From assembly GCF_026167665.1 (NCBI RefSeq), contig NZ_CP098740.1:5084001-5148000 (forward strand): a stretch of 64,000 nucleotides of DNA. Reading direction: 5' to 3'. The DNA is from Streptomyces drozdowiczii (GTDB lineage: Bacteria; Actinomycetota; Actinomycetes; Streptomycetales; Streptomycetaceae). The notes under the pieces were generated by a model. That model worked only from the letters and a program-made list of their open reading frames with translations. It was not told the DNA's origin and ran no database searches. Below are positions 1-64,000 of this stretch, one piece after another; within the stretch, counting starts at the first letter, position 1; each line of letters starts with the position of its first letter. Made by a program: the position numbers and the translations under genes.

Positions 1-196
1 CGAGGTCGTCCTCCGGGGCGAGCACGGTGTGGCCGAACTGCCCAGGTGGGACGGGGCGGTGGACGCCTTCGCAGCGGCGGTGGACGCGCTGGTCACCTCG
101 GTGCGCACGGGCGAGGCCCACCCCTGCGACGTACGGTTCGGGCTCCGGCTGACGGAACTCCTGGCGGAGGCGGAGGCCCAGGTCCACGGCGCCTGA
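1..196 (+). CDS. C-terminal fragment, Gfo/Idh/MocA-type oxidoreductase (partial)
   Basis: An open frame enters from the left edge (first full codon at base 2) and stops with TGA at 194-196, giving 64 residues. It begins with a short beta-strand-like stretch (EVVLRGEHGVAELPRWDG), then a helix ending in LTELLAEAEAQ. This is the usual ending of NAD(P)-dependent Gfo/Idh/MocA oxidoreductases, where the last helix follows a glycine-rich strand. The nucleotide-binding and catalytic parts lie outside the window, so the family call rests only on the C-terminal pattern. It converges on the MarR gene, with 18 bases between the two stops. Confidence 0.5.
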   Translation, partial: EVVLRGEHGVAELPRWDGAVDAFAAAVDALVTSVRTGEAHPCDVRFGLRLTELLAEAEAQVHGA

Positions 197-214
197 CGGC
201 CGGGCGGGGCGGGG

Positions 215-721
215 TCAACGACCGGCCCCCGCCCCACCGGTGGCCCCCGCCCCACCGGTGGCCCCCGCGCCGCCGCCCTCCTCCGACACCGCCGCCAGGA
301 ACCCGCCCAGGAACCGCCGCACCGCCGCGACCTCCGCCGCGTCGAACTCCCGCAGCAGCGCCACCGCGCTCCCGATCGCCGGGCCGAACGCCGCCCAGCC
401 CAGCTCCACCGCCTGCGGCGTCACCCGCAGCAGCACCCGCCGCCGGTCCCGCTCGTCCCGCGTCCGCGTCAGATGCCCCAGCCGTTCCAGCCGGTCGATG
501 AGCGACGTGGTGCCCGCCGAGTTGAGCCCCAGCTCCGCCCCCAGCCGCCCGGCGGTGACCCCGGACCCCTCGCGCTCCGCGTCGAGCAGGCACACCAGAG
601 CCCGTACATCCGTCGGATGCATCCCGTTCCGGGCCGCGAACTCCGCCTGCCGCAGCGCGAATTCGGCCGTCACCTTCCGCAGCAGATGGACGATCTCCAA
701 CTCCGGCCCCTGCTCACTCAT
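215..721 (-). CDS. MarR family transcriptional regulator
   Basis: A 168-residue winged helix-turn-helix protein. The helix-turn-helix and wing span about residues 45-105 (VTAGRLGAELGLNSAGTTSL, then DERDRRRVLLRVT, a typical MarR wing). Flanking helices would form the dimer interface. I chose ATG at 721 because GGAGGT sits seven bases upstream; an in-frame GTG at 730 lies against that ribosome site and is less likely. The last 20 residues are a low-complexity Gly/Ala/Thr tail encoded by a duplicated 18-bp unit around 226-262. The gene is divergent from an alpha/beta hydrolase, and a near-perfect palindrome lies between them, so it probably represses both itself and the hydrolase. The ligand is unknown. 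Confidence 0.9.
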   Translation of the reverse strand: MSEQGPELEIVHLLRKVTAEFALRQAEFAARNGMHPTDVRALVCLLDAEREGSGVTAGRLGAELGLNSAGTTSLIDRLERLGHLTRTRDERDRRRVLLRVTPQAVELGWAAFGPAIGSAVALLREFDAAEVAAVRRFLGGFLAAVSEEGGGAGATGGAGATGGAGAGR

Positions 722-738
722 CCCCGGCACCTCCCGCT

Positions 739-761
739 ATTGTCTCGCTCAGCGAGATAAT
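739..761. promoter_or_regulatory. Palindromic operator between marR-type gene and hydrolase
   Basis: Twenty-three bases form a near-perfect palindrome: ATTGTCTCGCT, a centre base at 750, then AGCGAGATAAT. Only one symmetric pair (742/758) and the centre fail to match. It lies 18 bases from the regulator start and 31 bases from the hydrolase start, so one bound MarR dimer could cover both promoters. The right arm contains GATAAT, which could serve as the hydrolase -10. Confidence 0.8.
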
Positions 762-791
762 ATCCAGGCGTACGGAGTCCAGGGAGCACCC

Positions 792-1664
792 ATGACACCC
801 ACCCCGCCCACGACGAGCGCCGACGCGGCCTTCCTCACCGCCTACGACGACACCGTCGCCGCCACCTGGCCGCCCGGCACCACGCCGACCACGGTCCCCA
901 CCCCCTACGGCACCACCCACCTCAACAGCTACGGCCCAGAGGACGCCCCGCCCCTGCTGCTCCTGCCCGGCGGCGGCGCGACCTCCACCGCCTGGTACGC
1001 CCAGGCCGCCGCCCTCGGCCGCACCCACCGCGTCCACGCCGCCGACCTCATCGGCGAACCGGGCCGCAGCACCGCGGGGGAGCGCCCCATCCGCAGCGTC
1101 GAAGACCTCCGCGGCTGGCTCGACGCCCTGCTCGACGGCCTCGGCGCCACCGGACCGGTCGCCCTCGCCGGCCACTCGTACGGCGGCTGGATCGCCCTCC
1201 ACTACGCCCTGCACGCGCCCGACCGGCTCCGGAAGCTGATCCTCCTCGACCCCACCAACTGCTTCGGCGGCTTCCGCCCGGGCTACCTGCTCCGCGCCCT
1301 GCCGATGCTGCTCCGCCCGAACGCCGCCCGCGTCCGCGCCTTCCTGGCCTGGGAGACCGGCGGCGCCGCGCTCGACCCGCACTGGCTGCGGCTGCGGGAG
1401 GCGGCGGCCGGCTTCCCCGCGGTCCGCCCGGTCACCGGCCCCCGCCCCGAGCCGGAGGCCCTGCGCGCCCTCGCCGTACCGACGCTGATCCTGCTGGCCG
1501 GCGACAGCCGCGCCCACGACGCCGACAAGGTGGCCGCCGCCGCGCACCGGCTCCTGCCGGCGGCGGAGACGGCCGTCCTTTCGGACGTCTCCCACCACGC
1601 GCTGCCCCTGCACGCCCCGACGGCCCCGGAACTCAACCGCAGGATGGGCGAGTTCCTCGCCTAG
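792..1664 (+). CDS. Alpha/beta hydrolase
   Basis: A 290-residue cytoplasmic alpha/beta-hydrolase-fold protein. The oxyanion-hole segment LLLPGGGATSTAWY is near residues 55-69. The nucleophile elbow GHSYGG is at 127-132, with Ser129 as nucleophile. The late acid is within LLAGDSRAHD, and the catalytic histidine is in SDVSHHALPLH near the C terminus. The ATG at 792 is preceded by GGGAG at seven bases. Divergent pairing with the MarR gene across a palindrome suggests it is induced by a small lipophilic or phenolic compound and detoxifies or hydrolyses it; this is inference. It could be an esterase, epoxide hydrolase-like or haloperoxidase-like enzyme, and the sequence alone does not decide. Its stop overlaps the stop of the following convergent gene by four bases. 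Confidence 0.85.
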   Translation: MTPTPPTTSADAAFLTAYDDTVAATWPPGTTPTTVPTPYGTTHLNSYGPEDAPPLLLLPGGGATSTAWYAQAAALGRTHRVHAADLIGEPGRSTAGERPIRSVEDLRGWLDALLDGLGATGPVALAGHSYGGWIALHYALHAPDRLRKLILLDPTNCFGGFRPGYLLRALPMLLRPNAARVRAFLAWETGGAALDPHWLRLREAAAGFPAVRPVTGPRPEPEALRALAVPTLILLAGDSRAHDADKVAAAAHRLLPAAETAVLSDVSHHALPLHAPTAPELNRRMGEFLA

Positions 1665-2026
1665 GGCCTACGCCCCAGCGCGTCCCGGACCGCCTCCTCC
1701 GTGCGGCCCACGACCGCCGAGCCGTCCTCCGCCGTGATGATCGGCCGCTGGATCAGCTTCGGGTGCTCGGCGAGCGCGGTGATCCAGCGCTCCCGGGCAT
1801 CCGCCGCACGCGGCCAGTCCTTCAGGCCCAGCTCCTTCGCGTCCGCCTCCTGGGTCCGCGTGATGTCCCACGGTTCGAGGCCGAGCCGGTCGAGCACCGC
1901 CCGGATCTCGTCCGGCGACGGCACGTCCTCCAGGTAGCGGCGGACCGTGTAGTCGGCCCCTTCGGCGTCGAGCAGTTGCACCGCGCTGCGGCACTTGGAA
2001 CACGCGGGATTGATCCAGATCTCCAT
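1661..2026 (-). CDS. ArsC/Spx-family thioredoxin-fold protein (arsenate reductase-like)
   Basis: A 121-residue protein of the ArsC/Spx/YffB fold. It opens with MEIWINPACSKC, placing Cys9 and Cys12 in a CxxC at the end of the first strand. It continues with the family pattern RRYLEDVPSPDEIRAVLDRLG, then a late RPIITAEDGSAVVGRTEE segment, which corresponds to the RPI motif of ArsC. The true start is the ATG at 2026; the open frame reads further upstream without a plausible start. Actinobacterial members are usually annotated as arsenate reductase, but no arsenic genes (arsB, arsR) are nearby, so arsenate as substrate is not supported by context. It may instead be a general thiol oxidoreductase. 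Confidence 0.85.
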   Translation of the reverse strand: MEIWINPACSKCRSAVQLLDAEGADYTVRRYLEDVPSPDEIRAVLDRLGLEPWDITRTQEADAKELGLKDWPRAADARERWITALAEHPKLIQRPIITAEDGSAVVGRTEEAVRDALGRRP

Positions 2027-2105
2027 GGGGCCAAAGGTACGGGACGGGCCTCCCAGGAGAGGCCGAAAACCCCTCTGGCCAGGGGCGATTGTCAGTGCGG
2101 GCCGG

Positions 2106-2111
2106 TAGAAT
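2106..2111 (+). promoter_or_regulatory. Putative -10 element TAGAAT
   Basis: TAGAAT matches the vegetative (HrdB-type) Streptomyces -10 consensus and lies 58 bases upstream of the start of the small gene at 2169. No convincing -35 is present at 17-18 bases spacing. Confidence 0.4.
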
Positions 2112-2168
2112 GGGAGGCAGTTCGGGAGGGTTCCCGAAGCGTTCCGCCACCGTGCCAGGAGGTTGCCC

Positions 2169-2450
2169 ATGGCCGTTGCCGCAGTCACGACCAAGCCGCT
2201 CGACAAGCCCCTGCACCAGCCCCTGACCAAGAAGCCGCTCCCCGCCGGCCGCCCCCGTGAGTGGTACGTCTCCCACAACCGCCGGCTGAAGGCGATGCGC
2301 CTCGCCATCGCCCTGCTCGACACCGGCGTCTACCTCCCGTCCAGCGCGAACAACGCCCGCATACGCACGACCGCGGCGCGCCTCGGCATCCACCCGCCGT
2401 CCGACATCACCTGCCGCATGGTCCGCGCGCTGATCCGCTACGGCCGCTGA
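2169..2450 (+). CDS. Small basic conserved protein of unknown function
   Basis: A 93-residue, strongly basic protein with no signal peptide or membrane segment. The N terminus is a Lys/Pro-rich tail (TTKPLDKPLHQPLTKKPLP). A compact predominantly helical part follows (REWYVSHNRRLKAMRLAIALLDTGVY and RIRTTAARLGIHPPSDITCRMVRALIRYG). The ATG at 2169 is chosen because AGGAGG lies six bases upstream; an in-frame TTG at 2163 overlaps that site. The second half could be a small nucleic-acid-binding domain, given the arginine spacing, but no named motif is recognised. It lies divergent from the ArsC-like gene. I recall similar short proteins near glnA in other Streptomyces; function unknown. Confidence 0.75.
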   Translation: MAVAAVTTKPLDKPLHQPLTKKPLPAGRPREWYVSHNRRLKAMRLAIALLDTGVYLPSSANNARIRTTAARLGIHPPSDITCRMVRALIRYGR

Positions 2451-2472
2451 CCGACGCAGGCCGACCGACGCG

Positions 2473-2505
2473 GGGCGGGCCCCGGAAGCCTTCCGGGGCC
2501 CGCCC
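2473..2505. terminator. Bidirectional hairpin terminator
   Basis: A perfect 15-bp stem (2473-2487 with 2491-2505) and a 3-base loop, between two convergent stop codons (2450 plus strand, 2508 minus strand). There is no T-tract, as is usual in Streptomyces. Confidence 0.8.
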
Positions 2506-2507
2506 TC

Positions 2508-2945
2508 TCAGTACCCGTCGCAGCGCGCCGTCGCGTACGCACCCGAGGCCGAGTCCGTACGCCGCGTGCCGTCGTCCACCGTCACCGCGCACGACACGTC
2601 ACCGCCGCCCCGGCCCACGCTCACCACGAACGAGCCGCCGCTCATGAAGCCCTTCGAGTCCAGCTCCCCGGCCCACGGCAGCGACCGCAGCGCCAGCCGC
2701 CCGGTCGACAGCTCCTCGCCCCGCCAGGTGCTGTAGGTCAGCACCACATCGCGCGCGGTCCCCGTCACCTCGTACCGGATGTGCACCTTCCGCGAGCCCT
2801 CCGAGCGCAGCACGTCCGACAGCACCGCCATGACCGCCCCCGCGGCGAGGGCCAGCACCACGGCGACCAGCAGCAGCACCCACGGCCACATCCGCCGCCG
2901 CGGAGGCGGCGGGACCGGACCGCCGGGAGGAGCCTGCTCACTCAT
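2508..2945 (-). CDS. MmpS-family membrane-anchored protein
   Basis: A 145-residue protein with a short cytoplasmic Pro/Arg segment, one transmembrane helix at about residues 21-45 (MWPWVLLLVAVVLALAAGAV) and an extracytoplasmic beta-rich domain. The outer domain has the MmpS layout: VHIRYEVTGTARDVVLTY, then a LPWAGEL turn, then GGDVSCAVTVDD and a terminal Cys-containing strand (YATARCDGY); the two cysteines may pair. The ATG at 2945 has GGAGG nine bases upstream. In mycobacteria MmpS proteins work with MmpL exporters. No MmpL gene is adjacent here, so a partner is unknown. Family assignment is by pattern, function by analogy. Confidence 0.7.
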   Translation of the reverse strand: MSEQAPPGGPVPPPPRRRMWPWVLLLVAVVLALAAGAVMAVLSDVLRSEGSRKVHIRYEVTGTARDVVLTYSTWRGEELSTGRLALRSLPWAGELDSKGFMSGGSFVVSVGRGGGDVSCAVTVDDGTRRTDSASGAYATARCDGY

Positions 2946-3025
2946 CCCCCCAGCCTCCGCGCTACGGCCCCGCACCGCGACCCCTCGGCGTCCGTCCGGC
3001 TGCCCGGCTACGGATACGGCCGGGT

Positions 3026-4642
3026 GTGTACAGTTGTCTGGCGCCCGAGGACGCGCGCGTACGCGTGTGCAGGTTCCACGCCCGGCCACCGCGGACCCCG
3101 GTGGAAGCCCTCCCGACCGACAGGTACGCCTTCTTGTCCTCCTCCACCGCGCCCGCGTCCCCGTTCCGCCTGCGGACCCTCAAGCCCGACTGGATCTCCG
3201 ACCCCAAGGTGTGGCGTACGGAGGTGCTCGCCGGACTCGTCGTCGCGCTGGCCCTCATCCCCGAGGCGATCTCGTTCTCGATCATCGCCGGGGTGGACCC
3301 CGCGATCGGGCTCTTCGCCTCCTTCACGATGGCGGTCACGATCTCGATCGTCGGCGGACGCCGCGCGATGATCTCCGCCGCGACGGGCGCGGTCGCCCTG
3401 GTGATCGCCCCGGTCAACCGCGAGCACGGCTTCGGCTACCTGGTCGCCACCGTGATCCTGGCGGGCCTCTTCCAGATCGCGCTGGGCGCCCTGGGCGTCG
3501 CCAAGCTGATGCGGTTCGTGCCGCGCTCCGTGATGACCGGCTTCGTCAACGCCCTGGCGATGCTGATCTTCATGGCCCAGGTGCCCGAGATGCACGACGT
3601 GCCGTGGCCGGTCTACCCGCTGATCGCCGGGGGCCTGCTGCTGATGGTGTTCTTCCCGAAGGTCACCCGGGTGATCCCGGCGCCCCTGGTCTCCATCGTC
3701 GTCCTCACCACGATCACCCTGGCGGCGGGAATCGCGGTCCCGGCCGTCGGCGACAAGGGCGACCTGCCCTCCTCGCTCCCCGTGCCCGGCCTGCCCGACG
3801 TGCCATTCACCTTGGACACGTTGACGACCATCGCCCCCTACGCCCTGGCGATGGCGCTGGTCGGCCTCATGGAATCCCTCATGACCGCGCAGCTGGTCGA
3901 CGACATCACGGACACCCGCTCCAACAAGACCCGCGAGTCGGTCGGCCAGGGCGTCGCCAACATCGTCACCGGCTTCTTCGGCGGCATGGGCGGCTGCGCC
4001 ATGATCGGCCAGACGATGATCAACGTCCGCGTCTCCGGAGCCCGCACCCGCCTCTCCACGTTCCTCGCGGGCTCGTTCCTGATGGTCCTCTGCATCGTCT
4101 TCGGCCCGATCGTCTCCGACATCCCGATGGCGGCGCTGGTCGCGGTGATGGTGATGGTCTCCTTCGCCACGTTCGACTGGCACTCCATCGCCCCGAAGAC
4201 CCTGCGCCGCATGCCGGTGGGCGAGACCGCGGTCATGGTCATCACGGTCGCCATCGTCGTCGCCACGTCCAACCTGGCGATCGGCGTGGTCGTCGGCTCG
4301 GTCACCGCGATGGTGATCTTCGCCCGCCGCGTCGCGCACCTGGCCGACGTCACCGCGGTCGTGGACCCGGACGGCAGCCAGGTCGTCTACTCCGTCACCG
4401 GCGAACTCTTCTTCGCCTCCTCCAACGACCTGGTCACCCGCTTCGCGTACGCCACCGACCCCGACAGGATCGTCATCGACCTCACGGCCACCCACATCTG
4501 GGACGCCTCGTCGGTCGCGGCCCTGGACGCGATCGAAACGAAGTACGCCGCGCGCGGCAAGACGGTCGAGATCGTGGGCCTGAACCAGCCGAGCGCGACC
4601 CTGCACCGCACCCTGAGCGGCGAACTGACGGGCGGGCACTGA
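3026..4642 (+). CDS. SulP/SLC26 family anion transporter with STAS domain
   Basis: Up to 538 residues with about ten to eleven hydrophobic helices. It starts with the characteristic EVLAGLVVALALIPEAISFS segment, followed by GRRAMISAATGAVALV and AQLVDDITDTRSNKTRE, typical of bacterial SulP proteins, and ends in a cytoplasmic STAS domain from about residue 430 (VYSVTGELFFASSNDLV, IVIDLTATHIWDASSV). The first 55 residues are Arg/Pro-rich and unlike the family. The real start is therefore probably further in, for example GTG at 3101 or TTG near 3134, but no ribosome site decides it. Likely imports sulfate or another anion (bicarbonate and dicarboxylate transporters share the fold). It converges on glnA. 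Confidence 0.88.
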   Translation: MYSCLAPEDARVRVCRFHARPPRTPVEALPTDRYAFLSSSTAPASPFRLRTLKPDWISDPKVWRTEVLAGLVVALALIPEAISFSIIAGVDPAIGLFASFTMAVTISIVGGRRAMISAATGAVALVIAPVNREHGFGYLVATVILAGLFQIALGALGVAKLMRFVPRSVMTGFVNALAMLIFMAQVPEMHDVPWPVYPLIAGGLLLMVFFPKVTRVIPAPLVSIVVLTTITLAAGIAVPAVGDKGDLPSSLPVPGLPDVPFTLDTLTTIAPYALAMALVGLMESLMTAQLVDDITDTRSNKTRESVGQGVANIVTGFFGGMGGCAMIGQTMINVRVSGARTRLSTFLAGSFLMVLCIVFGPIVSDIPMAALVAVMVMVSFATFDWHSIAPKTLRRMPVGETAVMVITVAIVVATSNLAIGVVVGSVTAMVIFARRVAHLADVTAVVDPDGSQVVYSVTGELFFASSNDLVTRFAYATDPDRIVIDLTATHIWDASSVAALDAIETKYAARGKTVEIVGLNQPSATLHRTLSGELTGGH

Positions 4643-4947
4643 GCGGGCTCCAGCAACTCCGCCACGGCCGCGCGGATACGGGCCGACGGCTCATGGCGCC
4701 CCGCACCGCGCACCGCGCCGGGGTGCTTGCCCCCACCGTGCCCCAGCGACCCCAGGATCGCGCCCATCCCGGACCTGTGCGCCTGAAGCGCCTCGGCGCC
4801 TCCACCAGCCGCTCGGGCAGCGCTTGGGCCAGGTCGACCGCGTCGAGCGCTCACGGATCGCGTGCGCGGGCGAGAGCGCCGCGGCACGGGAGATCTTCGC
4901 GGTGGTGACAGCGGAGCCGTACTCGGCGATCAGCGGGGGAAAGGCGA
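4643..4947 (-). pseudogene. Coding remnant between sulP and glnA
   Basis: No intact gene fits this stretch. On the minus strand, protein-like sequence appears in three successive frames: IAEYGSAVTTAKISRAAALS near 4930-4860, then AVDLAQALPERLVEA near 4845-4800, then a Gly/His-rich end (GMGAILGSLGHGGGKHPGA, followed by IRAAVAELLEPAQ) to about 4650. Adding a single base at about 4850 and another at about 4805 would join them. No start codon with a ribosome site and no matching stop before the SulP gene were found. It may be a decayed gene, or a small gene damaged by the same one-base errors seen elsewhere. Function unknown. Confidence 0.3.
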
Positions 4948-4985
4948 AGAGCCCTGCCGCTCTCCGAAGGGAGTGGCAGGGCTCT
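4948..4985 (-). terminator. glnA terminator hairpin
   Basis: An 11-bp perfect outer stem (4948-4958 with 4975-4985) and an inner CTCC/GGAG stem around a GAAG tetraloop, 21 bases beyond the glnA stop. A strong structure; works for glnA and perhaps for the opposite strand. Confidence 0.85.
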
Positions 4986-5005
4986 TGCTCTGACGAAGCC
5001 GCGAT

Positions 5006-6415
5006 TTACAGGTCGAAATAAAGCTCGAACTCGTGCGGGTGCGGGCGCAGCTGGATCGGGGCGATCTCGTGCGTGCGCTTGTAGTCGATCCACGTCTCGA
5101 TCAGGTCGGACGTGAAGACGCCGCCGGCCTGGAGGTACTCGTTGTCCGCCTCGAGGGCGTCCAGGACGGCCGGGAGGGACGTCGGGACCTGCTGGACGTT
5201 GGCGTGCTCCTCGGGGGCCAGCTCGTACAGGTCCTTGTCGATCGGCTCGGCCGGCTCGATCTTGTTCTTGATGCCGTCCAGGCCGGCCATCAGGAGCGCC
5301 GAGAAGGCCAGGTACGGGTTGGACGACGGGTCCGGGGCGCGGAACTCGACGCGCTTCGCCTTCGGGTTGGAGCCCGTGATCGGGATGCGCATCGCGGCGG
5401 AGCGGTTGCGCTGCGAGTACACCATGTTGACCGGGGCCTCGAAGCCGGGCACCAGGCGGTGGTAGGAGTTCACCGTCGGGTTGGTGAAGGCCAGCAGCGA
5501 CGGGGCGTGCTTGAGGATGCCGCCGATGTAGTAGCGGGCGGTGTCCGAGAGGCCCGCGTAGCCCTGCTCGTCGTAGAACAGCGGGTCGCCGCCGGACCAC
5601 AGGGACTGGTGGACGTGCATGCCCGAGCCGTTGTCGCCGAAGATCGGCTTCGGCATGAAGGTCGCGGTCTTGCCGTTGCGCCAGGCGACGTTCTTCACGA
5701 TGTACTTGAAGAGCATCAGGTCGTCGGCCGCGGCGAGCAGCGTGTTGAACTTGTAGTTGATCTCCGCCTGGCCGCCGGTGCCGACCTCGTGGTGCTGGCG
5801 CTCGATCTCCAGGCCGCTCTTCTGCAGCTCCAGGGACATCTCGGCGCGCAGGTCCGCGTGGTGGTCGACCGGGGAGACCGGGAAGTAGCCGCCCTTGTAG
5901 CGGACCTTGTAACCGCGGTTGTTCTCGACCGCACCGGTGTTCCAGGCGGCGGCCTCGGAGTCGATGTGGTAGAAGCTCTCGTTCGCCGACGTCTGGAAGC
6001 GGACGTTGTCGAAGACGTAGAACTCGGCCTCGGGACCGAAGTACGCGGTGTCGGCGATGCCGGTGGAGGCGAGGTACGCCTCCGCCTTCTTGGCCACGTT
6101 GCGCGGGTCACGGCTGTACTGCTCGCCGGTGATCGGGTCGTGGATGAAGAAGTTGATGTTGACGGTCTTGTCGCGGCGGAAGGGGTCGACGCGGGCGGTC
6201 GACAGGTCCGCGCGGAGCGACATGTCGGACTCGTGGATGGCCTGGAAGCCGCGGATCGACGAGCCGTCGAAGGCAAGCTCGTCGGCCGGGTTGAAGGTCG
6301 CCGCCGGCACGGTGACGTGCTGCATCACACCGGGCAGGTCGCAGAACCGGACATCGATGAACTTGACGTCGTTGTCGGCGATGAACTTCTTCGCGTCGTC
6401 GGCGTTCTGGAACAT
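5006..6415 (-). CDS. glnA: Glutamine synthetase type I
   Basis: Exactly 469 residues, the standard GSI-beta length. It starts [19 protein letters not shown] after the ribosome site GGAGGAG. It makes glutamine from glutamate, ammonium and ATP as a cytoplasmic dodecamer. Visible motifs are the beta-grasp segment DGSSIRGFQ, the [11 protein letters not shown] metal-binding strand, the ATP-binding region with [11 protein letters not shown], and NRSAAMRIP. The adenylylation site is Tyr397 in [11 protein letters not shown], so activity should be tuned by GlnE. Upstream, an 11-bp-periodic series of half sites fits GlnR control (see 6513-6550). A strong hairpin follows the stop. Residues and length are complete, with no sign of damage. 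Confidence 0.98.
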
Positions 6416-6512
6416 CCAACTCCTCCTACTCCCGGCCCGGGAGGGACGGGGTTGCAGCTCGTTGTGTGACCAGTGCGGTGGCACACGCTGGACCCGACCA
6501 TAGGCAGACCGG

Positions 6513-6550
6513 ATTTCTCAAGCATGACCCATTTGTTTCGCCGAAGTTAA
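6513..6550 (-). promoter_or_regulatory. GlnR-type binding boxes upstream of glnA
   Basis: Reading the glnA strand, TTAAC-n6-GAAAC-n6-GTCAT-n6-GAAAT occurs with exact six-base spacers. The actinobacterial GlnR consensus is gTnAC-n6-GaAAC, often as two tandem pairs. Here the second half of the first pair is perfect and the others differ by one or two bases. The site lies about 100 bases upstream of the glnA start. GlnR binding is inferred from known control of glnA in Streptomyces. Confidence 0.75.
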
Positions 6551-6712
6551 CCGGCGCGGCTGCGAGGAGCGGTCGTACGGGCCCCGGACCGCCCCTTTGG
6601 CCTGGCCTTACGGGCCTCACGGCCGTATCGGAAGGGCGTCCGAGGAGTGGGACGACGCGTGGGACGGCACCCGCGGGGGAAGGCGCGCGGCCGGGCGCAG
6701 TACCGTGGTCGG

Positions 6713-7180
6713 GTGGACAATAGGCAAGCAATCGGATCGTGGCTCTCCGGGCCGCGTGCGGCCGCCGAGGACATGGGCGCCGACTTCGGCTACCGGGGCA
6801 AGCGGCTCGGCCTCCCCGAGCAGGGTCCCGGGGCCATCGCCCCGCTGGGCCGGCGCTTCGGGGCCCTCTTCATCGACTGGGCCCTGTGCATGCTGATCGC
6901 ATACGGGCTGTTCGCTCGCGGTGACCAGCAGGCGTCCGGCAACTGGGCGCTCGGCATCTTCCTCGTCATGAGCGTGCTCACCGTCGGCACGATCGGCTGC
7001 ACCCCCGGGAAGCGCCTCATGGGCACCCGGGTCGTCGCCGAGGACGGCGGCCGCCTCGGCCTCGTCCGGGTCCTCGTCCGCAGCGTCCTGCTCTGCCTGG
7101 CGATCCCGGCCCTCGTCTGGGACCGCGACGGCCGCGGCCTCCACGACCGCCTGGCCCGCGCGGTCCAGATCCGCGTCTGA
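6713..7180 (+). CDS. RDD family membrane protein
   Basis: A 155-residue protein from GTG 6713 (VDNRQAIGSWLSGPRAAAED). After about 45 soluble residues comes the RDD signature region PLGRRFGALFIDWALCMLIAYG, with the conserved Arg and Asp in the first membrane helix. Two more hydrophobic segments follow: ALGIFLVMSVLTVGTIGC, then the GCTPGKRLMGTRVV motif, and VLLCLAIPALVWDRDGRGLHDRLA. The last motif, DxxGRGLHDRLA, is typical of the family. RDD proteins are poorly characterised; some transport ions. It is divergent from glnA and shares its upstream region. This pairing with glnA is, from memory, conserved in Streptomyces. Confidence 0.88.
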   Translation: MDNRQAIGSWLSGPRAAAEDMGADFGYRGKRLGLPEQGPGAIAPLGRRFGALFIDWALCMLIAYGLFARGDQQASGNWALGIFLVMSVLTVGTIGCTPGKRLMGTRVVAEDGGRLGLVRVLVRSVLLCLAIPALVWDRDGRGLHDRLARAVQIRV

Positions 7181-7186
7181 GCCGCG

Positions 7187-7214
7187 GAGAACGCAAAGCA
7201 GAGAACGCAAAGCA
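7187..7214 (+). repeat. 14-bp tandem duplication
   Basis: GAGAACGCAAAGCA occurs twice in a row (7187-7200, 7201-7214), and GAGAACG starts a third, diverged copy. It lies just after the RDD stop and just before the terminator; probably a replication-slippage product with no function. Confidence 0.7.
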
Positions 7215-7220
7215 GAGAAC

Positions 7221-7258
7221 GTGAAGAGGGCGGGCCGATCACGGCCCGCCCTCTTCAC
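7221..7258. terminator. Bidirectional hairpin terminator
   Basis: A perfect 17-bp stem (7221-7237 with 7242-7258) with an ATCA loop, between the convergent RDD and DUF4191 genes. Confidence 0.9.
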
Positions 7259-7274
7259 AATTCCGTACGCGTCG

Positions 7275-7985
7275 TCAGCGCATCTTGCCGCCGCGCGGCA
7301 TCCGCATGCCCTTCGGCATGGGCCCCTTCGGGAGCGGCATGTTGCTCATCAGGTCGCCCATCGCGCGGAGCCGGTCGTTGGCGGCCGTCACCTGGGGGCC
7401 GGTCAGGACGCGGGGCATCTTCAGCATCTTGGTGCGGACCTTCTTCAGGGGCACCTGTCCCTCGCCGTTGCCGACGATGATGTCGTGGACGGGGACGTCC
7501 ACCACGATGCGGGCCATCTTCTTCTTCTCGGCCGCGAGCAGGCTCTTCACCCGGTTCGGGTTGCCCTCGGCGACCAGCACGATGCCCGCCTTGCCGACGG
7601 CGCGGTGCACGACGTCCTGGCTGCGGTTCATCGCGACCGCCGGGGTCGTCGTCCAGCCCCGGCCCACACGGTCCAGGACCGCCGCCGCAGCGCCCGGCTG
7701 GCCCTCCATCTGCCCGAAGGCGGCCCGCTCGGCGCGGCGTCCGAAGACGATCGCCATCGCGAGGAGCGCGAGCACGAAGCCCAGGATGCCCAAGTAGATC
7801 GGGTGATCGATCAGGAAACCGATCGCGAGGATGACACCGAAGGTGACGATTCCCACACCCGCGACCACAAGACCGATCTTGGAGTCGGTCCGCTTGGTCA
7901 TCTTGTAGGTCAGAGCGATCTGCTTGAGCCGCCCCGCGTTCTCGGCGCTGTCCGCGCCTTCAGTGGTGTTTGCCTTCCTCGCCAT
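7275..7985 (-). CDS. DUF4191 membrane protein
   Basis: A 236-residue protein. The N-terminal cytoplasmic stretch (MARKANTTEGADSAENAGRL) is followed by two adjacent membrane helices at about residues 36-80 (IGLVVAGVGIVTFGVILAIG and YLGILGFVLALLAMAIVFG). The rest is cytoplasmic, including MEGQPGAAAAVLDRVGRGW and RPGIVLVAEG-like strands, and it ends in a basic Gly/Met/Pro tail. This matches actinobacterial DUF4191 proteins, which usually lie beside lipA. Function unknown; the conserved position next to lipoate genes is suggestive only. The upstream small gene ends ten bases before its ATG and no clear ribosome site is present, so translation may depend on readthrough of ribosomes from that gene. 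Confidence 0.85.
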   Translation of the reverse strand: MARKANTTEGADSAENAGRLKQIALTYKMTKRTDSKIGLVVAGVGIVTFGVILAIGFLIDHPIYLGILGFVLALLAMAIVFGRRAERAAFGQMEGQPGAAAAVLDRVGRGWTTTPAVAMNRSQDVVHRAVGKAGIVLVAEGNPNRVKSLLAAEKKKMARIVVDVPVHDIIVGNGEGQVPLKKVRTKMLKMPRVLTGPQVTAANDRLRAMGDLMSNMPLPKGPMPKGMRMPRGGKMR

Positions 7986-7995
7986 GCAATGAAGT

Positions 7996-8211
7996 TTACG
8001 TGGCCTTCGAACGACGGGCGGCCACGGCCTCCCGTTCCGGCACGTAGCCGGACGCGGCCCGGTCCTTCGCCCGGCGGCGGTCCTCCAGGACGGCCGTCCA
8101 GGCGTTGCGGCGGGCGGTGCGCTGGCCGCCGCTGAGCAGCAGCGACTCCACGGCGCGGAGGGTGTTGGTGACGGTCGGGATGACGGTGGCGCGTACCGGC
8201 GCGGCCTGCAT
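7996..8211 (-). CDS. Small conserved basic protein, unknown function
   Basis: A 71-residue protein starting MQAAPVRATVIPTVTNTLRA, rich in Ala and Arg, ending in REAVAARRSKAT. Its pattern is two amphipathic helices, with no signal peptide and no cysteine. It is encoded immediately upstream of the DUF4191 gene (10-base gap), so the two are probably one transcript. A weak ribosome site (GGGGA) is about ten bases upstream. An in-frame longer version to 8280 would add 23 low-complexity residues and is less likely. I recall a short protein at this position in other Streptomyces, which supports it being real. Function unknown. Confidence 0.6.
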   Translation of the reverse strand: MQAAPVRATVIPTVTNTLRAVESLLLSGGQRTARRNAWTAVLEDRRRAKDRAASGYVPEREAVAARRSKAT

Positions 8212-8377
8212 CGTGGCAAGTCCCCTCGGAAACGATGTACGTGTGCTGCGCGGACTGGAGACGGGTGGCGGTTCTGTCACCGCACCGCTCGTGTATCCAG
8301 GGTCACCGTTCGGTGTTACCAGCGCGTGACCGGTCGGTCAAACACCAATGAAACCTTGATACGGGCCCCGCGCACGC

Positions 8378-8438
8378 CGACGCGGTCCGTCCGCGCCCCG
8401 GGCCTCTCGGACCTGCGGGGACGGGACGGACCGCGTCG
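8378..8438 (-). terminator. lipA terminator hairpin
   Basis: A 15-bp stem (8378-8392 with 8424-8438) with a 31-base loop, starting 14 bases beyond the lipA stop codon. Confidence 0.65.
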
Positions 8439-8451
8439 GGCGGGATACGGA

Positions 8452-9414
8452 TTACGCGGACGGCACCGGGGCCTCGGCCTCGCGCCGGTCCATCGCCTGC
8501 TGGAAGAGACGGCCCGCGCGGTACGAGGAGCGGACGAGCGGTCCGGACATGACGCCGGAGTACCCGATGGCGTCGGCCTCGTCCTTCAGCTCCACGAACT
8601 CGTGCGGCTTCACCCAGCGCTCGACGGGGTGGTGGCGCACCGACGGCCGCAGGTACTGCGTGATCGTGATGAGCTCGCAGCCCGCGTCGTACAGGTCCTG
8701 GAGCGCCTCGCTGACCTCTTCGCGGGTCTCGCCCATCCCGAGGATCAGGTTGGACTTGGTGACCAGGCCGGCCTCGCGGGCGCGGGTGATGACCTCCAGG
8801 GACCGCTCGTAGCGGAAGCCCGGGCGGATGCGCTTGAAGATGCGCGGCACCGTCTCCACGTTGTGCGCGAGCACCTCGGGGCGCGAGGAGAAGACCTCCG
8901 CGAGCTGGGCGGGCTCGGCGTTGAAGTCGGGGATCAGCAGCTCGACCTTGGTGCGGCCGGCCTCCCGGTCCGCCGTCTGCGCGTGGATCTGGCGCACGGT
9001 CTCCGCGTACAGCCAGGCACCGCCGTCCTCCAGGTCGTCGCGGGCGACGCCGGTGATGGTGGCGTAGTTCAGGTCCATCGTGACGACGGACTCGCCGACG
9101 CGGCGGGGTTCGTCCCGGTCCAGCGCCTGCGGCTTGCCCGTGTCGATCTGGCAGAAGTCACAGCGCCGGGTGCACTGGTCACCGCCGATGAGGAACGTGG
9201 CCTCGCGGTCCTCCCAGCACTCGAAGATGTTGGGGCAGCCGGCCTCCTGGCACACCGTGTGCAGACCCTCGCTCTTGACGAGTTTCTGCAGCTGGTTGTA
9301 CTCGGGGCCCATCTTCGCCCGGGTCTTGATCCACTCGGGCTTGCGCTCGATGGGGGTCTGGCTGTTCCGGACCTCAAGGCGCAGCATCTTGCGCCCGTCG
9401 GGTGCGACAGACAC
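8452..9414 (-). CDS. lipA: Lipoyl synthase
   Basis: A 320-residue radical-SAM enzyme that inserts two sulfurs into protein-bound octanoate to make lipoyl groups. Both cluster motifs are present: the auxiliary cluster [12 protein letters not shown] near residue 55 and the radical-[11 protein letters not shown] near residue 85. Other family segments include [32 protein letters not shown] and [12 protein letters not shown] at 9414 is selected because GGGGAG lies seven bases upstream. lipB is immediately upstream on the same strand, and the lipoyl-carrying SucB lies 11 kb away, so this cell uses the LipB-LipA route for its 2-oxoacid dehydrogenases. Confidence 0.97.
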
Positions 9415-9546
9415 TCCGGCACTCCCCTTTGCTTTCACTGCATTGGATTCTTCGGCGAACACCAGGGTACGCCCGTAGTTCATTCGGTTGTACGTCTGCC
9501 CAACCTGGGGCAGGCGGGGCCTATTCCCGGAACCGCGTTCCGTGGG

Positions 9547-10359
9547 TCACGCCGTGGCCATGGCGTCGCCGGTGCGCTCGATCGTACGGGGGGCGAGCTC
9601 GGCGTTCTCCAGGATGTCCCGGAGGTGCTTCTCGACGACGGGCAGGACCTCGTCGATCGTGATCTCGCGGCCCAGCTCGTAGCTGAGCGAGGTGACACCG
9701 GCGTCCCGGATGCCGCAGGGCACGATGCGGTCGAACCAGGTGTTGTCCGGGTTCACGTTGAGCGCGAAGCCGTGCATCGTGACGCCCTTGGCGACCCGGA
9801 TGCCGATCGCGGCGAGCTTGCGGTCCTCGCGGCGCTGCCCGGCGTTGGACGGGGCGTACTCCGGACCGTTGAGCCGGGGGTCGAACTCCTCGTCCGCCAG
9901 GCGCGGGTCGAAGTCGAGCGTGAGGCCGCCGAGCGCGGGGCGCTGCTCGACCGGGTCGCCCAGGACCCAGACGCCGCTGCGGCCCTCGACCCGGCTGGTC
10001 ACGACGCCGAACTCGGCGGCGGTGCGGATCAGCGCCTCCTCCAGGCGGCGCACATGGGCGACGACGTCCACGGGGCGCGGGAGCTTCTGGATCGGGTAGC
10101 CGACGAGCTGGCCGGGGCCGTGCCAGGTGATCTTGCCGCCGCGGTCCACGTCGATGACGGGGGTGCCGTCGAGGGGGCGCTCGCTGTCCGCCGTGCGCCT
10201 GCCCGCGGTGTAGACGGGCGGGTGTTCCAGGAGCAGGCAGGTGTCCGGAACGGTGTCCTCGAACCGTGCCGCGTGCACCTCGCGCTGCTTCTGCCACGCC
10301 TCCTGGTAGTCGACGGCGTTCTCGCCGAATCCCATACGGACGAACCGGAGCTCACTCAC
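9547..10359 (-). CDS. lipB: Octanoyl-ACP:protein octanoyltransferase
   Basis: A 270-residue enzyme that moves octanoate from acyl carrier protein to the lipoyl-domain lysine, the first lipoate step. Motifs are [32 protein letters not shown], the catalytic Lys in [22 protein letters not shown], and FDRIVPCGI with the active Cys. GTG 10359 ([20 protein letters not shown]) has GAGGAGAGAGG about eight bases upstream. A loop of about 35 residues after [18 protein letters not shown] is longer than in E. coli LipB, and is common in actinobacteria. lipA follows 132 bases downstream on the same strand. Confidence 0.96.
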
Positions 10360-10617
10360 GGCGGCAGCCTCTCTCCTCGCGGTGCCGGGGCCGGGGGTTT
10401 CCCGGAACCACGTCACCCTGCACGAATCGCGCCCCAGTCACTGTACGACCGGCGTCGGCGCATGGGCCGGGCAGGTCTTCCCGTCAGCGCCGTCCACAAT
10501 CCTCACACGATCGGATGAATGTGGAGCGAAGGGTCCTGGGGCCGCCCCGCCGCCAGTTAAATTCGCGCCGTTCGTCAGAGGGCTGCCCGGCCCGGAAGGC
10601 AGGAGACCCTAGAGCTG

Positions 10618-12180
10618 ATGTCGGAACGACCTGCGCAGCGCACGCCCAACCGCCGGCTCGCCTCGCTCATCACCGAGGCCGGGTTCTCCAACGCCGGCCT
10701 CGCCCGCCGGGTGGACCAGCTCGGCCTCGAACACGGACTCGACCTGAGGTACGACAAGACCTCCGTGACCCGCTGGCTGCGCGGCCAGCAGCCCCGGGGC
10801 ACCACCCCCGCGCTCATCGCCGAGGTCTTCACCCGGCGCCTCGGCCGCCGGCTCTCCGCGCAGGACCTCGGCCTCGACGCCTGCGCCCCGGTCTACGCCG
10901 GCCTGGAGTTCGCCGCCACCCCCGCCGAGGCGGTCGACATCGTCAGCGGGCTCTGGCGCAAGGACTCCGGCAGCCACACCGAGCTGCGGAAGATCGCCTT
11001 CACCCCGGCCGGTCTCGTCGTGCCCAGCCGGGACTGGCTGATCGGGCGGGCCGACGAGTGGGTCGGCCGGCCGGCGCCCAGCAGGGCCGGGGCCTCGCGG
11101 CCGGTTGGCGCCCAGCTCCCCGCCGCCGGAGCCCTGACCGCCGTGCCCGAGCAGGGCGGGCGGCACAGCGTGCGCGGACCGGTGCCCTCGCGGCCCGGCG
11201 GGACACCGGCACCGCCCGGCGGCGCGACGGGCGGCCCCGGCGTGCCCCGGCAGCGGCAGACCGAGCGGGGCTCGGGGCTCCGGGTCGGCGAGGGGGACGT
11301 GGCCGCCCTGCGCTCGGTGGCCGAGCTCTTCCGTACGCTCGACCACGCCTACGGCGGCGGGCACGCCCGACAGGCCCTCGTGCGGTATCTGGAGCACGAG
11401 ACGGAGCCGATGCTGCGCGGCACCTACGGCGAGGCGACCGGACGGCGGCTCTTCGCGGCCGCCGCCGACCTGACCAGGCTGGCCGGCTGGACCTCGTACG
11501 ACATCGCGGCGCACGGGCTCGCCCAGCGCTACTTCGTCCAGGCGCTCCGCCTCTCCCAGGCGGCCGGCGACCGGGCCTACGGCAGCTATGTGCTGATCAC
11601 CATGAGCCGCCAGGCGGTCTATCTCGCCCACGGCCGGGAAGCGGTCCAGCTCGCCCGCGTCGCCCAGCAGGGCGTCGGCTCGGCCGCGCCCCACACCGTC
11701 ATGGCCCTGCTGCACGCGGTGGAGGCGCGCGGCCACGCGGTGCTCGGGGACTCCAAGGCGTGCACGGCCTCGCTCGCCCGCGCGGAACGCGCGCTGGAGG
11801 CGGCCCGCCCCGGCGACGAGGTCCCGCACTGGGCGCGCCACTTCGACGAGGCGCAGCTCGCCGACGAGTTCGGGCACTGCCACCGCGACCTCCAGCAGTA
11901 CCGCTCCGCCGCGCAGTACGCGGAGCGCGCGCTCCAGCTGCGCGCCCCCGCGTACGCCCGGAGCAGGCTGTTCTGCCGGGTGGTGCTGGCGTCCGCCCGG
12001 CTCGGGCTCGGCGAGCTGGACCAGGCGTGCCGGCTGGGCGCGGAGGCCGCCCAGCAGGCGACCGAGATGCGCTCGGCCCGGGCCACGGAGTACGTCCGGG
12101 ACTTCGAACGGCGGCTGGAGCCCTACCGCGACGCCGCCGCCGTGCGCGGCTACCGGGAACGGGTCGCCGCGCTCGGGTGA
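10618..12180 (+). CDS. Transcriptional regulator with N-terminal helix-turn-helix and TPR-like C terminus
   Basis: A 520-residue cytoplasmic protein. Residues 10-85 look like a helix-turn-helix of the kind in Streptomyces NsdA-like regulators (NAGLARRVDQLGLEHGLDLRYDKTSVTRWLRG is split by the recognition helix). A disordered Gly/Pro/Arg linker spans about residues 150-225. The C terminus has helical pairs with TPR spacing (LAQRYFVQALRLSQAAGDRA, QYRSAAQYAERALQLR). Similar proteins control development and antibiotic production in Streptomyces, but which one this matches cannot be settled here. The ATG at 10618 has only AGGAGA at eleven bases. It is divergent from lipB across a 258-base gap in which I see nothing decisive. 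Confidence 0.75.
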   Translation: MSERPAQRTPNRRLASLITEAGFSNAGLARRVDQLGLEHGLDLRYDKTSVTRWLRGQQPRGTTPALIAEVFTRRLGRRLSAQDLGLDACAPVYAGLEFAATPAEAVDIVSGLWRKDSGSHTELRKIAFTPAGLVVPSRDWLIGRADEWVGRPAPSRAGASRPVGAQLPAAGALTAVPEQGGRHSVRGPVPSRPGGTPAPPGGATGGPGVPRQRQTERGSGLRVGEGDVAALRSVAELFRTLDHAYGGGHARQALVRYLEHETEPMLRGTYGEATGRRLFAAAADLTRLAGWTSYDIAAHGLAQRYFVQALRLSQAAGDRAYGSYVLITMSRQAVYLAHGREAVQLARVAQQGVGSAAPHTVMALLHAVEARGHAVLGDSKACTASLARAERALEAARPGDEVPHWARHFDEAQLADEFGHCHRDLQQYRSAAQYAERALQLRAPAYARSRLFCRVVLASARLGLGELDQACRLGAEAAQQATEMRSARATEYVRDFERRLEPYRDAAAVRGYRERVAALG

Positions 12181-12201
12181 GACCCCCTGGGCTGCCGCAG
12201 C

Positions 12202-13548
12202 TCAGGCCGCCTCGGGGAGCGCGGCAGCCTCCCCGGCGGCCGGGCGGATGCCGAGGTCGTGGAGGATCGACGCGGCGGCGCGGGCGCCCGAGGCCAGGGC
12301 GCCCTGGACGGTGCCGGTGTCCCGGTGGTCGCCGCAGACGTACAGGCCCCCGAGGAGCCGGACCGGGCGGTGCGGGTCGTGCGGGGCGGGCATCGCGGGG
12401 ACGGCCTCCGGGTCGTGGTGGGCGGCCAGCAGCTCCCAGTCGTCGGTGGGCACGCCGTACAGCGCGGCGAGGTGGGCGCGGACCGTGCGGTCCAGGTCGT
12501 CCGGCGGGGTGCCGAGGACCGTCGAGCTGATCAGCGTCCGGCCCTCCGGGGCGCGGGCCGGGTCGACCTCGCTCATCACGGCGGTGTGCGAGACGGGGCC
12601 CGACCGGTCGGCGTCCAGGAGGAGCGAGGCACCGGTGGGCGGGGGAGCGGGCGCGGTGTGATGGAGCACCGTCACGGGGTGGAAGGACGGCAGCCGCAGG
12701 CCCGGCAGCAGTTCGGCGGCGGCGCTCGCCCCCGTGGCCACCAGCAGGGACCGGCAGCCCAGTTCGCCGTCCTCCTTGGTGCGTACGGAGGTGATGTCGG
12801 CGGAGGTGACATGCACCCCGGTGCGTACGGTGCCCGGCGGCAGGGAAGCGGCGAGGAGCGCCGGCAGCGTACCCGCCCCGCCCTCCGGTACGCACAGCCG
12901 TCCGCTCGCGTACGTCCGCAGGGCGAGGTCGGCGCACCGGCTGGACGTGGTGAGGTCCGGGTCGCTGAGCAGCGCGGTGAGCAGCGGGCGTACGAAGCCG
13001 CCCAGCGTACGGGAGGAGAGCCGGCCGGCCAGGGCGTCGAGCGCGGCGCGTTCGGGCCGGGCGAGGACGCGGGCCGGCGGTGTGGCGGCGAGCCGGGCCA
13101 GGGCCACGCCGAGCCGGGCGTGGTCGATCGCGTCGCCCATGACCCCGGTGAGGGCGCCCGGGCGCGGCGGCCGGGGGGCGTGCGCGAGGGCGCGCGCCGC
13201 CTTGAGCGCGCCCCGTGCGCCGCGTGCGCCCGGCACGCGGCGGGTCTCGCCGGTCCGGTGGCGGCGGCCCTCGCTGTGCACGAGGACGCCGGGATCGAAG
13301 GTGCGCAGGACGAGTCCGTCGAGCCCCGGTGTGGTGCGGAGCTCCGGATACGCGGTGTTGAGCAGCGGGCCGACCCGGTCGAGGCGGAAGCCGTCCACCT
13401 CGTCGGTGGCCATCCGGCCGCCGACGCCGGGGCCGGCCTCCAGGACGCTGACACTGACCCCGGCGCTGGTCAGTCGGTGGGCCGCCGACAGGCCGGCGAT
13501 CCCGGCCCCGATGATGACGACGTCCGCGTGGTGTGCCGTGCTGAGCAC
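12202..13548 (-). CDS. FAD-dependent amine oxidase-like oxidoreductase
   Basis: A 448-residue flavoprotein. The dinucleotide-binding motif VVIIGAGIAGLSAAHRLTSAG is near residues 10-30 (GxGxxG intact), followed by the GGRMATDEVDGFRLDRVGPL pattern of the protoporphyrinogen oxidase/amine oxidase/phytoene desaturase superfamily. The C-terminal FAD signature is LYVCGDHRDTGTVQGALASG. GTG 13548 is preceded by GGGGAGG at four bases; an ATG at 13587 would add 13 residues and lacks a good ribosome site. The substrate is unknown; neighbours give no pathway, though the adjacent SDR epimerase could act on related metabolites. It is not hemY: no heme genes are near and the FAD end differs from that family. 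Confidence 0.8.
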   Translation of the reverse strand: MLSTAHHADVVIIGAGIAGLSAAHRLTSAGVSVSVLEAGPGVGGRMATDEVDGFRLDRVGPLLNTAYPELRTTPGLDGLVLRTFDPGVLVHSEGRRHRTGETRRVPGARGARGALKAARALAHAPRPPRPGALTGVMGDAIDHARLGVALARLAATPPARVLARPERAALDALAGRLSSRTLGGFVRPLLTALLSDPDLTTSSRCADLALRTYASGRLCVPEGGAGTLPALLAASLPPGTVRTGVHVTSADITSVRTKEDGELGCRSLLVATGASAAAELLPGLRLPSFHPVTVLHHTAPAPPPTGASLLLDADRSGPVSHTAVMSEVDPARAPEGRTLISSTVLGTPPDDLDRTVRAHLAALYGVPTDDWELLAAHHDPEAVPAMPAPHDPHRPVRLLGGLYVCGDHRDTGTVQGALASGARAAASILHDLGIRPAAGEAAALPEAA

Positions 13549-13702
13549 GTACCCTCCCCGGTTCGGCGCAAGTGGTGGGGGGCTCATGCCCTCAACCGCC
13601 CACCGGAATGCGTGAGTTCGTCAGGAGGCTAGGAGAGTGGCCCGATCCCGCGCAGTCGCGCGCGGACCGGAGCACCGATGCACGGGGTCGCACGCCCGTC
13701 CG

Positions 13703-13722
13703 AAAAAAACCGGGCTGCCCGG
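13703..13722 (-). terminator. Intrinsic terminator with T-tract
   Basis: On the minus strand a short CCGGG/CCCGG stem (13722-13710) is followed by seven T residues (13709-13703), directly after the SDR gene. A T-tract of this length is unusual in a Streptomyces genome. Confidence 0.6.
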
Positions 13723-13730
13723 ACGGTCCG

Positions 13731-14630
13731 TCAGCGCAGGGCGGCGCGGATGGCGGCGTCGACGGAGGGGAAGGCGAAGGAGAAGCCGGAGCCCAGCAGC
13801 CGCGCGGGCAGCACCCGCTGACTGCCCAGCACGTCCCCGGCGAATTCGCCGAGCGCGAGCCGCAGGGCCGGTGCGGGCGCCGTGAAGAGGGTCGGCCGCC
13901 GCAGCACCCGGCCCATCGCGGCGGTCACCTCGGCGTTGGTGACGGGTGTCGGGGCGGTCAGGTTCACCGGCCCGGACAGCTCCGGGGTGTCCAGGATGTG
14001 CCGCAGCGCCGCGATGTGGTCGTGCAGCGCGATGAAGCTCCAGTACTGCCGCCCGTCGCCCATCCGGCCGCCGAGCCCCGCCCGGAACAGCGGGAAGAGC
14101 CGCCCCCAGGCACCGCCCTCCCGGGCGACCACCAGGCCGGTGCGGGCGTGCACCGTGCGCACCCCGGCCTCCTCGGCCGCCGCCGTGGCCTCCTCCCACT
14201 CCACGCAGACCGACGGCAGGAACCCGTCCCCGGGCGGCGCCTCCTCGTCGACCGGGCGGTCGCCGGTGTCCCCGTAGAAGCCGATCGCGGAGCCGGACAG
14301 CAGCACGGCGGGCGGGGTGTCGAGCGAGGCGACGGCGTCCGCGATCGCGGCGGTGCCCAGCACCCGGCTGTCCCGGATCTCCTTCTTGTACGCCTCGGTC
14401 CAGCGGTGGTCGCCGACCCCCGCCCCGGCGAGATGGACGACCGCGTCGCAGCCGACGAGCCCGGCCACGTCCACGTAACCCCGCTTCGGGTCCCACTCCG
14501 CCTCGTCACCGTCCCGGGCCGGGCGGCGCACCAGGCGCACCACCTCGTGCCCGTCGGCCCGCAGCGAGCGCACCAGCGCCGCTCCGATGAGTCCGGTCGA
14601 TCCGCTGACGGCGATACGGGAGTGCGGCAT
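13731..14630 (-). CDS. SDR-family NAD(P)-binding epimerase (TIGR01777 type)
   Basis: A 299-residue extended short-chain dehydrogenase. The cofactor motif IAVSGSTGLIGAALV is at residues 6-20. The VVHLAGAGVGDHRWTEAYK segment is characteristic of the TIGR01777 (YfcH/SDR39U1-like) group, and LLSGSAIGFYGDTGDRPVDE holds the catalytic YxxxG-type region. The family's small C-terminal DUF1731-like part is present (RVLPARLLGSGFSFAFPSVD). ATG 14630 is chosen over ATG 14639 because AGGA lies nine bases upstream. The role is unknown across the family. It is divergent from the GNAT gene with a 56-base gap. Confidence 0.9.
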   Translation of the reverse strand: MPHSRIAVSGSTGLIGAALVRSLRADGHEVVRLVRRPARDGDEAEWDPKRGYVDVAGLVGCDAVVHLAGAGVGDHRWTEAYKKEIRDSRVLGTAAIADAVASLDTPPAVLLSGSAIGFYGDTGDRPVDEEAPPGDGFLPSVCVEWEEATAAAEEAGVRTVHARTGLVVAREGGAWGRLFPLFRAGLGGRMGDGRQYWSFIALHDHIAALRHILDTPELSGPVNLTAPTPVTNAEVTAAMGRVLRRPTLFTAPAPALRLALGEFAGDVLGSQRVLPARLLGSGFSFAFPSVDAAIRAALR

Positions 14631-14686
14631 GGCGTCCATCCTGCCCCACCGGGGCCGCCGTACACGGCCATGGCACAGTGGCGGCC

Positions 14687-15214
14687 ATGACCGATTCCGC
14701 CGCATCCACCGCACCCGTCGTCCGCCGCGCCGTTCTCACGGACGAGTCCGCGCTCGGCGAGCTGGACCGCGCCACCTGGTCGACGCTGCACGCGGTCCAG
14801 CCGCCCCCGCAGCCGCCGTACGCGCCGTTCTTCGACGAGCGGCACCCGCCCCGGGACATCCTGGTGGCGGAGGCGGTGAACGAGGCGGGGGAGCGGGCGC
14901 CGGCCGGGTACATACGCGTCGTGCCGCCGACCCCGCTGGCCTGCAACGCGCACGTCCGGCAGATCCAGGGCCTCGCCGTGGCCCACTGGGCGCGCGGCCG
15001 GGGCGTCGGACGCGCCCTGGTCCGCGCGGCCTGCGCGGCGGCGCGCGGCGAGGGGGCGAACCGGATCACCCTGCGGGTCCTCGGCCACAACGCGCCCGCC
15101 CGCGCGCTGTACGAGGCGGAGGGCTTCACCGTCGAGGGCGTGCTGCCGGGCGAGTTCTTCCTGAACGGGCGGTACGTGGACGACGTGATGATGGGCCGCC
15201 CGCTCAGCCCGTGA
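14687..15214 (+). CDS. GNAT family N-acetyltransferase
   Basis: A 175-residue acyl-CoA-dependent acetyltransferase. The acetyl-CoA site is IQGLAVAHWARGRGVGRALV (residues about 91-110, containing the R/Q-x-x-G-x-G/A pattern RGRGVG). The C-terminal strand RVLGHNAPARALYEAEGF is typical of GNATs that act on small molecules or N-termini. It ends VEGVLPGEFFLNGRYVDDV, as in the RimJ/phosphinothricin-acetyltransferase-like branch. ATG 14687 was taken rather than GTG 14678, both weakly supported. Substrate unknown. The stop overlaps the convergent DUF4240 gene by 11 bases. Confidence 0.9.
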   Translation: MTDSAASTAPVVRRAVLTDESALGELDRATWSTLHAVQPPPQPPYAPFFDERHPPRDILVAEAVNEAGERAPAGYIRVVPPTPLACNAHVRQIQGLAVAHWARGRGVGRALVRAACAAARGEGANRITLRVLGHNAPARALYEAEGFTVEGVLPGEFFLNGRYVDDVMMGRPLSP

Positions 15215-15728
15215 CGCCGAACCGCTCCCACAGGGCGGGCAGCCGGGCCGCCAGGGCCGCGTCGTCGTCCGGGTCGAGCGGGGTGCCCTCCGGCTCGTCG
15301 GGCTGCGGGGGCAGGCCGAGGTCGGGCGCGACAACGCCGGTGAGCTGTTCGTACGCCTCGTCCGCCGCGTACCCCAGGTCCTCGCCGTCGCCGTCCAGCT
15401 CCTCGTCGAAGGAGTCGAGCAGCTCGGCCAGGGCGTCCGGGTCGTGCACGGCGCCCTCGAAGACCTCCCGGCCCCGGCCGATCAGCCAGCAGCGGAAGTA
15501 GTCGAAGGCGTCGTCGCTCGCGCCGCCGAGCAGGATGGCGGCGGCGCCCCACAGGTCCCAGCGGTAGGCGCGGTTGTAGCGGGCCTCGAAGTGCCGGGCG
15601 AAGTCCAGCACCGCTTCGGGGTCGAGCAGCACCAGCTTGTCGACCAGCAGATCGGCATGGTCCTCGGGGTCGCCGTCGGCGGCCTCGCGCGTGCTGTCGA
15701 TCAGCTCCCAGAATTCGGTCTCGTCCAT
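15204..15728 (-). CDS. DUF4240 domain protein
   Basis: A 174-residue acidic cytoplasmic protein. The first 110 residues carry the DUF4240 pattern: MDETEFWELIDSTREAA, then LDFARHFEARYNRAYRWDLW, then GGASDDAFDYFRCWLIGRG. The remaining part is an acidic tail (DEELDGDGEDLGYAADEAYE) and a Pro-rich end. The family has no known activity; members are often near toxin or regulator genes. The context here (between an acetyltransferase and a WYL regulator) does not point to a role. Confidence 0.85.
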   Translation of the reverse strand: MDETEFWELIDSTREAADGDPEDHADLLVDKLVLLDPEAVLDFARHFEARYNRAYRWDLWGAAAILLGGASDDAFDYFRCWLIGRGREVFEGAVHDPDALAELLDSFDEELDGDGEDLGYAADEAYEQLTGVVAPDLGLPPQPDEPEGTPLDPDDDAALAARLPALWERFGVTG

Positions 15729-15789
15729 CACGGGTCCAGCATCTGCCCTGAGCGCGGCCGACGCACGCCCAGACATCGGTACGAAGCCG

Positions 15790-16770
15790 TCAGGGCGCGC
15801 CCCCGTAGAGCGCGTGCAGCCTGGCCGCGGCGGTCGCGAACCTCTCCCGCAGCCCGGCCGGGGCCAGCACCTCCAACTCCGGTCCGAGGCCCAGCAGCTG
15901 GCCGTAGGCGACGTCCAGGGACTCCACCGGCAGGGTGACCGTGACCCGGCCGTCGGCGGCGGGCGGCCCCGCCGCCTCCAGCGCCTCCGTGGCGGCGGCC
16001 CGGTCCACGACGTGCGGCAGCCGGCGCGCGGCCGCCTCCGACAGCCGCAGCGTGATCTCCGTACGCAGCAGGGAGCGGGCGAAGGCGGCGGACCGCTCTT
16101 CCCAGAACGCGGGCAGGTCGAAACCCTCGTCCCTGACGAAAGGGGTGTCCGAAACGGTGGCGGCGGTGAACCGGTCGATGCGGTACACCCGCGTGTCGTC
16201 GTCCGCGCGGGCGCAGAGGTACCAGACGCCCGCCTTCAGCACGAGCCCGTACGGGGCCAGCTCCCGTTCGACGTCGGAGTCCCGGCCGGCCCGCCGGTAC
16301 CGGGCCAGGAGCAGCCGGTCGCGCCACACGGCCTCGGCCACGGCGGGCAGCAGCTCCGGGGTGACCGGCTCCTGGTACCAGCCGGGGGCGTCCAGATGGA
16401 AGCGCCGGCCCGCCCCCGCCGGGGCGTCCCGCAGCGCGGGCGTCAGGGCCGCCGACACCTTCAGCCGGGCGGCCGAAGCGGCGTCCGCGAGTCCCATCTC
16501 GCGCAGGGCCGAGGGCAGCCCGGACAGGAACAGGGCCTCCGCCTCGTCACGGGCGAGACCGGTCAGCCCGGTGCGGTAGCCGCCGACGAGCCGGTAGCCG
16601 CCGGCCCGGCCGCGCTCCGCGTACACCGGGACCCCGGCCTCGGAGAGCGCCTGCGCGTCCCGGGTGACGGTCCGCTCGGACACCTCCAGCTCCCGGGACA
16701 GCTCGGCGGCGGTCATGCCGGGGCGGGCCTGGAGGAGCAGCACCATTCGGATCAGCCGGGCAGCACGCAT
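15790..16770 (-). CDS. WYL-domain transcriptional regulator (DeoR-like HTH)
   Basis: A 326-residue regulator. The N-terminal winged helix (MRAARLIRMVLLLQARPGMT, LSRELEVSERTVTRDAQALS) covers residues 1-60. The WYL sensor domain starts near residue 135 and includes the GVWYLCARADDDTRVYRIDRF stretch with the conserved R-x-Y-R-x-D-R pattern. A C-terminal WCX-like extension ends in GLGPELEVLAPAGLRERF. WYL proteins sense nucleic acids or nucleotides in several phage-defence and DNA-damage systems, but the target here is unknown. ATG 16770 has no ribosome site, so the message may be leaderless. A large repeat hairpin separates it from aceE upstream of its end. Confidence 0.9.
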   Translation of the reverse strand: MRAARLIRMVLLLQARPGMTAAELSRELEVSERTVTRDAQALSEAGVPVYAERGRAGGYRLVGGYRTGLTGLARDEAEALFLSGLPSALREMGLADAASAARLKVSAALTPALRDAPAGAGRRFHLDAPGWYQEPVTPELLPAVAEAVWRDRLLLARYRRAGRDSDVERELAPYGLVLKAGVWYLCARADDDTRVYRIDRFTAATVSDTPFVRDEGFDLPAFWEERSAAFARSLLRTEITLRLSEAAARRLPHVVDRAAATEALEAAGPPAADGRVTVTLPVESLDVAYGQLLGLGPELEVLAPAGLRERFATAAARLHALYGGAP

Positions 16771-16794
16771 GCGCCCATTGTGAACGGACGACAA

Positions 16795-16836
16795 GCCCGT
16801 CCGGCGATCGAGGCCGAAGCCTCGCGCCGGACGGGC
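16795..16836. repeat. REP-like intergenic hairpin (GCCCGTCCGGCG family)
   Basis: A 12-bp outer stem (GCCCGTCCGGCG at 16795-16806 with its complement at 16825-16836) encloses a 6-bp stem with a CGAA loop. The arm recurs at 33006-33017. I recall this motif as a common intergenic repeat in Streptomyces. Here it follows aceE and can act as its terminator. Confidence 0.75.
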
Positions 16837-16846
16837 CTGATCACGC

Positions 16847-19528
16847 TCAGAGACCGTACCGGTCCCGCGCCTCCTTGACGGCGGTCGCCGGCACCTCGCC
16901 GCGCCGGGCCAGCTGGGCCAGCGTGGCGACCACGACGGACGGGGCGTCGACGCCGAAGTGGCGGCGGGCCGCGTCACGCGTGTCGGAGAGGCCGAAGCCG
17001 TCCGTGCCGAGCGAGGTGTAGTCCTGCTCCACCCACTGGCTGATCTGGTCCGGCACCGCGCGCATCCAGTCGCTGACCGCGACGACCGGACCCGGAGCGC
17101 CCTCCAGCGCCTGCGTCACGTACGGCACCCGCTGCTCACCGCGGAGCAGCGCCTCGTCGCACTCCAGCGCCTCGCGGCGCAGCTCGCCCCAGGAGGTCGC
17201 GGACCAGACGTCGGCCGTGACACCCCAGTCGGCGGCCAGCAGCTCCTGGGCCTCCAGGGCCCAGTGGATCGCCGTGCCGGAGGCCAGCAGCTGGGCGCGC
17301 GGCGCGTCCGCCGCTGCGGGCGTGCCCTCCTTGAAGCGGTACAGGCCCTTGACGATGCCCTCCTCGACGCCCTCCGGCATCGCGGGCTGCGGCTTCGGCT
17401 CGTTGTAGACCGTCAGGTAGTAGAAGACGTTCGAGTCCTCGCCGGGGGCGGCCTGGCCGTACATCCGCCGCAGACCGTCCTTGACGATCACCGCGATCTC
17501 GTACGCGAACGCCGGGTCGTAGTTGAGCGACGCCGGGTTCGTGGCGGCGATCAGGTGCGAGTGGCCGTCCGCGTGCTGGAGGCCCTCGCCCGTCAGGGTC
17601 GTACGGCCGGCGGTGGCGCCGACGATGAAGCCCTTGCCGAGCTGGTCGGCGAGCTGCCAGAACTGGTCGCCCGTCCGCTGCCAGCCGAACATCGAGTAGA
17701 AGATGTAGAACGGGATCATCGTCTCGCCGTGCGTCGCGTACGACGTGGCGGCGGCGATGAAGTCGGCCATGGCGCCGGCCTCGGTGATCCCCTCGTTGAG
17801 GATCTGGCCGTCCTTGGCCTCCTTGTAGTACATCAGCTGGTCGCGGTCGACCGGCTCGTACGTCTGGCCCAGCGGCGAGTAGATGCCGGCCGAGGGGAAC
17901 AGCGACTCCATGCCGAAGGTGCGGGCCTCGTCGGGGACGATCGGCACCCAGCGCCTGCCGGTCTGCTTGTCCCGCATCAGGTCCTTGACCAGGCGGACGA
18001 AGGCCATGGTGGTGGCCATCTCCTGCTTGCCGGAGCCCTTCTTGAGCGCGGCGAACGCGCGCTCCTCGGGCTGCGGCAGCGCCACCGCGTGCACCCGGCG
18101 GGCCGGGGCGGGGCCGCCGAGGGCGGCGCGGCGCTCCTGGAGGTAGCGGACCTCGGGGGAGTCGGCGCCCGGGTGGCCGTAGGGCACCAGGCCGTCGGCG
18201 AAGGCGCTGTCCGGGATCGGGAGGCCGAGCAGCTCGCGCATGCCCTTGAACTCGTCGATCGTCAGCTTCTTCATCTGGTGGTTGGCGTTCTTGGACTCGA
18301 AGCCCTTGCCGAGCGTGTAGCCCTTCACCGTCTGGGCGAGGATCACGGTCGGCGCGCCCTTGTGCTCGACGGCCGCGCGGTACGCCGCGTACACCTTGCG
18401 GGCCTCGTGGCCGCCGCGCGAGGTGTAGAAGCACTCGGCGATCTTCGCGTCGGTGAGCAGTTTCGCCAGCTCGGCGAGGGCGGGCTCGGCGCCGAAGAAG
18501 TGCTCGCGGATGTAGGCGACGTCGCGGGTGGCGTACGTCTGGAACTGCGCGTCCGGGACCTCGCGGAGGCGGCGGACCAGCGCGCCCGTGGTGTCGAGCT
18601 GGAACAGCTCGTCCCAGGCGTTGCCCCAGAGCGTCTTGATGACGTTCCAGCCGGCGCCCCGGAAGGCGCCCTCCAGCTCCTGCACGACGCGGAAGTTGGC
18701 GCGGACCGGACCGTCGAGGCGCTGCAGGTTGCAGTTGATGACGAAGGTCAGGTTGTCGAGCTTCTCGCGGGCCGCGAGGGCGAGGGCGGCGGTCGACTCG
18801 GGCTCGTCCATCTCGCCGTCGCCCAGGAAGGCCCAGACGTGCGAGTTCGACGTGTCCTTGATGTTGCGGTTGGCGAGGTAGCGGTTGAAGCGCGCCTGGT
18901 AGATCGCCGAGAGCGGGCCGAGGCCCATGGAGACCGTGGGGAACTCCCACAGCCAGGGCAGCCGGCGCGGGTGCGGGTAGGAGGGCAGGCCGTTGCCGCC
19001 GGACTCCTGGCGGAAGTTGTCGAGCTGCTGCTCGCTGAGCCGGCCGTCGAGGAAGGCGCGGGCGTAGATGCCGGGGGAGGCGTGGCCCTGCACGTACAGC
19101 TGGTCGCCGGAGCCGTCCCCCTCCTTGCCGCGGAAGAAGTGGTTGAAGCCGGTCTCGTACAGCCAGGCCGCCGAGGCGAAGGTGGCGATGTGGCCGCCGA
19201 CGCCGAAGCGCGCGCCACGGGTGACCATCGCGGCCGCGTTCCAGCGGTTCCACGCGGTGATCTTCGACTCCATCTCCAGGTCACCGTCGAAGTCGGGCTC
19301 CGCGGCGGTCGGGATGGAGTTGACGTAATCGGTCTCCAGCAGCTTGGGCAGCGCGAGACCGGCGCCCTCGGCGTGCTGGAGCGAGCGCCGCATCAGGTAC
19401 GCGGCACGGTGCGGGCCCGCGGCCTTGGTGACGGCATCCAGGGAGGCCGCCCATTCAGCGGTCTCCTCCGGGTCGCGGTCCGGGAGCTGGTCGAGCTCGC
19501 TCGGAAGCTTTCCTACGGGGTCGGTCAT
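16847..19528 (-). CDS. aceE: Pyruvate dehydrogenase E1 component (homodimeric type)
   Basis: An 893-residue thiamine-diphosphate enzyme that decarboxylates pyruvate and acetylates the lipoyl group of E2. The TPP motif reads [16 protein letters not shown] with N following in [14 protein letters not shown]. Other family blocks are [50 protein letters not shown] and YFLTVYNE-like YYLTVYNEP. The length matches actinobacterial AceE. ATG 19528 has GGAAGG about eight bases upstream. No E2 gene follows directly; the E2 (sucB) and E3 (lpd) lie 1 kb and 3 kb upstream on the same strand, separated by a GntR regulator. This agrees with actinobacteria, where one E2 serves both pyruvate and 2-oxoglutarate complexes. 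Confidence 0.96.
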
Positions 19529-19783
19529 GATCGCCGCCTTCCGGTGAGGAGGGGGGTGGAGAAGTCCCTGACTGGCAGGACAGGGCGATGGGGCCGGTGG
19601 GCCCGCGGAGTGAACTGTAAATCGCCGATCGATGATCGATCAAAGGATGAACGGCAAAACTTCTCGATATGAAGAAAGTGGCATGCGGTGCCATGAAATG
19701 GGGCACCGAGTGACGGGATTTACCCGTCAAAACGGGCGCTGACCTGCACGGAAGAGCGCCGGGGCCGACACTTGCGCAGCGCC

Positions 19784-20407
19784 TCAGGCGCGCGGCGCGC
19801 ACCCCAGGACGTGCGCCTTCACCAGCGTCCCGATGTCCGGGTCCTTGCGCAGGAACGCGTCGATGAGCGCCTCGTGCTCCTCCGCGTACGACTTCTGGAC
19901 CGTCCCCAGCCAGCGGATCGACAGGGCGGTGAACACCTCGATGCCCAGCCCCTCCCAGGTGTGCAGCAGCACCGCGTTCCCCGCCGCCCGCACCATCGCG
20001 CGGTGGAAGCCGACCGTGTGCCTGACCTGGGCCTCGCCGTCCGCCAGCCGGTCCGCCTCGTACAGCGCCGCGACATGCGGGGCGAGCAGCGAGCAGTCCT
20101 CGCCGAGCCCGGGGGCCGCCAGCTCGGCCGCGATCTGCTCCAGGCCCGCCCGTACGGGGTAGCTCTCCTCCAGGTCCGCCGCGGTGAGGTTGCGGACCCG
20201 GACGCCCTTGTTGGGCGCCGACTCGATCAGCCGCAGCGTCTCCAGCTCCCGCAGCGCCTCGCGCACGGGCGTCTGGCTGACCTCCAGCTCGGTCGCGATG
20301 CGCCGCTCCACGATCCGCTCGCCCGGCTTCCAGCGCCCGCTGACGATCCCCTCCACGATGTGCTCGCGGATCTGTTCGCGCAGCGAGTGGACGACGGGCG
20401 GGGTCAT
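19784..20407 (-). CDS. GntR family regulator, FCD (FadR/PdhR-like) subfamily
   Basis: A 207-residue regulator. The winged helix (residues 1-70: LREQIREHIVEGIVSGRWKPGERI, VSQTPVREALRELETLRLIE) is followed by an all-helical FCD ligand domain with metal-binding-type residues (D and H in TVGFHRAMVRAAGNAVLLHT and EEHEALIDAFLRKDP). FCD members bind organic acids; position between aceE and sucB suggests pyruvate, lactate or another central acid, by inference. An exact TGTCTAGACA palindrome stands 63 bases upstream of the start (20471-20480), likely an autoregulatory operator. A GATCGATGATCGATC stretch near 19625-19640 upstream of aceE may be another regulatory site. Confidence 0.9.
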   Translation of the reverse strand: MTPPVVHSLREQIREHIVEGIVSGRWKPGERIVERRIATELEVSQTPVREALRELETLRLIESAPNKGVRVRNLTAADLEESYPVRAGLEQIAAELAAPGLGEDCSLLAPHVAALYEADRLADGEAQVRHTVGFHRAMVRAAGNAVLLHTWEGLGIEVFTALSIRWLGTVQKSYAEEHEALIDAFLRKDPDIGTLVKAHVLGCAPRA

Positions 20408-20470
20408 GACGGGCTCCTTCGGACAGACCGGTACGCCTGCACCGGGCTCGGTGGCCGGGGCGACCGGTGG

Positions 20471-20480
20471 TGTCTAGACA
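20471..20480. promoter_or_regulatory. GntR-type operator palindrome TGTCTAGACA
   Basis: A perfect 10-bp palindrome, extended imperfectly as GGTGTCTAGACAAT. FadR-type GntR proteins typically recognise TNGTNNNNACNA-like sites, which this resembles. On the regulator's strand it overlaps a TATTGT -10-like hexamer, consistent with autorepression. Confidence 0.6.
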
Positions 20481-20487
20481 ATACGGC

Positions 20488-20524
20488 GGCGCCCCCGCCC
20501 GGAAGGGTTCCGGACGGGGGCGCC
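20488..20524. terminator. sucB terminator hairpin
   Basis: A 10-bp outer stem (20488-20497 with 20515-20524) and an inner CCGGAA/TTCCGG stem, 14 bases beyond the sucB stop codon. Confidence 0.8.
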
Positions 20525-20538
20525 GATCGTGAGGCTGG

Positions 20539-22341
20539 TTACAGGCCGAGCTCGACCTCGAACTCGCCGGCCTCCAGGATCGCCTTGACCGCGGTCAGGT
20601 AGCGGGCGGCGTCCGCGCCGTCCACCAGACGGTGGTCGTAGGAGAGCGACAGGTACGTCATGTCGCGGACACCGATCACGGTGCCCTCCTCGGTCTCGAT
20701 GACCGCGGGACGCTTCACGGTGGCGCCGATGCCCAGGATGGCTGCCTGGTTCGGCGGCACGATGACGGTGTCGAACAGCGCGCCGCGCGAGCCGGTGTTG
20801 CTGATGGTGAAGGTGGCACCGGACATGTCGTCCGGGGTCAGGCCGCCACCGCGGGCCTTGCCGGCCAGCTCGGCGGTCTTCTTCGAGATACCGGCGATGT
20901 TGAGGTCGCCCGCGCCCTTGATGACCGGGGTCATCAGGCCCTTCTCGGCGTCCACGGCGATGCCGATGTTCTCCGAGTCGAAGTACGTGATGGTGCCTTC
21001 GTCCTCGTTGATCCGGGCGTTGATGACCGGGTGGGCCTTCAGCGCCTGGGCGGCGGCCTTCACGTAGAACGGCATCGGGGAGAGCTTGACGCCCTCACGG
21101 GCCGCGAAGCCGTCCTTCGCCTTGGCGCGCAGCTTCATCAGCTTGGTGACGTCGACCTCGACGACCGAGGTCAGCTGGGCCTGCGAGTGCAGCGCCTTCA
21201 TCATGTTGTCGCCGATGACCTTGCGCATGCGGGTCATCTTGACGGTCTGGCCGCGCAGCGGGGACGCCTCCAGCTTCGGCGCCTTGGCGGCGGCCGGAGC
21301 GGCGGCGGCGGGCGCCGGGGCAGCGGCGGCGGCCTTGGCGGCCTCCGCGGCGGCGACGACATCCTGCTTGCGGATGCGGCCACCGACGCCGGTGCCCTTG
21401 ACCGAGCCCAGGTCGACGCCGTTTTCGGCGGCGAGCTTGCGGACCAGCGGCGTGACGTACGCGCCGTCGTCACCGGAGGTCGCGGCCGGGGCGGCGGCCG
21501 GAGCCTGCGCCGGGGCGGCCGGGGCCGGGGCGGGAGCCGCCGGAGCCGGGGCCTGGGCGGCGGGCGCCGGAGCCGGAGCGGCCGGAGCCGGAGCGGGCGC
21601 GGCGGGGGCCGGAGCCGGAGCCGGTTCCGGCGCGGGGGCCGGGGCGGGCTCGGCCGGAGCCTCCTGGGCCGGGGCGGGCTGAGCCGGGGCCGGGGCCTCG
21701 GCCGGAGCGGCGCCGGGCGCGCCGATGACGGCGAGCTTGGCGCCGACCTCGGCGGTCTCGTCCTCGCCGACCACGATCTCCAGCAGCACACCGGCGACCG
21801 GGGCGGGGATCTCGGTGTCGACCTTGTCCGTGGAGACCTCGAGCAGCGGCTCGTCCTCCGCGACCTCCTCGCCGACCTCCTTCAGCCAGCGGGTGACGGT
21901 GCCCTCGGTGACGCTCTCGCCGAGCGCCGGCAGGGTGACGTCGGTGCCGGAGGCGGAGGAGGCGCCGGTGGTGGCCTCGGCGCTCGGCGCCTGGGCCGGG
22001 GCCTCGGTCTCGGTGGACGGCGCGGTCGGGGCCTCGGCGGCGGCCGGGGCGGGGGCCGCGGCCGGCTCGGCCGCCGGAGCGGACTCGGCGGCCGGGGCGC
22101 CCGAGCCGTCGTCGATGATGGCCAGCTCGGCGCCGACCTCGACGGTCTCGTCCTCGGCGACCTTGATGGACGACAGGACGCCGGAGGCGGGGGCGGGGAT
22201 CTCGGTGTCGACCTTGTCGGTCGAGACCTCGAGCAGCGGCTCGTCGGCCTCGACGCGCTCGCCCTCGGCCTTCAGCCAGCGGGTGACAGTGCCCTCGGTG
22301 ACGCTCTCGCCGAGCGCCGGAAGGGTTACGGAAACCGACAT
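20539..22341 (-). CDS. sucB: 2-oxoacid dehydrogenase E2 (dihydrolipoyllysine acyltransferase)
   Basis: A 600-residue E2 subunit. Two lipoyl domains (residues about 2-75 and 132-210) each carry the lipoylation motif [14 protein letters not shown], at Lys43 and Lys173. They are joined by Ala/Pro/Glu linkers. A long Ala-Pro linker (about 215-290) leads to the E3-binding domain ([20 protein letters not shown] near 300). The catalytic acyltransferase domain follows from about 370, with the active site [18 protein letters not shown] near the C terminus. Usually annotated as succinyltransferase, but in actinobacteria this subunit serves the pyruvate complex too. lpd lies immediately upstream (59-base gap) and is probably co-transcribed. 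The linker codons are highly repetitive. Confidence 0.95.
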
Positions 22342-22400
22342 GGTTTCAGTTGCTCCTTACGAAAATGCGGAAGTGGTCGGTCGTCGCGCCCGGTCGACGG

Positions 22401-23789
22401 TCAGTCGTGGGAGTGCAGCGGCTTGCCGGCGAGCGCCAGGTGCGCCTCGCCCATCGCCTCGTTCTGCGTCGGGTGGGCGTGGATGAGCTGGGCCACCTCG
22501 GCCGGCAGCGCTTCCCAGTTGTAGATCAGCTGGGCTTCGCCGACCTGCTCGCCCATACGGTCACCGACCATGTGGACGCCGACCACGGCACCGTCCTTGA
22601 CCTGGACGAGCTTGATCTCGCCCGCGGTCTTGAGGATCTTGCTCTTGCCGTTGCCCGCGAGGTTGTACTTCAGCGCGACGACCTTGTCCGCGCCGTACAG
22701 CTCCTTGGCCTTGGCCTCGGTGATGCCGACGGAGGCGACCTCGGGGTGGCAGTACGTGACCCGGGGGACACCGTCGTAGTCGATCGGGACGGTCTTGAGG
22801 CCGGCCAGCCGCTCCGCGACGAGGATGCCCTCGGCGAAGCCGACGTGCGCCAGCTGGAGCGTCGGGACCAGGTCGCCCACGGCGGAGATCGTCTCCACGT
22901 TGGTCCGCATGTACTCGTCGACCAGGACGTAGCCGCGGTCCATGGCGACCCCGGCCTCCTCGTAACCGAGGCCCTGCGAGACCGGGCCGCGGCCGATCGC
23001 GACCAGCAGCACCTCCGCCTCGAAGGTCTTGCCGTCGGCGAGGGTCACGCGGACGCCGTCCTGCGTGTACTCGGCGCTCTGGAAGAAGGTGCCGAGGTTG
23101 AACTTGATGCCGCGCTTGCGGAAGGCGCGCTCAAGGAGCTTCGAGCTGTTCTCGTCCTCGACCGGGACGAGGTGCTTCAGGCCCTCGATGATCGTCACTT
23201 CGGAGCCGAAGGAGGTCCACGCCGAGGCGAACTCGACGCCGATGACGCCGCCGCCCAGCACGATCGCGGACTTCGGGACGCGGTCCAGCTTCAGCGCGTG
23301 GTCCGAGGAGATGATGCGGTTGCCGTCGATCTCCAGGCCCGGCAGCGACTTCGGCACGGAGCCGGTCGCCAGGAGCACGTGGCGGCCCTGGATGCGCTGG
23401 CCGTTCACGTCCACCGAGGTGGGGGAGGAGAGCCGGCCCTCACCCTCGATGTAGTGCACCTTGCGGGAGGCGACGAGACCCTGGAGGCCCTTGTACAGGC
23501 CGGAGATCACGTCGTCCTTGTACTTGTGGACGGCCGCCATGTCGATGCCCTCGAAGGTGGCCTTCACACCGAACTGCTCGGACTCACGGGCCTGGTCCGC
23601 GATCTCGCCGGCGTGCAGCAGGGCCTTCGTGGGGATGCAGCCGTTGTGCAGGCAGGTGCCGCCGACCTTGCCCTTCTCGATCAGAGCGACGTCCAGGCCC
23701 AGCTGCGCTCCGCGCAGGGCCGCGGCGTACCCGCCGCTGCCACCGCCGAGGATCACTAGGTCGAAAACGGTGCTGGCGTCGTTCGCCAC
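22401..23789 (-). CDS. lpd: Dihydrolipoyl dehydrogenase (E3)
   Basis: A 462-residue flavoprotein that reoxidises the lipoyl group of E2 with NAD. FAD motif VILGGGSGGYAAALRGAQLG is at residues 12-31. The redox disulfide is Cys46/Cys51 in GGTCLHNGCIPTK. The NAD motif is VLGGGVIGVEFASAWTSFG. The second FAD segment is ISAVGDLVPTLQLAHVGFAEG, and the C-terminal acid-base pair is in HAHPTQNEAMGEA. GTG 23789 has GGAGGA six to seven bases upstream; the in-frame ATG at 23807 lacks one. It leads the lpd-sucB unit; the promoter region is shared in the gap with pepA's terminator. Confidence 0.97.
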   Translation of the reverse strand: MANDASTVFDLVILGGGSGGYAAALRGAQLGLDVALIEKGKVGGTCLHNGCIPTKALLHAGEIADQARESEQFGVKATFEGIDMAAVHKYKDDVISGLYKGLQGLVASRKVHYIEGEGRLSSPTSVDVNGQRIQGRHVLLATGSVPKSLPGLEIDGNRIISSDHALKLDRVPKSAIVLGGGVIGVEFASAWTSFGSEVTIIEGLKHLVPVEDENSSKLLERAFRKRGIKFNLGTFFQSAEYTQDGVRVTLADGKTFEAEVLLVAIGRGPVSQGLGYEEAGVAMDRGYVLVDEYMRTNVETISAVGDLVPTLQLAHVGFAEGILVAERLAGLKTVPIDYDGVPRVTYCHPEVASVGITEAKAKELYGADKVVALKYNLAGNGKSKILKTAGEIKLVQVKDGAVVGVHMVGDRMGEQVGEAQLIYNWEALPAEVAQLIHAHPTQNEAMGEAHLALAGKPLHSHD

Positions 23790-23995
23790 GTCACGTCCTC
23801 CATGCATGTGCGCCGTACGCCGGGCCCCGTCCTCGGGGTGTTACCGGCCGGTCGGCTGGTGTGCGGCCGCTTTGTCTTCGGCCCTGTGGTGGGGGCCCTG
23901 TCCTGCCGAGAACCCATCTTCGCACTTGTTGACGGTGGGCGGGACGCGGGGCCCGTGTCCGGGACGGTCGATCGTCCCTCCCGGGGGCAAACACC

Positions 23996-24025
23996 TACGG
24001 CCCCGGACGTATGCCCGGGGCCGTA
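23996..24025 (-). terminator. pepA terminator hairpin
   Basis: An 11-bp perfect stem (23996-24006 with 24015-24025), 20 bases beyond the pepA stop. The rest of the 255-base gap upstream of lpd shows no gene. Confidence 0.8.
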
Positions 24026-24044
24026 CGGGGCGTGCCGCGAACGG

Positions 24045-25598
24045 TCAGCCGAGGTCGCCGGCGGCGGTGCGCTCCGCCAGCTTCACCAGCGTGCGGACGG
24101 CGGAGCCGGTGCCGCCCTTGGGCGTGTAGCCGTAGGGGGCGCCCTCGTGGAAGGCGGGGCCCGCGATGTCCAGGTGGGCCCAGGCGATGCCCTCGCCCAC
24201 GAACTCCTTCAGGAACAGACCGGCCACCAGGCCGCCGCCCATCCGCTCGCCCATGTTGGCGATGTCGGCGGTCGGGGAGTCCATGCCCTTGCGCAGGTCG
24301 GCCGGGAGCGGCATCGGCCAGGACGCCTCGCCGACCTCCTCCGCGATCTCGTGGATCGAGGTACGGAAGGCGTCGTCGTTGGACATGATGCCGAAGGTGC
24401 GGTTGCCCAGGGCCAGCACCATCGCGCCGGTCAGGGTCGCCACGTCGACGATCGCGTCCGGGTTCTCCTCCGAGGCGCGGGTCAGCGCGTCGGCCATGAC
24501 GAGCCGGCCCTCGGCGTCGGTGTTGAGGACCTCGACGGTCTTGCCGCTGTACATGCGCAGGACGTCGCCCGGGCGGGTGGCGCTGCCCGACGGCATGTTC
24601 TCGGCGAGCGCCAGCCAGGCGGTGACGTTGACGCGCAGGCCCAGACGGGCGGCCGAGACGACGGTCGCGAACACGGCGGCGGCGCCGGCCATGTCGCACT
24701 TCATCGTCTCGTTGTGACCGGCCGGCTTCAGCGAGATGCCGCCCGAGTCGTAGGTGATGCCCTTGCCGACGAGGGCCAGGGTCTTCTCCGCCTTCGGGTG
24801 CGTGTAGGCGAGCTTCACCAGGCGCGGGCCGCGCTCGGCGCCCTGGCCGACGCCGAGGATGCCGCCGTAGCCGCCCTTGACGAGCGCCTTCTCGTCCAGC
24901 ACCTGCACCTTGATGCCGTGCTCCTTGCCGGCGGCGGTGGCCACGGCGGCGAAGGACTCGGGGTACAGGTCGTTGGGCGGGGTGTTGACCAGGTCGCGGG
25001 CGCGGTTGATCTCCTCGGCGAGGGCGATCGCGCGCTCGGCGGCGGCCTTGAACGCCTTGTCGCGCGGCTTGGCACCGAGCACGGCGACCTCGGCCAGCGC
25101 CTGCTTGGCACCGGCGGGCTTCGCGTCCTTGGGGGCCAGCTTGTTCTCGCCGGCCTGGTAGGCGGTGAAGGCGTACGCGCCGAGCAGGGCGCCCTCCGCG
25201 ACGGCCTCGGCGTCCTCGACGGACCCGACGGGCAGCGCGAAGCCGGCCTTCTTCGAGCCGGCCAGGGAACGGGCGGCGGCACCGGCGGCCCGGCGCAGCG
25301 TCTCGGCGTCGTACGCGCCGTCCTTCTCCGGGGCCTTGCCGAGGCCGGCCGCGATGACGACGGGGACCTTCAGGCCCTCGGGGGCGGGGACCTTCGTCAG
25401 CTCGCCCTCGGCACCCGAGGCGCCCAGGGTCGCCAGGACGGCGGCGAGCTTTCCGCCGAACGCCTTGTCCACGGCCTCGGCGCCCGGTGCGAGGACCAGG
25501 TCGCCAGGCTTGGATCCAGCGCCCTTGGCGACGCCCACGACGAGGGCGTCGGCGCGCAGCGTCGCCGCACCGGCAGTGCTGAGAGTGAGAGCAGTCAC
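24045..25598 (-). CDS. pepA: Leucyl aminopeptidase (M17)
   Basis: A 517-residue cytosolic metallo-aminopeptidase that removes N-terminal residues from peptides. The C-terminal catalytic domain shows the full M17 set: LVGKGITYDSGGISLKPAGH (first metal Lys and Asp), MKCDMAGAAAV, and the signature NTDAEGRLVMADAL. The N-terminal domain (1-170) is the variable macro-like domain. GTG 25598 (VTALTLSTAGAATLRADALV) is chosen as the frame upstream has no family sequence; no strong ribosome site was found. It is divergent from a secreted lipoprotein gene. Its location beside lpd is, by recall, conserved in Streptomyces. Confidence 0.95.
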   Translation of the reverse strand: MTALTLSTAGAATLRADALVVGVAKGAGSKPGDLVLAPGAEAVDKAFGGKLAAVLATLGASGAEGELTKVPAPEGLKVPVVIAAGLGKAPEKDGAYDAETLRRAAGAAARSLAGSKKAGFALPVGSVEDAEAVAEGALLGAYAFTAYQAGENKLAPKDAKPAGAKQALAEVAVLGAKPRDKAFKAAAERAIALAEEINRARDLVNTPPNDLYPESFAAVATAAGKEHGIKVQVLDEKALVKGGYGGILGVGQGAERGPRLVKLAYTHPKAEKTLALVGKGITYDSGGISLKPAGHNETMKCDMAGAAAVFATVVSAARLGLRVNVTAWLALAENMPSGSATRPGDVLRMYSGKTVEVLNTDAEGRLVMADALTRASEENPDAIVDVATLTGAMVLALGNRTFGIMSNDDAFRTSIHEIAEEVGEASWPMPLPADLRKGMDSPTADIANMGERMGGGLVAGLFLKEFVGEGIAWAHLDIAGPAFHEGAPYGYTPKGGTGSAVRTLVKLAERTAAGDLG

Positions 25599-25793
25599 GG
25601 TGGTGAAATCTCGCTTCCGTTGAGTTCTTCTCGGTCGAGTGGGTGGGCCGACCGTGCCCGGCGCATCGTAGACGCGGCCGCAATGTGCCGTGAATGAGCC
25701 TACGCGCGCCTTCGCCGCCCGCTCACGGCGGCAAGCCGTAGCCGTCGTACGGTGGTGCTCCCGGGAAGATCGTCCCGGTGGACCTGGGGGACG

Positions 25794-26681
25794 ATGCGCG
25801 ACCGGACGGCCGCACGGACGAGCGGGGCGCGCGGCGCTCTCGCCGTCACCGCACTCATGCTGCTCACGACGCTCACGGGGTGCTCCTCGGGGCATGACGA
25901 GGCCCCGGCGGGGAAGGCGACCGCCTCCGCGCGGCCCTCGCCGGCGCGCTGGCGGCCGGCGCCCGGCACGGACTGGCAGTGGCAGCTGTCCGGCAGGCTC
26001 GACACCTCGGTGGACGCCCCGGTGTACGACATCGACGGCTTCGACCGCACGGCGGCCCAGGTCGCCGCGCTGCACCGCGAGGGCCGCAAGGTCATCTGCT
26101 ACCTCTCCACCGGCGCCTGGGAGGAGTTCCGCCCGGACGCCGCCCGCTTCCCCACCGCCGTGCTCGGGAAGGGCAACGGCTGGAAGGGCGAGCGCTGGCT
26201 CGACATCCGGCGCACCGAGGTCCTGGAACCGCTGATGGAGGCCCGGATCGCGATGTGCGCGAAGAAGGGTTTCGACGCGGTCGAACCGGACAACATGGAC
26301 GGCTACCGCAACAGGAGCGGCTTCCCGCTCACCGCCGCCGACCAGCTGCGCTACAACCGCCTGATCGCCCGCCTGGTCCACCGCCACGGCATGTCGGTCG
26401 GCCTCAAGAACGACCTCCCGCAGATCCCGGAGCTGGTCGGGGACTTCGACTTCGCGGTCAACGAGCAGTGCGCGCAGTACGAGGAGTGCGAGGAGCTGAC
26501 CCCGTTCGTGAAGGCGGGCAAGGCGGTCTTCCATGTGGAGTACGAGCTGCCGGCGGCGGAGTTCTGCGCACAGTCCCGGAAGCTGGGGCTCAGCTCGCTG
26601 CGCAAGGAGTACGAGCTGGGCGCGGAGCGCGAGAGCTGCGCCCAGGGCGTGTCCGGCGGATCAGGGTCGGACACGCCCTAG
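25794..26681 (+). CDS. Secreted lipoprotein, GH114-like (endo-alpha-1,4-polygalactosaminidase family)
   Basis: A 295-residue exported protein. Residues 1-32 form a signal sequence with Arg residues, a hydrophobic core (ALAVTALMLLTTL) and the lipobox LTGC, so Cys about 31 should be lipidated. The mature domain matches the TIM-barrel GH114 family: VYDIDGFDRTAAQVAALH, KVICYLSTGAWEEFRPDA, KGFDAVEPDNMDGYRNRSGF and FDFAVNEQCAQYEECEELTP. The glutamate and aspartate in AVEPDNMDGY are candidate catalytic residues. Members cut alpha-1,4-galactosamine polymers in fungal and bacterial matrices, so this may attack exopolysaccharide. ATG 25794 has GGGGGAC just upstream. Confidence 0.88.
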   Translation: MRDRTAARTSGARGALAVTALMLLTTLTGCSSGHDEAPAGKATASARPSPARWRPAPGTDWQWQLSGRLDTSVDAPVYDIDGFDRTAAQVAALHREGRKVICYLSTGAWEEFRPDAARFPTAVLGKGNGWKGERWLDIRRTEVLEPLMEARIAMCAKKGFDAVEPDNMDGYRNRSGFPLTAADQLRYNRLIARLVHRHGMSVGLKNDLPQIPELVGDFDFAVNEQCAQYEECEELTPFVKAGKAVFHVEYELPAAEFCAQSRKLGLSSLRKEYELGAERESCAQGVSGGSGSDTP

Positions 26682-26688
26682 CCGCTCC

Positions 26689-27468
26689 TCAGCCCAGCGC
26701 CAGGCACACCAGCGTCGCCGTCGCCGCCGTCTCCGCCAGCGCCCCGAACACGTCCCCGGTCACCCCGCCGAACCGCCGCACGCAGTGGCGCAGCAGCAGC
26801 CCGGCGACCACCGGCGCGGCCACCGCGGCCAGGGCGTACCGCAGCGCCCCGTACCCGCCCAGCAGCGCCCCCGCCCCGGCGCACCCCGCCACCACCACGA
26901 GCCCGGCCGTCCAGGCGCCGGCCGCCGGGACCGTACCGGCGACGGCCGCGCCCAGGCCCTCCGGGCGGGCCGCCGGGACGCCGCGCCGGGAGGCCAGGGT
27001 GAGCGCGAGCCGGGCGACGACGGCGGAGGCGACGGCCGCCACCGCGCCCTGCGCCCAGCCGTCCGCGTACAGCCGCTGAAGGGCCGCCACCTGGGCCAGC
27101 AGCACGAAGAGCAGGGTGATCACGCCGAACGGGCCGATGTCCGACTGCTTCATGATCCGCAGCGCGTCGTCGGCCGGCTTGCCGCTCCCCAGGCCGTCGG
27201 CGGTGTCCGCGAGACCGTCCAGATGGAGGCCCCGGGTGAGCGCGGCGGGCACGGCGGCCGAGGCGACCGCGGCGAGCAGCGGACCCGCCCCGCCCCACAG
27301 CAGCAGGGCGCCCGGGACCGCCGCGAGGACGCCGACGGCCAGCCCGGCCAGGGGGGCGCACAGCATCCCGGCCCGGGCGGCCTCCCGGTCCCAGCGGGTG
27401 ACGCGGACGGGAAGCACGGTCAGGGTGCCGAAGGCGAAACGCAGGCCGTGGCTGTTCAGGGAGGTCAC
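26689..27468 (-). CDS. cobS: Adenosylcobinamide-GDP ribazoletransferase
   Basis: A 259-residue polytopic membrane enzyme that joins adenosylcobinamide-GDP and alpha-ribazole in the last cobalamin step. The family signature LTRGLHLDGLADTADGLGSG is at about residues 78-97 and the metal-binding aspartates DGLADTADG are intact. About six hydrophobic segments follow. GTG at 27468 is the start. It converges on the GH114-like gene (7-base gap) and is separated from cobT and cobU by two unrelated membrane-protein genes, so the cob genes here are not a single operon. Confidence 0.95.
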   Translation of the reverse strand: MTSLNSHGLRFAFGTLTVLPVRVTRWDREAARAGMLCAPLAGLAVGVLAAVPGALLLWGGAGPLLAAVASAAVPAALTRGLHLDGLADTADGLGSGKPADDALRIMKQSDIGPFGVITLLFVLLAQVAALQRLYADGWAQGAVAAVASAVVARLALTLASRRGVPAARPEGLGAAVAGTVPAAGAWTAGLVVVAGCAGAGALLGGYGALRYALAAVAAPVVAGLLLRHCVRRFGGVTGDVFGALAETAATATLVCLALG

Positions 27469-27555
27469 GGCGCGCAGGCTAATCGGTGGGGGCGGCCGCT
27501 AGATTGACCGAATGCCGCATAACGGGGCACAAGCGGACGAGTGGGAGTGCGTGGC

Positions 27556-28317
27556 ATGGGTCACTGGTTCAATCAGAACTTCGTGGAGCCGGGCAAGCTG
27601 CCCCTGCTCCTGGCCCTGACCGCCTTCGTGCTGACGTTCGCGATCACCCGGTTCATCACCCGGATGATCCGGGCCGGGAAGGGGCCGTTCCGCAACATCA
27701 CGCCCGGCGGGGTCCACATCCACCATGTGGTGCCCGGCGTCGTGCTGAGCGTCGTCGGCGGCTTCGGCGCGGTGGGCAGCGGGCGGCACGGCGTCACGGC
27801 GTCGGTCTGCGCGGTCGTCTTCGGCGTGGGCGCGGGCCTGGTGCTGGACGAGTTCGCCCTGATCCTGCACCTGGACGACGTGTACTGGACCGAGGAGGGG
27901 CGGCAGAGCGTGGAGGTCGTCGTGCTCACGGCGGCCCTGGTGCTGCTGGTGCTCGGCGGGTTCTCGCCGCTGGGCGTCGACGATCTGAGCGACGATCAGC
28001 AGCAGGGACGGCTGGGGGCCGTGCTCACCGTCGTCGTCAACTTCTGCTTCGTGCTGATCGCCCTCTTCAAGGGCAAGGCCCGGATGGCGGTGGTCGGCGC
28101 GCTGGTCCCGTTCGTGGCCCTGATCGGCGCGGTACGGCTGGCCCGGCCGACCTCGCCGTGGGCGCGGCGGTTCTACCGGAACCGGCACCGGGCCCGCTCC
28201 CGCGCGGTGCTGCGGGCCTACCACCACGATGTCCGCTGGGTCGGCCCGCGCCGCAGGTTTCAGGACCTGATCGGCGGGGCACCGGACCGGGCCCCGCTCC
28301 CGCCCTCCAAGCCCTGA
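27556..28317 (+). CDS. Integral membrane protein of unknown function
   Basis: A 253-residue protein with about five membrane helices (LLALTAFVLTFAITRFITRM, VVPGVVLSVVGGFGAVG, ASVCAVVFGVGAGLVLDEFA, VVVLTAALVLLVLGG, AVLTVVVNFCFVLIALF). A conserved-looking HIHHVVPGVV motif lies at the start of the second helix, and a DEFALILHLDDVYW loop follows the third. The Arg-rich cytoplasmic tail ends in a Pro-rich stretch. The histidine cluster and acidic loop could bind metal, but no named family is recognised. Its 3' end overlaps the convergent next gene by 58 bases. Confidence 0.75.
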   Translation: MGHWFNQNFVEPGKLPLLLALTAFVLTFAITRFITRMIRAGKGPFRNITPGGVHIHHVVPGVVLSVVGGFGAVGSGRHGVTASVCAVVFGVGAGLVLDEFALILHLDDVYWTEEGRQSVEVVVLTAALVLLVLGGFSPLGVDDLSDDQQQGRLGAVLTVVVNFCFVLIALFKGKARMAVVGALVPFVALIGAVRLARPTSPWARRFYRNRHRARSRAVLRAYHHDVRWVGPRRRFQDLIGGAPDRAPLPPSKP

Positions 28318-28970
28318 CCGCCCCTCAGCGCCCTTGCGGCGCACAGCAGAAGCGCCGCCGCGATGGCCGCCAGGTGCTCCCGGCCCGCCAGGTTGTCCTT
28401 CAGCACGGCTTCGGCCGCCATCGCCGCGATCACCACCGCCCCGGTGATCCACGCCCGGTAAGCGCAGCAGACGCAGACCGCCAGCGCGACGACCGCCGCC
28501 GAGGGCCCGGTGTCCACGATCCGCGCGTCGGACGCGGGCAGCCCGAGGAAGGCGTCCGGCCCGGCCGCGATGCCGATCCGCGCGTACAGCGTCCCGGCCA
28601 GGGTCGCCGCGTACGCGATCAGCAGCGTCCGCCACCGGCCGAGGCAGACCTCCGCGACCCCGAACACCACCAGCATCTGCGCCAGCGCGCCCCACACCGG
28701 CAGGTCCAGCGCGGGTACGAACAGCGACAACGGGGTACGCAGCAGGGCCGCCCCGAGCGGATCGTCGGCCCGGACCGCGCCCAGCGTCTGCACCGGGCCG
28801 TAGCCCCAGCTCCGGTTCTGCACCACCTGGAGCAGCCCCGTCAGGGCCACCGACGCCAGGGTCAGGGGCACGGCCCGCGGACCACGGGCGGCGAGCGGTG
28901 CCCGCAGGGCCGACCACAGCGGCCCCCACTCCCGGCGGGCCGTCCGGCGCAGATCCTGACCGACGGTCAT
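28260..28970 (-). CDS. Rhomboid-like integral membrane protein
   Basis: A 236-residue protein with six hydrophobic segments. The layout (PLTLASVALTGLLQVV, a short periplasmic part with PVWGALAQMLVVFGVAEVCLG, then LLIAYAATLAGTLYARIG and TGPSAAVVALAVCVCCAYRA) matches actinobacterial rhomboid-like proteins. The GPSAA element takes the place of the GxSG serine motif of active rhomboid proteases, and no clear catalytic histidine helix is seen, so it may be an inactive relative. The 3' end overlaps the convergent neighbour; the overlap is real in both frames. Function unknown. Confidence 0.65.
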   Translation of the reverse strand: MTVGQDLRRTARREWGPLWSALRAPLAARGPRAVPLTLASVALTGLLQVVQNRSWGYGPVQTLGAVRADDPLGAALLRTPLSLFVPALDLPVWGALAQMLVVFGVAEVCLGRWRTLLIAYAATLAGTLYARIGIAAGPDAFLGLPASDARIVDTGPSAAVVALAVCVCCAYRAWITGAVVIAAMAAEAVLKDNLAGREHLAAIAAALLLCAARALRGGQGLEGGSGARSGAPPIRS

Positions 28971-29016
28971 TCCGGGATCATAGGGGCATCACGCGCACAA
29001 CGGGTCCGCAGCCGCG

Positions 29017-30123
29017 TCAGTCCGTCGCGTCGTCCGTCGCGTCGTCCTTCTCGTCGTCCGCGCCGTCCTCCGCCGACTCCGGCTCCGGCTCCCGCTCGGG
29101 CAGCTCGGCGGCCAGCGCGGCGGCGGCCTGGACGAAGGGAAGGGCGAGCAGCGCCCCGCATCCCTCGCCCACGATGACGCCGTGGTCGAGCAGCGGGTTG
29201 AGCGCCATCCGGTCGAGGGCCTTCGCCTGCGCCGGCTCACCGCTCAGCTGGCCCGCCAGCCACCAGTCCGGCGCCCGGAAAGCGGCCCGCTGGCCGACCA
29301 GCGCCGCCGCCGCGCCGACCACCCCGTCCAGGACCACGGGCAGCCGCCGCACCGCGCACTGGAGCAGGAAGCCGGTCATCGCCGCCAGGTCCGCGCCGCC
29401 CACGGCGGCCAGCAGCTCCAGCTGGTCGCCCAGGACCGGCCGGGCCCGGCGCAGCGCGTCACGGATCGCCGCGCACTTGCGCATCCACGCCAGGTCGTCG
29501 ATCCCCGCGCCGCCGCGCCCGGTCACCACCGAGGCATCCGTGCCGCAGAGCGCCGCGATCAGCGTGGCCGCCGCCGTCGTGCCGCCCACGCTGAGGTCGC
29601 CGAGCACCACCAGATCGGTGCCCGAGTCGGCCTCCTCGTCGGCCACCGCGATCCCGAGCCGCACCGCGGCCTCGGCCTCCTCGGCCGTCAGCGCGTCCTC
29701 GACGTCGATACGGCCGCTGCCGCGCCGCACCCGGGTCCGTACGACAGCCTCCGGCAGCAGCTCCGGGTCGCAGTCCAGACCGGCGTCCACGATCCGCACC
29801 GGCACGGAGAACCGGCGGGCCAGGACCGCCAGCGGGGTCGAGCCGTCCAGCGTGGCCCGGACCAGCTCGTGCGCGGTGGAGGCCGCGCGGCCGGACACAT
29901 CGAGCCCGGCGACCCCGTGGTCGCCCGCGAACAGCACCACGCGCGGCTGCTCGACCGTCCGCACCGGCGCGGCCTGCTGCGCGGTCGACAGCCACTCGCC
30001 CAGCTCGTCCAGCCGGCCCAGGGCGCCCGGGGGCACGATGAACCGCTCCCGGCGTTCCTCGGCGTCGCGCCGTACGCCCCCGTCGGGGCGCTCGATCAGG
30101 TCGGAGAAGTCGTCCAGATTCAC
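29017..30123 (-). CDS. cobT: Nicotinate-nucleotide--dimethylbenzimidazole phosphoribosyltransferase
   Basis: A 368-residue enzyme that makes alpha-ribazole phosphate for the cobalamin lower ligand. Family blocks include PRVVLFAGDHGVAGLDVS, LVVLGDLSVGGTTAAATLIA (catalytic region), RCAAIRDA-like KCAAIRDALRRARP, VGGADLAAMTGFLLQCAVRR and the C-terminal GEGCGALLALPFVQAA. The last 25 residues are an acidic tail ending DDATDDATD, a small in-frame duplication. GTG 30123 starts the protein. cobU lies 140 bases upstream on the same strand, so the two are probably a unit. Confidence 0.95.
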   Translation of the reverse strand: MNLDDFSDLIERPDGGVRRDAEERRERFIVPPGALGRLDELGEWLSTAQQAAPVRTVEQPRVVLFAGDHGVAGLDVSGRAASTAHELVRATLDGSTPLAVLARRFSVPVRIVDAGLDCDPELLPEAVVRTRVRRGSGRIDVEDALTAEEAEAAVRLGIAVADEEADSGTDLVVLGDLSVGGTTAAATLIAALCGTDASVVTGRGGAGIDDLAWMRKCAAIRDALRRARPVLGDQLELLAAVGGADLAAMTGFLLQCAVRRLPVVLDGVVGAAAALVGQRAAFRAPDWWLAGQLSGEPAQAKALDRMALNPLLDHGVIVGEGCGALLALPFVQAAAALAAELPEREPEPESAEDGADDEKDDATDDATD

Positions 30124-30263
30124 GGGGGTCTGCCTCGCGGGTCGATACGGGGAGTGGTCCGGGGAGCCCGGCGGCGGGCTCCCTGCGGAACAGTACCCGC
30201 CACGTTTTCCGGGCCCGCCCGGTACGGCCCCGCGCCCCGGCCCCCTGACCTCCCCCGCACCCG

Positions 30264-31466
30264 TCAGCCGCGCAGCACCAGCACCTGGCCCGCCACCACC
30301 AGCAGCACCTGCTCGCACTCCTCGGCCACCGCCGCGTTCAGCCGGCCCAACTCGTCCCGGAAGCGCCGCCCGGCCGCCGTCGCGGGCACCACCCCGGAGC
30401 CGGTCTCGTTGGTCACCAGGACCACCGTGCGCCGCGTCCCGCGCACCGCCGCGACCAGCTCCGCCGTCCTGGCCCGCAGCGCCCGCTCGCCGCCCCCCGC
30501 CCACGCCGCGTCGTCCCAGGCGTCCATCCGGTCCATCGCGTCCGTCAGCCACAGCGACAGGCAGTCGATGAGCAGGGGCGGCCCGTCCGACGACAGCAGC
30601 TCCGCCAGCTCGCACGTCTCCTCGGTGCGCCAGGCGGCGGGCCGGCGCTCCCGGTGCAGCCCGACCCGGGCCGCCCAGTCCGCGTCCCCGTCCCGGGTGC
30701 CGCCCGTCGCCACGTATACGACCTCCGGATACGTCTCCAGGCGCCGTTCCGCCTCGACGGACTTCCCGGAACGGGCGCCACCGGTGACCAGGGTGCGCCG
30801 GCGGGCCGCGGCCGGGGCGCGGAAGCCGCCGACCGTCAGCGTCGTGCCGTCCGGCACCGCCCGGGCCCCGGCGGCGGCGAGCCGGCGCTCCAGCTCGGGG
30901 GTGGGCGGCGCGTCGTGGTCCAGGTGGACGGCGAGCAGCTCGGTGGCGGGCCCGATCGCCGCGACGGCCCGCAGCCGCGCCACCGCGTCGGGCCGCCCGA
31001 CGACGTCCCCGGCGACCAGGTCGTAGGGCTGCGCCACCGGGTCCGCCAGCCCGGCCGGCGCACCGCCCGGCGGGAGGTACAGCAGCCGCGCGCCCTCCGG
31101 CGAGATCACCTCGTAGCCCGTGCCGGGCGCGTCCATCGGCACGGCCCGCACCCGGTGCCCGCTGATCAGGGTCAGCACCCGCCCGTCCGGGACCCGGCCC
31201 GCCGGAGGCAGCCCGGCGGGCAGCTCGACGGCCGGTCCGTCGTGCGGGTGGGTCAGGAGCACCTGGCGTACGCCGGTGAGCGAGCGGCCGGCGCGGGCGG
31301 CGGCGAACACCGCCCCGGGCGTGAGGTCGAGCAGCAGCGCGTCGTCGACCAGGAGGGCGGTCGCGGCCCGGCTGCCGGTGGAGCGGGCGAGGGCGCAGGC
31401 GGCGCAGGGGCAGTCGGGCCGCGGCAGCCCGTCGGGGGCTCCGGTGCCGAGCAGAGTCAGTTCCAC
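30264..31466 (-). CDS. cobU: Fusion of a metallo-beta-lactamase-like domain with CobU (cobinamide kinase/guanylyltransferase)
   Basis: A 400-residue protein in two parts. Residues 1-215 have the MBL layout (LTLLGTGAPDGLPRPDCPC like PhnP-type enzymes, a LLTHPHDGPAV strand with His73 and His75, and late HLDHD), but the HxHxDH metal motif is incomplete, so this half may be inactive. Residues 222-400 are CobU: P-loop LVTGGARSGKS (229-236), VVYVATGGTRDGDADWAARV, RPAAWRTEE, LIDCLSLWL and LVTNETGSGVVP. CobU phosphorylates adenosylcobinamide and then adds GMP. GTG 31466 has GGGAGG eight bases upstream. The C-terminal activity is well supported; the N-terminal role is unknown. Confidence 0.9.
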   Translation of the reverse strand: MELTLLGTGAPDGLPRPDCPCAACALARSTGSRAATALLVDDALLLDLTPGAVFAAARAGRSLTGVRQVLLTHPHDGPAVELPAGLPPAGRVPDGRVLTLISGHRVRAVPMDAPGTGYEVISPEGARLLYLPPGGAPAGLADPVAQPYDLVAGDVVGRPDAVARLRAVAAIGPATELLAVHLDHDAPPTPELERRLAAAGARAVPDGTTLTVGGFRAPAAARRRTLVTGGARSGKSVEAERRLETYPEVVYVATGGTRDGDADWAARVGLHRERRPAAWRTEETCELAELLSSDGPPLLIDCLSLWLTDAMDRMDAWDDAAWAGGGERALRARTAELVAAVRGTRRTVVLVTNETGSGVVPATAAGRRFRDELGRLNAAVAEECEQVLLVVAGQVLVLRG

Positions 31467-31573
31467 GTTCCGATCCTCCCGCGTCGCCGCACGCGATGCG
31501 CGACGTGGGCCCTCGAAGATCAGCCGCACAGCCTCTAGGCTGCCGACGGGAACGACTTACCCGGGAGGCGCAC

Positions 31574-31786
31574 ATGGCGTGGACGTGGCGGTTCGAGAAG
31601 TCCGACGGTACGGAGACGGAGCCGGCCCTGCGGCCGGAGGAGTTCACGACCCAGGGCGACGCGGAGTCCTGGATCGGTGAGTACTGGAAGGAACTCCTGG
31701 ACGGCGGCGCCGACCAGGTCACGCTCTTCGACGACGGGACGAAGATCTACGGTCCGATGAGCCTTCAGGCGGACGCGGCCGGCTGA
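31574..31786 (+). CDS. Small conserved acidic protein
   Basis: A 70-residue protein starting MAWTWRFEKSDGTETEPALR, with a ribosome site GGGAGG five bases upstream. It is Trp/Glu/Asp-rich (WIGEYWKELLDGGADQV) and lacks signal peptide, membrane helix and cysteine. Such 70-residue proteins are, by recall, widely conserved in Streptomyces at this position. Function unknown. It converges on the HtrA-like gene through a strong hairpin. Confidence 0.75.
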   Translation: MAWTWRFEKSDGTETEPALRPEEFTTQGDAESWIGEYWKELLDGGADQVTLFDDGTKIYGPMSLQADAAG

Positions 31787-31792
31787 CGGCAC

Positions 31793-31840
31793 ACGGCTGC
31801 CGCCGGGCGGGCCTTCACGGACCCGTCCGGCGGCAGCCGT
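31793..31840. terminator. Bidirectional hairpin terminator
   Basis: A perfect 14-bp stem (31793-31806 with 31827-31840) between convergent genes ending at 31786 and 31851. Confidence 0.85.
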
Positions 31841-31850
31841 CTCCGTACGC

Positions 31851-32942
31851 TCAGATCTCGCCGAGGGTGACCTCGGCCGTCTTCTGCGAGCTTCCGCGCG
31901 TGTACGTCACCTTCGCCTTCTGGCCCGGCTTGTGGCCGGCCAGCGCCTCGGAGAGCGAGGTGATCGTGGTGACCTTCGTGTCGTCCACCTTCACGATGAT
32001 GTCGCCGGCCCGCAGCCCCGCCTTGTCGGCCGCGCCGCCGTTCTGCACGCTGACGATCGCGACGCCCGCGGGGCGGTAGTCGTCGTTGACGACCGTGCGG
32101 CCGGTGATGTCGAGCGCCGCCCGGCCCGAGTCGGTGACCTTGCCGTTCTTGATGATCTGGTCCGCGACCGTCCGCACCATCGAGGCCGGGATGGCGAAGC
32201 CGATCCCGGGCGCCGCGCTGTCGCCCATCTGCGGGTCGGAGGCGGCGAGCGTCGGGATGCCGATGACCTGGCTGTCCAGGTTCACCAGGGCCCCGCCGCT
32301 GTTGCCCGGGTTGATCGCCGCCGACGTCTGCACCATGTTGGCGATGGTCGCCCCGGTGCCGCCGCCGGAGCGGCTCTCGCTCACGGTCCGGCCGAGGGCC
32401 GAGACGATGCCCTGGGTGACGCTGCTGGACAGGCCGAGCGGCGAGCCCATCGCCAGCACGATCTGCCCGACCGCGACCTTCTCCGAGTCGCCGAACTTCG
32501 CGGGCCGCAGCCCGTCGGGCACGTCGTCCAGCTTGATGACGGCCAGGTCCTGCTCGGGGTAGGCGGCGACCAGCGACGCCTTCATCACCTTCTCGCCGGT
32601 GGCCACGGTGACCTTGAACGTCTTCTCGTCGCCGACGACGTGCGCGTTGGTGACGATGTGGCCCTTGGCGTCGTAGACGACACCGGAGCCCAGGCTCTCG
32701 GAGGCGTCGATCTGCACGACCGACGGCAGTACGTCGTTGATGGCGGTCTGGTACTCGCTCTGCAGATCCCCGTCGGCCTTCGCGGCCGGCCCGGCCTGCG
32801 CCGAACCGGACGCCGTCGCGTCCGGCCCCGCCGCCGGGGCGTTCGCCCCGGAGCAACCGCTCACCAGCGCGATCGCGCAGACACCCGCGGACAGGGGCAG
32901 CAACAGCCGACGCACACGGCGCCGGGAGTGAATGGCATCCAT
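31851..32942 (-). CDS. HtrA-like serine protease with PDZ domain (lipoprotein)
   Basis: A 363-residue exported protease. Residues 1-30 form a signal sequence ending in a lipobox (LVSGCSGA). The trypsin-like domain (about 70-260) has all three catalytic residues: His in IVTNAHVVGD, Asp in YPEQDLAVIKLDD, Ser in INPGNSGGALVN. A C-terminal PDZ domain follows (AGVAIVSVQNGGAADKAGLR). These proteins degrade misfolded envelope proteins. ATG 32942 has no ribosome site, but TAATAAT sits six bases upstream, so the transcript may start at the ATG (leaderless). The pspA and RND genes downstream fit an envelope-stress neighbourhood. Confidence 0.92.
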   Translation of the reverse strand: MDAIHSRRRVRRLLLPLSAGVCAIALVSGCSGANAPAAGPDATASGSAQAGPAAKADGDLQSEYQTAINDVLPSVVQIDASESLGSGVVYDAKGHIVTNAHVVGDEKTFKVTVATGEKVMKASLVAAYPEQDLAVIKLDDVPDGLRPAKFGDSEKVAVGQIVLAMGSPLGLSSSVTQGIVSALGRTVSESRSGGGTGATIANMVQTSAAINPGNSGGALVNLDSQVIGIPTLAASDPQMGDSAAPGIGFAIPASMVRTVADQIIKNGKVTDSGRAALDITGRTVVNDDYRPAGVAIVSVQNGGAADKAGLRAGDIIVKVDDTKVTTITSLSEALAGHKPGQKAKVTYTRGSSQKTAEVTLGEI

Positions 32943-32948
32943 GTCCGG

Positions 32949-32955
32949 ATTATTA
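32949..32955 (-). promoter_or_regulatory. Putative -10 (TAATAAT) for leaderless htrA-like transcript
   Basis: On the minus strand TAATAAT ends six bases before the ATG at 32942, which is the spacing of a -10 element to a transcription start at the ATG itself. AT-rich blocks are rare here, which strengthens the call. Confidence 0.45.
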
Positions 32956-33004
32956 CTTTTGCCCCCAGGGGTGGCCCGTTGAGCGCATCCAGAGGGGGCT
33001 ACCA

Positions 33005-33024
33005 AGCCCGTCCGGCGATTGAGG
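33005..33024. repeat. Half copy of the REP-like motif
   Basis: AGCCCGTCCGGCGATTGAGG repeats the left arm found at 16794-16812 almost exactly, but the matching right arm is absent, so no hairpin can form. A decayed or truncated copy of the intergenic repeat, in the gap between the HtrA-like and methyltransferase genes. Confidence 0.65.
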
Positions 33025-33033
33025 GCAGTCCTT

Positions 33034-33840
33034 TCAACCCCGTACGCCGCACAGATGCAGCAGCGCCGCCACCCCGCGATACGGGTCCGTCCGCCCCGCC
33101 CGGTCCTCCGCGGCAAGCACCCGCTCCAGCTCCGCGGCCGGCGGCAGCTCCACGTCGTTGCTCACGAGGTCCGTGAAGAGCCGCACCCCGTACCAGGCGT
33201 GCAGCGGCGCCGCGATCGAGGCCAGCGTCGCCGTCAGCGCCTCCAGCCGGTCCGCGCGTACGGAAAGGCCGAGCCGGTTCGTGTACCGGTCGGAGTCGAA
33301 CGCGGCCAGCGCCCCGCCGAAGTCCCCGGCCATCCCCGGCCGCATCGCCAGCGCGTCGGCGTTCCGTACGAGCAGGGACAGCAGCCCGCCCGGCGCCAGC
33401 ATCCGGGCCAGGCCCGCCAGCATGGCGTCCGGCTCCTGGACGTACATCAGGACCCCGTGGCAGAGGACCACGTCGAAGCTGCCGGGCAGGAAGTGGACCC
33501 CGGTGTCCTGGCCGTTGCCCTCGATCAGCCGCACCCGCTCGCGGATGCCGGCCGGCTCGCCGCCCAGCGCCTCACGGGCGGTCCGCAGCATCTCCGCGTC
33601 GGACTCCAGACCGGTCACGGTGTGCCCGGCCCGGGCCAGCCGCAGCGCCTGCGTGCCCTGGCCCATGCCGACGTCCAGGATGCGCAGCCGCTGCCCGACC
33701 GGGAAGCGGGCCGCGATCTGCTCGTCCAGCTGCCGGGCCACCAGCTCCTGCCGCACGGTGTTGCGCAGGCCCGTCAGGCCCTTGGTCCAGGCCGCCGAGG
33801 CCCCGGCGAAGCCGGAGACGGCCGGCCGGTCGGCGGACAC
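33034..33840 (-). CDS. SAM-dependent methyltransferase (class I)
   Basis: A 268-residue Rossmann-fold methyltransferase. The SAM motif I is LRILDVGMGQGTQALRLARA (about residues 52-71, GxGxG-like), with an acidic residue at the end of the next strand (GLESDAEML), motif II LIEGNGQDTG and post-motif FDVVLCHGVLMYVQEP. The layout resembles CmoM/UbiE-like small-molecule or tRNA methyltransferases, where similar GVLMYVQEP and LLSLLVRNADALA segments occur; the actinobacterial member's substrate is unproven. GTG 33840 was chosen; no good ribosome site. The DUF3043 gene lies 29 bases upstream on the same strand, so co-transcription is likely. Confidence 0.85.
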   Translation of the reverse strand: MSADRPAVSGFAGASAAWTKGLTGLRNTVRQELVARQLDEQIAARFPVGQRLRILDVGMGQGTQALRLARAGHTVTGLESDAEMLRTAREALGGEPAGIRERVRLIEGNGQDTGVHFLPGSFDVVLCHGVLMYVQEPDAMLAGLARMLAPGGLLSLLVRNADALAMRPGMAGDFGGALAAFDSDRYTNRLGLSVRADRLEALTATLASIAAPLHAWYGVRLFTDLVSNDVELPPAAELERVLAAEDRAGRTDPYRGVAALLHLCGVRG

Positions 33841-33869
33841 CCCGTCGACCGGGCCGGACGGCTCGGTGC

Positions 33870-34469
33870 TCAGGGCCGCTCCCCGCGCTTGACCTGCGGC
33901 TTCGGCAGACGCAGCCGCCGCATCTGGAGCGTACGCATCAGCCCGTAGGCGACCGCGCCGCGCTTCGGGGTGTCCGGGAACCGGGTGTTCAGCTGCTTGC
34001 GCAGGCGGAACGCGAGCCCGATCGAGTCGATCACGATCAGCACGATCACGATCAGCCAGAGCAGCAGCGAGATGTTCTGGATGCCCTGCACCTGGATCAC
34101 GCTGAGGATCAGGATGACCACGGCGAGCGGCAGGAAGTACTCCGCGATGCAGAAGCGGGAGTCCACGAAGTCGCGGACGAAGCGGCGCACCGGCCCCTTG
34201 TCGCGCGCGGGCAGATAGCGCTCGTCGCCATTGGCGAGCGCCTCCCGCTGCTTGGCCATGTCCACGCGGCGCGCCTCACGCTGCCGCTTGGCGGCCTCCT
34301 TGCGGTCGAGCGGCGCACCACTGGAGGCACGACGGCGCTGCGTCTGGGCCTCGCTGCGCTTGGGGGTGGGGCGACCCTTGGGGGCCTGCGGGTCGCGGGG
34401 CGTCTTGGAGAGGTCCGCCGTCACCTTGTCGGTGGGGGCCTTCTCTTCCTTGGAGCGGCTACGGAACAC
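33870..34469 (-). CDS. DUF3043 membrane protein
   Basis: A 199-residue protein. The N-terminal 90 residues are highly charged (FRSRSKEEKAPTDKVT, RRASSGAPLDRKEAAKRQRE), followed by RYLPARDKGPVRRFVRDFVD, then two membrane helices (ICIAEYFLPLAVVILILSV-type and LLLWLIVIVLIVIDSIGLAF), and a basic C terminus (FPDTPKRGAVAYGLMRTLQM). This is the DUF3043 pattern of actinobacteria. Function unknown. GTG 34469 lacks a clear ribosome site; upstream in-frame codons are low-complexity and excluded. It leads a two-gene unit with the methyltransferase and is divergent from pspA. Confidence 0.85.
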   Translation of the reverse strand: MFRSRSKEEKAPTDKVTADLSKTPRDPQAPKGRPTPKRSEAQTQRRRASSGAPLDRKEAAKRQREARRVDMAKQREALANGDERYLPARDKGPVRRFVRDFVDSRFCIAEYFLPLAVVILILSVIQVQGIQNISLLLWLIVIVLIVIDSIGLAFRLRKQLNTRFPDTPKRGAVAYGLMRTLQMRRLRLPKPQVKRGERP

Positions 34470-34731
34470 AAGGCCCAAGGGTACGGGGTCGTTCGCGGAT
34501 CCCCGCAGGCCGCCCGGGAACGATCCGGCAACGGCCCGCGTCCTCGACGGTGTGAGGGCGGCCGATACGGGCCTCACCTACTCCCTGGGCCGGAGCGGGC
34601 CGGACGCACAGTCGTCCTTGGGGAGGAGCCCATCCACGCCCGAACAGTGCGGTAATAGAGACAGGGCCCGTACTGTGGGTTCTGTTGGAGTGCTGGAGCC
34701 CAGTTGAGTCAGAAGGGGGCGCGCGAAGCCC

Positions 34732-35520
34732 ATGAGCGGTGTCATGAAGCGTATGGGGATGATCTTCCGCGCGAAGGCAAACAAGGCCCTTGACCGGGCC
34801 GAGGATCCGCGCGAGACCCTTGATTACTCGTACCAGAAGCAGCTGGAGCTGCTTCAGAAGGTGCGCCGCGGAGTCGCCGACGTGGCGACCTCGCGCAAGC
34901 GGCTGGAGCTGCAGCTGAACCAGTTGCAGGGCCAGTCCTCGAAGCTGGAGGACCAGGGACGCAAGGCGCTCGCGCTCGGCCGCGAGGACCTGGCCCGCGA
35001 GGCGCTGTCGCGCCGCGCCGCCCTCCAGCAGCAGGTCACCGACCTGGAGACGCAGCACACCACGCTCCAGGGCGAGGAGGAGAAGCTCACTCTCGCGGCC
35101 CAGCGGCTTCAGGCCAAGGTGGACGCCTTCCGGACGAAGAAGGAGACCATCAAGGCCACCTACACGGCCGCCCAGGCGCAGACCCGGATCGGCGAGGCGT
35201 TCTCCGGCATCTCCGAGGAGATGGGCGACGTCGGCCTGGCGATCCAGCGGGCCGAGGACAAGACGCAGCAGCTCCAGGCCCGCGCCGGAGCCATCGACGA
35301 GCTGCTGGCCTCCGGCGCCCTGGACGACCCGACCGGCACGGCCAAGGACGACATCGCCGCCGAGCTGGACCGGATCTCCGGTGGTACGGATGTGGAGCTG
35401 GAGCTTCAGCGGATGAAGGCCGAGCTGGCCGGCGGCTCCTCCTCGCAGCAGGCGATCGAGGGCGGCCCGCAAGACGCCCAGCAGCAGAACAGCCAGTCGC
35501 ACAAATTCGACAAGAACTGA
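34732..35520 (+). CDS. pspA: Phage shock protein A (PspA/IM30 family)
   Basis: A 262-residue, almost entirely helical protein that binds inner membranes under stress. It opens MSGVMKRMGMIFRAKANKAL, followed by the family start DRAEDPRETLDYSYQKQLEL. Long coiled-coil helices with Gln/Leu/Arg/Lys heptads span residues 30-200, for example AQRLQAKVDAFRTKKETIKA. The C-terminal tail is Gln-rich. PspA polymers support membrane integrity. The pspAA gene follows after nine bases and a two-component system lies next, so membrane-stress function is strongly suggested by context. The ATG is preceded by a GGGGGCGCG stretch rather than a clean ribosome site. Confidence 0.95.
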   Translation: MSGVMKRMGMIFRAKANKALDRAEDPRETLDYSYQKQLELLQKVRRGVADVATSRKRLELQLNQLQGQSSKLEDQGRKALALGREDLAREALSRRAALQQQVTDLETQHTTLQGEEEKLTLAAQRLQAKVDAFRTKKETIKATYTAAQAQTRIGEAFSGISEEMGDVGLAIQRAEDKTQQLQARAGAIDELLASGALDDPTGTAKDDIAAELDRISGGTDVELELQRMKAELAGGSSSQQAIEGGPQDAQQQNSQSHKFDKN

Positions 35521-35529
35521 GGCGGCGTC

Positions 35530-35808
35530 ATGATCGTACGGATCATGGGGGAGGGCCAGGCGGTCCTGGCCGACAGCCATCTCGCCGAGCTGGACAAGCT
35601 CGACGACGCCCTGCTGGCCGAGATGGAGCGCGGTGACGGGCCGGGCTTCCGCACCACGCTCCACGCCCTCCTGGCCCGGGTGCGCGAACTCGGCACACCC
35701 TTGCCCGACGACTCCCTGGAGCCGTCCGAGCTGATCCTGCCGGCGCCGGACGCGACCCTCGAAGAGGTACGCGCCATGCTCAGCGACGACGGCCTGATCC
35801 CCGGCTGA
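35530..35808 (+). CDS. PspA-associated protein PspAA
   Basis: A 92-residue acidic protein (MIVRIMGEGQAVLADSHLAE, VRELGTPLPDDSLEPSELIL, MLSDDGLIPG). It matches the PspAA (PspA-associated) domain found next to PspA in actinobacteria, with a beta-strand start and short helices. It follows pspA by nine bases, with GGCGG as the nearest ribosome site. Thought to modulate PspA assembly or link it to partner proteins; function is inferred from its fixed position. A large hairpin follows. Confidence 0.85.
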   Translation: MIVRIMGEGQAVLADSHLAELDKLDDALLAEMERGDGPGFRTTLHALLARVRELGTPLPDDSLEPSELILPAPDATLEEVRAMLSDDGLIPG

Positions 35809-35831
35809 CGCCGACCGCCCTCCAGCACCCC

Positions 35832-35874
35832 CGCCCGTGCCCCGCGCCCGCCCGACGGACGCGGGGCACGGGCG
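35832..35874 (+). terminator. pspA-pspAA terminator hairpin
   Basis: A perfect 15-bp stem (35832-35846 with 35860-35874), 24 bases beyond the pspAA stop. Confidence 0.85.
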
Positions 35875-35932
35875 CGTCCTGCCGGTCATGGCCGGACCGG
35901 GCGGCGCGCGGCACACCGTAACGTAGCCAGAC

Positions 35933-37200
35933 GTGACCACCCTCGGAACCGGGGTCCTGCGCATCCGCCAGTGGCTGCGCGCCCACCCCTCGCGCTGGAC
36001 GGCGCGCTCGCCCTGGGCGTGCTCGTGGCGATGGTCTTCGCGTCGTTCGTGGACCCCGGCGGGCACGACGGGCCCACCTTCGGCGCCCGCACCCCCGCCG
36101 CGAGCAGCCTGCTGCTGATGCTGCTCAGCGCACTGGCCCTGATCCGGCGGCGCCGCGAACCGATGGCGGTGCTCGCCGCCACCGGGGCGCTGACCGTCGT
36201 GGAACTGGTCACCTCGGACCCGCCGGCCCCCGTCGTGATGAGCGCCGTCATCGCGCTGTACACCGTCGCCGCCCGCACCGACCGGCCCACCACCTGGCGG
36301 GTCGGGCTGCTCACCATGGCCGCGCTCACCGCCGCCGCCATGCTCTTCGGCTCGCCGCCCTGGTACAGCCAGGAGAACCTGGGCGTCTTCGCCTGGACCG
36401 GGATGGCCGCCGCCGCGGGCGACGCGGTCCGCTCCCGGCGCGCGTTCGTCGGTGCGATCCGGGAGCGCGCCGAACGCGCCGAACGGACCCGCGAGGAGGA
36501 GGCCCGCCGCCGGGTCGCCGAGGAACGGCTGCGCATCGCCCGCGATCTGCACGACGTCGTCGCCCACCACATCGCCCTGGTCAACGTGCAGGCCGGGGTC
36601 GCCGCCCACGTCATGGACAAGCGCCCCGACCAGGCGAAGCAGGCCCTCGCCCACGTCCGCGAGGCGAGCCGGTCCGCGCTCAACGAACTCCGGGCCACCG
36701 TCGGCCTGCTCCGCCAGTCCGGCGACCCGGAGGCCCCCACCGAACCGGCCCCCGGCCTCGCGGTCCTCGGGCAGCTCGTGGAGAGCGTGCGCCAGGCGGG
36801 GCTGCCCGTCGAGGTGGCCTGCCCTGCCGAGGGCGATCCGCCGTTGCCCTCGGCCGTCGACCTGGCCGCGTACCGGGTGATCCAGGAGGCGCTGACCAAC
36901 GTCCGCAAGCACGCGGGGCCGGGTGCCAGGGCCGAGGTGAGCGTCGTACGGGTCGGGGCCACGGCCGAGGTCATGGTCCTGGACAACGGCCGCGGGAACA
37001 CCACGGGCGCCGACTCCGCCTCCGGCGGCGGGCACGGCCTGCTCGGGATGCGGGAACGCGTCACCGCCCTGGGTGGCACCCTCACCGCGGGTCCCCGCTA
37101 CGGGGGCGGCTTCCGCGTCCATGCGATCCTGCCCGTCGAGGCCCGCGCGCAGGAGCCCGGTCGGCCGGGCGCGGCGGGCCGGACGGGGGAGAACGCATGA
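35933..37200 (+). CDS. Two-component sensor histidine kinase (NarX/DesK-like), apparent frameshift
   Basis: From GTG 35933 the first 19 residues read VTTLGTGVLRIRQWLRAHP, then the frame breaks. One extra C in the CCCC run at 35986-35989 joins them to LALDGALALGVLVAMVFASF, the natural first membrane helix, giving about 422 residues. Four to five N-terminal helices follow (LLLMLLSALALIRRRREPMA, VVMSAVIALYTVAA). The phosphoacceptor His is in IARDLHDVVAHHIALVNVQA (HisKA_3), then the ATPase domain with LTNVRKHAGPGA and GLLGMRERV. It partners the response regulator at 37197 (4-base overlap). The break is likely a sequence error; without it the gene would have to start late and lose a helix. Confidence 0.9.
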
Positions 37201-37892
37201 CACCGGCCATCAAGGTCCTGCTCGCCGACGACCAGGCGCTGCTGCGCAGCGCGTTCCGGGTGCTGGTCGACTCGGAGCCCGACATGCGGGTGGTGGGCGA
37301 GGCGGCGGACGGGGCGCAGGCCGTGGAGGTGGCCCGCGCCGAGCGGCCCGACGTGGTGCTGATGGACATCCGGATGCCCGGCACCGACGGACTCACGGCC
37401 ACCCGCATGATCAGCGCCGACCCGGAGCTCGCGGACGTCCGCGTGGTCATGCTCACCACCTTCGAGGTGGACGAGTACGTGGTGCAGTCGCTGCGCGCCG
37501 GGGCCTCGGGCTTCCTCGGCAAGGGCGCCGAGCCGGACGAACTCCTCAACGCGATCCGGATCGCGGCGGGGGGCGAGGCGCTGCTCTCGCCGGCCGCGAC
37601 CAAGGGCCTGATCGCCACGTTCCTCGCGCAGGGCGGCAGCGGGGCGGACGAGGGGCCGGGGGCGGCCGCGTACTCGGAGCGGCTGGCGGCGCTCACCACG
37701 CGGGAGCGGGAGGTGCTGGTCCTGGTCGCGGGCGGGCTGTCCAACGACGAGATCGCGGAGCGCCTGGTCGTCAGCCCACTGACCGTCAAGACGCATGTGA
37801 ACCGGGCGATGGCGAAGCTGGGCGCCCGGGACCGGGCACAACTCGTGGTAATCGCGTACGAATCGGGCCTGGTGCGCCCACGGGTGGAGTGA
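37197..37892 (+). CDS. Response regulator, NarL/FixJ family
   Basis: A 231-residue DNA-binding regulator. The receiver domain (1-120) has Asp57 in VVLMDIRMPGTDG as phosphoacceptor, acidic pair DDQ at 11-13, Lys in FLGKGAEPDE. A LuxR-type helix-turn-helix is at about residues 163-220 (LTTREREVLVLVAGGLSNDE, VSPLTVKTHVNRAMAKLG). Its ATG overlaps the kinase stop by four bases (ATGA), so the pair is translationally coupled. Being next to pspA, the RND gene and the HtrA-like gene suggests control of an envelope stress response; the actual targets are unknown. Confidence 0.95.
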   Translation: MTPAIKVLLADDQALLRSAFRVLVDSEPDMRVVGEAADGAQAVEVARAERPDVVLMDIRMPGTDGLTATRMISADPELADVRVVMLTTFEVDEYVVQSLRAGASGFLGKGAEPDELLNAIRIAAGGEALLSPAATKGLIATFLAQGGSGADEGPGAAAYSERLAALTTREREVLVLVAGGLSNDEIAERLVVSPLTVKTHVNRAMAKLGARDRAQLVVIAYESGLVRPRVE

Positions 37893-37987
37893 GGGTGCAG
37901 CCGGGGCGTACTCCACCTGCGGTATGCGGGGCGTGAGAAAGCGACCCTGGGGCCGAGGACTTTCGTCCCGGGCATCGGCGATCGTAT

Positions 37988-38036
37988 AGGTGGGCGGGAT
38001 CTGTCCCCCGGGCACTCCCCGGCATCCCGCCCACCT
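37988..38036 (+). terminator. Hairpin between response regulator and RND gene
   Basis: A 13-bp perfect stem (37988-38000 with 38024-38036) with a 23-base loop, 31 bases before the RND start codon. It can end the regulator transcript or act as a leader structure for the transporter. Confidence 0.65.
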
Positions 38037-38066
38037 GCCGCGTAAGCCACAGAAAGAGACCCACCC

Positions 38067-41000
38067 ATGTCCTGGCTGTCCAGATTCAGCCTCGCGCAAA
38101 GGGCCTTGATCGGTCTGATCTCGATCGTCGCGCTCGTCTTCGGAGCGATCGCGATCCCGCAGCTCAAGCAGCAGCTGCTGCCCACCATCGAACTGCCGAT
38201 GGTGTCGGTGCTCGCCCCCTACCAGGGTGCGTCCCCCGATGTGGTCGAGAAGCAGGTCGTCGAACCGCTCGAAGACTCCATCAAGGCCGTCGACGGCGTC
38301 ACCGGCGTCACGTCGACCGCCAGCGAGGGCAACGCCGTCATCATGGCGTCCTTCGACTTCGGTGACGAGGGCACCAAGCAGCTCGTCGCCGACATCCAGC
38401 AGGCCGTGAACCGGGCCCGCGTCCAGCTGCCCGAGGACGTCGACCCGCAGGTCATCGCCGGCTCGACGGACGACATCCCGACCGTCGTCCTCGCCGTCAC
38501 CTCGGACAAGGACCAGCAGGCGCTGGCCGACCAGCTGGACCGCACCGTCGTCCCCGCCCTGGAGGACATCGACGGCGTCGGCCAGGTCTCCGTCGACGGG
38601 GTGCGCGACCTCCAGGTCTCCGTCACCCCGGACGACAAGAAGCTCGCCGCCGCCGGACTCAACGCCGCCGCGCTCTCCCAGGCCCTCCAGTCGGGCGGCG
38701 CGACCGTTCCGGCCGGTGCCTTCTCGGAGTCCGGCAAGAGCCGCACGATCCAGGTCGGCGGCGCCTTCACCTCGCTGAAGCAGATCGAGGACCTGCGGGT
38801 CACCGGTCAGAACCCGGCCTCGGGCAAGCCCGGCAAGCCGGTCCGCCTCGGTGACATCGCGACCGTGAAGCAGGAGGCCGCCACCGCGGACTCCCTCACC
38901 CGCACCAACGGCCGCCCGAGCCTCGCCGTCATGGCGACGATGGACAAGGACGGCAGCGCCGTCGCCATCTCGGACGCCGTCAAGGACAAGCTCCCGGACC
39001 TGCGCAAGGACCTCGGCTCCGGCGCCGAGCTGACCGTCGTCTCGGACCAGGGCCCGGCCGTCTCCAAGGCGATCTCCGGCCTGACGACCGAGGGCGCGCT
39101 CGGCCTGCTCTTCGCGGTCATCGTGATCCTGGTCTTCCTGGCCTCGCTGCGCTCCACCCTGGTCACCGCGGTCTCCATCCCGCTCTCCGTGGTCCTCGCG
39201 CTGATCGTGCTCTGGACCCGCGACCTGTCGCTCAACATGCTGACGCTGGGCGCGCTCACCATCGCGATCGGCCGGGTCGTGGACGACTCGATCGTCGTCC
39301 TGGAGAACATCAAGCGCCACCTCGGCTACGGCGAGGAGCGCCAGTCGGCGATCATCACCGCGGTCAAGGAGGTGGCCGGAGCGGTCACCTCGTCCACCCT
39401 CACCACCGTCGCCGTCTTCCTGCCGATCGGCCTCGTGGGCGGCATGGTCGGCGAGCTGTTCGGCTCGTTCTCGCTGACCGTCACCGCGGCCCTGCTGGCC
39501 TCGCTGCTGGTCTCGCTGACCGTGGTCCCCGTCCTGTCGTACTGGTTCCTGCGCGCCCCAAGGGCACCGCCGAGGACCCGGACAAGGCGCGCCGCGAGGC
39601 CGAGGAGAAGGAGGCGCGCAGCCGCCTCCAGAAGATCTACGTCCCGGTGCTGCGGTTCGCCACCCGGCGCCGTATCACCAGTGTCGTCATCGCCCTCGTC
39701 GTCCTCTTCGGCACCTTCGGCATGGCGCCCCTGCTGAAGACGAACTTCTTCGACCAGGGCGAGCAGGAAGTCCTGTCCATCAAGCAGAAGCTCGACCCGG
39801 GCACCAGCCTCGCGGCCTCCGACGAGGCGGCCAAGAAGGTCGAGAAGCTTCTCGCCGACGACGACGGCGTCAAGGACTACCAGGTCACCGTCGGCTCGTC
39901 CGGCTTCATGGCCGCCTTCGGCGGCGGCACCGGCTCCAACCAGGCGTCCTACCAGGTCACCCTGAAGGACTCCGCCGAGTTCGAGGCCACCCAGGACCGC
40001 ATCGAGAAGGGTCTCGCCAAGCTCGACGGCATCGGCGACACCACCATCAGCGCGGGCGACGGCTTCGGCAGCCAGGACCTGAGCGTCGTGGTGAAGGCCG
40101 CCGACGCGGACACCCTGAAGAAGGCGTCCGAGCAGGTCCGCGCCGAGGTCGCCAAGCTCAAGGACGTGACCGACGTCCAGAGCGACCTGGCGCAGAGCGT
40201 CCCGAGGATCTCGGTGAAGGCCAACGAGAAGGCCGCCGACGCCGGTTACGACCAGGCCACGCTCGGCGCGGTCGTCGCCGGAGCGGTGCGGGGCACCCCG
40301 TCCGGCAAGGCGATCATGGACGACACCGAGCGCGACGTCGTCGTGAAGTCGGCCCACCCGGCCACCACCATGCAGGAGCTGAAGGACCTTCCGCTCGGCA
40401 AGGTGAAGCTCGGCACCATCGCGGACGTGAAGCTGGTCCCCGGACCGGTCTCCATGACCCGGATCGACGGCCAGCGCGCCGCGACCATCACCGCCCGCCC
40501 CACCGGTGACAACACCGGCGCGGTCAGCACCACGCTCCAGACGAAGATCAAGGCCCTGGACCTCCCGGAGGGCGCCACCGCCACCATCGGCGGTGTCTCC
40601 GAGGACCAGGACGACGCCTTCAAGAACCTGGGCCTGGCCATGCTGGCGGCCATCGCGATCGTCTTCATGCTGCTGGTCGCCACCTTCCGGTCGCTGATCC
40701 AGCCGCTGATCCTGCTGGTCTCCATCCCGTTCGCCGCCACCGGCGCGATCGGCCTGCTCGTCGCCACCGGCACCCCGATGGGCGTCCCGGCGATGATCGG
40801 CATGCTGATGCTGATCGGCATCGTGGTGACCAACGCGATCGTGCTGATCGACCTCATCAACCAGTACCGGGCCCAGGGCCTGGGCGTGGTCGAGGCGGTC
40901 GTGGAGGGCGGTCGCCACCGTCTGCGCCCGATCCTCATGACGGCCCTGGCGACGATCTTCGCCCTGCTCCCGATGGCGCTCGGCGTCACCGGCGAGGGCG

Positions 41001-41215
41001 GCTTCATCTCGCAGCCGCTGGCCGTCGTCGTCATCGGTGGTCTGATCACCTCGACGCTGCTGACGCTCCTCCTGGTGCCGACGCTGTACGCGATGGTGGA
41101 GCTCCGCAAGGAGCGCCGCCGGAACAAGAAGGCCGCCAAGCGGTCCGCGCAGACCGGCGCCCCGGCCCCGGCGGAGGCGCGGGAGTCCGGCGAACCGGAG
41201 CCGACGCGGGCCTGA
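38067..41215 (+). CDS. RND/HAE1 family efflux transporter, apparent frameshift
   Basis: Inner-membrane proton-driven RND transporter, 1,049 residues once repaired. The sequence breaks at a CCCC run (39556-39559) after VVPVLSYWFLRAP. One extra C continues it into KGTAEDPDKARREAEEKEAR, then ATRRRITSVVIALVVLFG, the start of the second half. Both halves show the expected fold: SWLSRFSLAQRALIGLI, LQVSVTPDDKKLAAAGLNAA, two periplasmic domains, and the proton-relay helix with LSLNMLTLGALTIAIGRVVD. Distinct partners (membrane-fusion protein) are not nearby, as in other Gram-positive HAE1-type proteins. ATG 38067 has GAAAGAGA upstream. Substrate unknown; linked by position to the two-component system. 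Confidence 0.88.
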
Positions 41216-41235
41216 TCCAGCCGGTATCCCACACA

Positions 41236-41271
41236 GGGGCCCGGCCCGCACGCTCGTGCGGACCGGGCCCC
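41236..41271. terminator. Bidirectional hairpin terminator
   Basis: A 16-bp stem with one non-Watson-Crick pair (41236-41251 with 41256-41271) and a four-base loop, between the RND stop and the convergent caspase-like gene. Confidence 0.85.
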
Positions 41272-41291
41272 TTCGCGTGTACGGATGACCG

Positions 41292-44200
41292 TCAGGCGGC
41301 CCCGCTGAGCGCCTTGATCATGCGGAGCCACACCTCCCCGTACGGCTCCGCGTACCGGACGCTGAGCCCCGCGATCTCCCGCAGCAGCCGGGCCCGGACC
41401 TCCTCCGGGGCGCGCGGGATCAGGTCGGCCAGCTCCTCCGGTTCGACGCCCTGGGCGGCCCCCGAGAGGACCATGCTCACCTGGGCATGGGCGAAGGAGG
41501 ACAGCCGGTCCTCGAAGACCTGGCCCTCGATGGCGGCAGCGTGCATCAGGGAGGTGCCGTCTCCGTCCTCCAACGCCCGTTCCACGTAAGCCTGGAGCGC
41601 GTCCCGGTCCTCCACCAGCGCGTAGGCCGCGTCCATCCCCTCCGCACGGGAGACGTCCAGGACGGCGACGTGCGAGAGCGGGGTGTCCGGGGACGGCCGG
41701 ACCTGGAGGAGGCGCGGGTGGTCCTGGAGGTAGGCCCGCGACTCGGCCCAGGACTCGCAGCCCACCCACTCCGCCAGCTGCCCCGAGAGGATCAGCGGAT
41801 CGTAGGCGGAGGTCACGCCGTGGTCGAGTACGAACTCGCGGAGCGCGGCGTGCTGTTGTGCGGTGGCCGGGTCCAGGAGCGCCAGCTCTTCGAGCGCCGT
41901 CGCGGCCTCCTCCCCGGCGAGCGTGTCGGCGTACCGGGACCAGAGGTCGCGCGACGTGGTCCAGCCGGGCGCGAACATCCAGGTGCCCACGGCTTCCAGC
42001 GTGGCCGCCGAGAGCGAGAGCCAGTCGGGCGCCGGGCCGTGGGTCTCCGCCTCCCACGCCTCGCGCACCTCCTGCCGGTCGCCGTGGGCGCGCAGCGCAC
42101 GCCGTGCCCGTACGGTCACCAGGTCGGGGCCGTCCTCCGGTTCGAGACCGGCGTCCCGCCCGAGGAACGACACGAGCGCGCGTACGCCCTCCGAGGGCAG
42201 CGGATCGGGGCAGTCCAGCAGGAAGATGCTCCGCTCGACGCCGACGCGCCGGGCGGTCGACGGGTGGGCTTCGGCGAACTCCGCCGCGCACTCCTCGTGC
42301 GCCTCGACCGCCGAGGCGTGGTCGCCGGTACGGGCGAGCGCGCGGGCCAGCTCCCCGAGCCCCTGCACCAGATCGTCCTCGAAGGCGCGCGGGTTCTCCA
42401 GGGCCAGGGCGCGGCAGACGGACAGCGCTTCCCGGGCCGTACTCACGGCTCCTTCGGGGTCCCCGTTCATCCCCCGCAGCTTGCCGAAGTTCCGCAGGGC
42501 GAGCGCCAGGTCGGCACGGTGCGCTCCGCTGTGCTCGTCCACGAGCCGGCGCAACAGGACGACACTTTCGTCGGCCGCCGCCAGGGCTTCCTTCGGGCTG
42601 CCGGTGCTGTTGAGGTTCGCGGCCAGGGCGCCGAGGGCCCTCGCGAGCGGGGAGCGCAGGACGGGCGCGTCGGGGACGAGTTCACGCAGGAGCGCGATGG
42701 CCTCTGTCGCGACGGACAGTCCTTCCTCCGGCTCGCCGGCCGGGTTCAGATGGGCGGCGAGGTTGGCGAGCGAGACGGCCAGCTCCCGCCGGTGGACGGC
42801 GGGCTGTTCCGCGGCGAGTTCCCGGCGGATCGCGACCGACTCCCGGCCCGCCGCGAGCGCCCCCGACAGATCGCCCAGGACCGCACGGTGATTGGCTACG
42901 TTGTTGAGGACCAGCGCGTACTCGGGGAGGAACGCCTCCGGGTCCTCGCCTGCGAGACGCCCGTAGAGCGTGGCCGCCTCCTCGACGTGTGCCAGGGCCT
43001 CCGCCGGTTGGCCGTCGGCGGTCAGGTGCATCGCGAGGTTGTTCAGCATCCCGGCCAGCCCGGGGAGGGAGGCCGTCGGCCGGTGCTTGACCAGATCGCG
43101 CTGGAGCTGCAGGGCCTGGCGCGCGAGCAGCACCGCCGAAGCGCGGTCCCCGGCGGCGGCGGTCTTGTTGGCCAGGGACGTCACGGCCCGGGCGAGATCC
43201 GGCTGGAAGACCTCCATGTGCTCGTTGGCGAGCCCGGCGAACACCCGCGCGGCTTCCCGAGCGGACGCGAGCGCCCCCTCGTGGTCCCCGACGGCGGAGA
43301 GCCGGTCCGCGAGGTTGTGCAGTGCCGCGGCCAGTTGCTCCCGGAACGTGTCCGGGTGACGCTCGACGAGCTCCCGGCAGATCTCCACGGACTCCCTCGC
43401 GGGGGCCAGCGCCCTCGCGGTGTCGCCCACGTCCGCCCTGTGCACGGACAGATTGGCCAGGGAACCCGCCAGGGAGGCCCGCAGGGCGGCCGGATGGCGC
43501 TTGATCACCCTCCGGTTGACCTCGACCGCCTTCTCCGCCTGCGGCAGCGCGTCCGCGTGACGTCCGACGGCCCTGAGGGCGTGGGCCAGGCCCGCCAGGG
43601 AGGAGGCGAGGGGGCCCAGGTGCTCGTCGGGGCGCGCGGCGGCGAGGTCGGTGAAGATCTCCACCGCCTCCTGCGCGGGGGAGACGGAGGCCCGGCGCTC
43701 CCCGAGTGCCGTCAGCACCACCGCCAGGCCGTTCAGCGCGGAGGCGAGCTGGGGGCGGAAGACAGCCGGCTCCTTCTCGGACAGCTCCCGGAAGATGACG
43801 ACGGCGTCCCCGGTGAGGACGAGCGCACCCTCCAGGTCACCGATCTCGTGGACCCGCCTGCCGAGCGTGGCGAGGGCCAGCGCGAGGTCGGCCAGGGACG
43901 CGCTGTCCCCAGCCTCGGAGCGGCTCCGCAGGAGCGCGACCGCCTCGCGCGCCGGGAGGAGCGACCCCTCGCGGTCCCCGACGTCGGCGCACCGGTTGGC
44001 GACGTTGACCAGGCTGCGGACGAGTTCCGTCGTACGGGACCCGGGGGCGGCCTCCTCCAACGTCCGGAAGAGGTCCGCCGCCTCCTGCGCCGCCCGCAAC
44101 GCCTCGGCCGGGTCCCCTTCCTGCCCCAGCTGCTCCGAGTAGCGGTGCAGCGCATGGCCCAGGACCGGCACCGCGTCCGGCCCGAGCCGCTTGACGAACT

Positions 44201-46322
44201 TCCGCAGCGCCTCGATCCCCGGCGCGCCCGCCCAGCACGCGTGCCGCGCGAGACTCCGCCTCACGTACGGGTTCACCGCCGCCCAGCCGCCGTCCGCCGC
44301 GCGCCGCTCGGCATGCGCGACGAGCGCGGCGAGCACCACCTCCGCGGCCTCGGCGCCGCCCGCCACCGGCCGGGCCTCCAGGTGCGAGACGAACTCCCGG
44401 TGGTACAGGCGGTACACCGCCTGCCCGTCCTCCGCGCACTCCACGATGTAGCGCCCGTACGCGGACAGCACCCAGTCCACGTCGCTCTCGTCGTACGGCG
44501 TCGCCCGGCCGCCCAGCGCTCCGGCGACCTCCTCCCAGACGCCCCCGGCGGGCATCCCGCGCCCGGCCGTCCACGCCAGCGCGGTCAGCAGGTCCCGTGC
44601 GGCGGACGGGAGTTCGGTGCCGTCCGCCAGGACCCGGACCGGGCCCGCCCGCAGGTCGTCCTCGAACGCGGCCCCGATGGACTCCGGCAGACCGGCCTGC
44701 CAGGCGTCGTCCCCGGCGGCCTGCCCCTCCGCCAGCAGCGAGCCGGTGACCAGCCGGGCGAACAGGAACCCGCCGTCCACCGCCGTGGCGCGCGCGGCGA
44801 CCGCCTCACCCGCCTCCCGCGCCCGGTCCGCCGGGAAGCCGCCCGCCTCGCACCGGCGGGCCACATACGCGGCGATGTCCTCCTCGGTGCCCGGCTCCTC
44901 CTCCAGGTCCGCGGTGGTGACGGCCGCCCCGATCAGCCGGGCCAGCGCGTCCGGCAGGGTCTCGTCCGGGTGCCCGTCGTCCGCCAGCCGGGCGCGGAAC
45001 GCCCGCTCGCGCGACCCGAGCAGGACCGGGACCGCCCGGCTGAGCGGGAAGACCAGCTCCTCGATCATGGCCTGCAGATGCTCGACGGGCACTTCGTCCA
45101 GGCCGTCCAGGACCAGCACCGGACGCCGGTCCAGCTCGCGCAGCTCGCCCCGGAAGTCGTCCGGGTTGCGCGGCTCCGGCAGCCCGAGCCGCAGGGCCAG
45201 CTCCCCGGCGGCCTGAACCGGACTGAGGCCCCGCAGGTGCACCGCCGCGAGCGGGTGCCCGGGGCCGGGGCCGGGGTCGCCCTCCCGCAGGCCGCCCTGC
45301 GCCTCGGTCTCCGCGCGGCGCTCCGGGTCGGTGAGCGTGGCGATCCGGCCCAGCACCGCCGACTTGCCGCAGCCGGCCGGGCCGGTCACCAGGAAGAGCC
45401 CGGCCTCGTCCGCCTCGATCCAGTCGGTGATCCGGCGCAGGACCCGCTTCCGGCCCGTGAAGAACGAGCCCTCCTCGCGGAACCCGACGCCCCGGGCCGC
45501 GAGCACCAGGTGCTCCACCAGCCGCGCGGGCGCCCCGGGCACATGGCGCGGGTTCGGGAAGACCGGCCGCCCGGTGCCGAGGGCGGCGGGGACCGGCGTC
45601 TGCCCCTCGCCGCGCCACCGCTCGCCGAGCGCGGCGAGCACGTCCGGCCCGCTGACCCAGGCGTTGTGGGCGCTCCACGCGGAGCGGTACTCGCTGGTGG
45701 CCGGGCCCTCCCGCAGCACCTCGGCCAGCGCGTCGAGCAGCGGCCCGGCCCCGTCCGAGGTCTCGCCGCGCCGGCAGCTCGTCATGATCCCGAACCACTG
45801 CACCCGCCCGGGCGGCGCGGAGGTGGTCTCCCAGCGCCGCAGGGCCTTCTCCAGCCCTCGGCCCACGGCGTCCCCGGCATGGCAGGCGTCGATGAGCACC
45901 AGGATCTGGTCGGCGCCGGACGCCACGGCCTCGTTGACCAGCGTCTCGGGCGAGACCCCGTGCCGCAGGGCGCGCGCGTCCCGGGCCACTTGCTCGACGT
46001 CGAGGTCCAAGTCGCTCAGCGCCAACCGGAGTTCGTCGTCCACCAGCACGCCGTGCCCGGACCACACGATGATCGCGGGCTTCCCGGCGCCGGACGCGCT
46101 CCAGGCGGTGAGGTCCCGGTCGAAGTCCGCCCAGGAGGGGTTGCCGCCGCCGGCCATGCGGGTCGCGATCCCCAGCGCCTCAAGGCGGTTGACGATCCCC
46201 TCCATCTGGGCCGTCGCACCGGTCAGCCGCGGGAAGGTCCGCTCGTCGGCGTACGTCTCACACACCACGCACAGCGCGGTCCCCACGGCGTCGCCGCCCA
46301 CCACATCCGCCTCATCCGCCAT
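41292..46322 (-). CDS. Caspase-like protease - NACHT ATPase - TPR protein (paralogue 1)
   Basis: A 1,676-residue protein with four parts. (1) Residues 10-230: caspase-like (C14) domain, catalytic His90 in IIVWSGHG and Cys147 in LVLIDACHAG. (2) Residues 285-560: STAND/NACHT P-loop ATPase, Walker A GPAGCGKS (314-321) and Walker B LVLDGLDE (403-410), then FPLSRAVPVLLGSRER. (3) About 760-1,330: TPR-like array of 46-residue units. (4) C-terminal 330 residues shared with the paralogue at 48320, no named family. ATG 46322 has GGAG seven bases upstream. Known STAND proteins sense an invader with the repeats, oligomerise, then fire the effector domain; for this one that is inference. No frameshift seen. 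Not a housekeeping gene for this locus. Confidence 0.9.
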   Translation of the reverse strand: MADEADVVGGDAVGTALCVVCETYADERTFPRLTGATAQMEGIVNRLEALGIATRMAGGGNPSWADFDRDLTAWSASGAGKPAIIVWSGHGVLVDDELRLALSDLDLDVEQVARDARALRHGVSPETLVNEAVASGADQILVLIDACHAGDAVGRGLEKALRRWETTSAPPGRVQWFGIMTSCRRGETSDGAGPLLDALAEVLREGPATSEYRSAWSAHNAWVSGPDVLAALGERWRGEGQTPVPAALGTGRPVFPNPRHVPGAPARLVEHLVLAARGVGFREEGSFFTGRKRVLRRITDWIEADEAGLFLVTGPAGCGKSAVLGRIATLTDPERRAETEAQGGLREGDPGPGPGHPLAAVHLRGLSPVQAAGELALRLGLPEPRNPDDFRGELRELDRRPVLVLDGLDEVPVEHLQAMIEELVFPLSRAVPVLLGSRERAFRARLADDGHPDETLPDALARLIGAAVTTADLEEEPGTEEDIAAYVARRCEAGGFPADRAREAGEAVAARATAVDGGFLFARLVTGSLLAEGQAAGDDAWQAGLPESIGAAFEDDLRAGPVRVLADGTELPSAARDLLTALAWTAGRGMPAGGVWEEVAGALGGRATPYDESDVDWVLSAYGRYIVECAEDGQAVYRLYHREFVSHLEARPVAGGAEAAEVVLAALVAHAERRAADGGWAAVNPYVRRSLARHACWAGAPGIEALRKFVKRLGPDAVPVLGHALHRYSEQLGQEGDPAEALRAAQEAADLFRTLEEAAPGSRTTELVRSLVNVANRCADVGDREGSLLPAREAVALLRSRSEAGDSASLADLALALATLGRRVHEIGDLEGALVLTGDAVVIFRELSEKEPAVFRPQLASALNGLAVVLTALGERRASVSPAQEAVEIFTDLAAARPDEHLGPLASSLAGLAHALRAVGRHADALPQAEKAVEVNRRVIKRHPAALRASLAGSLANLSVHRADVGDTARALAPARESVEICRELVERHPDTFREQLAAALHNLADRLSAVGDHEGALASAREAARVFAGLANEHMEVFQPDLARAVTSLANKTAAAGDRASAVLLARQALQLQRDLVKHRPTASLPGLAGMLNNLAMHLTADGQPAEALAHVEEAATLYGRLAGEDPEAFLPEYALVLNNVANHRAVLGDLSGALAAGRESVAIRRELAAEQPAVHRRELAVSLANLAAHLNPAGEPEEGLSVATEAIALLRELVPDAPVLRSPLARALGALAANLNSTGSPKEALAAADESVVLLRRLVDEHSGAHRADLALALRNFGKLRGMNGDPEGAVSTAREALSVCRALALENPRAFEDDLVQGLGELARALARTGDHASAVEAHEECAAEFAEAHPSTARRVGVERSIFLLDCPDPLPSEGVRALVSFLGRDAGLEPEDGPDLVTVRARRALRAHGDRQEVREAWEAETHGPAPDWLSLSAATLEAVGTWMFAPGWTTSRDLWSRYADTLAGEEAATALEELALLDPATAQQHAALREFVLDHGVTSAYDPLILSGQLAEWVGCESWAESRAYLQDHPRLLQVRPSPDTPLSHVAVLDVSRAEGMDAAYALVEDRDALQAYVERALEDGDGTSLMHAAAIEGQVFEDRLSSFAHAQVSMVLSGAAQGVEPEELADLIPRAPEEVRARLLREIAGLSVRYAEPYGEVWLRMIKALSGAA

Positions 46323-46359
46323 CGGGCGCTCCGCCTTCCCGTACATACGCCGCTGAAGT

Positions 46360-46408
46360 GGACAGCAGCGTATGCACGGATGGGACGCGGAGGGCCGGTC
46401 CGGACAAA
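46360..46408 (-). promoter_or_regulatory. Shared two-part promoter/operator motif, copy 1
   Basis: Upstream of the first caspase-like gene, reading its strand: TTTGTCCGGACCGGCCC (46408-46392), a 19-base spacer, then TACGCTGCTGTCC (46372-46360), ending 37 bases before the start codon. Copy 2 is at 54766-54815 upstream of the lipase gene. The inner GTCCGGAC is a palindrome; TACGCT could be a -10. Identity of both blocks in non-coding DNA indicates co-regulation. Confidence 0.7.
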
Positions 46409-46440
46409 CTCGACCCTTTCCGGTCCCCGGGTGATAAGGA

Positions 46441-46478
46441 AACGGCCTGTCCCACACACGCGTGTGGGACGGGCCGTT
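46441..46478 (-). terminator. Terminator after DUF397 gene
   Basis: A 17-bp stem (46441-46457 with 46462-46478, one G-U pair) with a four-base loop, ten bases beyond the DUF397 stop. It insulates the promoter of the first caspase-like gene. Confidence 0.85.
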
Positions 46479-46487
46479 GGCGCTGCC

Positions 46488-46682
46488 CTACTTCAACGAC
46501 GAGACGAACTCGCCCCAGGCGGCGGCGTTGACGACGAGCGAGGGCCCGGTGGGGTTCTTGCTGTCGCGTACGGGGACGAGGCCGGGGAAGTCGTCGGTGA
46601 TCTCGACGCATTCGCCCCCGTTGGTGTTGCTGTAGCTGCTGCGGCGCCAACGGGCGGAACTCAGCTCGAGGGAGTGAGTCAT
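46488..46682 (-). CDS. DUF397 domain protein
   Basis: A 64-residue protein, MTHSLELSSARWRRSSYSNT then GGECVEITDDFPGLVPVRDSK and SLVVNAAAWGEFVSSL. This is the compact beta-sheet DUF397 fold found only in actinobacteria, nearly always next to a helix-turn-helix/DUF5753 protein, as here. Its ATG overlaps the stop of that gene (ATGA), so they are made together. In known pairs (for example in the WhiJ-like group) the small protein is thought to modulate the DNA-binding partner; I infer the same. Targets may include the neighbouring caspase loci, but this is not shown. Confidence 0.92.
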   Translation of the reverse strand: MTHSLELSSARWRRSSYSNTNGGECVEITDDFPGLVPVRDSKNPTGPSLVVNAAAWGEFVSSLK

Positions 46683-47506
46683 GGTCGGTAGTCCTCCATC
46701 GCGGTACGGATCATTGCCGCCGACTCGGCCAGGGAGTGCGAGTTGGCGCGGAGTACGTCGTACTGCCGCCGCCACTTCTTCACCGCGTCCGGGTCCTCGT
46801 AGAGGTGACCGGCCTCGATGCTCTCCTCGTACGCCACCGAGGTGCCGTCCGGCAGGGTCAGCAGAGTCAGCGCGCCACCCAGCAGCGAGTGCGGCCCCGC
46901 ACTGAACGGCATCACCTGAACCTTACTGTTCGGAGTATCCACCTGCTCCAACAGCGAGGCCAGTTGCTGGTGCATGCAGGACCGGCTGCCCACCTGCCGC
47001 CGCAGTACGGACTCGTCGATGATCGCCCACCGGAACGGCGGATTCGACGATTGTTGCCGCTCCTGTCGGGACATGCGGGCGGTGACGCGCTCATCGACCA
47101 TCTCGGCGGTCAGGTGTTCCTGACGACGGAGCAACTCACGGGCGTACTGCTCGGTCTGGAACAAGCCGGGCAGCGCCTGCGCGCCGTACTGCTCTATGAC
47201 CTCGGCCCGGGCCTCGAAATTCATGTACCGCTTGTACTTGTCGGGATGGATGTCCTGCTTGGCGAGTTCGTAGAGGCCCGTGAAGTACTGGTCCGTCCCG
47301 AAGGCGATGTCCAGACAGCTGGGCATGTCCGGCGGTGGCATCAGTTCGGCCGTCTCGATGCGGGCGAGCGTGCTCTTGCTGGAGTTGACGATGTCCGCCA
47401 GCTGTACGAGGGAGAGGTTCGCCCGCTCGCGGTGGCGGCGTAACTCCGAGCCGAAGTAGTGGCGCGTGGAGGCGAAGGGGGAAAGCGGCTGGGGCCTGAA
47501 CGTCAT
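46679..47506 (-). CDS. Helix-turn-helix regulator with DUF5753 domain, contains a TTA codon
   Basis: A 275-residue DNA-binding protein. The XRE helix-turn-helix is at about residues 18-72 (LRRHRERANLSLVQLADIVN, SSKSTLARIETAE). The rest is the DUF5753 ligand-like domain (IEQYGAQALPGLFQTEQYAR, RWAIIDESVLRRQVGSRSCM). Start ATG 47506. Leu22 (bases 47441-47443) is encoded by TTA, the only in-frame TTA I found in the genes of this window. In Streptomyces UUA needs the bldA tRNA, which matures late in development, so translation of this regulator is probably tied to differentiation. It pairs with the DUF397 gene and sits between the two caspase-like loci. Confidence 0.92.
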   Translation of the reverse strand: MTFRPQPLSPFASTRHYFGSELRRHRERANLSLVQLADIVNSSKSTLARIETAELMPPPDMPSCLDIAFGTDQYFTGLYELAKQDIHPDKYKRYMNFEARAEVIEQYGAQALPGLFQTEQYARELLRRQEHLTAEMVDERVTARMSRQERQQSSNPPFRWAIIDESVLRRQVGSRSCMHQQLASLLEQVDTPNSKVQVMPFSAGPHSLLGGALTLLTLPDGTSVAYEESIEAGHLYEDPDAVKKWRRQYDVLRANSHSLAESAAMIRTAMEDYRP

Positions 47507-47656
47507 GGAGCGGGCCTTCCGTGTGTCCCGTGTGGAACGTCGGGACGCGGCGGCCCTGTTGGGGAGATCCGCCACAGCGCGACGATGGGGGCACACACCG
47601 TAACCAGCGGGTACGACCGGGGACCAGAGCGCTCCCCGAACGGAGGCGGAGGCGAC

Positions 47657-48025
47657 ATGATGTTCGACGCGCAAGGGAACGCGATGCGACTGCTCCCCTG
47701 GGTCGGCGAGAGCGGCACCCCGTGCTACCTGAGCAGCGACGACCCGGGCAGCCGGATGTCACGGCTGGCCGACGAGGTGGAGACGGACCTGCTGGACTCG
47801 GCCCAGTACGTGTTGCGCGAAGCGCGGTCGCTGTTGGCCGAAACGGGTGTGGGCACGCGCGAGTTGAGGTTCACCGGGGTCCGCCTGGCGGAGTCGTTGC
47901 AGGACGCGTTGCGGATCGCGGAGAGCCGGGGATATCGGTTGGCTCCCGCCGTCCTTACGCATGCGGAAGCCGGGGAAACCACGGCTTGCGGGGCGGGCCC
48001 CCTGGCCGGTACCAGCGAGGCTTGA
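47657..48025 (+). CDS. Small conserved protein beside the HTH/DUF397 pair
   Basis: A 122-residue protein, MMFDAQGNAMRLLPWVGESG then MSRLADEVETDLLDSAQYVL, AETGVGTRELRFTGVRLAES and a Gly/Ala tail. It has a good ribosome site (GGAGGCGAC) right before ATG 47657. The shape is mostly helical, with no membrane segment and one Cys near each end. I recall small proteins of this kind next to HTH/DUF397 genes in Streptomyces, which supports its reality, but the function is unknown. It is divergent from the regulator and its end overlaps the convergent small gene at 47955 by 71 bases. Confidence 0.7.
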   Translation: MMFDAQGNAMRLLPWVGESGTPCYLSSDDPGSRMSRLADEVETDLLDSAQYVLREARSLLAETGVGTRELRFTGVRLAESLQDALRIAESRGYRLAPAVLTHAEAGETTACGAGPLAGTSEA

Positions 48026-48323
48026 GCGGCTTGCCCGGCGGGACGGGACGGTCGGCGGCGGCGATGAGGAAGTGGGCTTCGGGGAGGTGACCCGGGGCGC
48101 TGTGCAGCACGGAGCCGCCTTCGGTGAGGTTGCGGTAGAAGACCCGGGTGTACGCACACGCGTGCGCGTGGGGGACCGTGGCCGCCAGGTACTGCACCAG
48201 GTTCTCGGCCCGGGCGGCCGGAAGGACGTCGAGCCGCAACAGGTGCCCGAACCGGGCGTGCGTCACGCTGAGCTGCACGCCCCGGTGCTCCTCATGCAGC
48301 GTGGGCGAGGCGGCAGCGGTCAC
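47955..48323 (-). CDS. Small protein of unknown function, coupled to the second caspase-like gene
   Basis: A 122-residue protein from GTG 48323: VTAAASPTLHEEHRGVQLSV, then HARFGHLLRLDVLPAARAEN, and a basic Pro/Arg/Trp-rich tail (PPGKPLKPRWYRPGGPPRKP). No named domain is recognised. Its GTG overlaps the TGA of the repaired giant gene by four bases (GTGA), so the two are translationally coupled. That coupling, plus the missing free ribosome site, suggests it is a partner (adaptor, inhibitor or target) of the caspase-NACHT protein. The 3' end overlaps the convergent gene at 47657-48025, so one of the two tails may be longer than real. Confidence 0.6.
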   Translation of the reverse strand: MTAAASPTLHEEHRGVQLSVTHARFGHLLRLDVLPAARAENLVQYLAATVPHAHACAYTRVFYRNLTEGGSVLHSAPGHLPEAHFLIAAADRPVPPGKPLKPRWYRPGGPPRKPWFPRLPHA

Positions 48324-51300
48324 CCGGTGGTGGCCAGTGCCTGAATGATCCGCACCCAGTGCGCGGCGTGCTGGGTCGCGTGGGCCGCGCTCAGGGCGGC
48401 GGTCTCGGAGATCAGCCGGTGTCGTACATCGGGCGGGGCGTCGGCGACGAGGGGACGAGGCTGTCCGGGTCGGCGTCCTCGGGGGTGCCCGCGAGGAGCA
48501 GCGCGGCCTGGTGGTGGGTGCGGGCGGAGAGCTGGTCGTCGTACACCTCGTCCTCGATGGAGGCCGCGTGGCGGAGGGCTTCGGAGTCACCGGTGGTGAG
48601 GGCGTTGTCGACGTACTGCTGGAGGGCGGTGCGGTCGCGTACGAGGGCGTAGGCCGTGGGGATGTCATGGGCGCGGGCTGCGTGGAGGAGGGCGGCGGGG
48701 GTGGAGTGGGGCGGGGTGAGGTGGAGGAGGTCGGGGTGGGCTTGGAGGTACTGCTCGGACTCCTCCCAGGTGTCGACCTCTGCCCAGTCGGCGAATTGCT
48801 CGCCGAGGATGCGGGGGCGATAGGCGGCGTACGCGCCTTGGGCAAGGATCTCCTGGCGGAGCGCCTCGTGGTCGGCTGCGGAATCGGGGCCGAGGAGTGC
48901 GTACTCGGTGAGGGCTACCGCGCCTTCGGGGCTGCTCAGAAGCTCGGCGTGTTGGGTCCACTGGGCGTACGAGTCGGCCCAGGTGGACGTGTACAGCCAT
49001 GCGGCGGCCGAAGCCAGCGCCTGAGGGGAGAGCGTCAGCCAGGCAGGGGGCGCCACGGAGAATTCCTCTTGCCAGACCGCTGCGACTTCCTCGCGGTGTT
49101 CGACGTGCTCCCGCACGTACGAGCGGAGGGCGTTCCGGGCTTGGAACGTCACTTCGTCCGAGGCTTCGGAGGCCGGGATGTTCGCCAGTTGAGCGAGACG
49201 TCGGAGGCCCGCCGTGGTGGAACACTCCTGTCTCCGCATCAGGAACTCAGCCAGCCCGAGAGCGAGAGTTCGGCCGGCTGCCGGGCGCTCGGTGCTGAGA
49301 TCGGCGATGACTCGCTCGTACATCCGGACCGCGGCGGAGGGATCTCCGGCGCCGGCGTAGTGGTTGGCGAGGTTGCTCAGTGACGTGGCGAGGTTAGGGA
49401 GGTAGGCGCCGGGGTGTTGTTTGGCGAGGGTACGGAAGAGGTTCGTGGCTTCGTGGGCAGTGGTGAGCGCGTGGTGCTGGTCTCCGGTTTCCGCGAGACA
49501 GATGGCGAGGGTGTTGAGGGAGGTGGCGAGGTTGGGGGTGTAGGCGGCGGGGTGTTGTTCGGCGAGGGTGCGCCGGATGTCTACGGCTTCGCGCGCAAGG
49601 GCGAGTGCGCCTTGGTCGTCTCCGGTGATGGAGAGTCGGACAGCGAGGTTGCTGAGGGAGGTGGCGAGGCCGGGGGTGAAGGCTGCGGCGTCCTGTTCGG
49701 CGAGGGTGCGGAAGAGGCCGGTGGCTTCGCGAGCGGCGGCGAGTGCCCCCTGGTGGTCTTTGGTGTTGGCGAGGTGGCTGGCGAGGTTGTCGAGGGAGCC
49801 TGCGAGGTCGGCAGCGTGGATGGCGGGGTGTTGTTCGGCGAGGGTGCGTCGGATGCGTACGGCCTCGTGGGCGGGGGCGAGTGCCCCTTGGTGGTCTCCG
49901 GTCTCCGAGAGACGAATGGCGAGGTTGTTGAGGGCGCCGGCGAGGTTGGGGGTGTGGGTGGCGGGGTGTTGTTCGGCGAGGGTGCGTCGGATGCGTACGG
50001 CTTCGTGGGCGGGAGCGAGTGCGTCCTGCCGCTCTCCGGCGTTGGCGAGGCAGATGGCAAGGATGTTGAGGGAGCTGGCGAAATCGGGGGTGAAGACTGC
50101 GGCGGCTAGCTCAGCCAGAGTGTGGAAGAGGCCGGTGGCTTCGCGGGCGGCGGCGAGGGCCCGCCGGTGGTCTCCGGCGCTGGTGAGGCGGATGGCGAGG
50201 TTGTTGAGGGCGGTGGCCAGATCGGGGGTGAAGGCTGCGGCGTCCTGTTCGGCGAGGCTGCGGAAGAGGCCGGCGGCTTCGCGAGCGGCGGTGAGTGCGC
50301 CTCGCGGGTCACCGGCGTCGATGAGGTGGTTGGCGAGGTTGTTGAGGGCCTTGGCGAGGTTGGGGGTGTGGATGGCGGGGTGTTGTTCGGCGAGGGTGCG
50401 TCGGATGCGAACGGCCTCGTGCGCGGCGGTGAGTGCGTCCTGCCGGTCTCCGGTCTCTGCGAGACAGATGGCGAGGGTATCGAGGGAGGTGGCGAGGTTG
50501 GGCGCGTTGGTGGTGGGGTGTTGTTCGGCGAGGGCGCGCAAGAGATGGGCGGCTTCGCGCGCCGGTGCCAGTGCGCCCTGACGGTCTCCTGCAGCCGTGA
50601 GGTGGTTGGCGAGGTTGTTGAGGGCGCTGGCGAGGTCGGCGGTGTGGGTGGCGGGGTGTTGTTCGGCGAGGGTGCGTCGGATGCGTACGGCTTCGTGTGC
50701 GGCGACCAGTGCGCTTGGGTGTTCGCCGGTGTCGGCGAGGTGATTGGCGAGGTTACTGAGGGAGGTGGCGAGGTTGGGGACGTTGGTGGTGGGGTGTTGT
50801 TCGGCGAGGGCGCGCAAGAGATTGGTGGCTTCGAGCGCCGGTGCCAGTGCGCCTTGACGGTCTCCTGCGGCGGCCAGGCGGCCGGCGAGGTTGCCGAGGC
50901 CGACGGCGAGGTCGGCGGTGTGGGTGGCGGGGTGTTGTTCGGCGAGGGTGCGTCGGATGCGTACGGCCTCGTGCGCGGCGGCGAGTGCGTCCTGCCGGTC
51001 TCCGGTCTCTGCGAAACAGATCGCGAGGCTGTTGAGGGAGTCGGCCAGGTCGGGGCGGTAGGTGTTCGGATCGCTCTCGTTGAGCTTTTTGTAAAGTCCG
51101 ACTGCCGCGCGCGCGTACGTCAGGGCCTCGTCCCGTAGTCCTGCGTTCGACAGAATGAAGCACAATCCGTGCAGCCCTTCGGCCAGGTGAGGCACTCCAC
51201 ATTCCTCATCCCAAGCCGCTACCCCTCGCAGCACCTCCATCCCCGCCCCACCACACTGCACCGCATGCCGCACCAGCCCTCGCGTCACATACGGATCCAC

Positions 51301-53327
51301 CCCCGACCAGTCGCCCACCCGCCCCTGCCGCTTGACCAACTCCACCAGCGTCCGCACCACCACCTCACCCGCCGCCGCCCCGCCCGGCCCCTCCCGCCGC
51401 CGGAGATGGGCCACGAACTCCCGGTGATACAGGCGATACACCGCCTGCCCCTCCTCCGCGTCCTCCACGATGTAGCGGCCGAAGGCGGACAGCGCCCAGT
51501 CCACGTCGGTCTCGTCGTACTCGACGCCCCCGCCCAGCGCCCCGGCCACCGCCTCCCACACCCCGCCCGCAGGCATCCCCTGACCCACCGTCCAGGCGAG
51601 CGCAGCCAGCAGGTCCCAGGCCGCCGAGGGGAGTTCGGTGCCGTCATCCCGTACGCGCACCGGGGCCGCCCGCAGCTCGTTCTCGAACGCGGCGTCGATG
51701 GAGTCGGGCAGATCCGTCAGCAGGGACCCGTCCTCCCCTGACGCGGCCCGTGCCAGGACCGTACTGCTGACCAGGCGGGCGAACAGGAAGCCGCCGCCGA
51801 TGTCCGTGGCCCGCTCCGCGATCGCCGCGCCGGCCTCCCTGGCCGGGTCCTCCGCCATCCCCGCCGCCTCGCACCGGCGCCGCACGTACTCGCCGATGTC
51901 CTCCCGCGTGTGCGGTTCGTCTTCGAGGTCGACGGTCGTCACGTCCGCCCCGACAAGACGGGCCAGAGTCTCGGGCAGGGTCTCGCGGTTCTCCTTCTGA
52001 CTGCGGAACACCCGCTCTCGCGACCCGAGCAGCACCGGCACCGACCGGCTCAGCGGGAACACCAGCTCCTCGATCACGCTCTGCGTGTGCTCGGCCGGCA
52101 CCTCGTCCAGGCCGTCCATGACCAGGACCGGCTGAGGCGACAACTCCCGGACCTCGGCCCGGAAGGCGTCCGTGCTGCGTGGCCGGCGCAGCCCCAGGGC
52201 ATGGGCCAGCCGTTCCGCCGCCTGCAACGGGGTCAGGTCGCGCAGGTGCACCGCCGCGAGGGTGCGTTCCGCGCGGACGCCCGGGTCCGGGTCACCGTCG
52301 CGCAGTGCGCCGCTCGCGACAGCCCGCTCCCGCTGCTCCGGGTCCGCGAGCGTGGCGATACGGCCCAACACGGCGGACTTCCCGCAACCGGCGGGCCCGG
52401 TCACCAGGAACAGGCCGGGCGCGTCCTCGTCCAGCCACTCCACGATCCGGCCCAGCACCCTCGTACGGCCGGTGAAGAACCAGCCCTCCTCCCGATGGCC
52501 GACCCCGCGTGCGGCCTGCACCAGGTGCTCCACCAGCCGGGCCGGGGCCTCGGGGGAGTGGAGGGGGTTGGGGAAGGCGGGGCGCCACTCGCCGAGGGTG
52601 GCGGGGACCGGTGTCTGGCCCTCGCCCTCCCACCGCGTGGCGATGGCGGCCAGCAGGTCCGGGCCGCTGACGAGCGCGTTGTGGGCGCTCCACGCGGAGC
52701 GGTATTCGTCGCCCGCCGGACCTTCTCTCAGGACCTTCGTCAAGGCGGTCAGCAGCGGCCCGCTGCCGTCCGAGGTCTCATGGCTCTGGCAACTCGCGAG
52801 AAAGCCTAGCCACTTGGCGTGGCCGGGTGGCGCGGACTCCTCCTCCCAGCGCCCAAGAGCCAGCCTCAGGGCCGGGACCGCGCCGCCACCCGCGTAACAG
52901 GTATCGATGATCACCAGGACGTGTTCGGCGCCGGAACCCACGGCCTCGCTGACCAGGTCGTCGGCGCTGACGCCGTGCCGCGTCACCCGTGCCTTCCACT
53001 GGCCGGGGTCGTCGACCGGCTTCAGGTCCGAGAGCACAAGCCGCGTCTGACCATCGACCCGCACCCCGTGCCCCGACCAGATGACCAGCGCCGGTTTGGC
53101 GTCACCCGTGGCCACCCACCCCTCGGACCACTCCTCGCTCTCCGCCCGAAACGCGGCCGACGACGGATTCCCACCCCCACCTTCCGCGCCTCGTACCCCA
53201 GCCCCTCCAGCAGCCCCACGATCTCGTCCATCTGGGTCACCGCCCCCACGAGCCGGGGAAACTTCCCCCCGTCCGCGTACTCCTCGCACACCACACAAAG
53301 CGCCGTCCCCGCCGCCGCACCCGTCAT
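48320..53327 (-). CDS. Caspase-like protease - NACHT ATPase - TPR protein (paralogue 2), two apparent frameshifts
   Basis: About 1,669 residues once two single-base gaps are filled: one near the N terminus (CCCCC run 53174-53178, or CCC 53170-53172) and one near the C terminus (GGGG run 48451-48454). Without them the first 50 residues and last 40 are lost, yet both match paralogue 1. Parts: caspase-like domain with His about 87 in LVIWSGHG and Cys about 144 in VIIDTCYAGG; NACHT ATPase (GPAGCGKS, LVMDGLDE, FPLSRSVPVLLGSRER); about thirteen 46-residue TPR units (49345-51140); shared C-terminal region. ATG 53327 starts two bases after the lipase stop. The TPR array is more homogeneous than in paralogue 1. 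Confidence 0.88.
49345..51140 (-). repeat. 138-bp tandem coding repeats (13 units, TPR array)
   Basis: Thirteen 46-codon units lie in tandem inside the second giant gene, with a consensus like DRQDALAAAHEAVRIRRTLA followed by EQHPATHTPDLA and LNNLANHLAETG. The plus-strand block GGCGGGGTGTTGTTCGGCGA recurs near 49553, 49829, 49967, 50381, 50657 and 50933, all at multiples of 138. High nucleotide identity suggests recent duplication or gene conversion between units. Confidence 0.85.
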
Positions 53328-53329
53328 CG

Positions 53330-54732
53330 TCAGCCCCGCTCCAGAACCAGCACCAACGCGGTCATCACGACATTGGCCGAAACACGCGTCCCGATCCGCA
53401 CCCGATGCCCGCCCGCCGGCAGGCCGTTGATCCGGAGGGTGTACACCCCGCCACCCCGGTTCGTCATAGTCCGCACCGGACCGCCCTCCACCCCCGCGAA
53501 GACCGCGACCCGGTCGTGCCCCCGCACATCCGCAGGCACCGTGGCCCGGATCTCGTACGCCTCCCCTCCACCAGGATCTCCGGCGCCTCCACCGAGAGCG
53601 GCACATCCTCGTCCTCCGAGCCCCGGTGCACCGGCGGCTCCGGGGTGAGCCAGTTGTAGAGGGCCTGGCGGACGGCCTTGTTGTTCTGGAGGGAGCCGTG
53701 CTTCTCCCACGGGGTGTACGCATGCCGCCCCGCCCCCGCCGCGCGGCTGGAGAGGTCGGGCACCCGTCCGTCGCCCCCCTCGTCCACCCCGTCGATGGTG
53801 AGTAGCGCCCGCAGCGTCTCGCCCTCCACCTCGGCCGTCGTCGGCGTCGGCTGCCGCACCCCGCCCACCGGGACGTACTCCACCCCGTACCGCGCACCCG
53901 CCTCCGAGGCCCGCAGATCCGCATGGAACAGGCCCGCCTGGCGGAGCAGCTCCTCATCCACCCCGGGCAGCCCCGTGACCTCACGCGCGTACCGCAGCCC
54001 CGACCCCCCACCCGCCGCCAGGCACGCGTAATCCGGCGTGAGCTGGTGCAGCGACGGCAGGCTCCGGGCGAAGGGCGTGAGGTCGAGGCCCACCGGGCCG
54101 ATCCCGTAACGCATCCCGTTGACCAGGTACACCAGCGCGTCCAGCGACCCCCGGTACGGCGTCCCCAGCGTGACCACCCGGCGCGTGACCTCCGCGCCCC
54201 CGCACTGCTCGACGTAGCTCCGGGTGACCAGGCCGCCCATCGAGTGGCAGAGGAAGACCACCTTCGCGTCCCGCCGGTCGGGCCGCGAGGCGCGCCAGCG
54301 GCCCAGCTCCTCGTCCACGCGCTCGGCCAGCCGTTCCGCGTTGTAGCGGCAGGACAGCCGCCAGTCGTACGCGAAGCCGACCAGGTTGGCCGGGACGTCG
54401 GCCGCCTCGCCCGGCAGGCGGCGTTGGAGAGTGAAGTTGCCTTCCAGCCAGTTCAGCAGGGCGGTGTACCCGTCCACGGGCTTCCACACACCCGGCAGCG
54501 CGTGCACATCGGACATCAGCCCGGTGGGCCGTACGCCGTCGCCGGGGTGCTCGTCGCCCAGGCCGGCCGGGAGCGTCAGGCCCTTGACCGAACCCCCGAA
54601 CGTGCGGATGCCCCGCACCAGGGCCTTCCCGGAGGCCCCCCAGACCTCGTGCCCGTCCGCGTCCGCGAGCGTGCTGCCGAGGATTCCCGGTACGACGACC
54701 ACCAGGTCCTCGGCCCTGCTGCGCTGCCCCAT
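53330..54732 (-). CDS. LCAT-type lipase/acyltransferase with C-terminal beta domain, apparent frameshift
   Basis: About 467 residues once one base is added to the CCCC run at 53563-53566. Without it the C-terminal 80 residues change frame and become meaningless. Alpha/beta-hydrolase of the lecithin:cholesterol acyltransferase group: DLVVVVPGILGSTLADADGH (oxyanion region), VGFAYDWRL, nucleophile Ser164 in VFLCHSMGGLVTRSY, acid in GGDGRVPDLSS and His in YTPWEKHGSL. No signal peptide, so cytoplasmic. A C-terminal beta-sandwich-like part follows (EAYEIRATVPADVRG, GGVYTLRINGLPAGGHRVRI). ATG 54732 has GGGGGA seven bases upstream. It heads an operon with the caspase-NACHT gene two bases downstream; a membrane-attacking effector is plausible, unproven. 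Confidence 0.85.
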
Positions 54733-54765
54733 ATGACTGTCCCCCGTATCCACGCCGCCGAATGA

Positions 54766-54815
54766 GGACAGCAGCGTAGATACGGGGGACGGGGTTCCGG
54801 GCCGGTCCGGACAAA
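54766..54815 (-). promoter_or_regulatory. Shared two-part promoter/operator motif, copy 2
   Basis: Upstream of the lipase gene, reading its strand: TTTGTCCGGACCGGCCC (54815-54799), a 20-base spacer, then TACGCTGCTGTCC (54778-54766), ending 33 bases before the start codon. Both blocks are identical to those upstream of the first caspase-like gene (46360-46408), while the spacer sequences differ. Confidence 0.7.
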
Positions 54816-54870
54816 ATCGGCCGCGTCCGGACCTTCCGTGTAAAGCCGGTGCCGGTAGCGCGCGCAGCCG

Positions 54871-56058
54871 CTACGGCAGCGCCAGCATCCGCTCCAGCGC
54901 CAGCTTCGCGTACTTCTCCGTCTCCGGGTCCACCACGATCCGGTTGACCTCCTTGCCCTCGGCCAGGGACTCCAGGGTCCAGACCAGGTGCGGCAGGTCG
55001 ATCCGGTTCATCGTGGAGCAGAAGCAGACCGTCTTGTCGAGGAAGACGATCTCCTTGCCCTCGGGGGCGAAACGGTTCGCCAGGCGGCGGACGAGGTTCA
55101 GCTCGGTGCCGATCGCCCACTTCGAGCCGGCCGGGGCCGCCTCCAGGGCCTTGATGATGTACTCCGTCGAGCCGACGTAGTCCGCGGCGGCCACGACCTC
55201 GTGCTTGCACTCGGGGTGCACCAGCACGTTGACGCCGGGGATGCGCGCGCGCACGTCGTTGACGGAGTCGACCGAGAAGCGGCCGTGCACCGAGCAGTGG
55301 CCGCGCCACAGGATCATCTTCGCGTTCCGCAGCTCCTCGGCGGTCAGACCGCCGTTCGGCTTGTGCGGGTTGTAGAGGACGCAGTCCTCCAGGGACATGC
55401 CCATGTCCCGCACGGCGGTGTTGCGGCCCAGGTGCTGGTCCGGCAGGAAGAGCACCTTCTCGCCCTGCTCGAAGGCCCACTCCAGGGCCCGCTCGGCGTT
55501 GGACGAGGTGCAGATCGTGCCGCCGTGGCGGCCGGTGAACGCCTTGATGTCCGCGGAGGAGTTCATGTACGAGACGGGCACGACCTGCTCGGCGACACCC
55601 GCCTCGGTCAGCACGTCCCAGCACTCCGCGACCTGCTCGGCGGTGGCCATGTCGGCCATCGAGCAGCCCGCCGCCAGGTCCGGCAGCACGACCTTCTGGT
55701 CGTCGGTGGTGAGGATGTCCGCCGACTCGGCCATGAAGTGCACACCGCAGAAGACGATGTACTCCGCCTCCGGGCGGGCCGCGGCGTCCCGGGCGAGCTT
55801 GAAGGAGTCCCCGGTCACGTCCGCGAACTGGATGACCTCGTCGCGCTGGTAGTGGTGCCCCAGGACGAAGACCTTCTCGCCCAGCTTCTCCTTGGCCGCG
55901 CGGGCGCGGGCCACCAGGTCCGGGTCGGACGGGGAGGGCAGGTCGCCGGGACACTCGACACCGCGCTCGCTCCTGGGGTCGGCGTCGCGGCCCAGCAGGA
56001 GCAGGGCGAGCGGCGTCGGCTGAACATCGAGATCCTGGACGGGGTGGGCCGTGGTCAC
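54871..56058 (-). CDS. nadA: Quinolinate synthase A
   Basis: A 395-residue iron-sulfur enzyme that condenses iminoaspartate with dihydroxyacetone phosphate to quinolinate for NAD synthesis. Motifs include VLGHHYQRDEVIQFADVTGD, YIVFCGVHFMAESADILT with a cluster Cys, CVLYNPHKPNGGL, VHPECKHEVVAAADYVGSTE and the C-terminal cluster Cys in TVCFCSTMNRIDL. GTG 56058 has AAAGGG about eight bases upstream; GTG 56067 is also possible. No nadB or nadC follows. A GCTAT-type inverted repeat lies 60 bases upstream. The end lies next to the lipase operon's promoter, so this core gene marks the right border of the accessory region. Confidence 0.95.
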   Translation of the reverse strand: MTTAHPVQDLDVQPTPLALLLLGRDADPRSERGVECPGDLPSPSDPDLVARARAAKEKLGEKVFVLGHHYQRDEVIQFADVTGDSFKLARDAAARPEAEYIVFCGVHFMAESADILTTDDQKVVLPDLAAGCSMADMATAEQVAECWDVLTEAGVAEQVVPVSYMNSSADIKAFTGRHGGTICTSSNAERALEWAFEQGEKVLFLPDQHLGRNTAVRDMGMSLEDCVLYNPHKPNGGLTAEELRNAKMILWRGHCSVHGRFSVDSVNDVRARIPGVNVLVHPECKHEVVAAADYVGSTEYIIKALEAAPAGSKWAIGTELNLVRRLANRFAPEGKEIVFLDKTVCFCSTMNRIDLPHLVWTLESLAEGKEVNRIVVDPETEKYAKLALERMLALP

Positions 56059-56117
56059 GTCACGCACCCTTTCTTCTGCGGACTTCTCTGTGGAGAAAGC
56101 CTTTTCGTCTAATTGAC

Positions 56118-56132
56118 GCTATCTATCATAGC
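56118..56132. promoter_or_regulatory. Inverted repeat upstream of nadA
   Basis: GCTATCTATCATAGC has 5-bp matching ends (GCTAT and ATAGC) with a mismatched centre. It lies between divergent nadA and erpA in an unusually AT-rich spot. It could be a regulatory half-palindrome for either gene; weak evidence. Confidence 0.35.
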
Positions 56133-56301
56133 CGCTTCACGTCACTTTGACGATGCTGAAAGTGTCAATGTGACGCATCCGCCCACAGGACGGGTGTGCG
56201 AGCATGAAGGGAACAGGCAAGCGCTCGGCCCGGAATGAATCCGCGGCCCCGACGGTTGCAACGTCGGCAAGCAGTCTCCGTACAACCCGGGAGAGAAGCA
56301 G

Positions 56302-56658
56302 ATGTCCGTATCGGACGAGACCACCACCGTGAGCGACGGCATCCTCCTGTCCGACGCCGCCGCAGCCAAGGTCAAGGCCCTGCTGGAGCAGGAAGGCCGT
56401 GACGACCTGGCGCTTCGCGTCGCCGTTCAGCCCGGCGGCTGCTCCGGCCTGCGCTACCAGCTCTTCTTCGACGAGCGCTCGCTCGACGGTGACGTCGTCA
56501 AGGACTTCGACGGTGTCAAGGTCGTCACCGACCGCATGAGCGCCCCGTACCTGGGCGGCGCCTCGGTCGACTTCGTCGACACCATCGAGAAGCAGGGCTT
56601 CACCATCGACAACCCGAACGCCACGGGTTCCTGCGCCTGCGGCGACTCCTTCAGCTGA
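56302..56658 (+). CDS. erpA: Iron-sulfur cluster insertion protein (A-type, HesB/IscA)
   Basis: A 118-residue A-type carrier that hands iron-sulfur clusters to target proteins. The three conserved cysteines are in QPGGCSGLRYQ and near the C terminus SCACGDSF. Leading residues SVSDETTTVSDGILLSDAAA are a short disordered arm. ATG 56302 has GGGAGA just upstream. Position close to nadA (a cluster enzyme), adoK and ctaC matches mycobacteria, where the A-type carrier lies near adoK and ctaC. Strong hairpin after the gene. Confidence 0.96.
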   Translation: MSVSDETTTVSDGILLSDAAAAKVKALLEQEGRDDLALRVAVQPGGCSGLRYQLFFDERSLDGDVVKDFDGVKVVTDRMSAPYLGGASVDFVDTIEKQGFTIDNPNATGSCACGDSFS

Positions 56659-56676
56659 GTCGCACCACAGCGTCGA

Positions 56677-56714
56677 GGCGGCGGCCCCGGGACTTCGGTC
56701 CCGGGGCCGCCGCC
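56677..56714. terminator. Bidirectional hairpin terminator
   Basis: A 17-bp perfect stem (56677-56693 with 56698-56714) closed by a TTCG tetraloop, between convergent erpA and the membrane protein gene. Confidence 0.9.
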
Positions 56715-56736
56715 GTTGTTGTACGTAGGGGGCGGC

Positions 56737-58158
56737 TCAGGCGCGCGGCACCAGGGAGCCCGACGCCTCGTCCACGACCTTCCGGCCGTCCAGCGGCCGT
56801 TCCAGCGTGACCGTACGGGTCAGCTCCTTCGCGATCATCACGCAGACCTTGCCCGGCTCGGCCTTCTTCTCCGCCACGGTCACCCGGACCGCGTCCCCGT
56901 CCTCGCGCGCGCTCGCCGTGTACGTACTGCACGCGCCGCCCCAGAACGTCACCGCGAGCGTCCGCCCGTCCGCGCTGTACGACTGGACCGCCCGGGCCTT
57001 CGCCGTGCCGTCGCCGTCCGGGGACGGGGACGTGCCCGGCACCGGCTCCCGCTTCAGGTACTCCGGGTCCACCGCCACCTGCGTGACCGTGTCACCGGCG
57101 CCACCGGCCGGCTTCACCGAGAAGATCCACGACGGTACGAGCAACTGCTTGCCGCCCGCCGTGTGCACCGCCAGGCCGAACACCGCCTTCTCCACCGTCA
57201 CCGTCGTCGCGGGCCGCTCCGCACCGGTCTTCGCCCCGCAGCTCACCCCGTCCGACAGCGGGGCCGGCGAGGCGCACCCGCCGATCTCCCCGGCCGGCGG
57301 CTGCGCCGCGTTGAGCCGCTTCAGCGCCTCGGCCGCCCCGATCACCGGATAGGCGTCGCCCTTCTCCAGACCCTTCAGCTTTCCGGAGCCCCCGGTCACC
57401 TGGCCATCGGGGCCGACCTGGATGCCGGTCGCCCAGCCGTACGTGGGGAGCCCGTCCACCACCGGATCGGCGTTGACCACCCGGGCCGAGCCCATCAGCT
57501 GGTGCGCGTCGAGCGCCGCGTCGTCCTGGCCCGCCGCCTTCAGCACCGGCGCGGCGGCGGCCTTCGCCGTCTTCTCGTCCACCGGCTGCCCGGAGCCGCC
57601 CGGGGCCACCGCGCAGACGGCCCCCTTCTTGCAGTTGTCCGTGCCACCGGAGCCGTACCGGGTGAAGGTCCAGCTCCCCGGCGCCTGCTTGTTCACCCGC
57701 AGCACCGGACCCGAGCCGTCCCCGTCGGAGCCGACCTTCCAGGAGGTGGCCTCCGCCTGCGGGGTGCCCGAGAGGCCGAGCGCCTTCGCCAGCCGGGTGA
57801 CCTCGGCGGCCGTGACCGTGCCCCCGGCGCGCTGGACGGCGGCCTTCTCCGGCCCGTCCGGCAGCTTCCCGGACGCGCGGTAGACCAGCCGGCCGCCGTG
57901 CGGATCGGGCTCGCCGGGGGCGATGCCCTCGCGGGACGGGGCGGTCGGGGTTCCGGCGTCGTCCAGGGCCAGGGGCGGGGGAGTGGAGCCACCGCCGGAC
58001 GCCGTGCTCGGTGTGTCGTCGCCGCCGTCCGCCGCGGTCGCGGCCCAGTACGCTCCGCCGCCACCGGCCAGCAGGACGGCGGCCGCCACCGAGGCCGCGA
58101 CCAGCGGGGAACGCCGCCGGGTGGTGGTCACGTCGTTGTCGGGTCGCTCGGTGCTCAC
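56737..58158 (-). CDS. Membrane-anchored extracytoplasmic protein of unknown function
   Basis: A 473-residue protein from GTG 58158 (AGGAG seven bases upstream). The N terminus is cytoplasmic (VSTERPDNDVTTTRRRSPLV), with one membrane helix (ASVAAAVLLAGGGGAYWAA). A long outer part follows, starting Ser/Gly/Pro-rich, with repeated-looking glycine loops and several cysteines, for example GGTDNCKKGAVCAVAP and GGCASPAPLSDGVSCGAK, likely disulfide-bonded. It is in the same position as an uncharacterised mycobacterial membrane gene between adoK and the A-type carrier gene, so it may be the counterpart. No family recognised. Confidence 0.75.
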   Translation of the reverse strand: MSTERPDNDVTTTRRRSPLVAASVAAAVLLAGGGGAYWAATAADGGDDTPSTASGGGSTPPPLALDDAGTPTAPSREGIAPGEPDPHGGRLVYRASGKLPDGPEKAAVQRAGGTVTAAEVTRLAKALGLSGTPQAEATSWKVGSDGDGSGPVLRVNKQAPGSWTFTRYGSGGTDNCKKGAVCAVAPGGSGQPVDEKTAKAAAAPVLKAAGQDDAALDAHQLMGSARVVNADPVVDGLPTYGWATGIQVGPDGQVTGGSGKLKGLEKGDAYPVIGAAEALKRLNAAQPPAGEIGGCASPAPLSDGVSCGAKTGAERPATTVTVEKAVFGLAVHTAGGKQLLVPSWIFSVKPAGGAGDTVTQVAVDPEYLKREPVPGTSPSPDGDGTAKARAVQSYSADGRTLAVTFWGGACSTYTASAREDGDAVRVTVAEKKAEPGKVCVMIAKELTRTVTLERPLDGRKVVDEASGSLVPRA

Positions 58159-58271
58159 CGGATCGCTCCTTCGCCTGCATCGCCGTCGTGCGCCCGGCCG
58201 GCGCACGGCCCGCCGTGTGGGGCGGACAGGGCTGGGACGGATCAGCGAGGCAGCTGGTTCCCCCGGGGTCC

Positions 58272-58466
58272 CTAGGGCCGGTCCTCCATCGCGTCGAGCA
58301 GCCGGGCCGAGGCGGGCGGCACGGTGACCCCGTGGATCAGGGCGGGGGCGACGCGGGTAGGAGTGATCCTCGTGGGGACCACCCAGTGCGGAGCCATCCG
58401 TGCGCAGTCTCCGCGCAGCTCGGCCAGACCGGTCTCGGACTCGCGCGGGGCGATGTGGTTCGACAT
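58272..58466 (-). CDS. Small conserved protein next to adoK
   Basis: A 64-residue protein, MSNHIAPRESETGLAELRGD then CARMAPHWVVPTRITPTRVA and a final PPASARLLDAMEDRP. The Pro/Thr/Val pattern and two possible short strands give no known fold. ATG 58466 lacks a ribosome site, so it may be leaderless; the codon pattern is normal. It lies between the membrane protein and adoK, divergent from adoK. I recall a short protein here in Streptomyces. Function unknown. Confidence 0.55.
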   Translation of the reverse strand: MSNHIAPRESETGLAELRGDCARMAPHWVVPTRITPTRVAPALIHGVTVPPASARLLDAMEDRP

Positions 58467-58622
58467 AACGGCACCGTAGGCACCACCGAGCCCGCGAAGA
58501 AAGCCCTACTATCGGGTAGTTTTTCCGCTTCGGCGCACGCGCGAGCGGGTAGCGTGAACTGTCACGTCACCCCTGGGACGCGGACATCCGTTCCCCTCGA
58601 CCTCCGCAGGAGACGTCTCCCC

Positions 58623-59597
58623 GTGCGTATCGCAGTCACCGGCTCCATCGCCACCGACCACCTCATGACCTTCCCCGGCCGCTTCGCCGACCAGCTGGTC
58701 GCCGACCAGCTGCACACGGTCTCGCTCTCCTTCCTGGTCGACAACCTCGACGTACGCCGGGGAGGGGTCGCCGCCAACATCTGCTTCGGCATGGGCCTGC
58801 TCGGCACCAAGCCGATCCTGGTCGGCGCGGCCGGCTCCGACTTCGACGAGTACCGCGCCTGGCTCGAACGGCACGGCGTCGACACCAGCGGTGTGCGGAT
58901 CTCCGAGGTCCTGCACACCGCCCGCTTCGTCTGCACGACGGACGCCGACCACAACCAGATCGGCTCCTTCTACACCGGCGCCATGAGCGAGGCCCGCCTC
59001 ATCGAGCTCAAGGCCGTCGCCGACCGCGTGGGCGGCCTCGACCTGGTCTCCATCGGCGCCGACGACCCGGAGGGCATGCTCCGCCACACCGAGGAGTGCC
59101 GGACCCGCGGCATCCCGTTCGCCGCGGACTTCTCGCAGCAGATCGCCCGCATGGACGGCGACGAGATCCGCATCCTCCTCGACGGCGCCACGTACCTCTT
59201 CTCCAACGAGTACGAGAAGGGGCTCATCGAGTCCAAGACCGGCTGGACCGACGAGGAGATCCTCGGCAAGGTCGGCCACCGGGTCACCACGCTCGGCGCC
59301 CAGGGCGTGCGCATCGAGCGGGCCGGCGAGGAGCCGATCGAGGTCGGCTGCCCCGAGGAGAACGTCAAGGCCGACCCGACCGGCGTCGGCGACGCCTTCC
59401 GCGCCGGATTCCTCTCCGGCCTCGCCTGGGGCGTCGGCCTGGAGCGCGCCGCCCAGGTCGGCTGCATGCTCGCCACGCTCGTCATCGAGACCGTGGGCAC
59501 CCAGGAGTACACCCTGCACCGCGCCCACTTCATGGACCGCTTCACCAAGGCGTACGGCCACGAGGCCGCCGCCGAGGTCCACGCGCACCTCGCCTGA
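58623..59597 (+). CDS. adoK: Adenosine kinase-like PfkB-family kinase
   Basis: A 324-residue ribokinase-fold enzyme that phosphorylates adenosine (by homology). Strongly similar in pattern to mycobacterial AdoK: RIAVTGSIATDHLMTFPGRF, LSFLVDNLDVRRGGVAANIC, ILVGAAGSDFDEYRAWL and the ATP/catalytic motif KADPTGVGDAFRAGFLSGLA with the base Asp in GVGD. Length is also the same as the mycobacterial enzyme. GTG 58623 has AGGAG ten bases upstream. The location (A-type carrier - membrane gene - adoK - ctaC) matches mycobacteria. A general sugar-kinase role cannot be excluded. Confidence 0.88.
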   Translation: MRIAVTGSIATDHLMTFPGRFADQLVADQLHTVSLSFLVDNLDVRRGGVAANICFGMGLLGTKPILVGAAGSDFDEYRAWLERHGVDTSGVRISEVLHTARFVCTTDADHNQIGSFYTGAMSEARLIELKAVADRVGGLDLVSIGADDPEGMLRHTEECRTRGIPFAADFSQQIARMDGDEIRILLDGATYLFSNEYEKGLIESKTGWTDEEILGKVGHRVTTLGAQGVRIERAGEEPIEVGCPEENVKADPTGVGDAFRAGFLSGLAWGVGLERAAQVGCMLATLVIETVGTQEYTLHRAHFMDRFTKAYGHEAAAEVHAHLA

Positions 59598-59605
59598 GCG
59601 CCCCG

Positions 59606-60988
59606 TCAGGAGAGCCGGCGGACCACATAGGCCGCGCCCCGGTCCGCCGGCTCCTCGCCCACGTACTCCTGCTCGCGCATCGCGCACCACGCCGGGATGT
59701 CCAGCCGGGCCGCCTCGTCGTCGGAGAGCACCGTCACCGTGGCGCCCACCGGCACCCCTCCGATCACCTTTGCGAGCTCGATCACCGGGATCGGGCACCG
59801 CTTGCCCAGCGCGTCGACCACCAGCGAGTCGTCCGGAGCGGGGGAGGAGGCCGCGGCCACCGGCGCGCCCAGCTTCTCGCGGACCCCGGCGACCAGGCCC
59901 GGCAGCACCTCCAGGAAGCGGTCGACGTCCTCCTCCGCGGTGCCCCGGGGCAGCGACACGCGGACGTTCCCCTCCGACAGGACGCCCATCGCCTTGAGCA
60001 CATGGCTCGGCGTCAGCGTGCTGCTCGTACAGGACGAACCGGACGACACGGAGAAACCGGCCCGGTCCAGCTCCCCGAGCAAAGTCTCCCCGTCGACATA
60101 GAGACAGGAGAAGGTCACCAGATGCGGCAGCCGCCGCACCGGGTCGCCGACCACCTCCACATCGGGCACCAGTGCGGGCACCCGGGCCCGGATCCGGTCC
60201 ACCAGCGCCCGCAGCCGGGCCCCCTCCGCTTCCGCCTCCGCCCGCACCGCGCGCAGGGACGCGGCCGCCGCGACGATCGCCGGCAGGTTCTCGAACCCCG
60301 GCGCCCGCCCCGACTCCCGCTCGTCCCGGGGCCCCTGGGGCGCGAACCGGACCCCCTTGCGCACCGCGAGCAGCCCGACCCCGGCGGGCCCGCCCCACTT
60401 GTGCGCGCTGCCCGCCAGCAGCGACCAGCCCTCCGGCACCGGGCCCCAGGCCAGCGACTGCGCGGCGTCCACCAGCAGCGGCACCCCGGCCGCCCGGCAC
60501 AGCCCGGCCACCTCGGCCACCGGCTGCTCGGTGCCCACCTCGTGGCTGGCGGACTGGAGGCAGGCGAGCGCGGTGTCCTCGGTGAGCGCCCGCCCGAACG
60601 TCCCCGCGTCCACCGCGCCGGTCCGCTCCACCGGGACCTGGTGGACGGCGCCGCCCCGGTCCTCGTGGTCCGCCGCCGCGTGGAGGACCGACGAGTGTTC
60701 GACCGCCGACACCACCAGACGGCGTCCGACACGCCGACGCCCGGCGAGCGCGCCGGAAATTCCGGAATGCACCGCCCGGGTCCCCGAGGAGGTGAAGGTC
60801 AGCTCGTCGGGACGGCACCCGACGCCCTCGGCCGCCGCCTCCCGGGCCGCGTCGAGGAGCAGCCGGGCGCGCCGCCCCTCGCGGTACAGCCGGGCCGGGT
60901 CGGCCCAGCCCTCGTCCAGCGCGGCAAGCAGCGCCTGGCGGGCGACGGGGTGCAGGGGGGCGGCGGACGCCGCGTCGAAGTAAGGCAC
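59606..60988 (-). CDS. Fusion of cysteine desulfurase and TusA-like sulfurtransferase
   Basis: A 460-residue two-domain protein. Residues 1-385 are a PLP-dependent class V desulfurase: YFDAASAAPLHPVARQALLA, VVSAVEHSSVLHAA, PLLVDAAQSLAWGP, the Schiff-base Lys in AGSAHKWGG and the active loop Cys in VSSGSSCTSS. Residues 388-460 are a TusA-like domain with CPIP (VVDALGKRCPIPVIELAKV), the sulfur-relay motif. The enzyme removes sulfur from cysteine and probably passes it directly to its own TusA Cys, for tRNA thiolation or cofactor use. GTG 60988 is the start. Converges on adoK; lies divergent to the cta genes. Confidence 0.92.
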   Translation of the reverse strand: MPYFDAASAAPLHPVARQALLAALDEGWADPARLYREGRRARLLLDAAREAAAEGVGCRPDELTFTSSGTRAVHSGISGALAGRRRVGRRLVVSAVEHSSVLHAAADHEDRGGAVHQVPVERTGAVDAGTFGRALTEDTALACLQSASHEVGTEQPVAEVAGLCRAAGVPLLVDAAQSLAWGPVPEGWSLLAGSAHKWGGPAGVGLLAVRKGVRFAPQGPRDERESGRAPGFENLPAIVAAAASLRAVRAEAEAEGARLRALVDRIRARVPALVPDVEVVGDPVRRLPHLVTFSCLYVDGETLLGELDRAGFSVSSGSSCTSSTLTPSHVLKAMGVLSEGNVRVSLPRGTAEEDVDRFLEVLPGLVAGVREKLGAPVAAASSPAPDDSLVVDALGKRCPIPVIELAKVIGGVPVGATVTVLSDDEAARLDIPAWCAMREQEYVGEEPADRGAAYVVRRLS

Positions 60989-61253
60989 CCGGCCACGCTA
61001 GCCCGGAGCGCCCCCGCCGCCCCCACCGGCCGCGCCTCCCGGTGGAGGGGGCGTCAGATGGCGGCCGGAGGCGCGAATTCCACCCCTTCGGGGAGTCGGG
61101 CGGCGCGTTGGGCACCCTCCCCGCGCGACCCCAAATAGCGTCCAGTAGGGTTTGGTCCGCATAAACATCCAAACCCCTGCCCGTACAGGGCGGCGACCGA
61201 CCAGCGAGACGGCCGCGCCGACCGTGCGGGCGAGACTCTCGGGAAGGCGCTAC

Positions 61254-62216
61254 GTGAGTCCCAACGGCTCCGACCGCTCGTCGCGGCGCCCGATGCGGCG
61301 GAAGCTGCCGCAGGTGCTGACTGCGGGCCTGATCCTGGCGACCGCCACCGGTTGCACGTACAAGGACTTCCCCCGCCTTGGTATGCCCAAGCCGGTAACG
61401 GAAGAGGCCCCACGGATCCTTTCCCTCTGGCAGGGCTCGTGGGCGGCAGCGCTCGCCACGGGCGTCCTGGTCTGGGGCCTGATCCTGTGGAGCGTCATCT
61501 TCCACCGGCGCAGCCGCACCAAGGTGGAGGTACCTCCGCAGACCCGGTACAACATGCCCATCGAGGCGCTGTACACCGTGGTCCCCCTGATCATCGTCTC
61601 GGTGCTGTTCTACTTCACCGCCCGGGACGAGACGAAGCTCCTCACGCTCTCCCCGAAGCCCGCCCACACCATCAACGTGGTCGGCTACCAGTGGAGCTGG
61701 GGCTTCAACTACATCGAGAACGTGGACGGCTCCGCCGCCACGGGCAACGAGGTCCCCAAGGAGCTCGACGCCATCCCGAACAGGTTCCGCAAGGACTTCC
61801 CCAAGGGTGCGGACGGCGTCTACGACGTCGGCATCCCGGGCGACAAGGACGTGGACACCGGTAACCCGGGTCCCACCCTGTGGCTGCCCAAGGGGGAGAA
61901 GGTCCGTTTCATCCTGACTTCCCGTGACGTCATCCACTCCTTCTGGGTGGTGCCGTTCCTCATGAAGCAGGACGTCATTCCGGGCCACACCAACGCCTTC
62001 GAGGTGACCCCCACCGAGGAGGGCACCTTCCTCGGCAAGTGCGCCGAGCTCTGCGGCGTCGACCACTCCCGCATGCTCTTCAACGTCAAGGTCGTCTCCC
62101 CGGCGCAGTATCAGGCGCACCTCAAGGAGCTGGCGAAGAAGGGCCAGACGGGTTACGTGCCGGCCGGCATCGAGCAGACTGACCCGGCCAGGAATGCGGA
62201 GACGAACAAACTGTGA
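61254..62216 (+). CDS. ctaC: Cytochrome c oxidase subunit II
   Basis: A 320-residue lipoprotein-type subunit of the aa3 terminal oxidase. Signal with lipobox ([10 protein letters not shown]), then two membrane helices ([40 protein letters not shown]). The outer domain carries the CuA site: His in [12 protein letters not shown] and the set [14 protein letters not shown] (two Cys, His, Met) plus the Glu between the cysteines. It takes electrons from cytochrome bcc. GTG 61254 has GGGAAGG six bases upstream. The ctaD start overlaps its stop by four bases (GTGA). Confidence 0.97.
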
Positions 62217-63949
62217 GCATCCTCAACGAACCTCAGGGTGCCGCGGCAGCAGACGACTCGTACGAGGACGAGCTGCCGGTCCGGCGCAAGCAGCCGGGAA
62301 ACGTCGTCATCAAGTGGCTGACCACCACTGACCACAAGACGATCGGCACGATGTACCTGGTCACATCGTTCGCCTTCTTCTGCATCGGCGGCCTGATGGC
62401 GCTCTTCATGCGCGCCGAGCTGGCCCGGCCGGGCACGCAGATCATGTCGAACGAGCAGTTCAACCAGGCGTTCACGATGCACGGCACGATCATGCTGCTG
62501 ATGTTCGCGACGCCGCTGTTCGCCGGTTTCGCGAACTGGATCATGCCGCTGCAGATCGGCGCGCCCGACGTGGCGTTCCCGCGGCTGAACATGTTCGCGT
62601 ACTGGCTGTACCTCTTCGGCTCGATCATCGCGGTGGCCGGCTTCATCACCCCGCAGGGTGCTGCCGACTTCGGCTGGTTCGCCTACTCCCCGCTCTCGGA
62701 CGCCGTCCGTTCGCCGGGTGTCGGCGCCGACATGTGGATCATGGGTCTGGCCTTCTCCGGCTTCGGCACGATCCTCGGGTCGGTCAACTTCATCACCACG
62801 ATCATCTGCATGCGCGCGCCCGGCATGACGATGTTCCGCATGCCGATCTTCACCTGGAACGTCCTGCTGACCGGTGTGCTGGTCCTGCTGGCCTTCCCGG
62901 TCCTGGCGGCCGCGCTGTTCGCCCTGGAGGCGGACCGCAAGTTCGGTGCCCATGTATTCGACGCGGCCAACGGCGGCGCGTTGCTATGGCAACACCTCTT
63001 CTGGTTCTTCGGGCATCCAGAGGTGTACATCATCGCCTTGCCGTTCTTCGGGATCATTTCCGAAGTGATCCCTGTCTTCAGCCGCAAGCCGATGTTCGGT
63101 TACATCGGCCTGGTGGCCGCGACGATCTCCATCGCCGGCCTCTCGGTGACCGTGTGGGCCCACCACATGTACGTCACCGGCGGTGTGCTCCTGCCGTTCT
63201 TCTCCTTCATGACGTTCCTCATCGCGGTGCCCACCGGGGTGAAGTTCTTCAACTGGATCGGCACGATGTGGAAGGGCTCGTTGTCCTTCGAGACACCGAT
63301 GCTCTGGGCGATCGGCTTCCTGATCACCTTCACCTTCGGTGGTCTGACCGGCGTCATCCTGGCCTCGCCGCCGATGGACTTCCACGTCTCCGACTCGTAC
63401 TTCGTGGTCGCGCACTTCCACTACGTCGTCTTCGGCACCGTGGTGTTCGCGATGTTCTCCGGCTTCCACTTCTGGTGGCCGAAGTTCACCGGCAAGATGC
63501 TGGACGAGCGGCTCGGCAAGATCACCTTCTGGACGCTGTTCGTGGGCTTCCACGGCACGTTCCTGGTGCAGCACTGGCTGGGCGCGGAGGGCATGCCGCG
63601 GCGTTACGCGGACTACCTCGCCGCGGACGGCTTCACCGCGCTGAACACCATCTCGACCATCTCGTCGTTCCTGCTCGGCCTGTCGATCCTGCCGTTCTTC
63701 TACAACGTCTGGAAGACCGCCAAGTACGGCAAGAAGATCGAGGTGGACGACCCGTGGGGCTACGGCCGTTCGCTGGAGTGGGCGACCTCCTGCCCGCCGC
63801 CCCGGCACAACTTCCTCACGCTGCCCCGTATCCGCTCGGAATCCCCGGCGTTCGACCTGCACCACCCGGAGATCACCGCGCTGGAGCAGCTGGACCACGC
63901 CGCCGAGGGTGACAAGGCCCTCGCCGGCGGCAAGGAGGCCGGCAAGTGA
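62213..63949 (+). CDS. ctaD: Cytochrome c oxidase subunit I
   Basis: A 578-residue core subunit that reduces oxygen and pumps protons at heme a and heme a3-CuB. About twelve membrane helices. Heme a ligand His in [17 protein letters not shown]; CuB and Tyr-His pair in [17 protein letters not shown]; CuB histidines in WAHHMYVTG; heme ligands in [11 protein letters not shown]; the proton-channel residues in the usual places ([19 protein letters not shown]). GTG 62213 overlaps the ctaC stop and the ORF ends overlapping ctaF by three bases, so translation is coupled. Confidence 0.98.
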
Positions 63950-64000
63950 AGATCCAGGGCAAGATGTTCCTCGGTCTGGCGGTGTTCATCCTGATCATGG
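63946..64000 (+). CDS. ctaF: Cytochrome c oxidase subunit IV (partial)
   Basis: Only the first 18 codons fit in the window: [18 protein letters not shown], with a GTG start that overlaps the ctaD stop. The hydrophobic start and its position after ctaD match the small actinobacterial subunit IV. The rest runs past the right edge, so the call rests on context and the first helix. Confidence 0.8.

Follow-up and report, generated by a model that had tools for sequence, protein, structure and literature searches.

What could two giant proteins, each joining a caspase-like protease to a NACHT ATPase and a TPR array, be doing beside an LCAT-type lipase? This question is raised by a locus in a 64,000-nt stretch of the Streptomyces drozdowiczii genome (GCF_026167665.1, NZ_CP098740.1, 5,084,001-5,148,000 of the forward strand), the whole of which is called the window here. 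A preliminary description proposed a STAND-type conflict or death locus whose protease might act through the lipase. The features on which the argument depends are the following, in window coordinates.

38067..41212, plus strand: RND transporter gene, one core flank, broken near 39555
41292..46322, minus strand: locus A, one open frame (caspase, NACHT, TPR array, all-helical C-terminal region)
46035-46064 and 45870-45893, minus strand: stretches with the caspase His and Cys of A
45321-45383 and 45093-45119, minus strand: stretch with Walker A, and Walker B, of A
46488..46682, minus strand: DUF397 protein adjoining the XRE regulator (PF04149, E 4.3e-21)
46679..47506, minus strand: XRE regulator (HTH_31 and DUF5753) with TTA at codon 22 (47441-47443)
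47955..48323, minus strand: CHAT-like gene remnant (P0124), two internal stretches missing, the His/Cys positions among them
About 48320-53327, minus strand: locus B overall, caspase-NACHT-TPR paralog of A, downstream of the lipase
48320..48451, minus strand: C-terminal end of B in a third frame, with the same ending as in one-frame relatives
48451..53178, minus strand: main frame of B (caspase, NACHT, TPR array, C-terminal region)
53050-53079 and 52885-52908, minus strand: stretches with the caspase His and Cys of B
52333-52398 and 52102-52128, minus strand: stretch with Walker A, and Walker B, of B
53178..53327, minus strand: N-terminus of the B caspase domain, ATG at 53325-53327, in a frame differing from the rest of B
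53330..53560, minus strand: C-terminal Ig-like beta-sandwich of the lipase, in another frame (break between 53560 and 53563)
53563..54732, minus strand: catalytic domain of the LCAT-type lipase (PF02450)
54226-54249, 53758-53781 and 53689-53709, minus strand: lipase triad, with Ser in CHSMGG, Asp in EGGDGRVP and His in WEKHGSL
54871..56067, minus strand: nadA, the other core flank (TIGR00550, 324 bits), syntenic in relatives

Domain architecture of the encoded proteins

A and B both show the domain order proposed for the two giant proteins: a caspase-like domain marked by WSGHG and ID[AT]C motifs, then a NACHT/STAND P-loop ATPase, TPRs in an array and, last, an additional C-terminal region. 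Locus A most likely starts at 46322 rather than 46457, because the resulting 1676 amino acids resemble its 14 closest matches (1674-1685 amino acids). In an alignment of 122 proteins, composed of A, B and 120 listed of 236 matches, the caspase Cys is present in 112 and the His in 111, the remainder being gaps, and the Walker A Lys and Walker B Asp are each present in 121. A and B share the His-Cys dyad of C14 caspase-like proteases, and combine Walker A and B motifs with a C-terminal repeat sensor as STAND/NACHT NTPases do.

Profile searches for these domains gave a mixed result. The LCAT model and the TPR arrays of A and B exceeded the Pfam cut-offs, but the NACHT and AAA_16 models matched A and B below theirs, and the C14 model was borderline for B only; PF00656 reached 21.7 bits against a cut-off of 21.4 for B in the genome search, fell below it by hmmscan, and was not listed for A by hmmscan. 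The C-terminal region is all-helical in its predicted structure, with 22 helices and a mean pLDDT of 92.5, and this model had no significant match in the PDB (best E 0.05).

The LCAT identity of the lipase was confirmed by PF02450 (E 1.1e-7, 31.9 bits against a cut-off of 21) and by a triad whose Ser, Asp and His are unchanged in all 53 aligned homologs, so that it belongs to the LCAT-type lipases with a predicted enzyme activity. Since Foldseek with the lipase model returned mainly Ig-like and PKD domains that match its C-terminus, it is Pfam and the motifs that support the assignment as an alpha/beta-hydrolase, and the Ig-like fold is that of a structure model of P0126. The highest 19-residue hydrophobicity means of the lipase, A and B are 1.25, 1.46 and 1.53, respectively, and none has a strongly hydrophobic stretch.

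Two smaller elements had been regarded as parts of the system. The small protein P0124 does not qualify as a novel, distinct partner; it is what deletions have left of a CHAT-like gene, of which full counterparts with 231-234 amino acids occur in two relatives (L053 and L064; PF12770, E 3.1e-6 and 9.7e-6), and a word-based protein search with it returned itself as the sole match (39 candidates scored). The regulator does contain one in-frame TTA codon, but TTA control was rejected as a trait of the system because the codon is present in 2 of the 9 XRE orthologs compared (window included), the other carrier being one close strain.

Genomic setting and reading frames

The locus is an accessory, sporadic insertion between nadA and the RND gene, as had been suggested from its core flanks, since relatives without the locus at that site exist. 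The two flanking genes are separated by 73-2680 bp in 17 of 20 relatives, and a comparison across the genus found a strong match to the locus in just 14 of 295 genomes, its own included. It is not fixed among relatives, and its His/Cys and Walker residues are conserved. The twin copy, A and B, is genuine in this window, whereas other loci have just one copy at this site. A phylum-wide profile search matched 4 of 396 genomes (own included), which says little about the range because only 4 candidates were scored per genome; at most 8 were scored per genome in the order-wide search. On plasmids, 19 records matched, all below 60% identity and at 25-29% in the 15 listed, and phage records contained no match to a 429-aa caspase-NACHT piece. 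A and B fall outside Avs and the known PADLOC defence families, whose models gave weak matches only (E 8e-4 to 0.03), over the P-loop or caspase stretch alone. A 740-aa minus-strand ORF over the RND gene (MMPL740) was discarded as an antisense artefact, as were its matches in relatives.

The lipase and B do follow each other in an operon, as previously described, with the B start codon 2 nt past the lipase stop and the B stop overlapping the start of the CHAT-like remnant by 4 nt, but this operon is not intact as sequenced. Three frame breaks had been missed, at the lipase tail, the caspase N-terminus of B and the C-terminus of B, whereas the close lipase homologs are one frame of 467 amino acids. 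If the breaks are not assembly errors, the sequence as it stands would encode neither a functional B nor a functional lipase, whereas A is intact. One explanation is that the B operon in this strain is a decaying pseudogene cluster, so that only A acts, or nothing does. The breaks themselves, the CHAT remnant with its internal deletions and the likewise shortened N-terminus of P0095, a relative of B, are in line with decay, which we nevertheless consider rather unlikely. Each of the three breaks falls within a short G/C run, and a break of the same kind interrupts the RND gene. That gene reads as a single open frame in L053, a close relative, and all 17 relatives in which it could be located gave a single near-full-length match, which makes assembly error the likelier cause. 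Furthermore, a homopolymer comparison, performed with swapped sequence orders and added control pairs, showed the window to be one base short in all six clean run differences from strain CB01249 over ~26 kb, four of them outside the lipase-B operon, while eight control pairs of relatives gave seven clean run differences in ~136 kb. Both ends of B are in one frame in 9 of its 13 other listed relatives. The question of decay concerns this copy alone, and is compatible with the explanation preferred below for the family.

Linkage of the lipase to proteases

The lipase offers the best lead to what the locus does. In 24 of 27 loci, it is encoded immediately upstream of the caspase gene and on its strand; these include three from Nocardiopsis with 47-49% lipase identity and one (L058) in which the lipase is split over two frames. 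Distances among lipases and among caspases correlate with r 0.94 over 46 pairs, a value reached in 0 of 2000 permutations and due mostly to shared descent; with nadA taken into account in 13 loci, a partial r of 0.67 remains. This pairing, kept down to Nocardiopsis with co-varying distances, strengthens the earlier idea of a conflict locus in which the protease might act through the lipase.

The idea gains further from distant lipases that recur next to other proteases or as fusions with STAND ATPases. A search that used just the lipase as query found 32 relatives outside the window, of which 30 adjoin a protease or share a cluster with one. Their neighbours are caspase-STAND genes in 23 cases, transglutaminase-like-STAND genes in three and CHAT genes in two; two more lipases form fusions with a STAND ATPase and share their cluster with an EAD1-trypsin gene, and two (L110 and L130) have neither a protease nor a STAND neighbour. 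All 19 caspase-STAND neighbours checked have both the caspase dyad and the Walker motifs; 7 of them were also seeds of the profile used. In several distant loci, the lipase and caspase genes are on opposite strands. The occurrence of lipase relatives beside differing kinds of protease suggests a membrane-damaging defence module under protease control.

We therefore lean, with somewhat better than even confidence, towards a bacterial NLR-like conflict module in which the protease of the sensor licenses a lipase effector. The C-terminal TPR/helical region, replaced by WD40 in many relatives, would detect a trigger, perhaps a phage or other element, upon which the NACHT/STAND ATPase might oligomerise and the N-terminal caspase-like protease of the giant protein be switched on. 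This protease would then license the co-encoded lipase, most likely by cleavage and perhaps in the cytosol, and the lipase could attack membrane lipids so that the hypha is stopped or killed before the invader spreads; the outcome would probably be abortive infection. A common cleavage site across the lipase family was sought and rejected: Arg370 (P0126 numbering), in a low-confidence linker of the model, is Arg in 52 of 53 near-clade lipases, but of the 19 distant lipases linked to caspases only L118 has an Arg aligned with it. Arg370 can be regarded as a weak lead to a candidate site.

This lack of a site conserved across the family fits an unlikely but credible alternative, namely that the STAND oligomer turns on the effector lipase by recruitment or allostery, while the caspase acts on other substrates such as the sensor itself. 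The C-terminal fusion of the lipase to a STAND ATPase in two loci is also consistent with direct coupling; those loci, however, carry a trypsin gene too, and a protease adjoins the lipase in 28 of the 30 others. Moreover, the protease family changes while the lipase stays, which points to a link between protease and lipase. It is improbable that the protease itself kills by cleaving host proteins, the lipase being an independent second toxin or a travelling accessory. The lipase is not obligatory, because A occurs at L057, one of the 27 loci, although that genome has no lipase match at E <= 1e-20, and the lipase in the window adjoins B and not A, but the linkage and co-variation hold also across changed gene orders. 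That the locus regulates lipid turnover or the death of hyphal cells in development or housekeeping and does not serve immunity, as the multicellular host and the adjoining XRE-DUF397 pair with its TTA codon might suggest, is very improbable given the few genomes with a strong match, the closeness of nadA and RND in most relatives and the restriction of the codon to one close strain.

Beyond the proposed licensing of the lipase in this locus, we tentatively suggest that LCAT-type lipases in general could serve as an effector module gated by proteases. Such a bacterial "pro-lipase" would parallel gasdermins and pro-nucleases, and would have been coupled to four protease families and to STAND sensors whose repeats are exchangeable (TPR or WD40) or absent. 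Caspase and CHAT belong to one clan, so that the four families represent three unrelated folds (caspase and CHAT; transglutaminase-like; trypsin). Because the lipase is paired again and again with proteases of differing kinds, the idea lends itself to a direct test, with one effector and several activators. If the lipase is a protease-licensed effector, a lipid-attacking class would be added to the protease-activated killers of bacterial immunity, and the lipase family could serve as a marker gene for finding many uncharacterised NLR-like systems in actinobacteria.

Comparison with known systems

Caspases fused to STAND NTPases and other domains are described for the EACC1-caspase and EACC2-caspase systems in PMC7159879 and PMC8195603, similar to the arrangement here. 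A and B score 30.1 and 22.5 bits with the EACC1-type caspase model NF047832 (NCBIfam), below its cut-off of 140, and the EACC partner models had no match among the locus proteins scanned, so that the locus does not belong to the EACC1-caspase systems. In PMC7159879, which also treats VMAP ternary (vWA-MoxR) systems, caspase VMAPs are stated always to have an alpha/beta-hydrolase neighbour, and a caspase beside such a hydrolase is seen here as well. The locus proteins scanned gave no match to VMAP-C, vWA or MoxR, which places them outside the VMAP ternary systems, and the one VMAP-C match of the genome, at 2276283, is far from the window. By motif, a caspase-like VMAP frame stands beside a GHSLGG/AHSLGG hydrolase frame in 4 of 20 VMAP regions; a common family with the lipase was rejected, those hydrolases having no lipase profile match even at E 10.

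Protease-activated pro-nucleases, one with a caspase, are known from the account of nuclease-protease pairs and canu in PMC12799240. There, too, effector and protease are encoded separately, the effector gene as a rule preceding that of the protease in the trypsin systems, and one effector family recurs with differing proteases including caspases. Here, in contrast, the effector would be a lipase rather than an MBL-fold nuclease, and the resemblance lies in the gene arrangement, the lipase being a putative pro-enzyme. The CARD-NLR or bacterial gasdermin-type systems, as portrayed in PMC13236601, likewise combine a protease, an NLR-like ATPase and a membrane effector, and phospholipases are described there as alternative effectors. 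No CARD or gasdermin model is among the Pfam matches of the locus proteins; here, the protease is a caspase that forms one protein with the NACHT-TPR sensor, and an LCAT-type lipase is the putative effector. The system can be seen as a variant of the kind to which the CARD-NLR, nuclease-protease and VMAP-type systems belong.

Gene layout and accessory nature of the locus

The system is encoded on the minus strand. Next to nadA comes an LCAT-type lipase, followed by the giant protein B, a small ORF, the gene pair for an XRE regulator and a DUF397 protein, and finally the giant protein A. Its two flanks are:

54871-56067, minus strand: nadA
38067-41212, plus strand: RND gene, beyond A on the other side, with a frame break near 39555

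A is a single open frame of 1676 residues if it starts at 46322, which is similar to its 14 closest matches (1674-1685 aa). The preliminary description proposed one domain order for both giant proteins, and each of them was indeed found to combine a caspase-like domain with a NACHT/STAND ATPase and a TPR array. The Pfam models for caspase and NACHT match near or below their cut-offs, and the identification therefore leans on motifs as well. In an alignment of 122 proteins (A, B and 120 listed of 236 matches), 112 carry the caspase Cys and 111 the His, gaps accounting for the remainder, and the Lys of Walker A and the Asp of Walker B are each retained in 121. The ten proteins with a gap at the Cys are P0098, P0100-P0104, P0108, P0115, P0116 and P0119; five of them are 1353-1361 aa long, and the whole caspase domain may be missing there. 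The C-terminal region of A is predicted with high confidence to be all-helical, and its model had no significant match in the PDB.

An accessory insertion had also been suggested, and the presence and absence of the locus among relatives agrees with this. Matches at E <= 1e-30 occur in 14 of 295 same-genus genomes, own genome included; a search of fewer genomes gave matches at E <= 1e-3, most of them distant, in 22 of 61, again with its own. The window holds ~13.7 kb between nadA and the RND gene. Among 20 relatives, 17 have the two genes 73-2680 bp apart (11 of them by no more than 219 bp), and in the other three the RND gene did not turn up within the 19 kb read. None of the 20 stretches matched the lipase or the caspase-STAND profile at E <= 1e-5. 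Furthermore, of 27 loci from a scan of genome contigs, 11 have nadA on one side of the system and the RND gene on the other, the remaining loci being truncated by contig ends or located elsewhere.

Frame breaks and the small third gene

Six-frame reading of the lipase-B operon revealed three breaks, each at a short G/C run: one in the lipase (near 53560), one in the caspase domain (near 53178) and one at the C-terminus of B (near 48451). Decay and assembly error were both considered, and the sequence comparisons make assembly error the more likely cause. Lipase homologs close to that of the window are in one frame (467 aa), and nine of the 13 further B relatives listed have both ends in a single frame; the N-terminus of B is likewise short in P0095, a relative from one other strain. 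The RND gene is in one frame in the close relative CB01249 (L053) and a single near-full-length match in all 17 relatives where it was found, and its split near 39555 is a sign of assembly errors in the window's genome. It is the sole two-frame case among 15 CB01249 ORFs located in the window, a set from which the gene caller missed the lipase and B and of which at least two are probably antisense. In ~26 kb, the window and CB01249 show six clean differences in the length of runs of at least four bases, and in every one the window is a base shorter; four of the six lie outside the operon. Eight control pairs of relatives showed seven clean run differences in ~136 kb.

Around 35985, a 422-aa CB01249 gene aligns from residue 19 onward only, the alignment ending at a G/C run from which the window lacks one base, possibly another frame break. 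Similar short runs lie at 41235 and 61024.

The small protein P0124, previously described as unknown, returned only itself in a word-based search of ~5.8 billion proteins with 39 candidates scored. Its place is taken in other loci by a CHAT-like gene, of which two internal stretches, the His/Cys positions among them, are absent from the window copy. This gene is in one frame in L053, L055, L064 and L065 (231 aa in L053, 234 aa in L064) and carries a frame break in L066, while L070 and L079 have diverged relatives. The protein matches PF12770 just above the cut-off and the PDB CHAT protein 8tl0 at E 3.6e-10. Because the CHAT His is replaced by Arg, with the Cys kept, in six of seven loci (L053, L055, L064-L066 and L070; L079 retains His), the occasional third gene of the system is probably an inactive CHAT protein. 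In these six loci, it sits downstream of the caspase gene. A weakly CHAT-like gene (L122, 13663-14499; E 8.9e-4, below cut-off), truncated by the stretch end, was also seen after a transglutaminase-like STAND-TPR gene; the third gene may therefore not be restricted to caspase loci.

The lipase and its protease partners

In the contig scan, queried with a six-sequence alignment, the lipase lies immediately before the caspase gene in 24 of 27 loci, split over two frames in L058. The exceptions, L053, L055 and L057, are copies of A preceded by XRE-DUF397. The first two genomes carry the lipase on another contig, adjoining a B-type gene (L063 and L062, respectively), and the L057 genome had no lipase match at E <= 1e-20. 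The distances of lipase and caspase are correlated, with r 0.94 in 46 pairs and none of 2000 permutations as high, and the partial r is 0.67 once nadA is allowed for (13 loci); the correlation largely reflects shared descent.

The unexpected feature, beyond the sight of the preliminary description, is that the lipase is repeatedly paired with different kinds of protease. With the lipase P0126 as sole query, 197 genomes of the order gave 34 matches in 27 genomes, two being the window's own; the neighbourhoods of the other 32 were taken from L081-L084 and L110-L137. The partner is a caspase-STAND protein in 23, and the dyad and Walker motifs are present in all 19 outside L081-L084; of 14 such partners searched with Pfam, nine have WD40 repeats and five no named repeats. 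Three (L122, L132 and L133) have a transglutaminase-like-STAND partner, called by Pfam below cut-off for L122 and L132 and by 55% identity to L122 for L133, all with a GTCLDL motif. The partner is a CHAT protein in L112 and L113, and a lipase from outside the order (L139) also comes after the end of a CHAT gene. In two further loci, STAND ATPase and LCAT lipase form one protein, and the cluster includes an EAD1-trypsin gene:

L127, 3296-8032: STAND-LCAT fusion
L129, 3612-7892: STAND-LCAT fusion, with an EAD1-AAA gene also in the cluster

No protease partner was found in the neighbourhoods of L110 and L130. The 30 of 32 lipases with a protease partner do not represent 30 independent events, the genomes being related. 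Caspase and CHAT are grouped in a single clan, and three unrelated protease folds is thus the safe count.

The P0126 model (pLDDT 82.5) ends in an Ig-like sandwich, and a low-confidence linker (366-375) connects this C-terminal part with the hydrolase domain. Arg370 of the linker is kept in 52 of 53 near relatives, and the same column is Arg in only one of 19 distant caspase-linked lipases. Bacterial caspase relatives prefer Arg, and one guess would place a cut by an Arg-specific caspase-like protease at this residue.

Comparison with known systems

The locus is best read as an accessory NLR-like conflict module with the lipase as its likely effector. Cleavage by the partner protease would be the putative means of lipase activation, and a role in phage defence is likewise putative. 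Searches of a collection of open-access papers gave no account of a lipase-caspase-STAND pair or of the several protease partners of the lipase.

According to PMC7159879, an alpha/beta-hydrolase is always encoded next to VMAP genes of the caspase type. This arrangement was recognized by motif in 4 of 20 fetched VMAP regions, but the lipase profile did not match their hydrolases at E 10. In the window's genome a single VMAP-C match (G000:C1:2276283-2276981) lies far from the locus, and at least one is present in 101 of 121 same-genus genomes searched. Pro-nucleases are switched on by trypsin-like or caspase partners, and similar activation of other enzyme classes has been suggested as possible, in PMC12799240. 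In addition, PMC13236601 refers to earlier work for phospholipases that serve CARD-NLR systems as alternative effectors.
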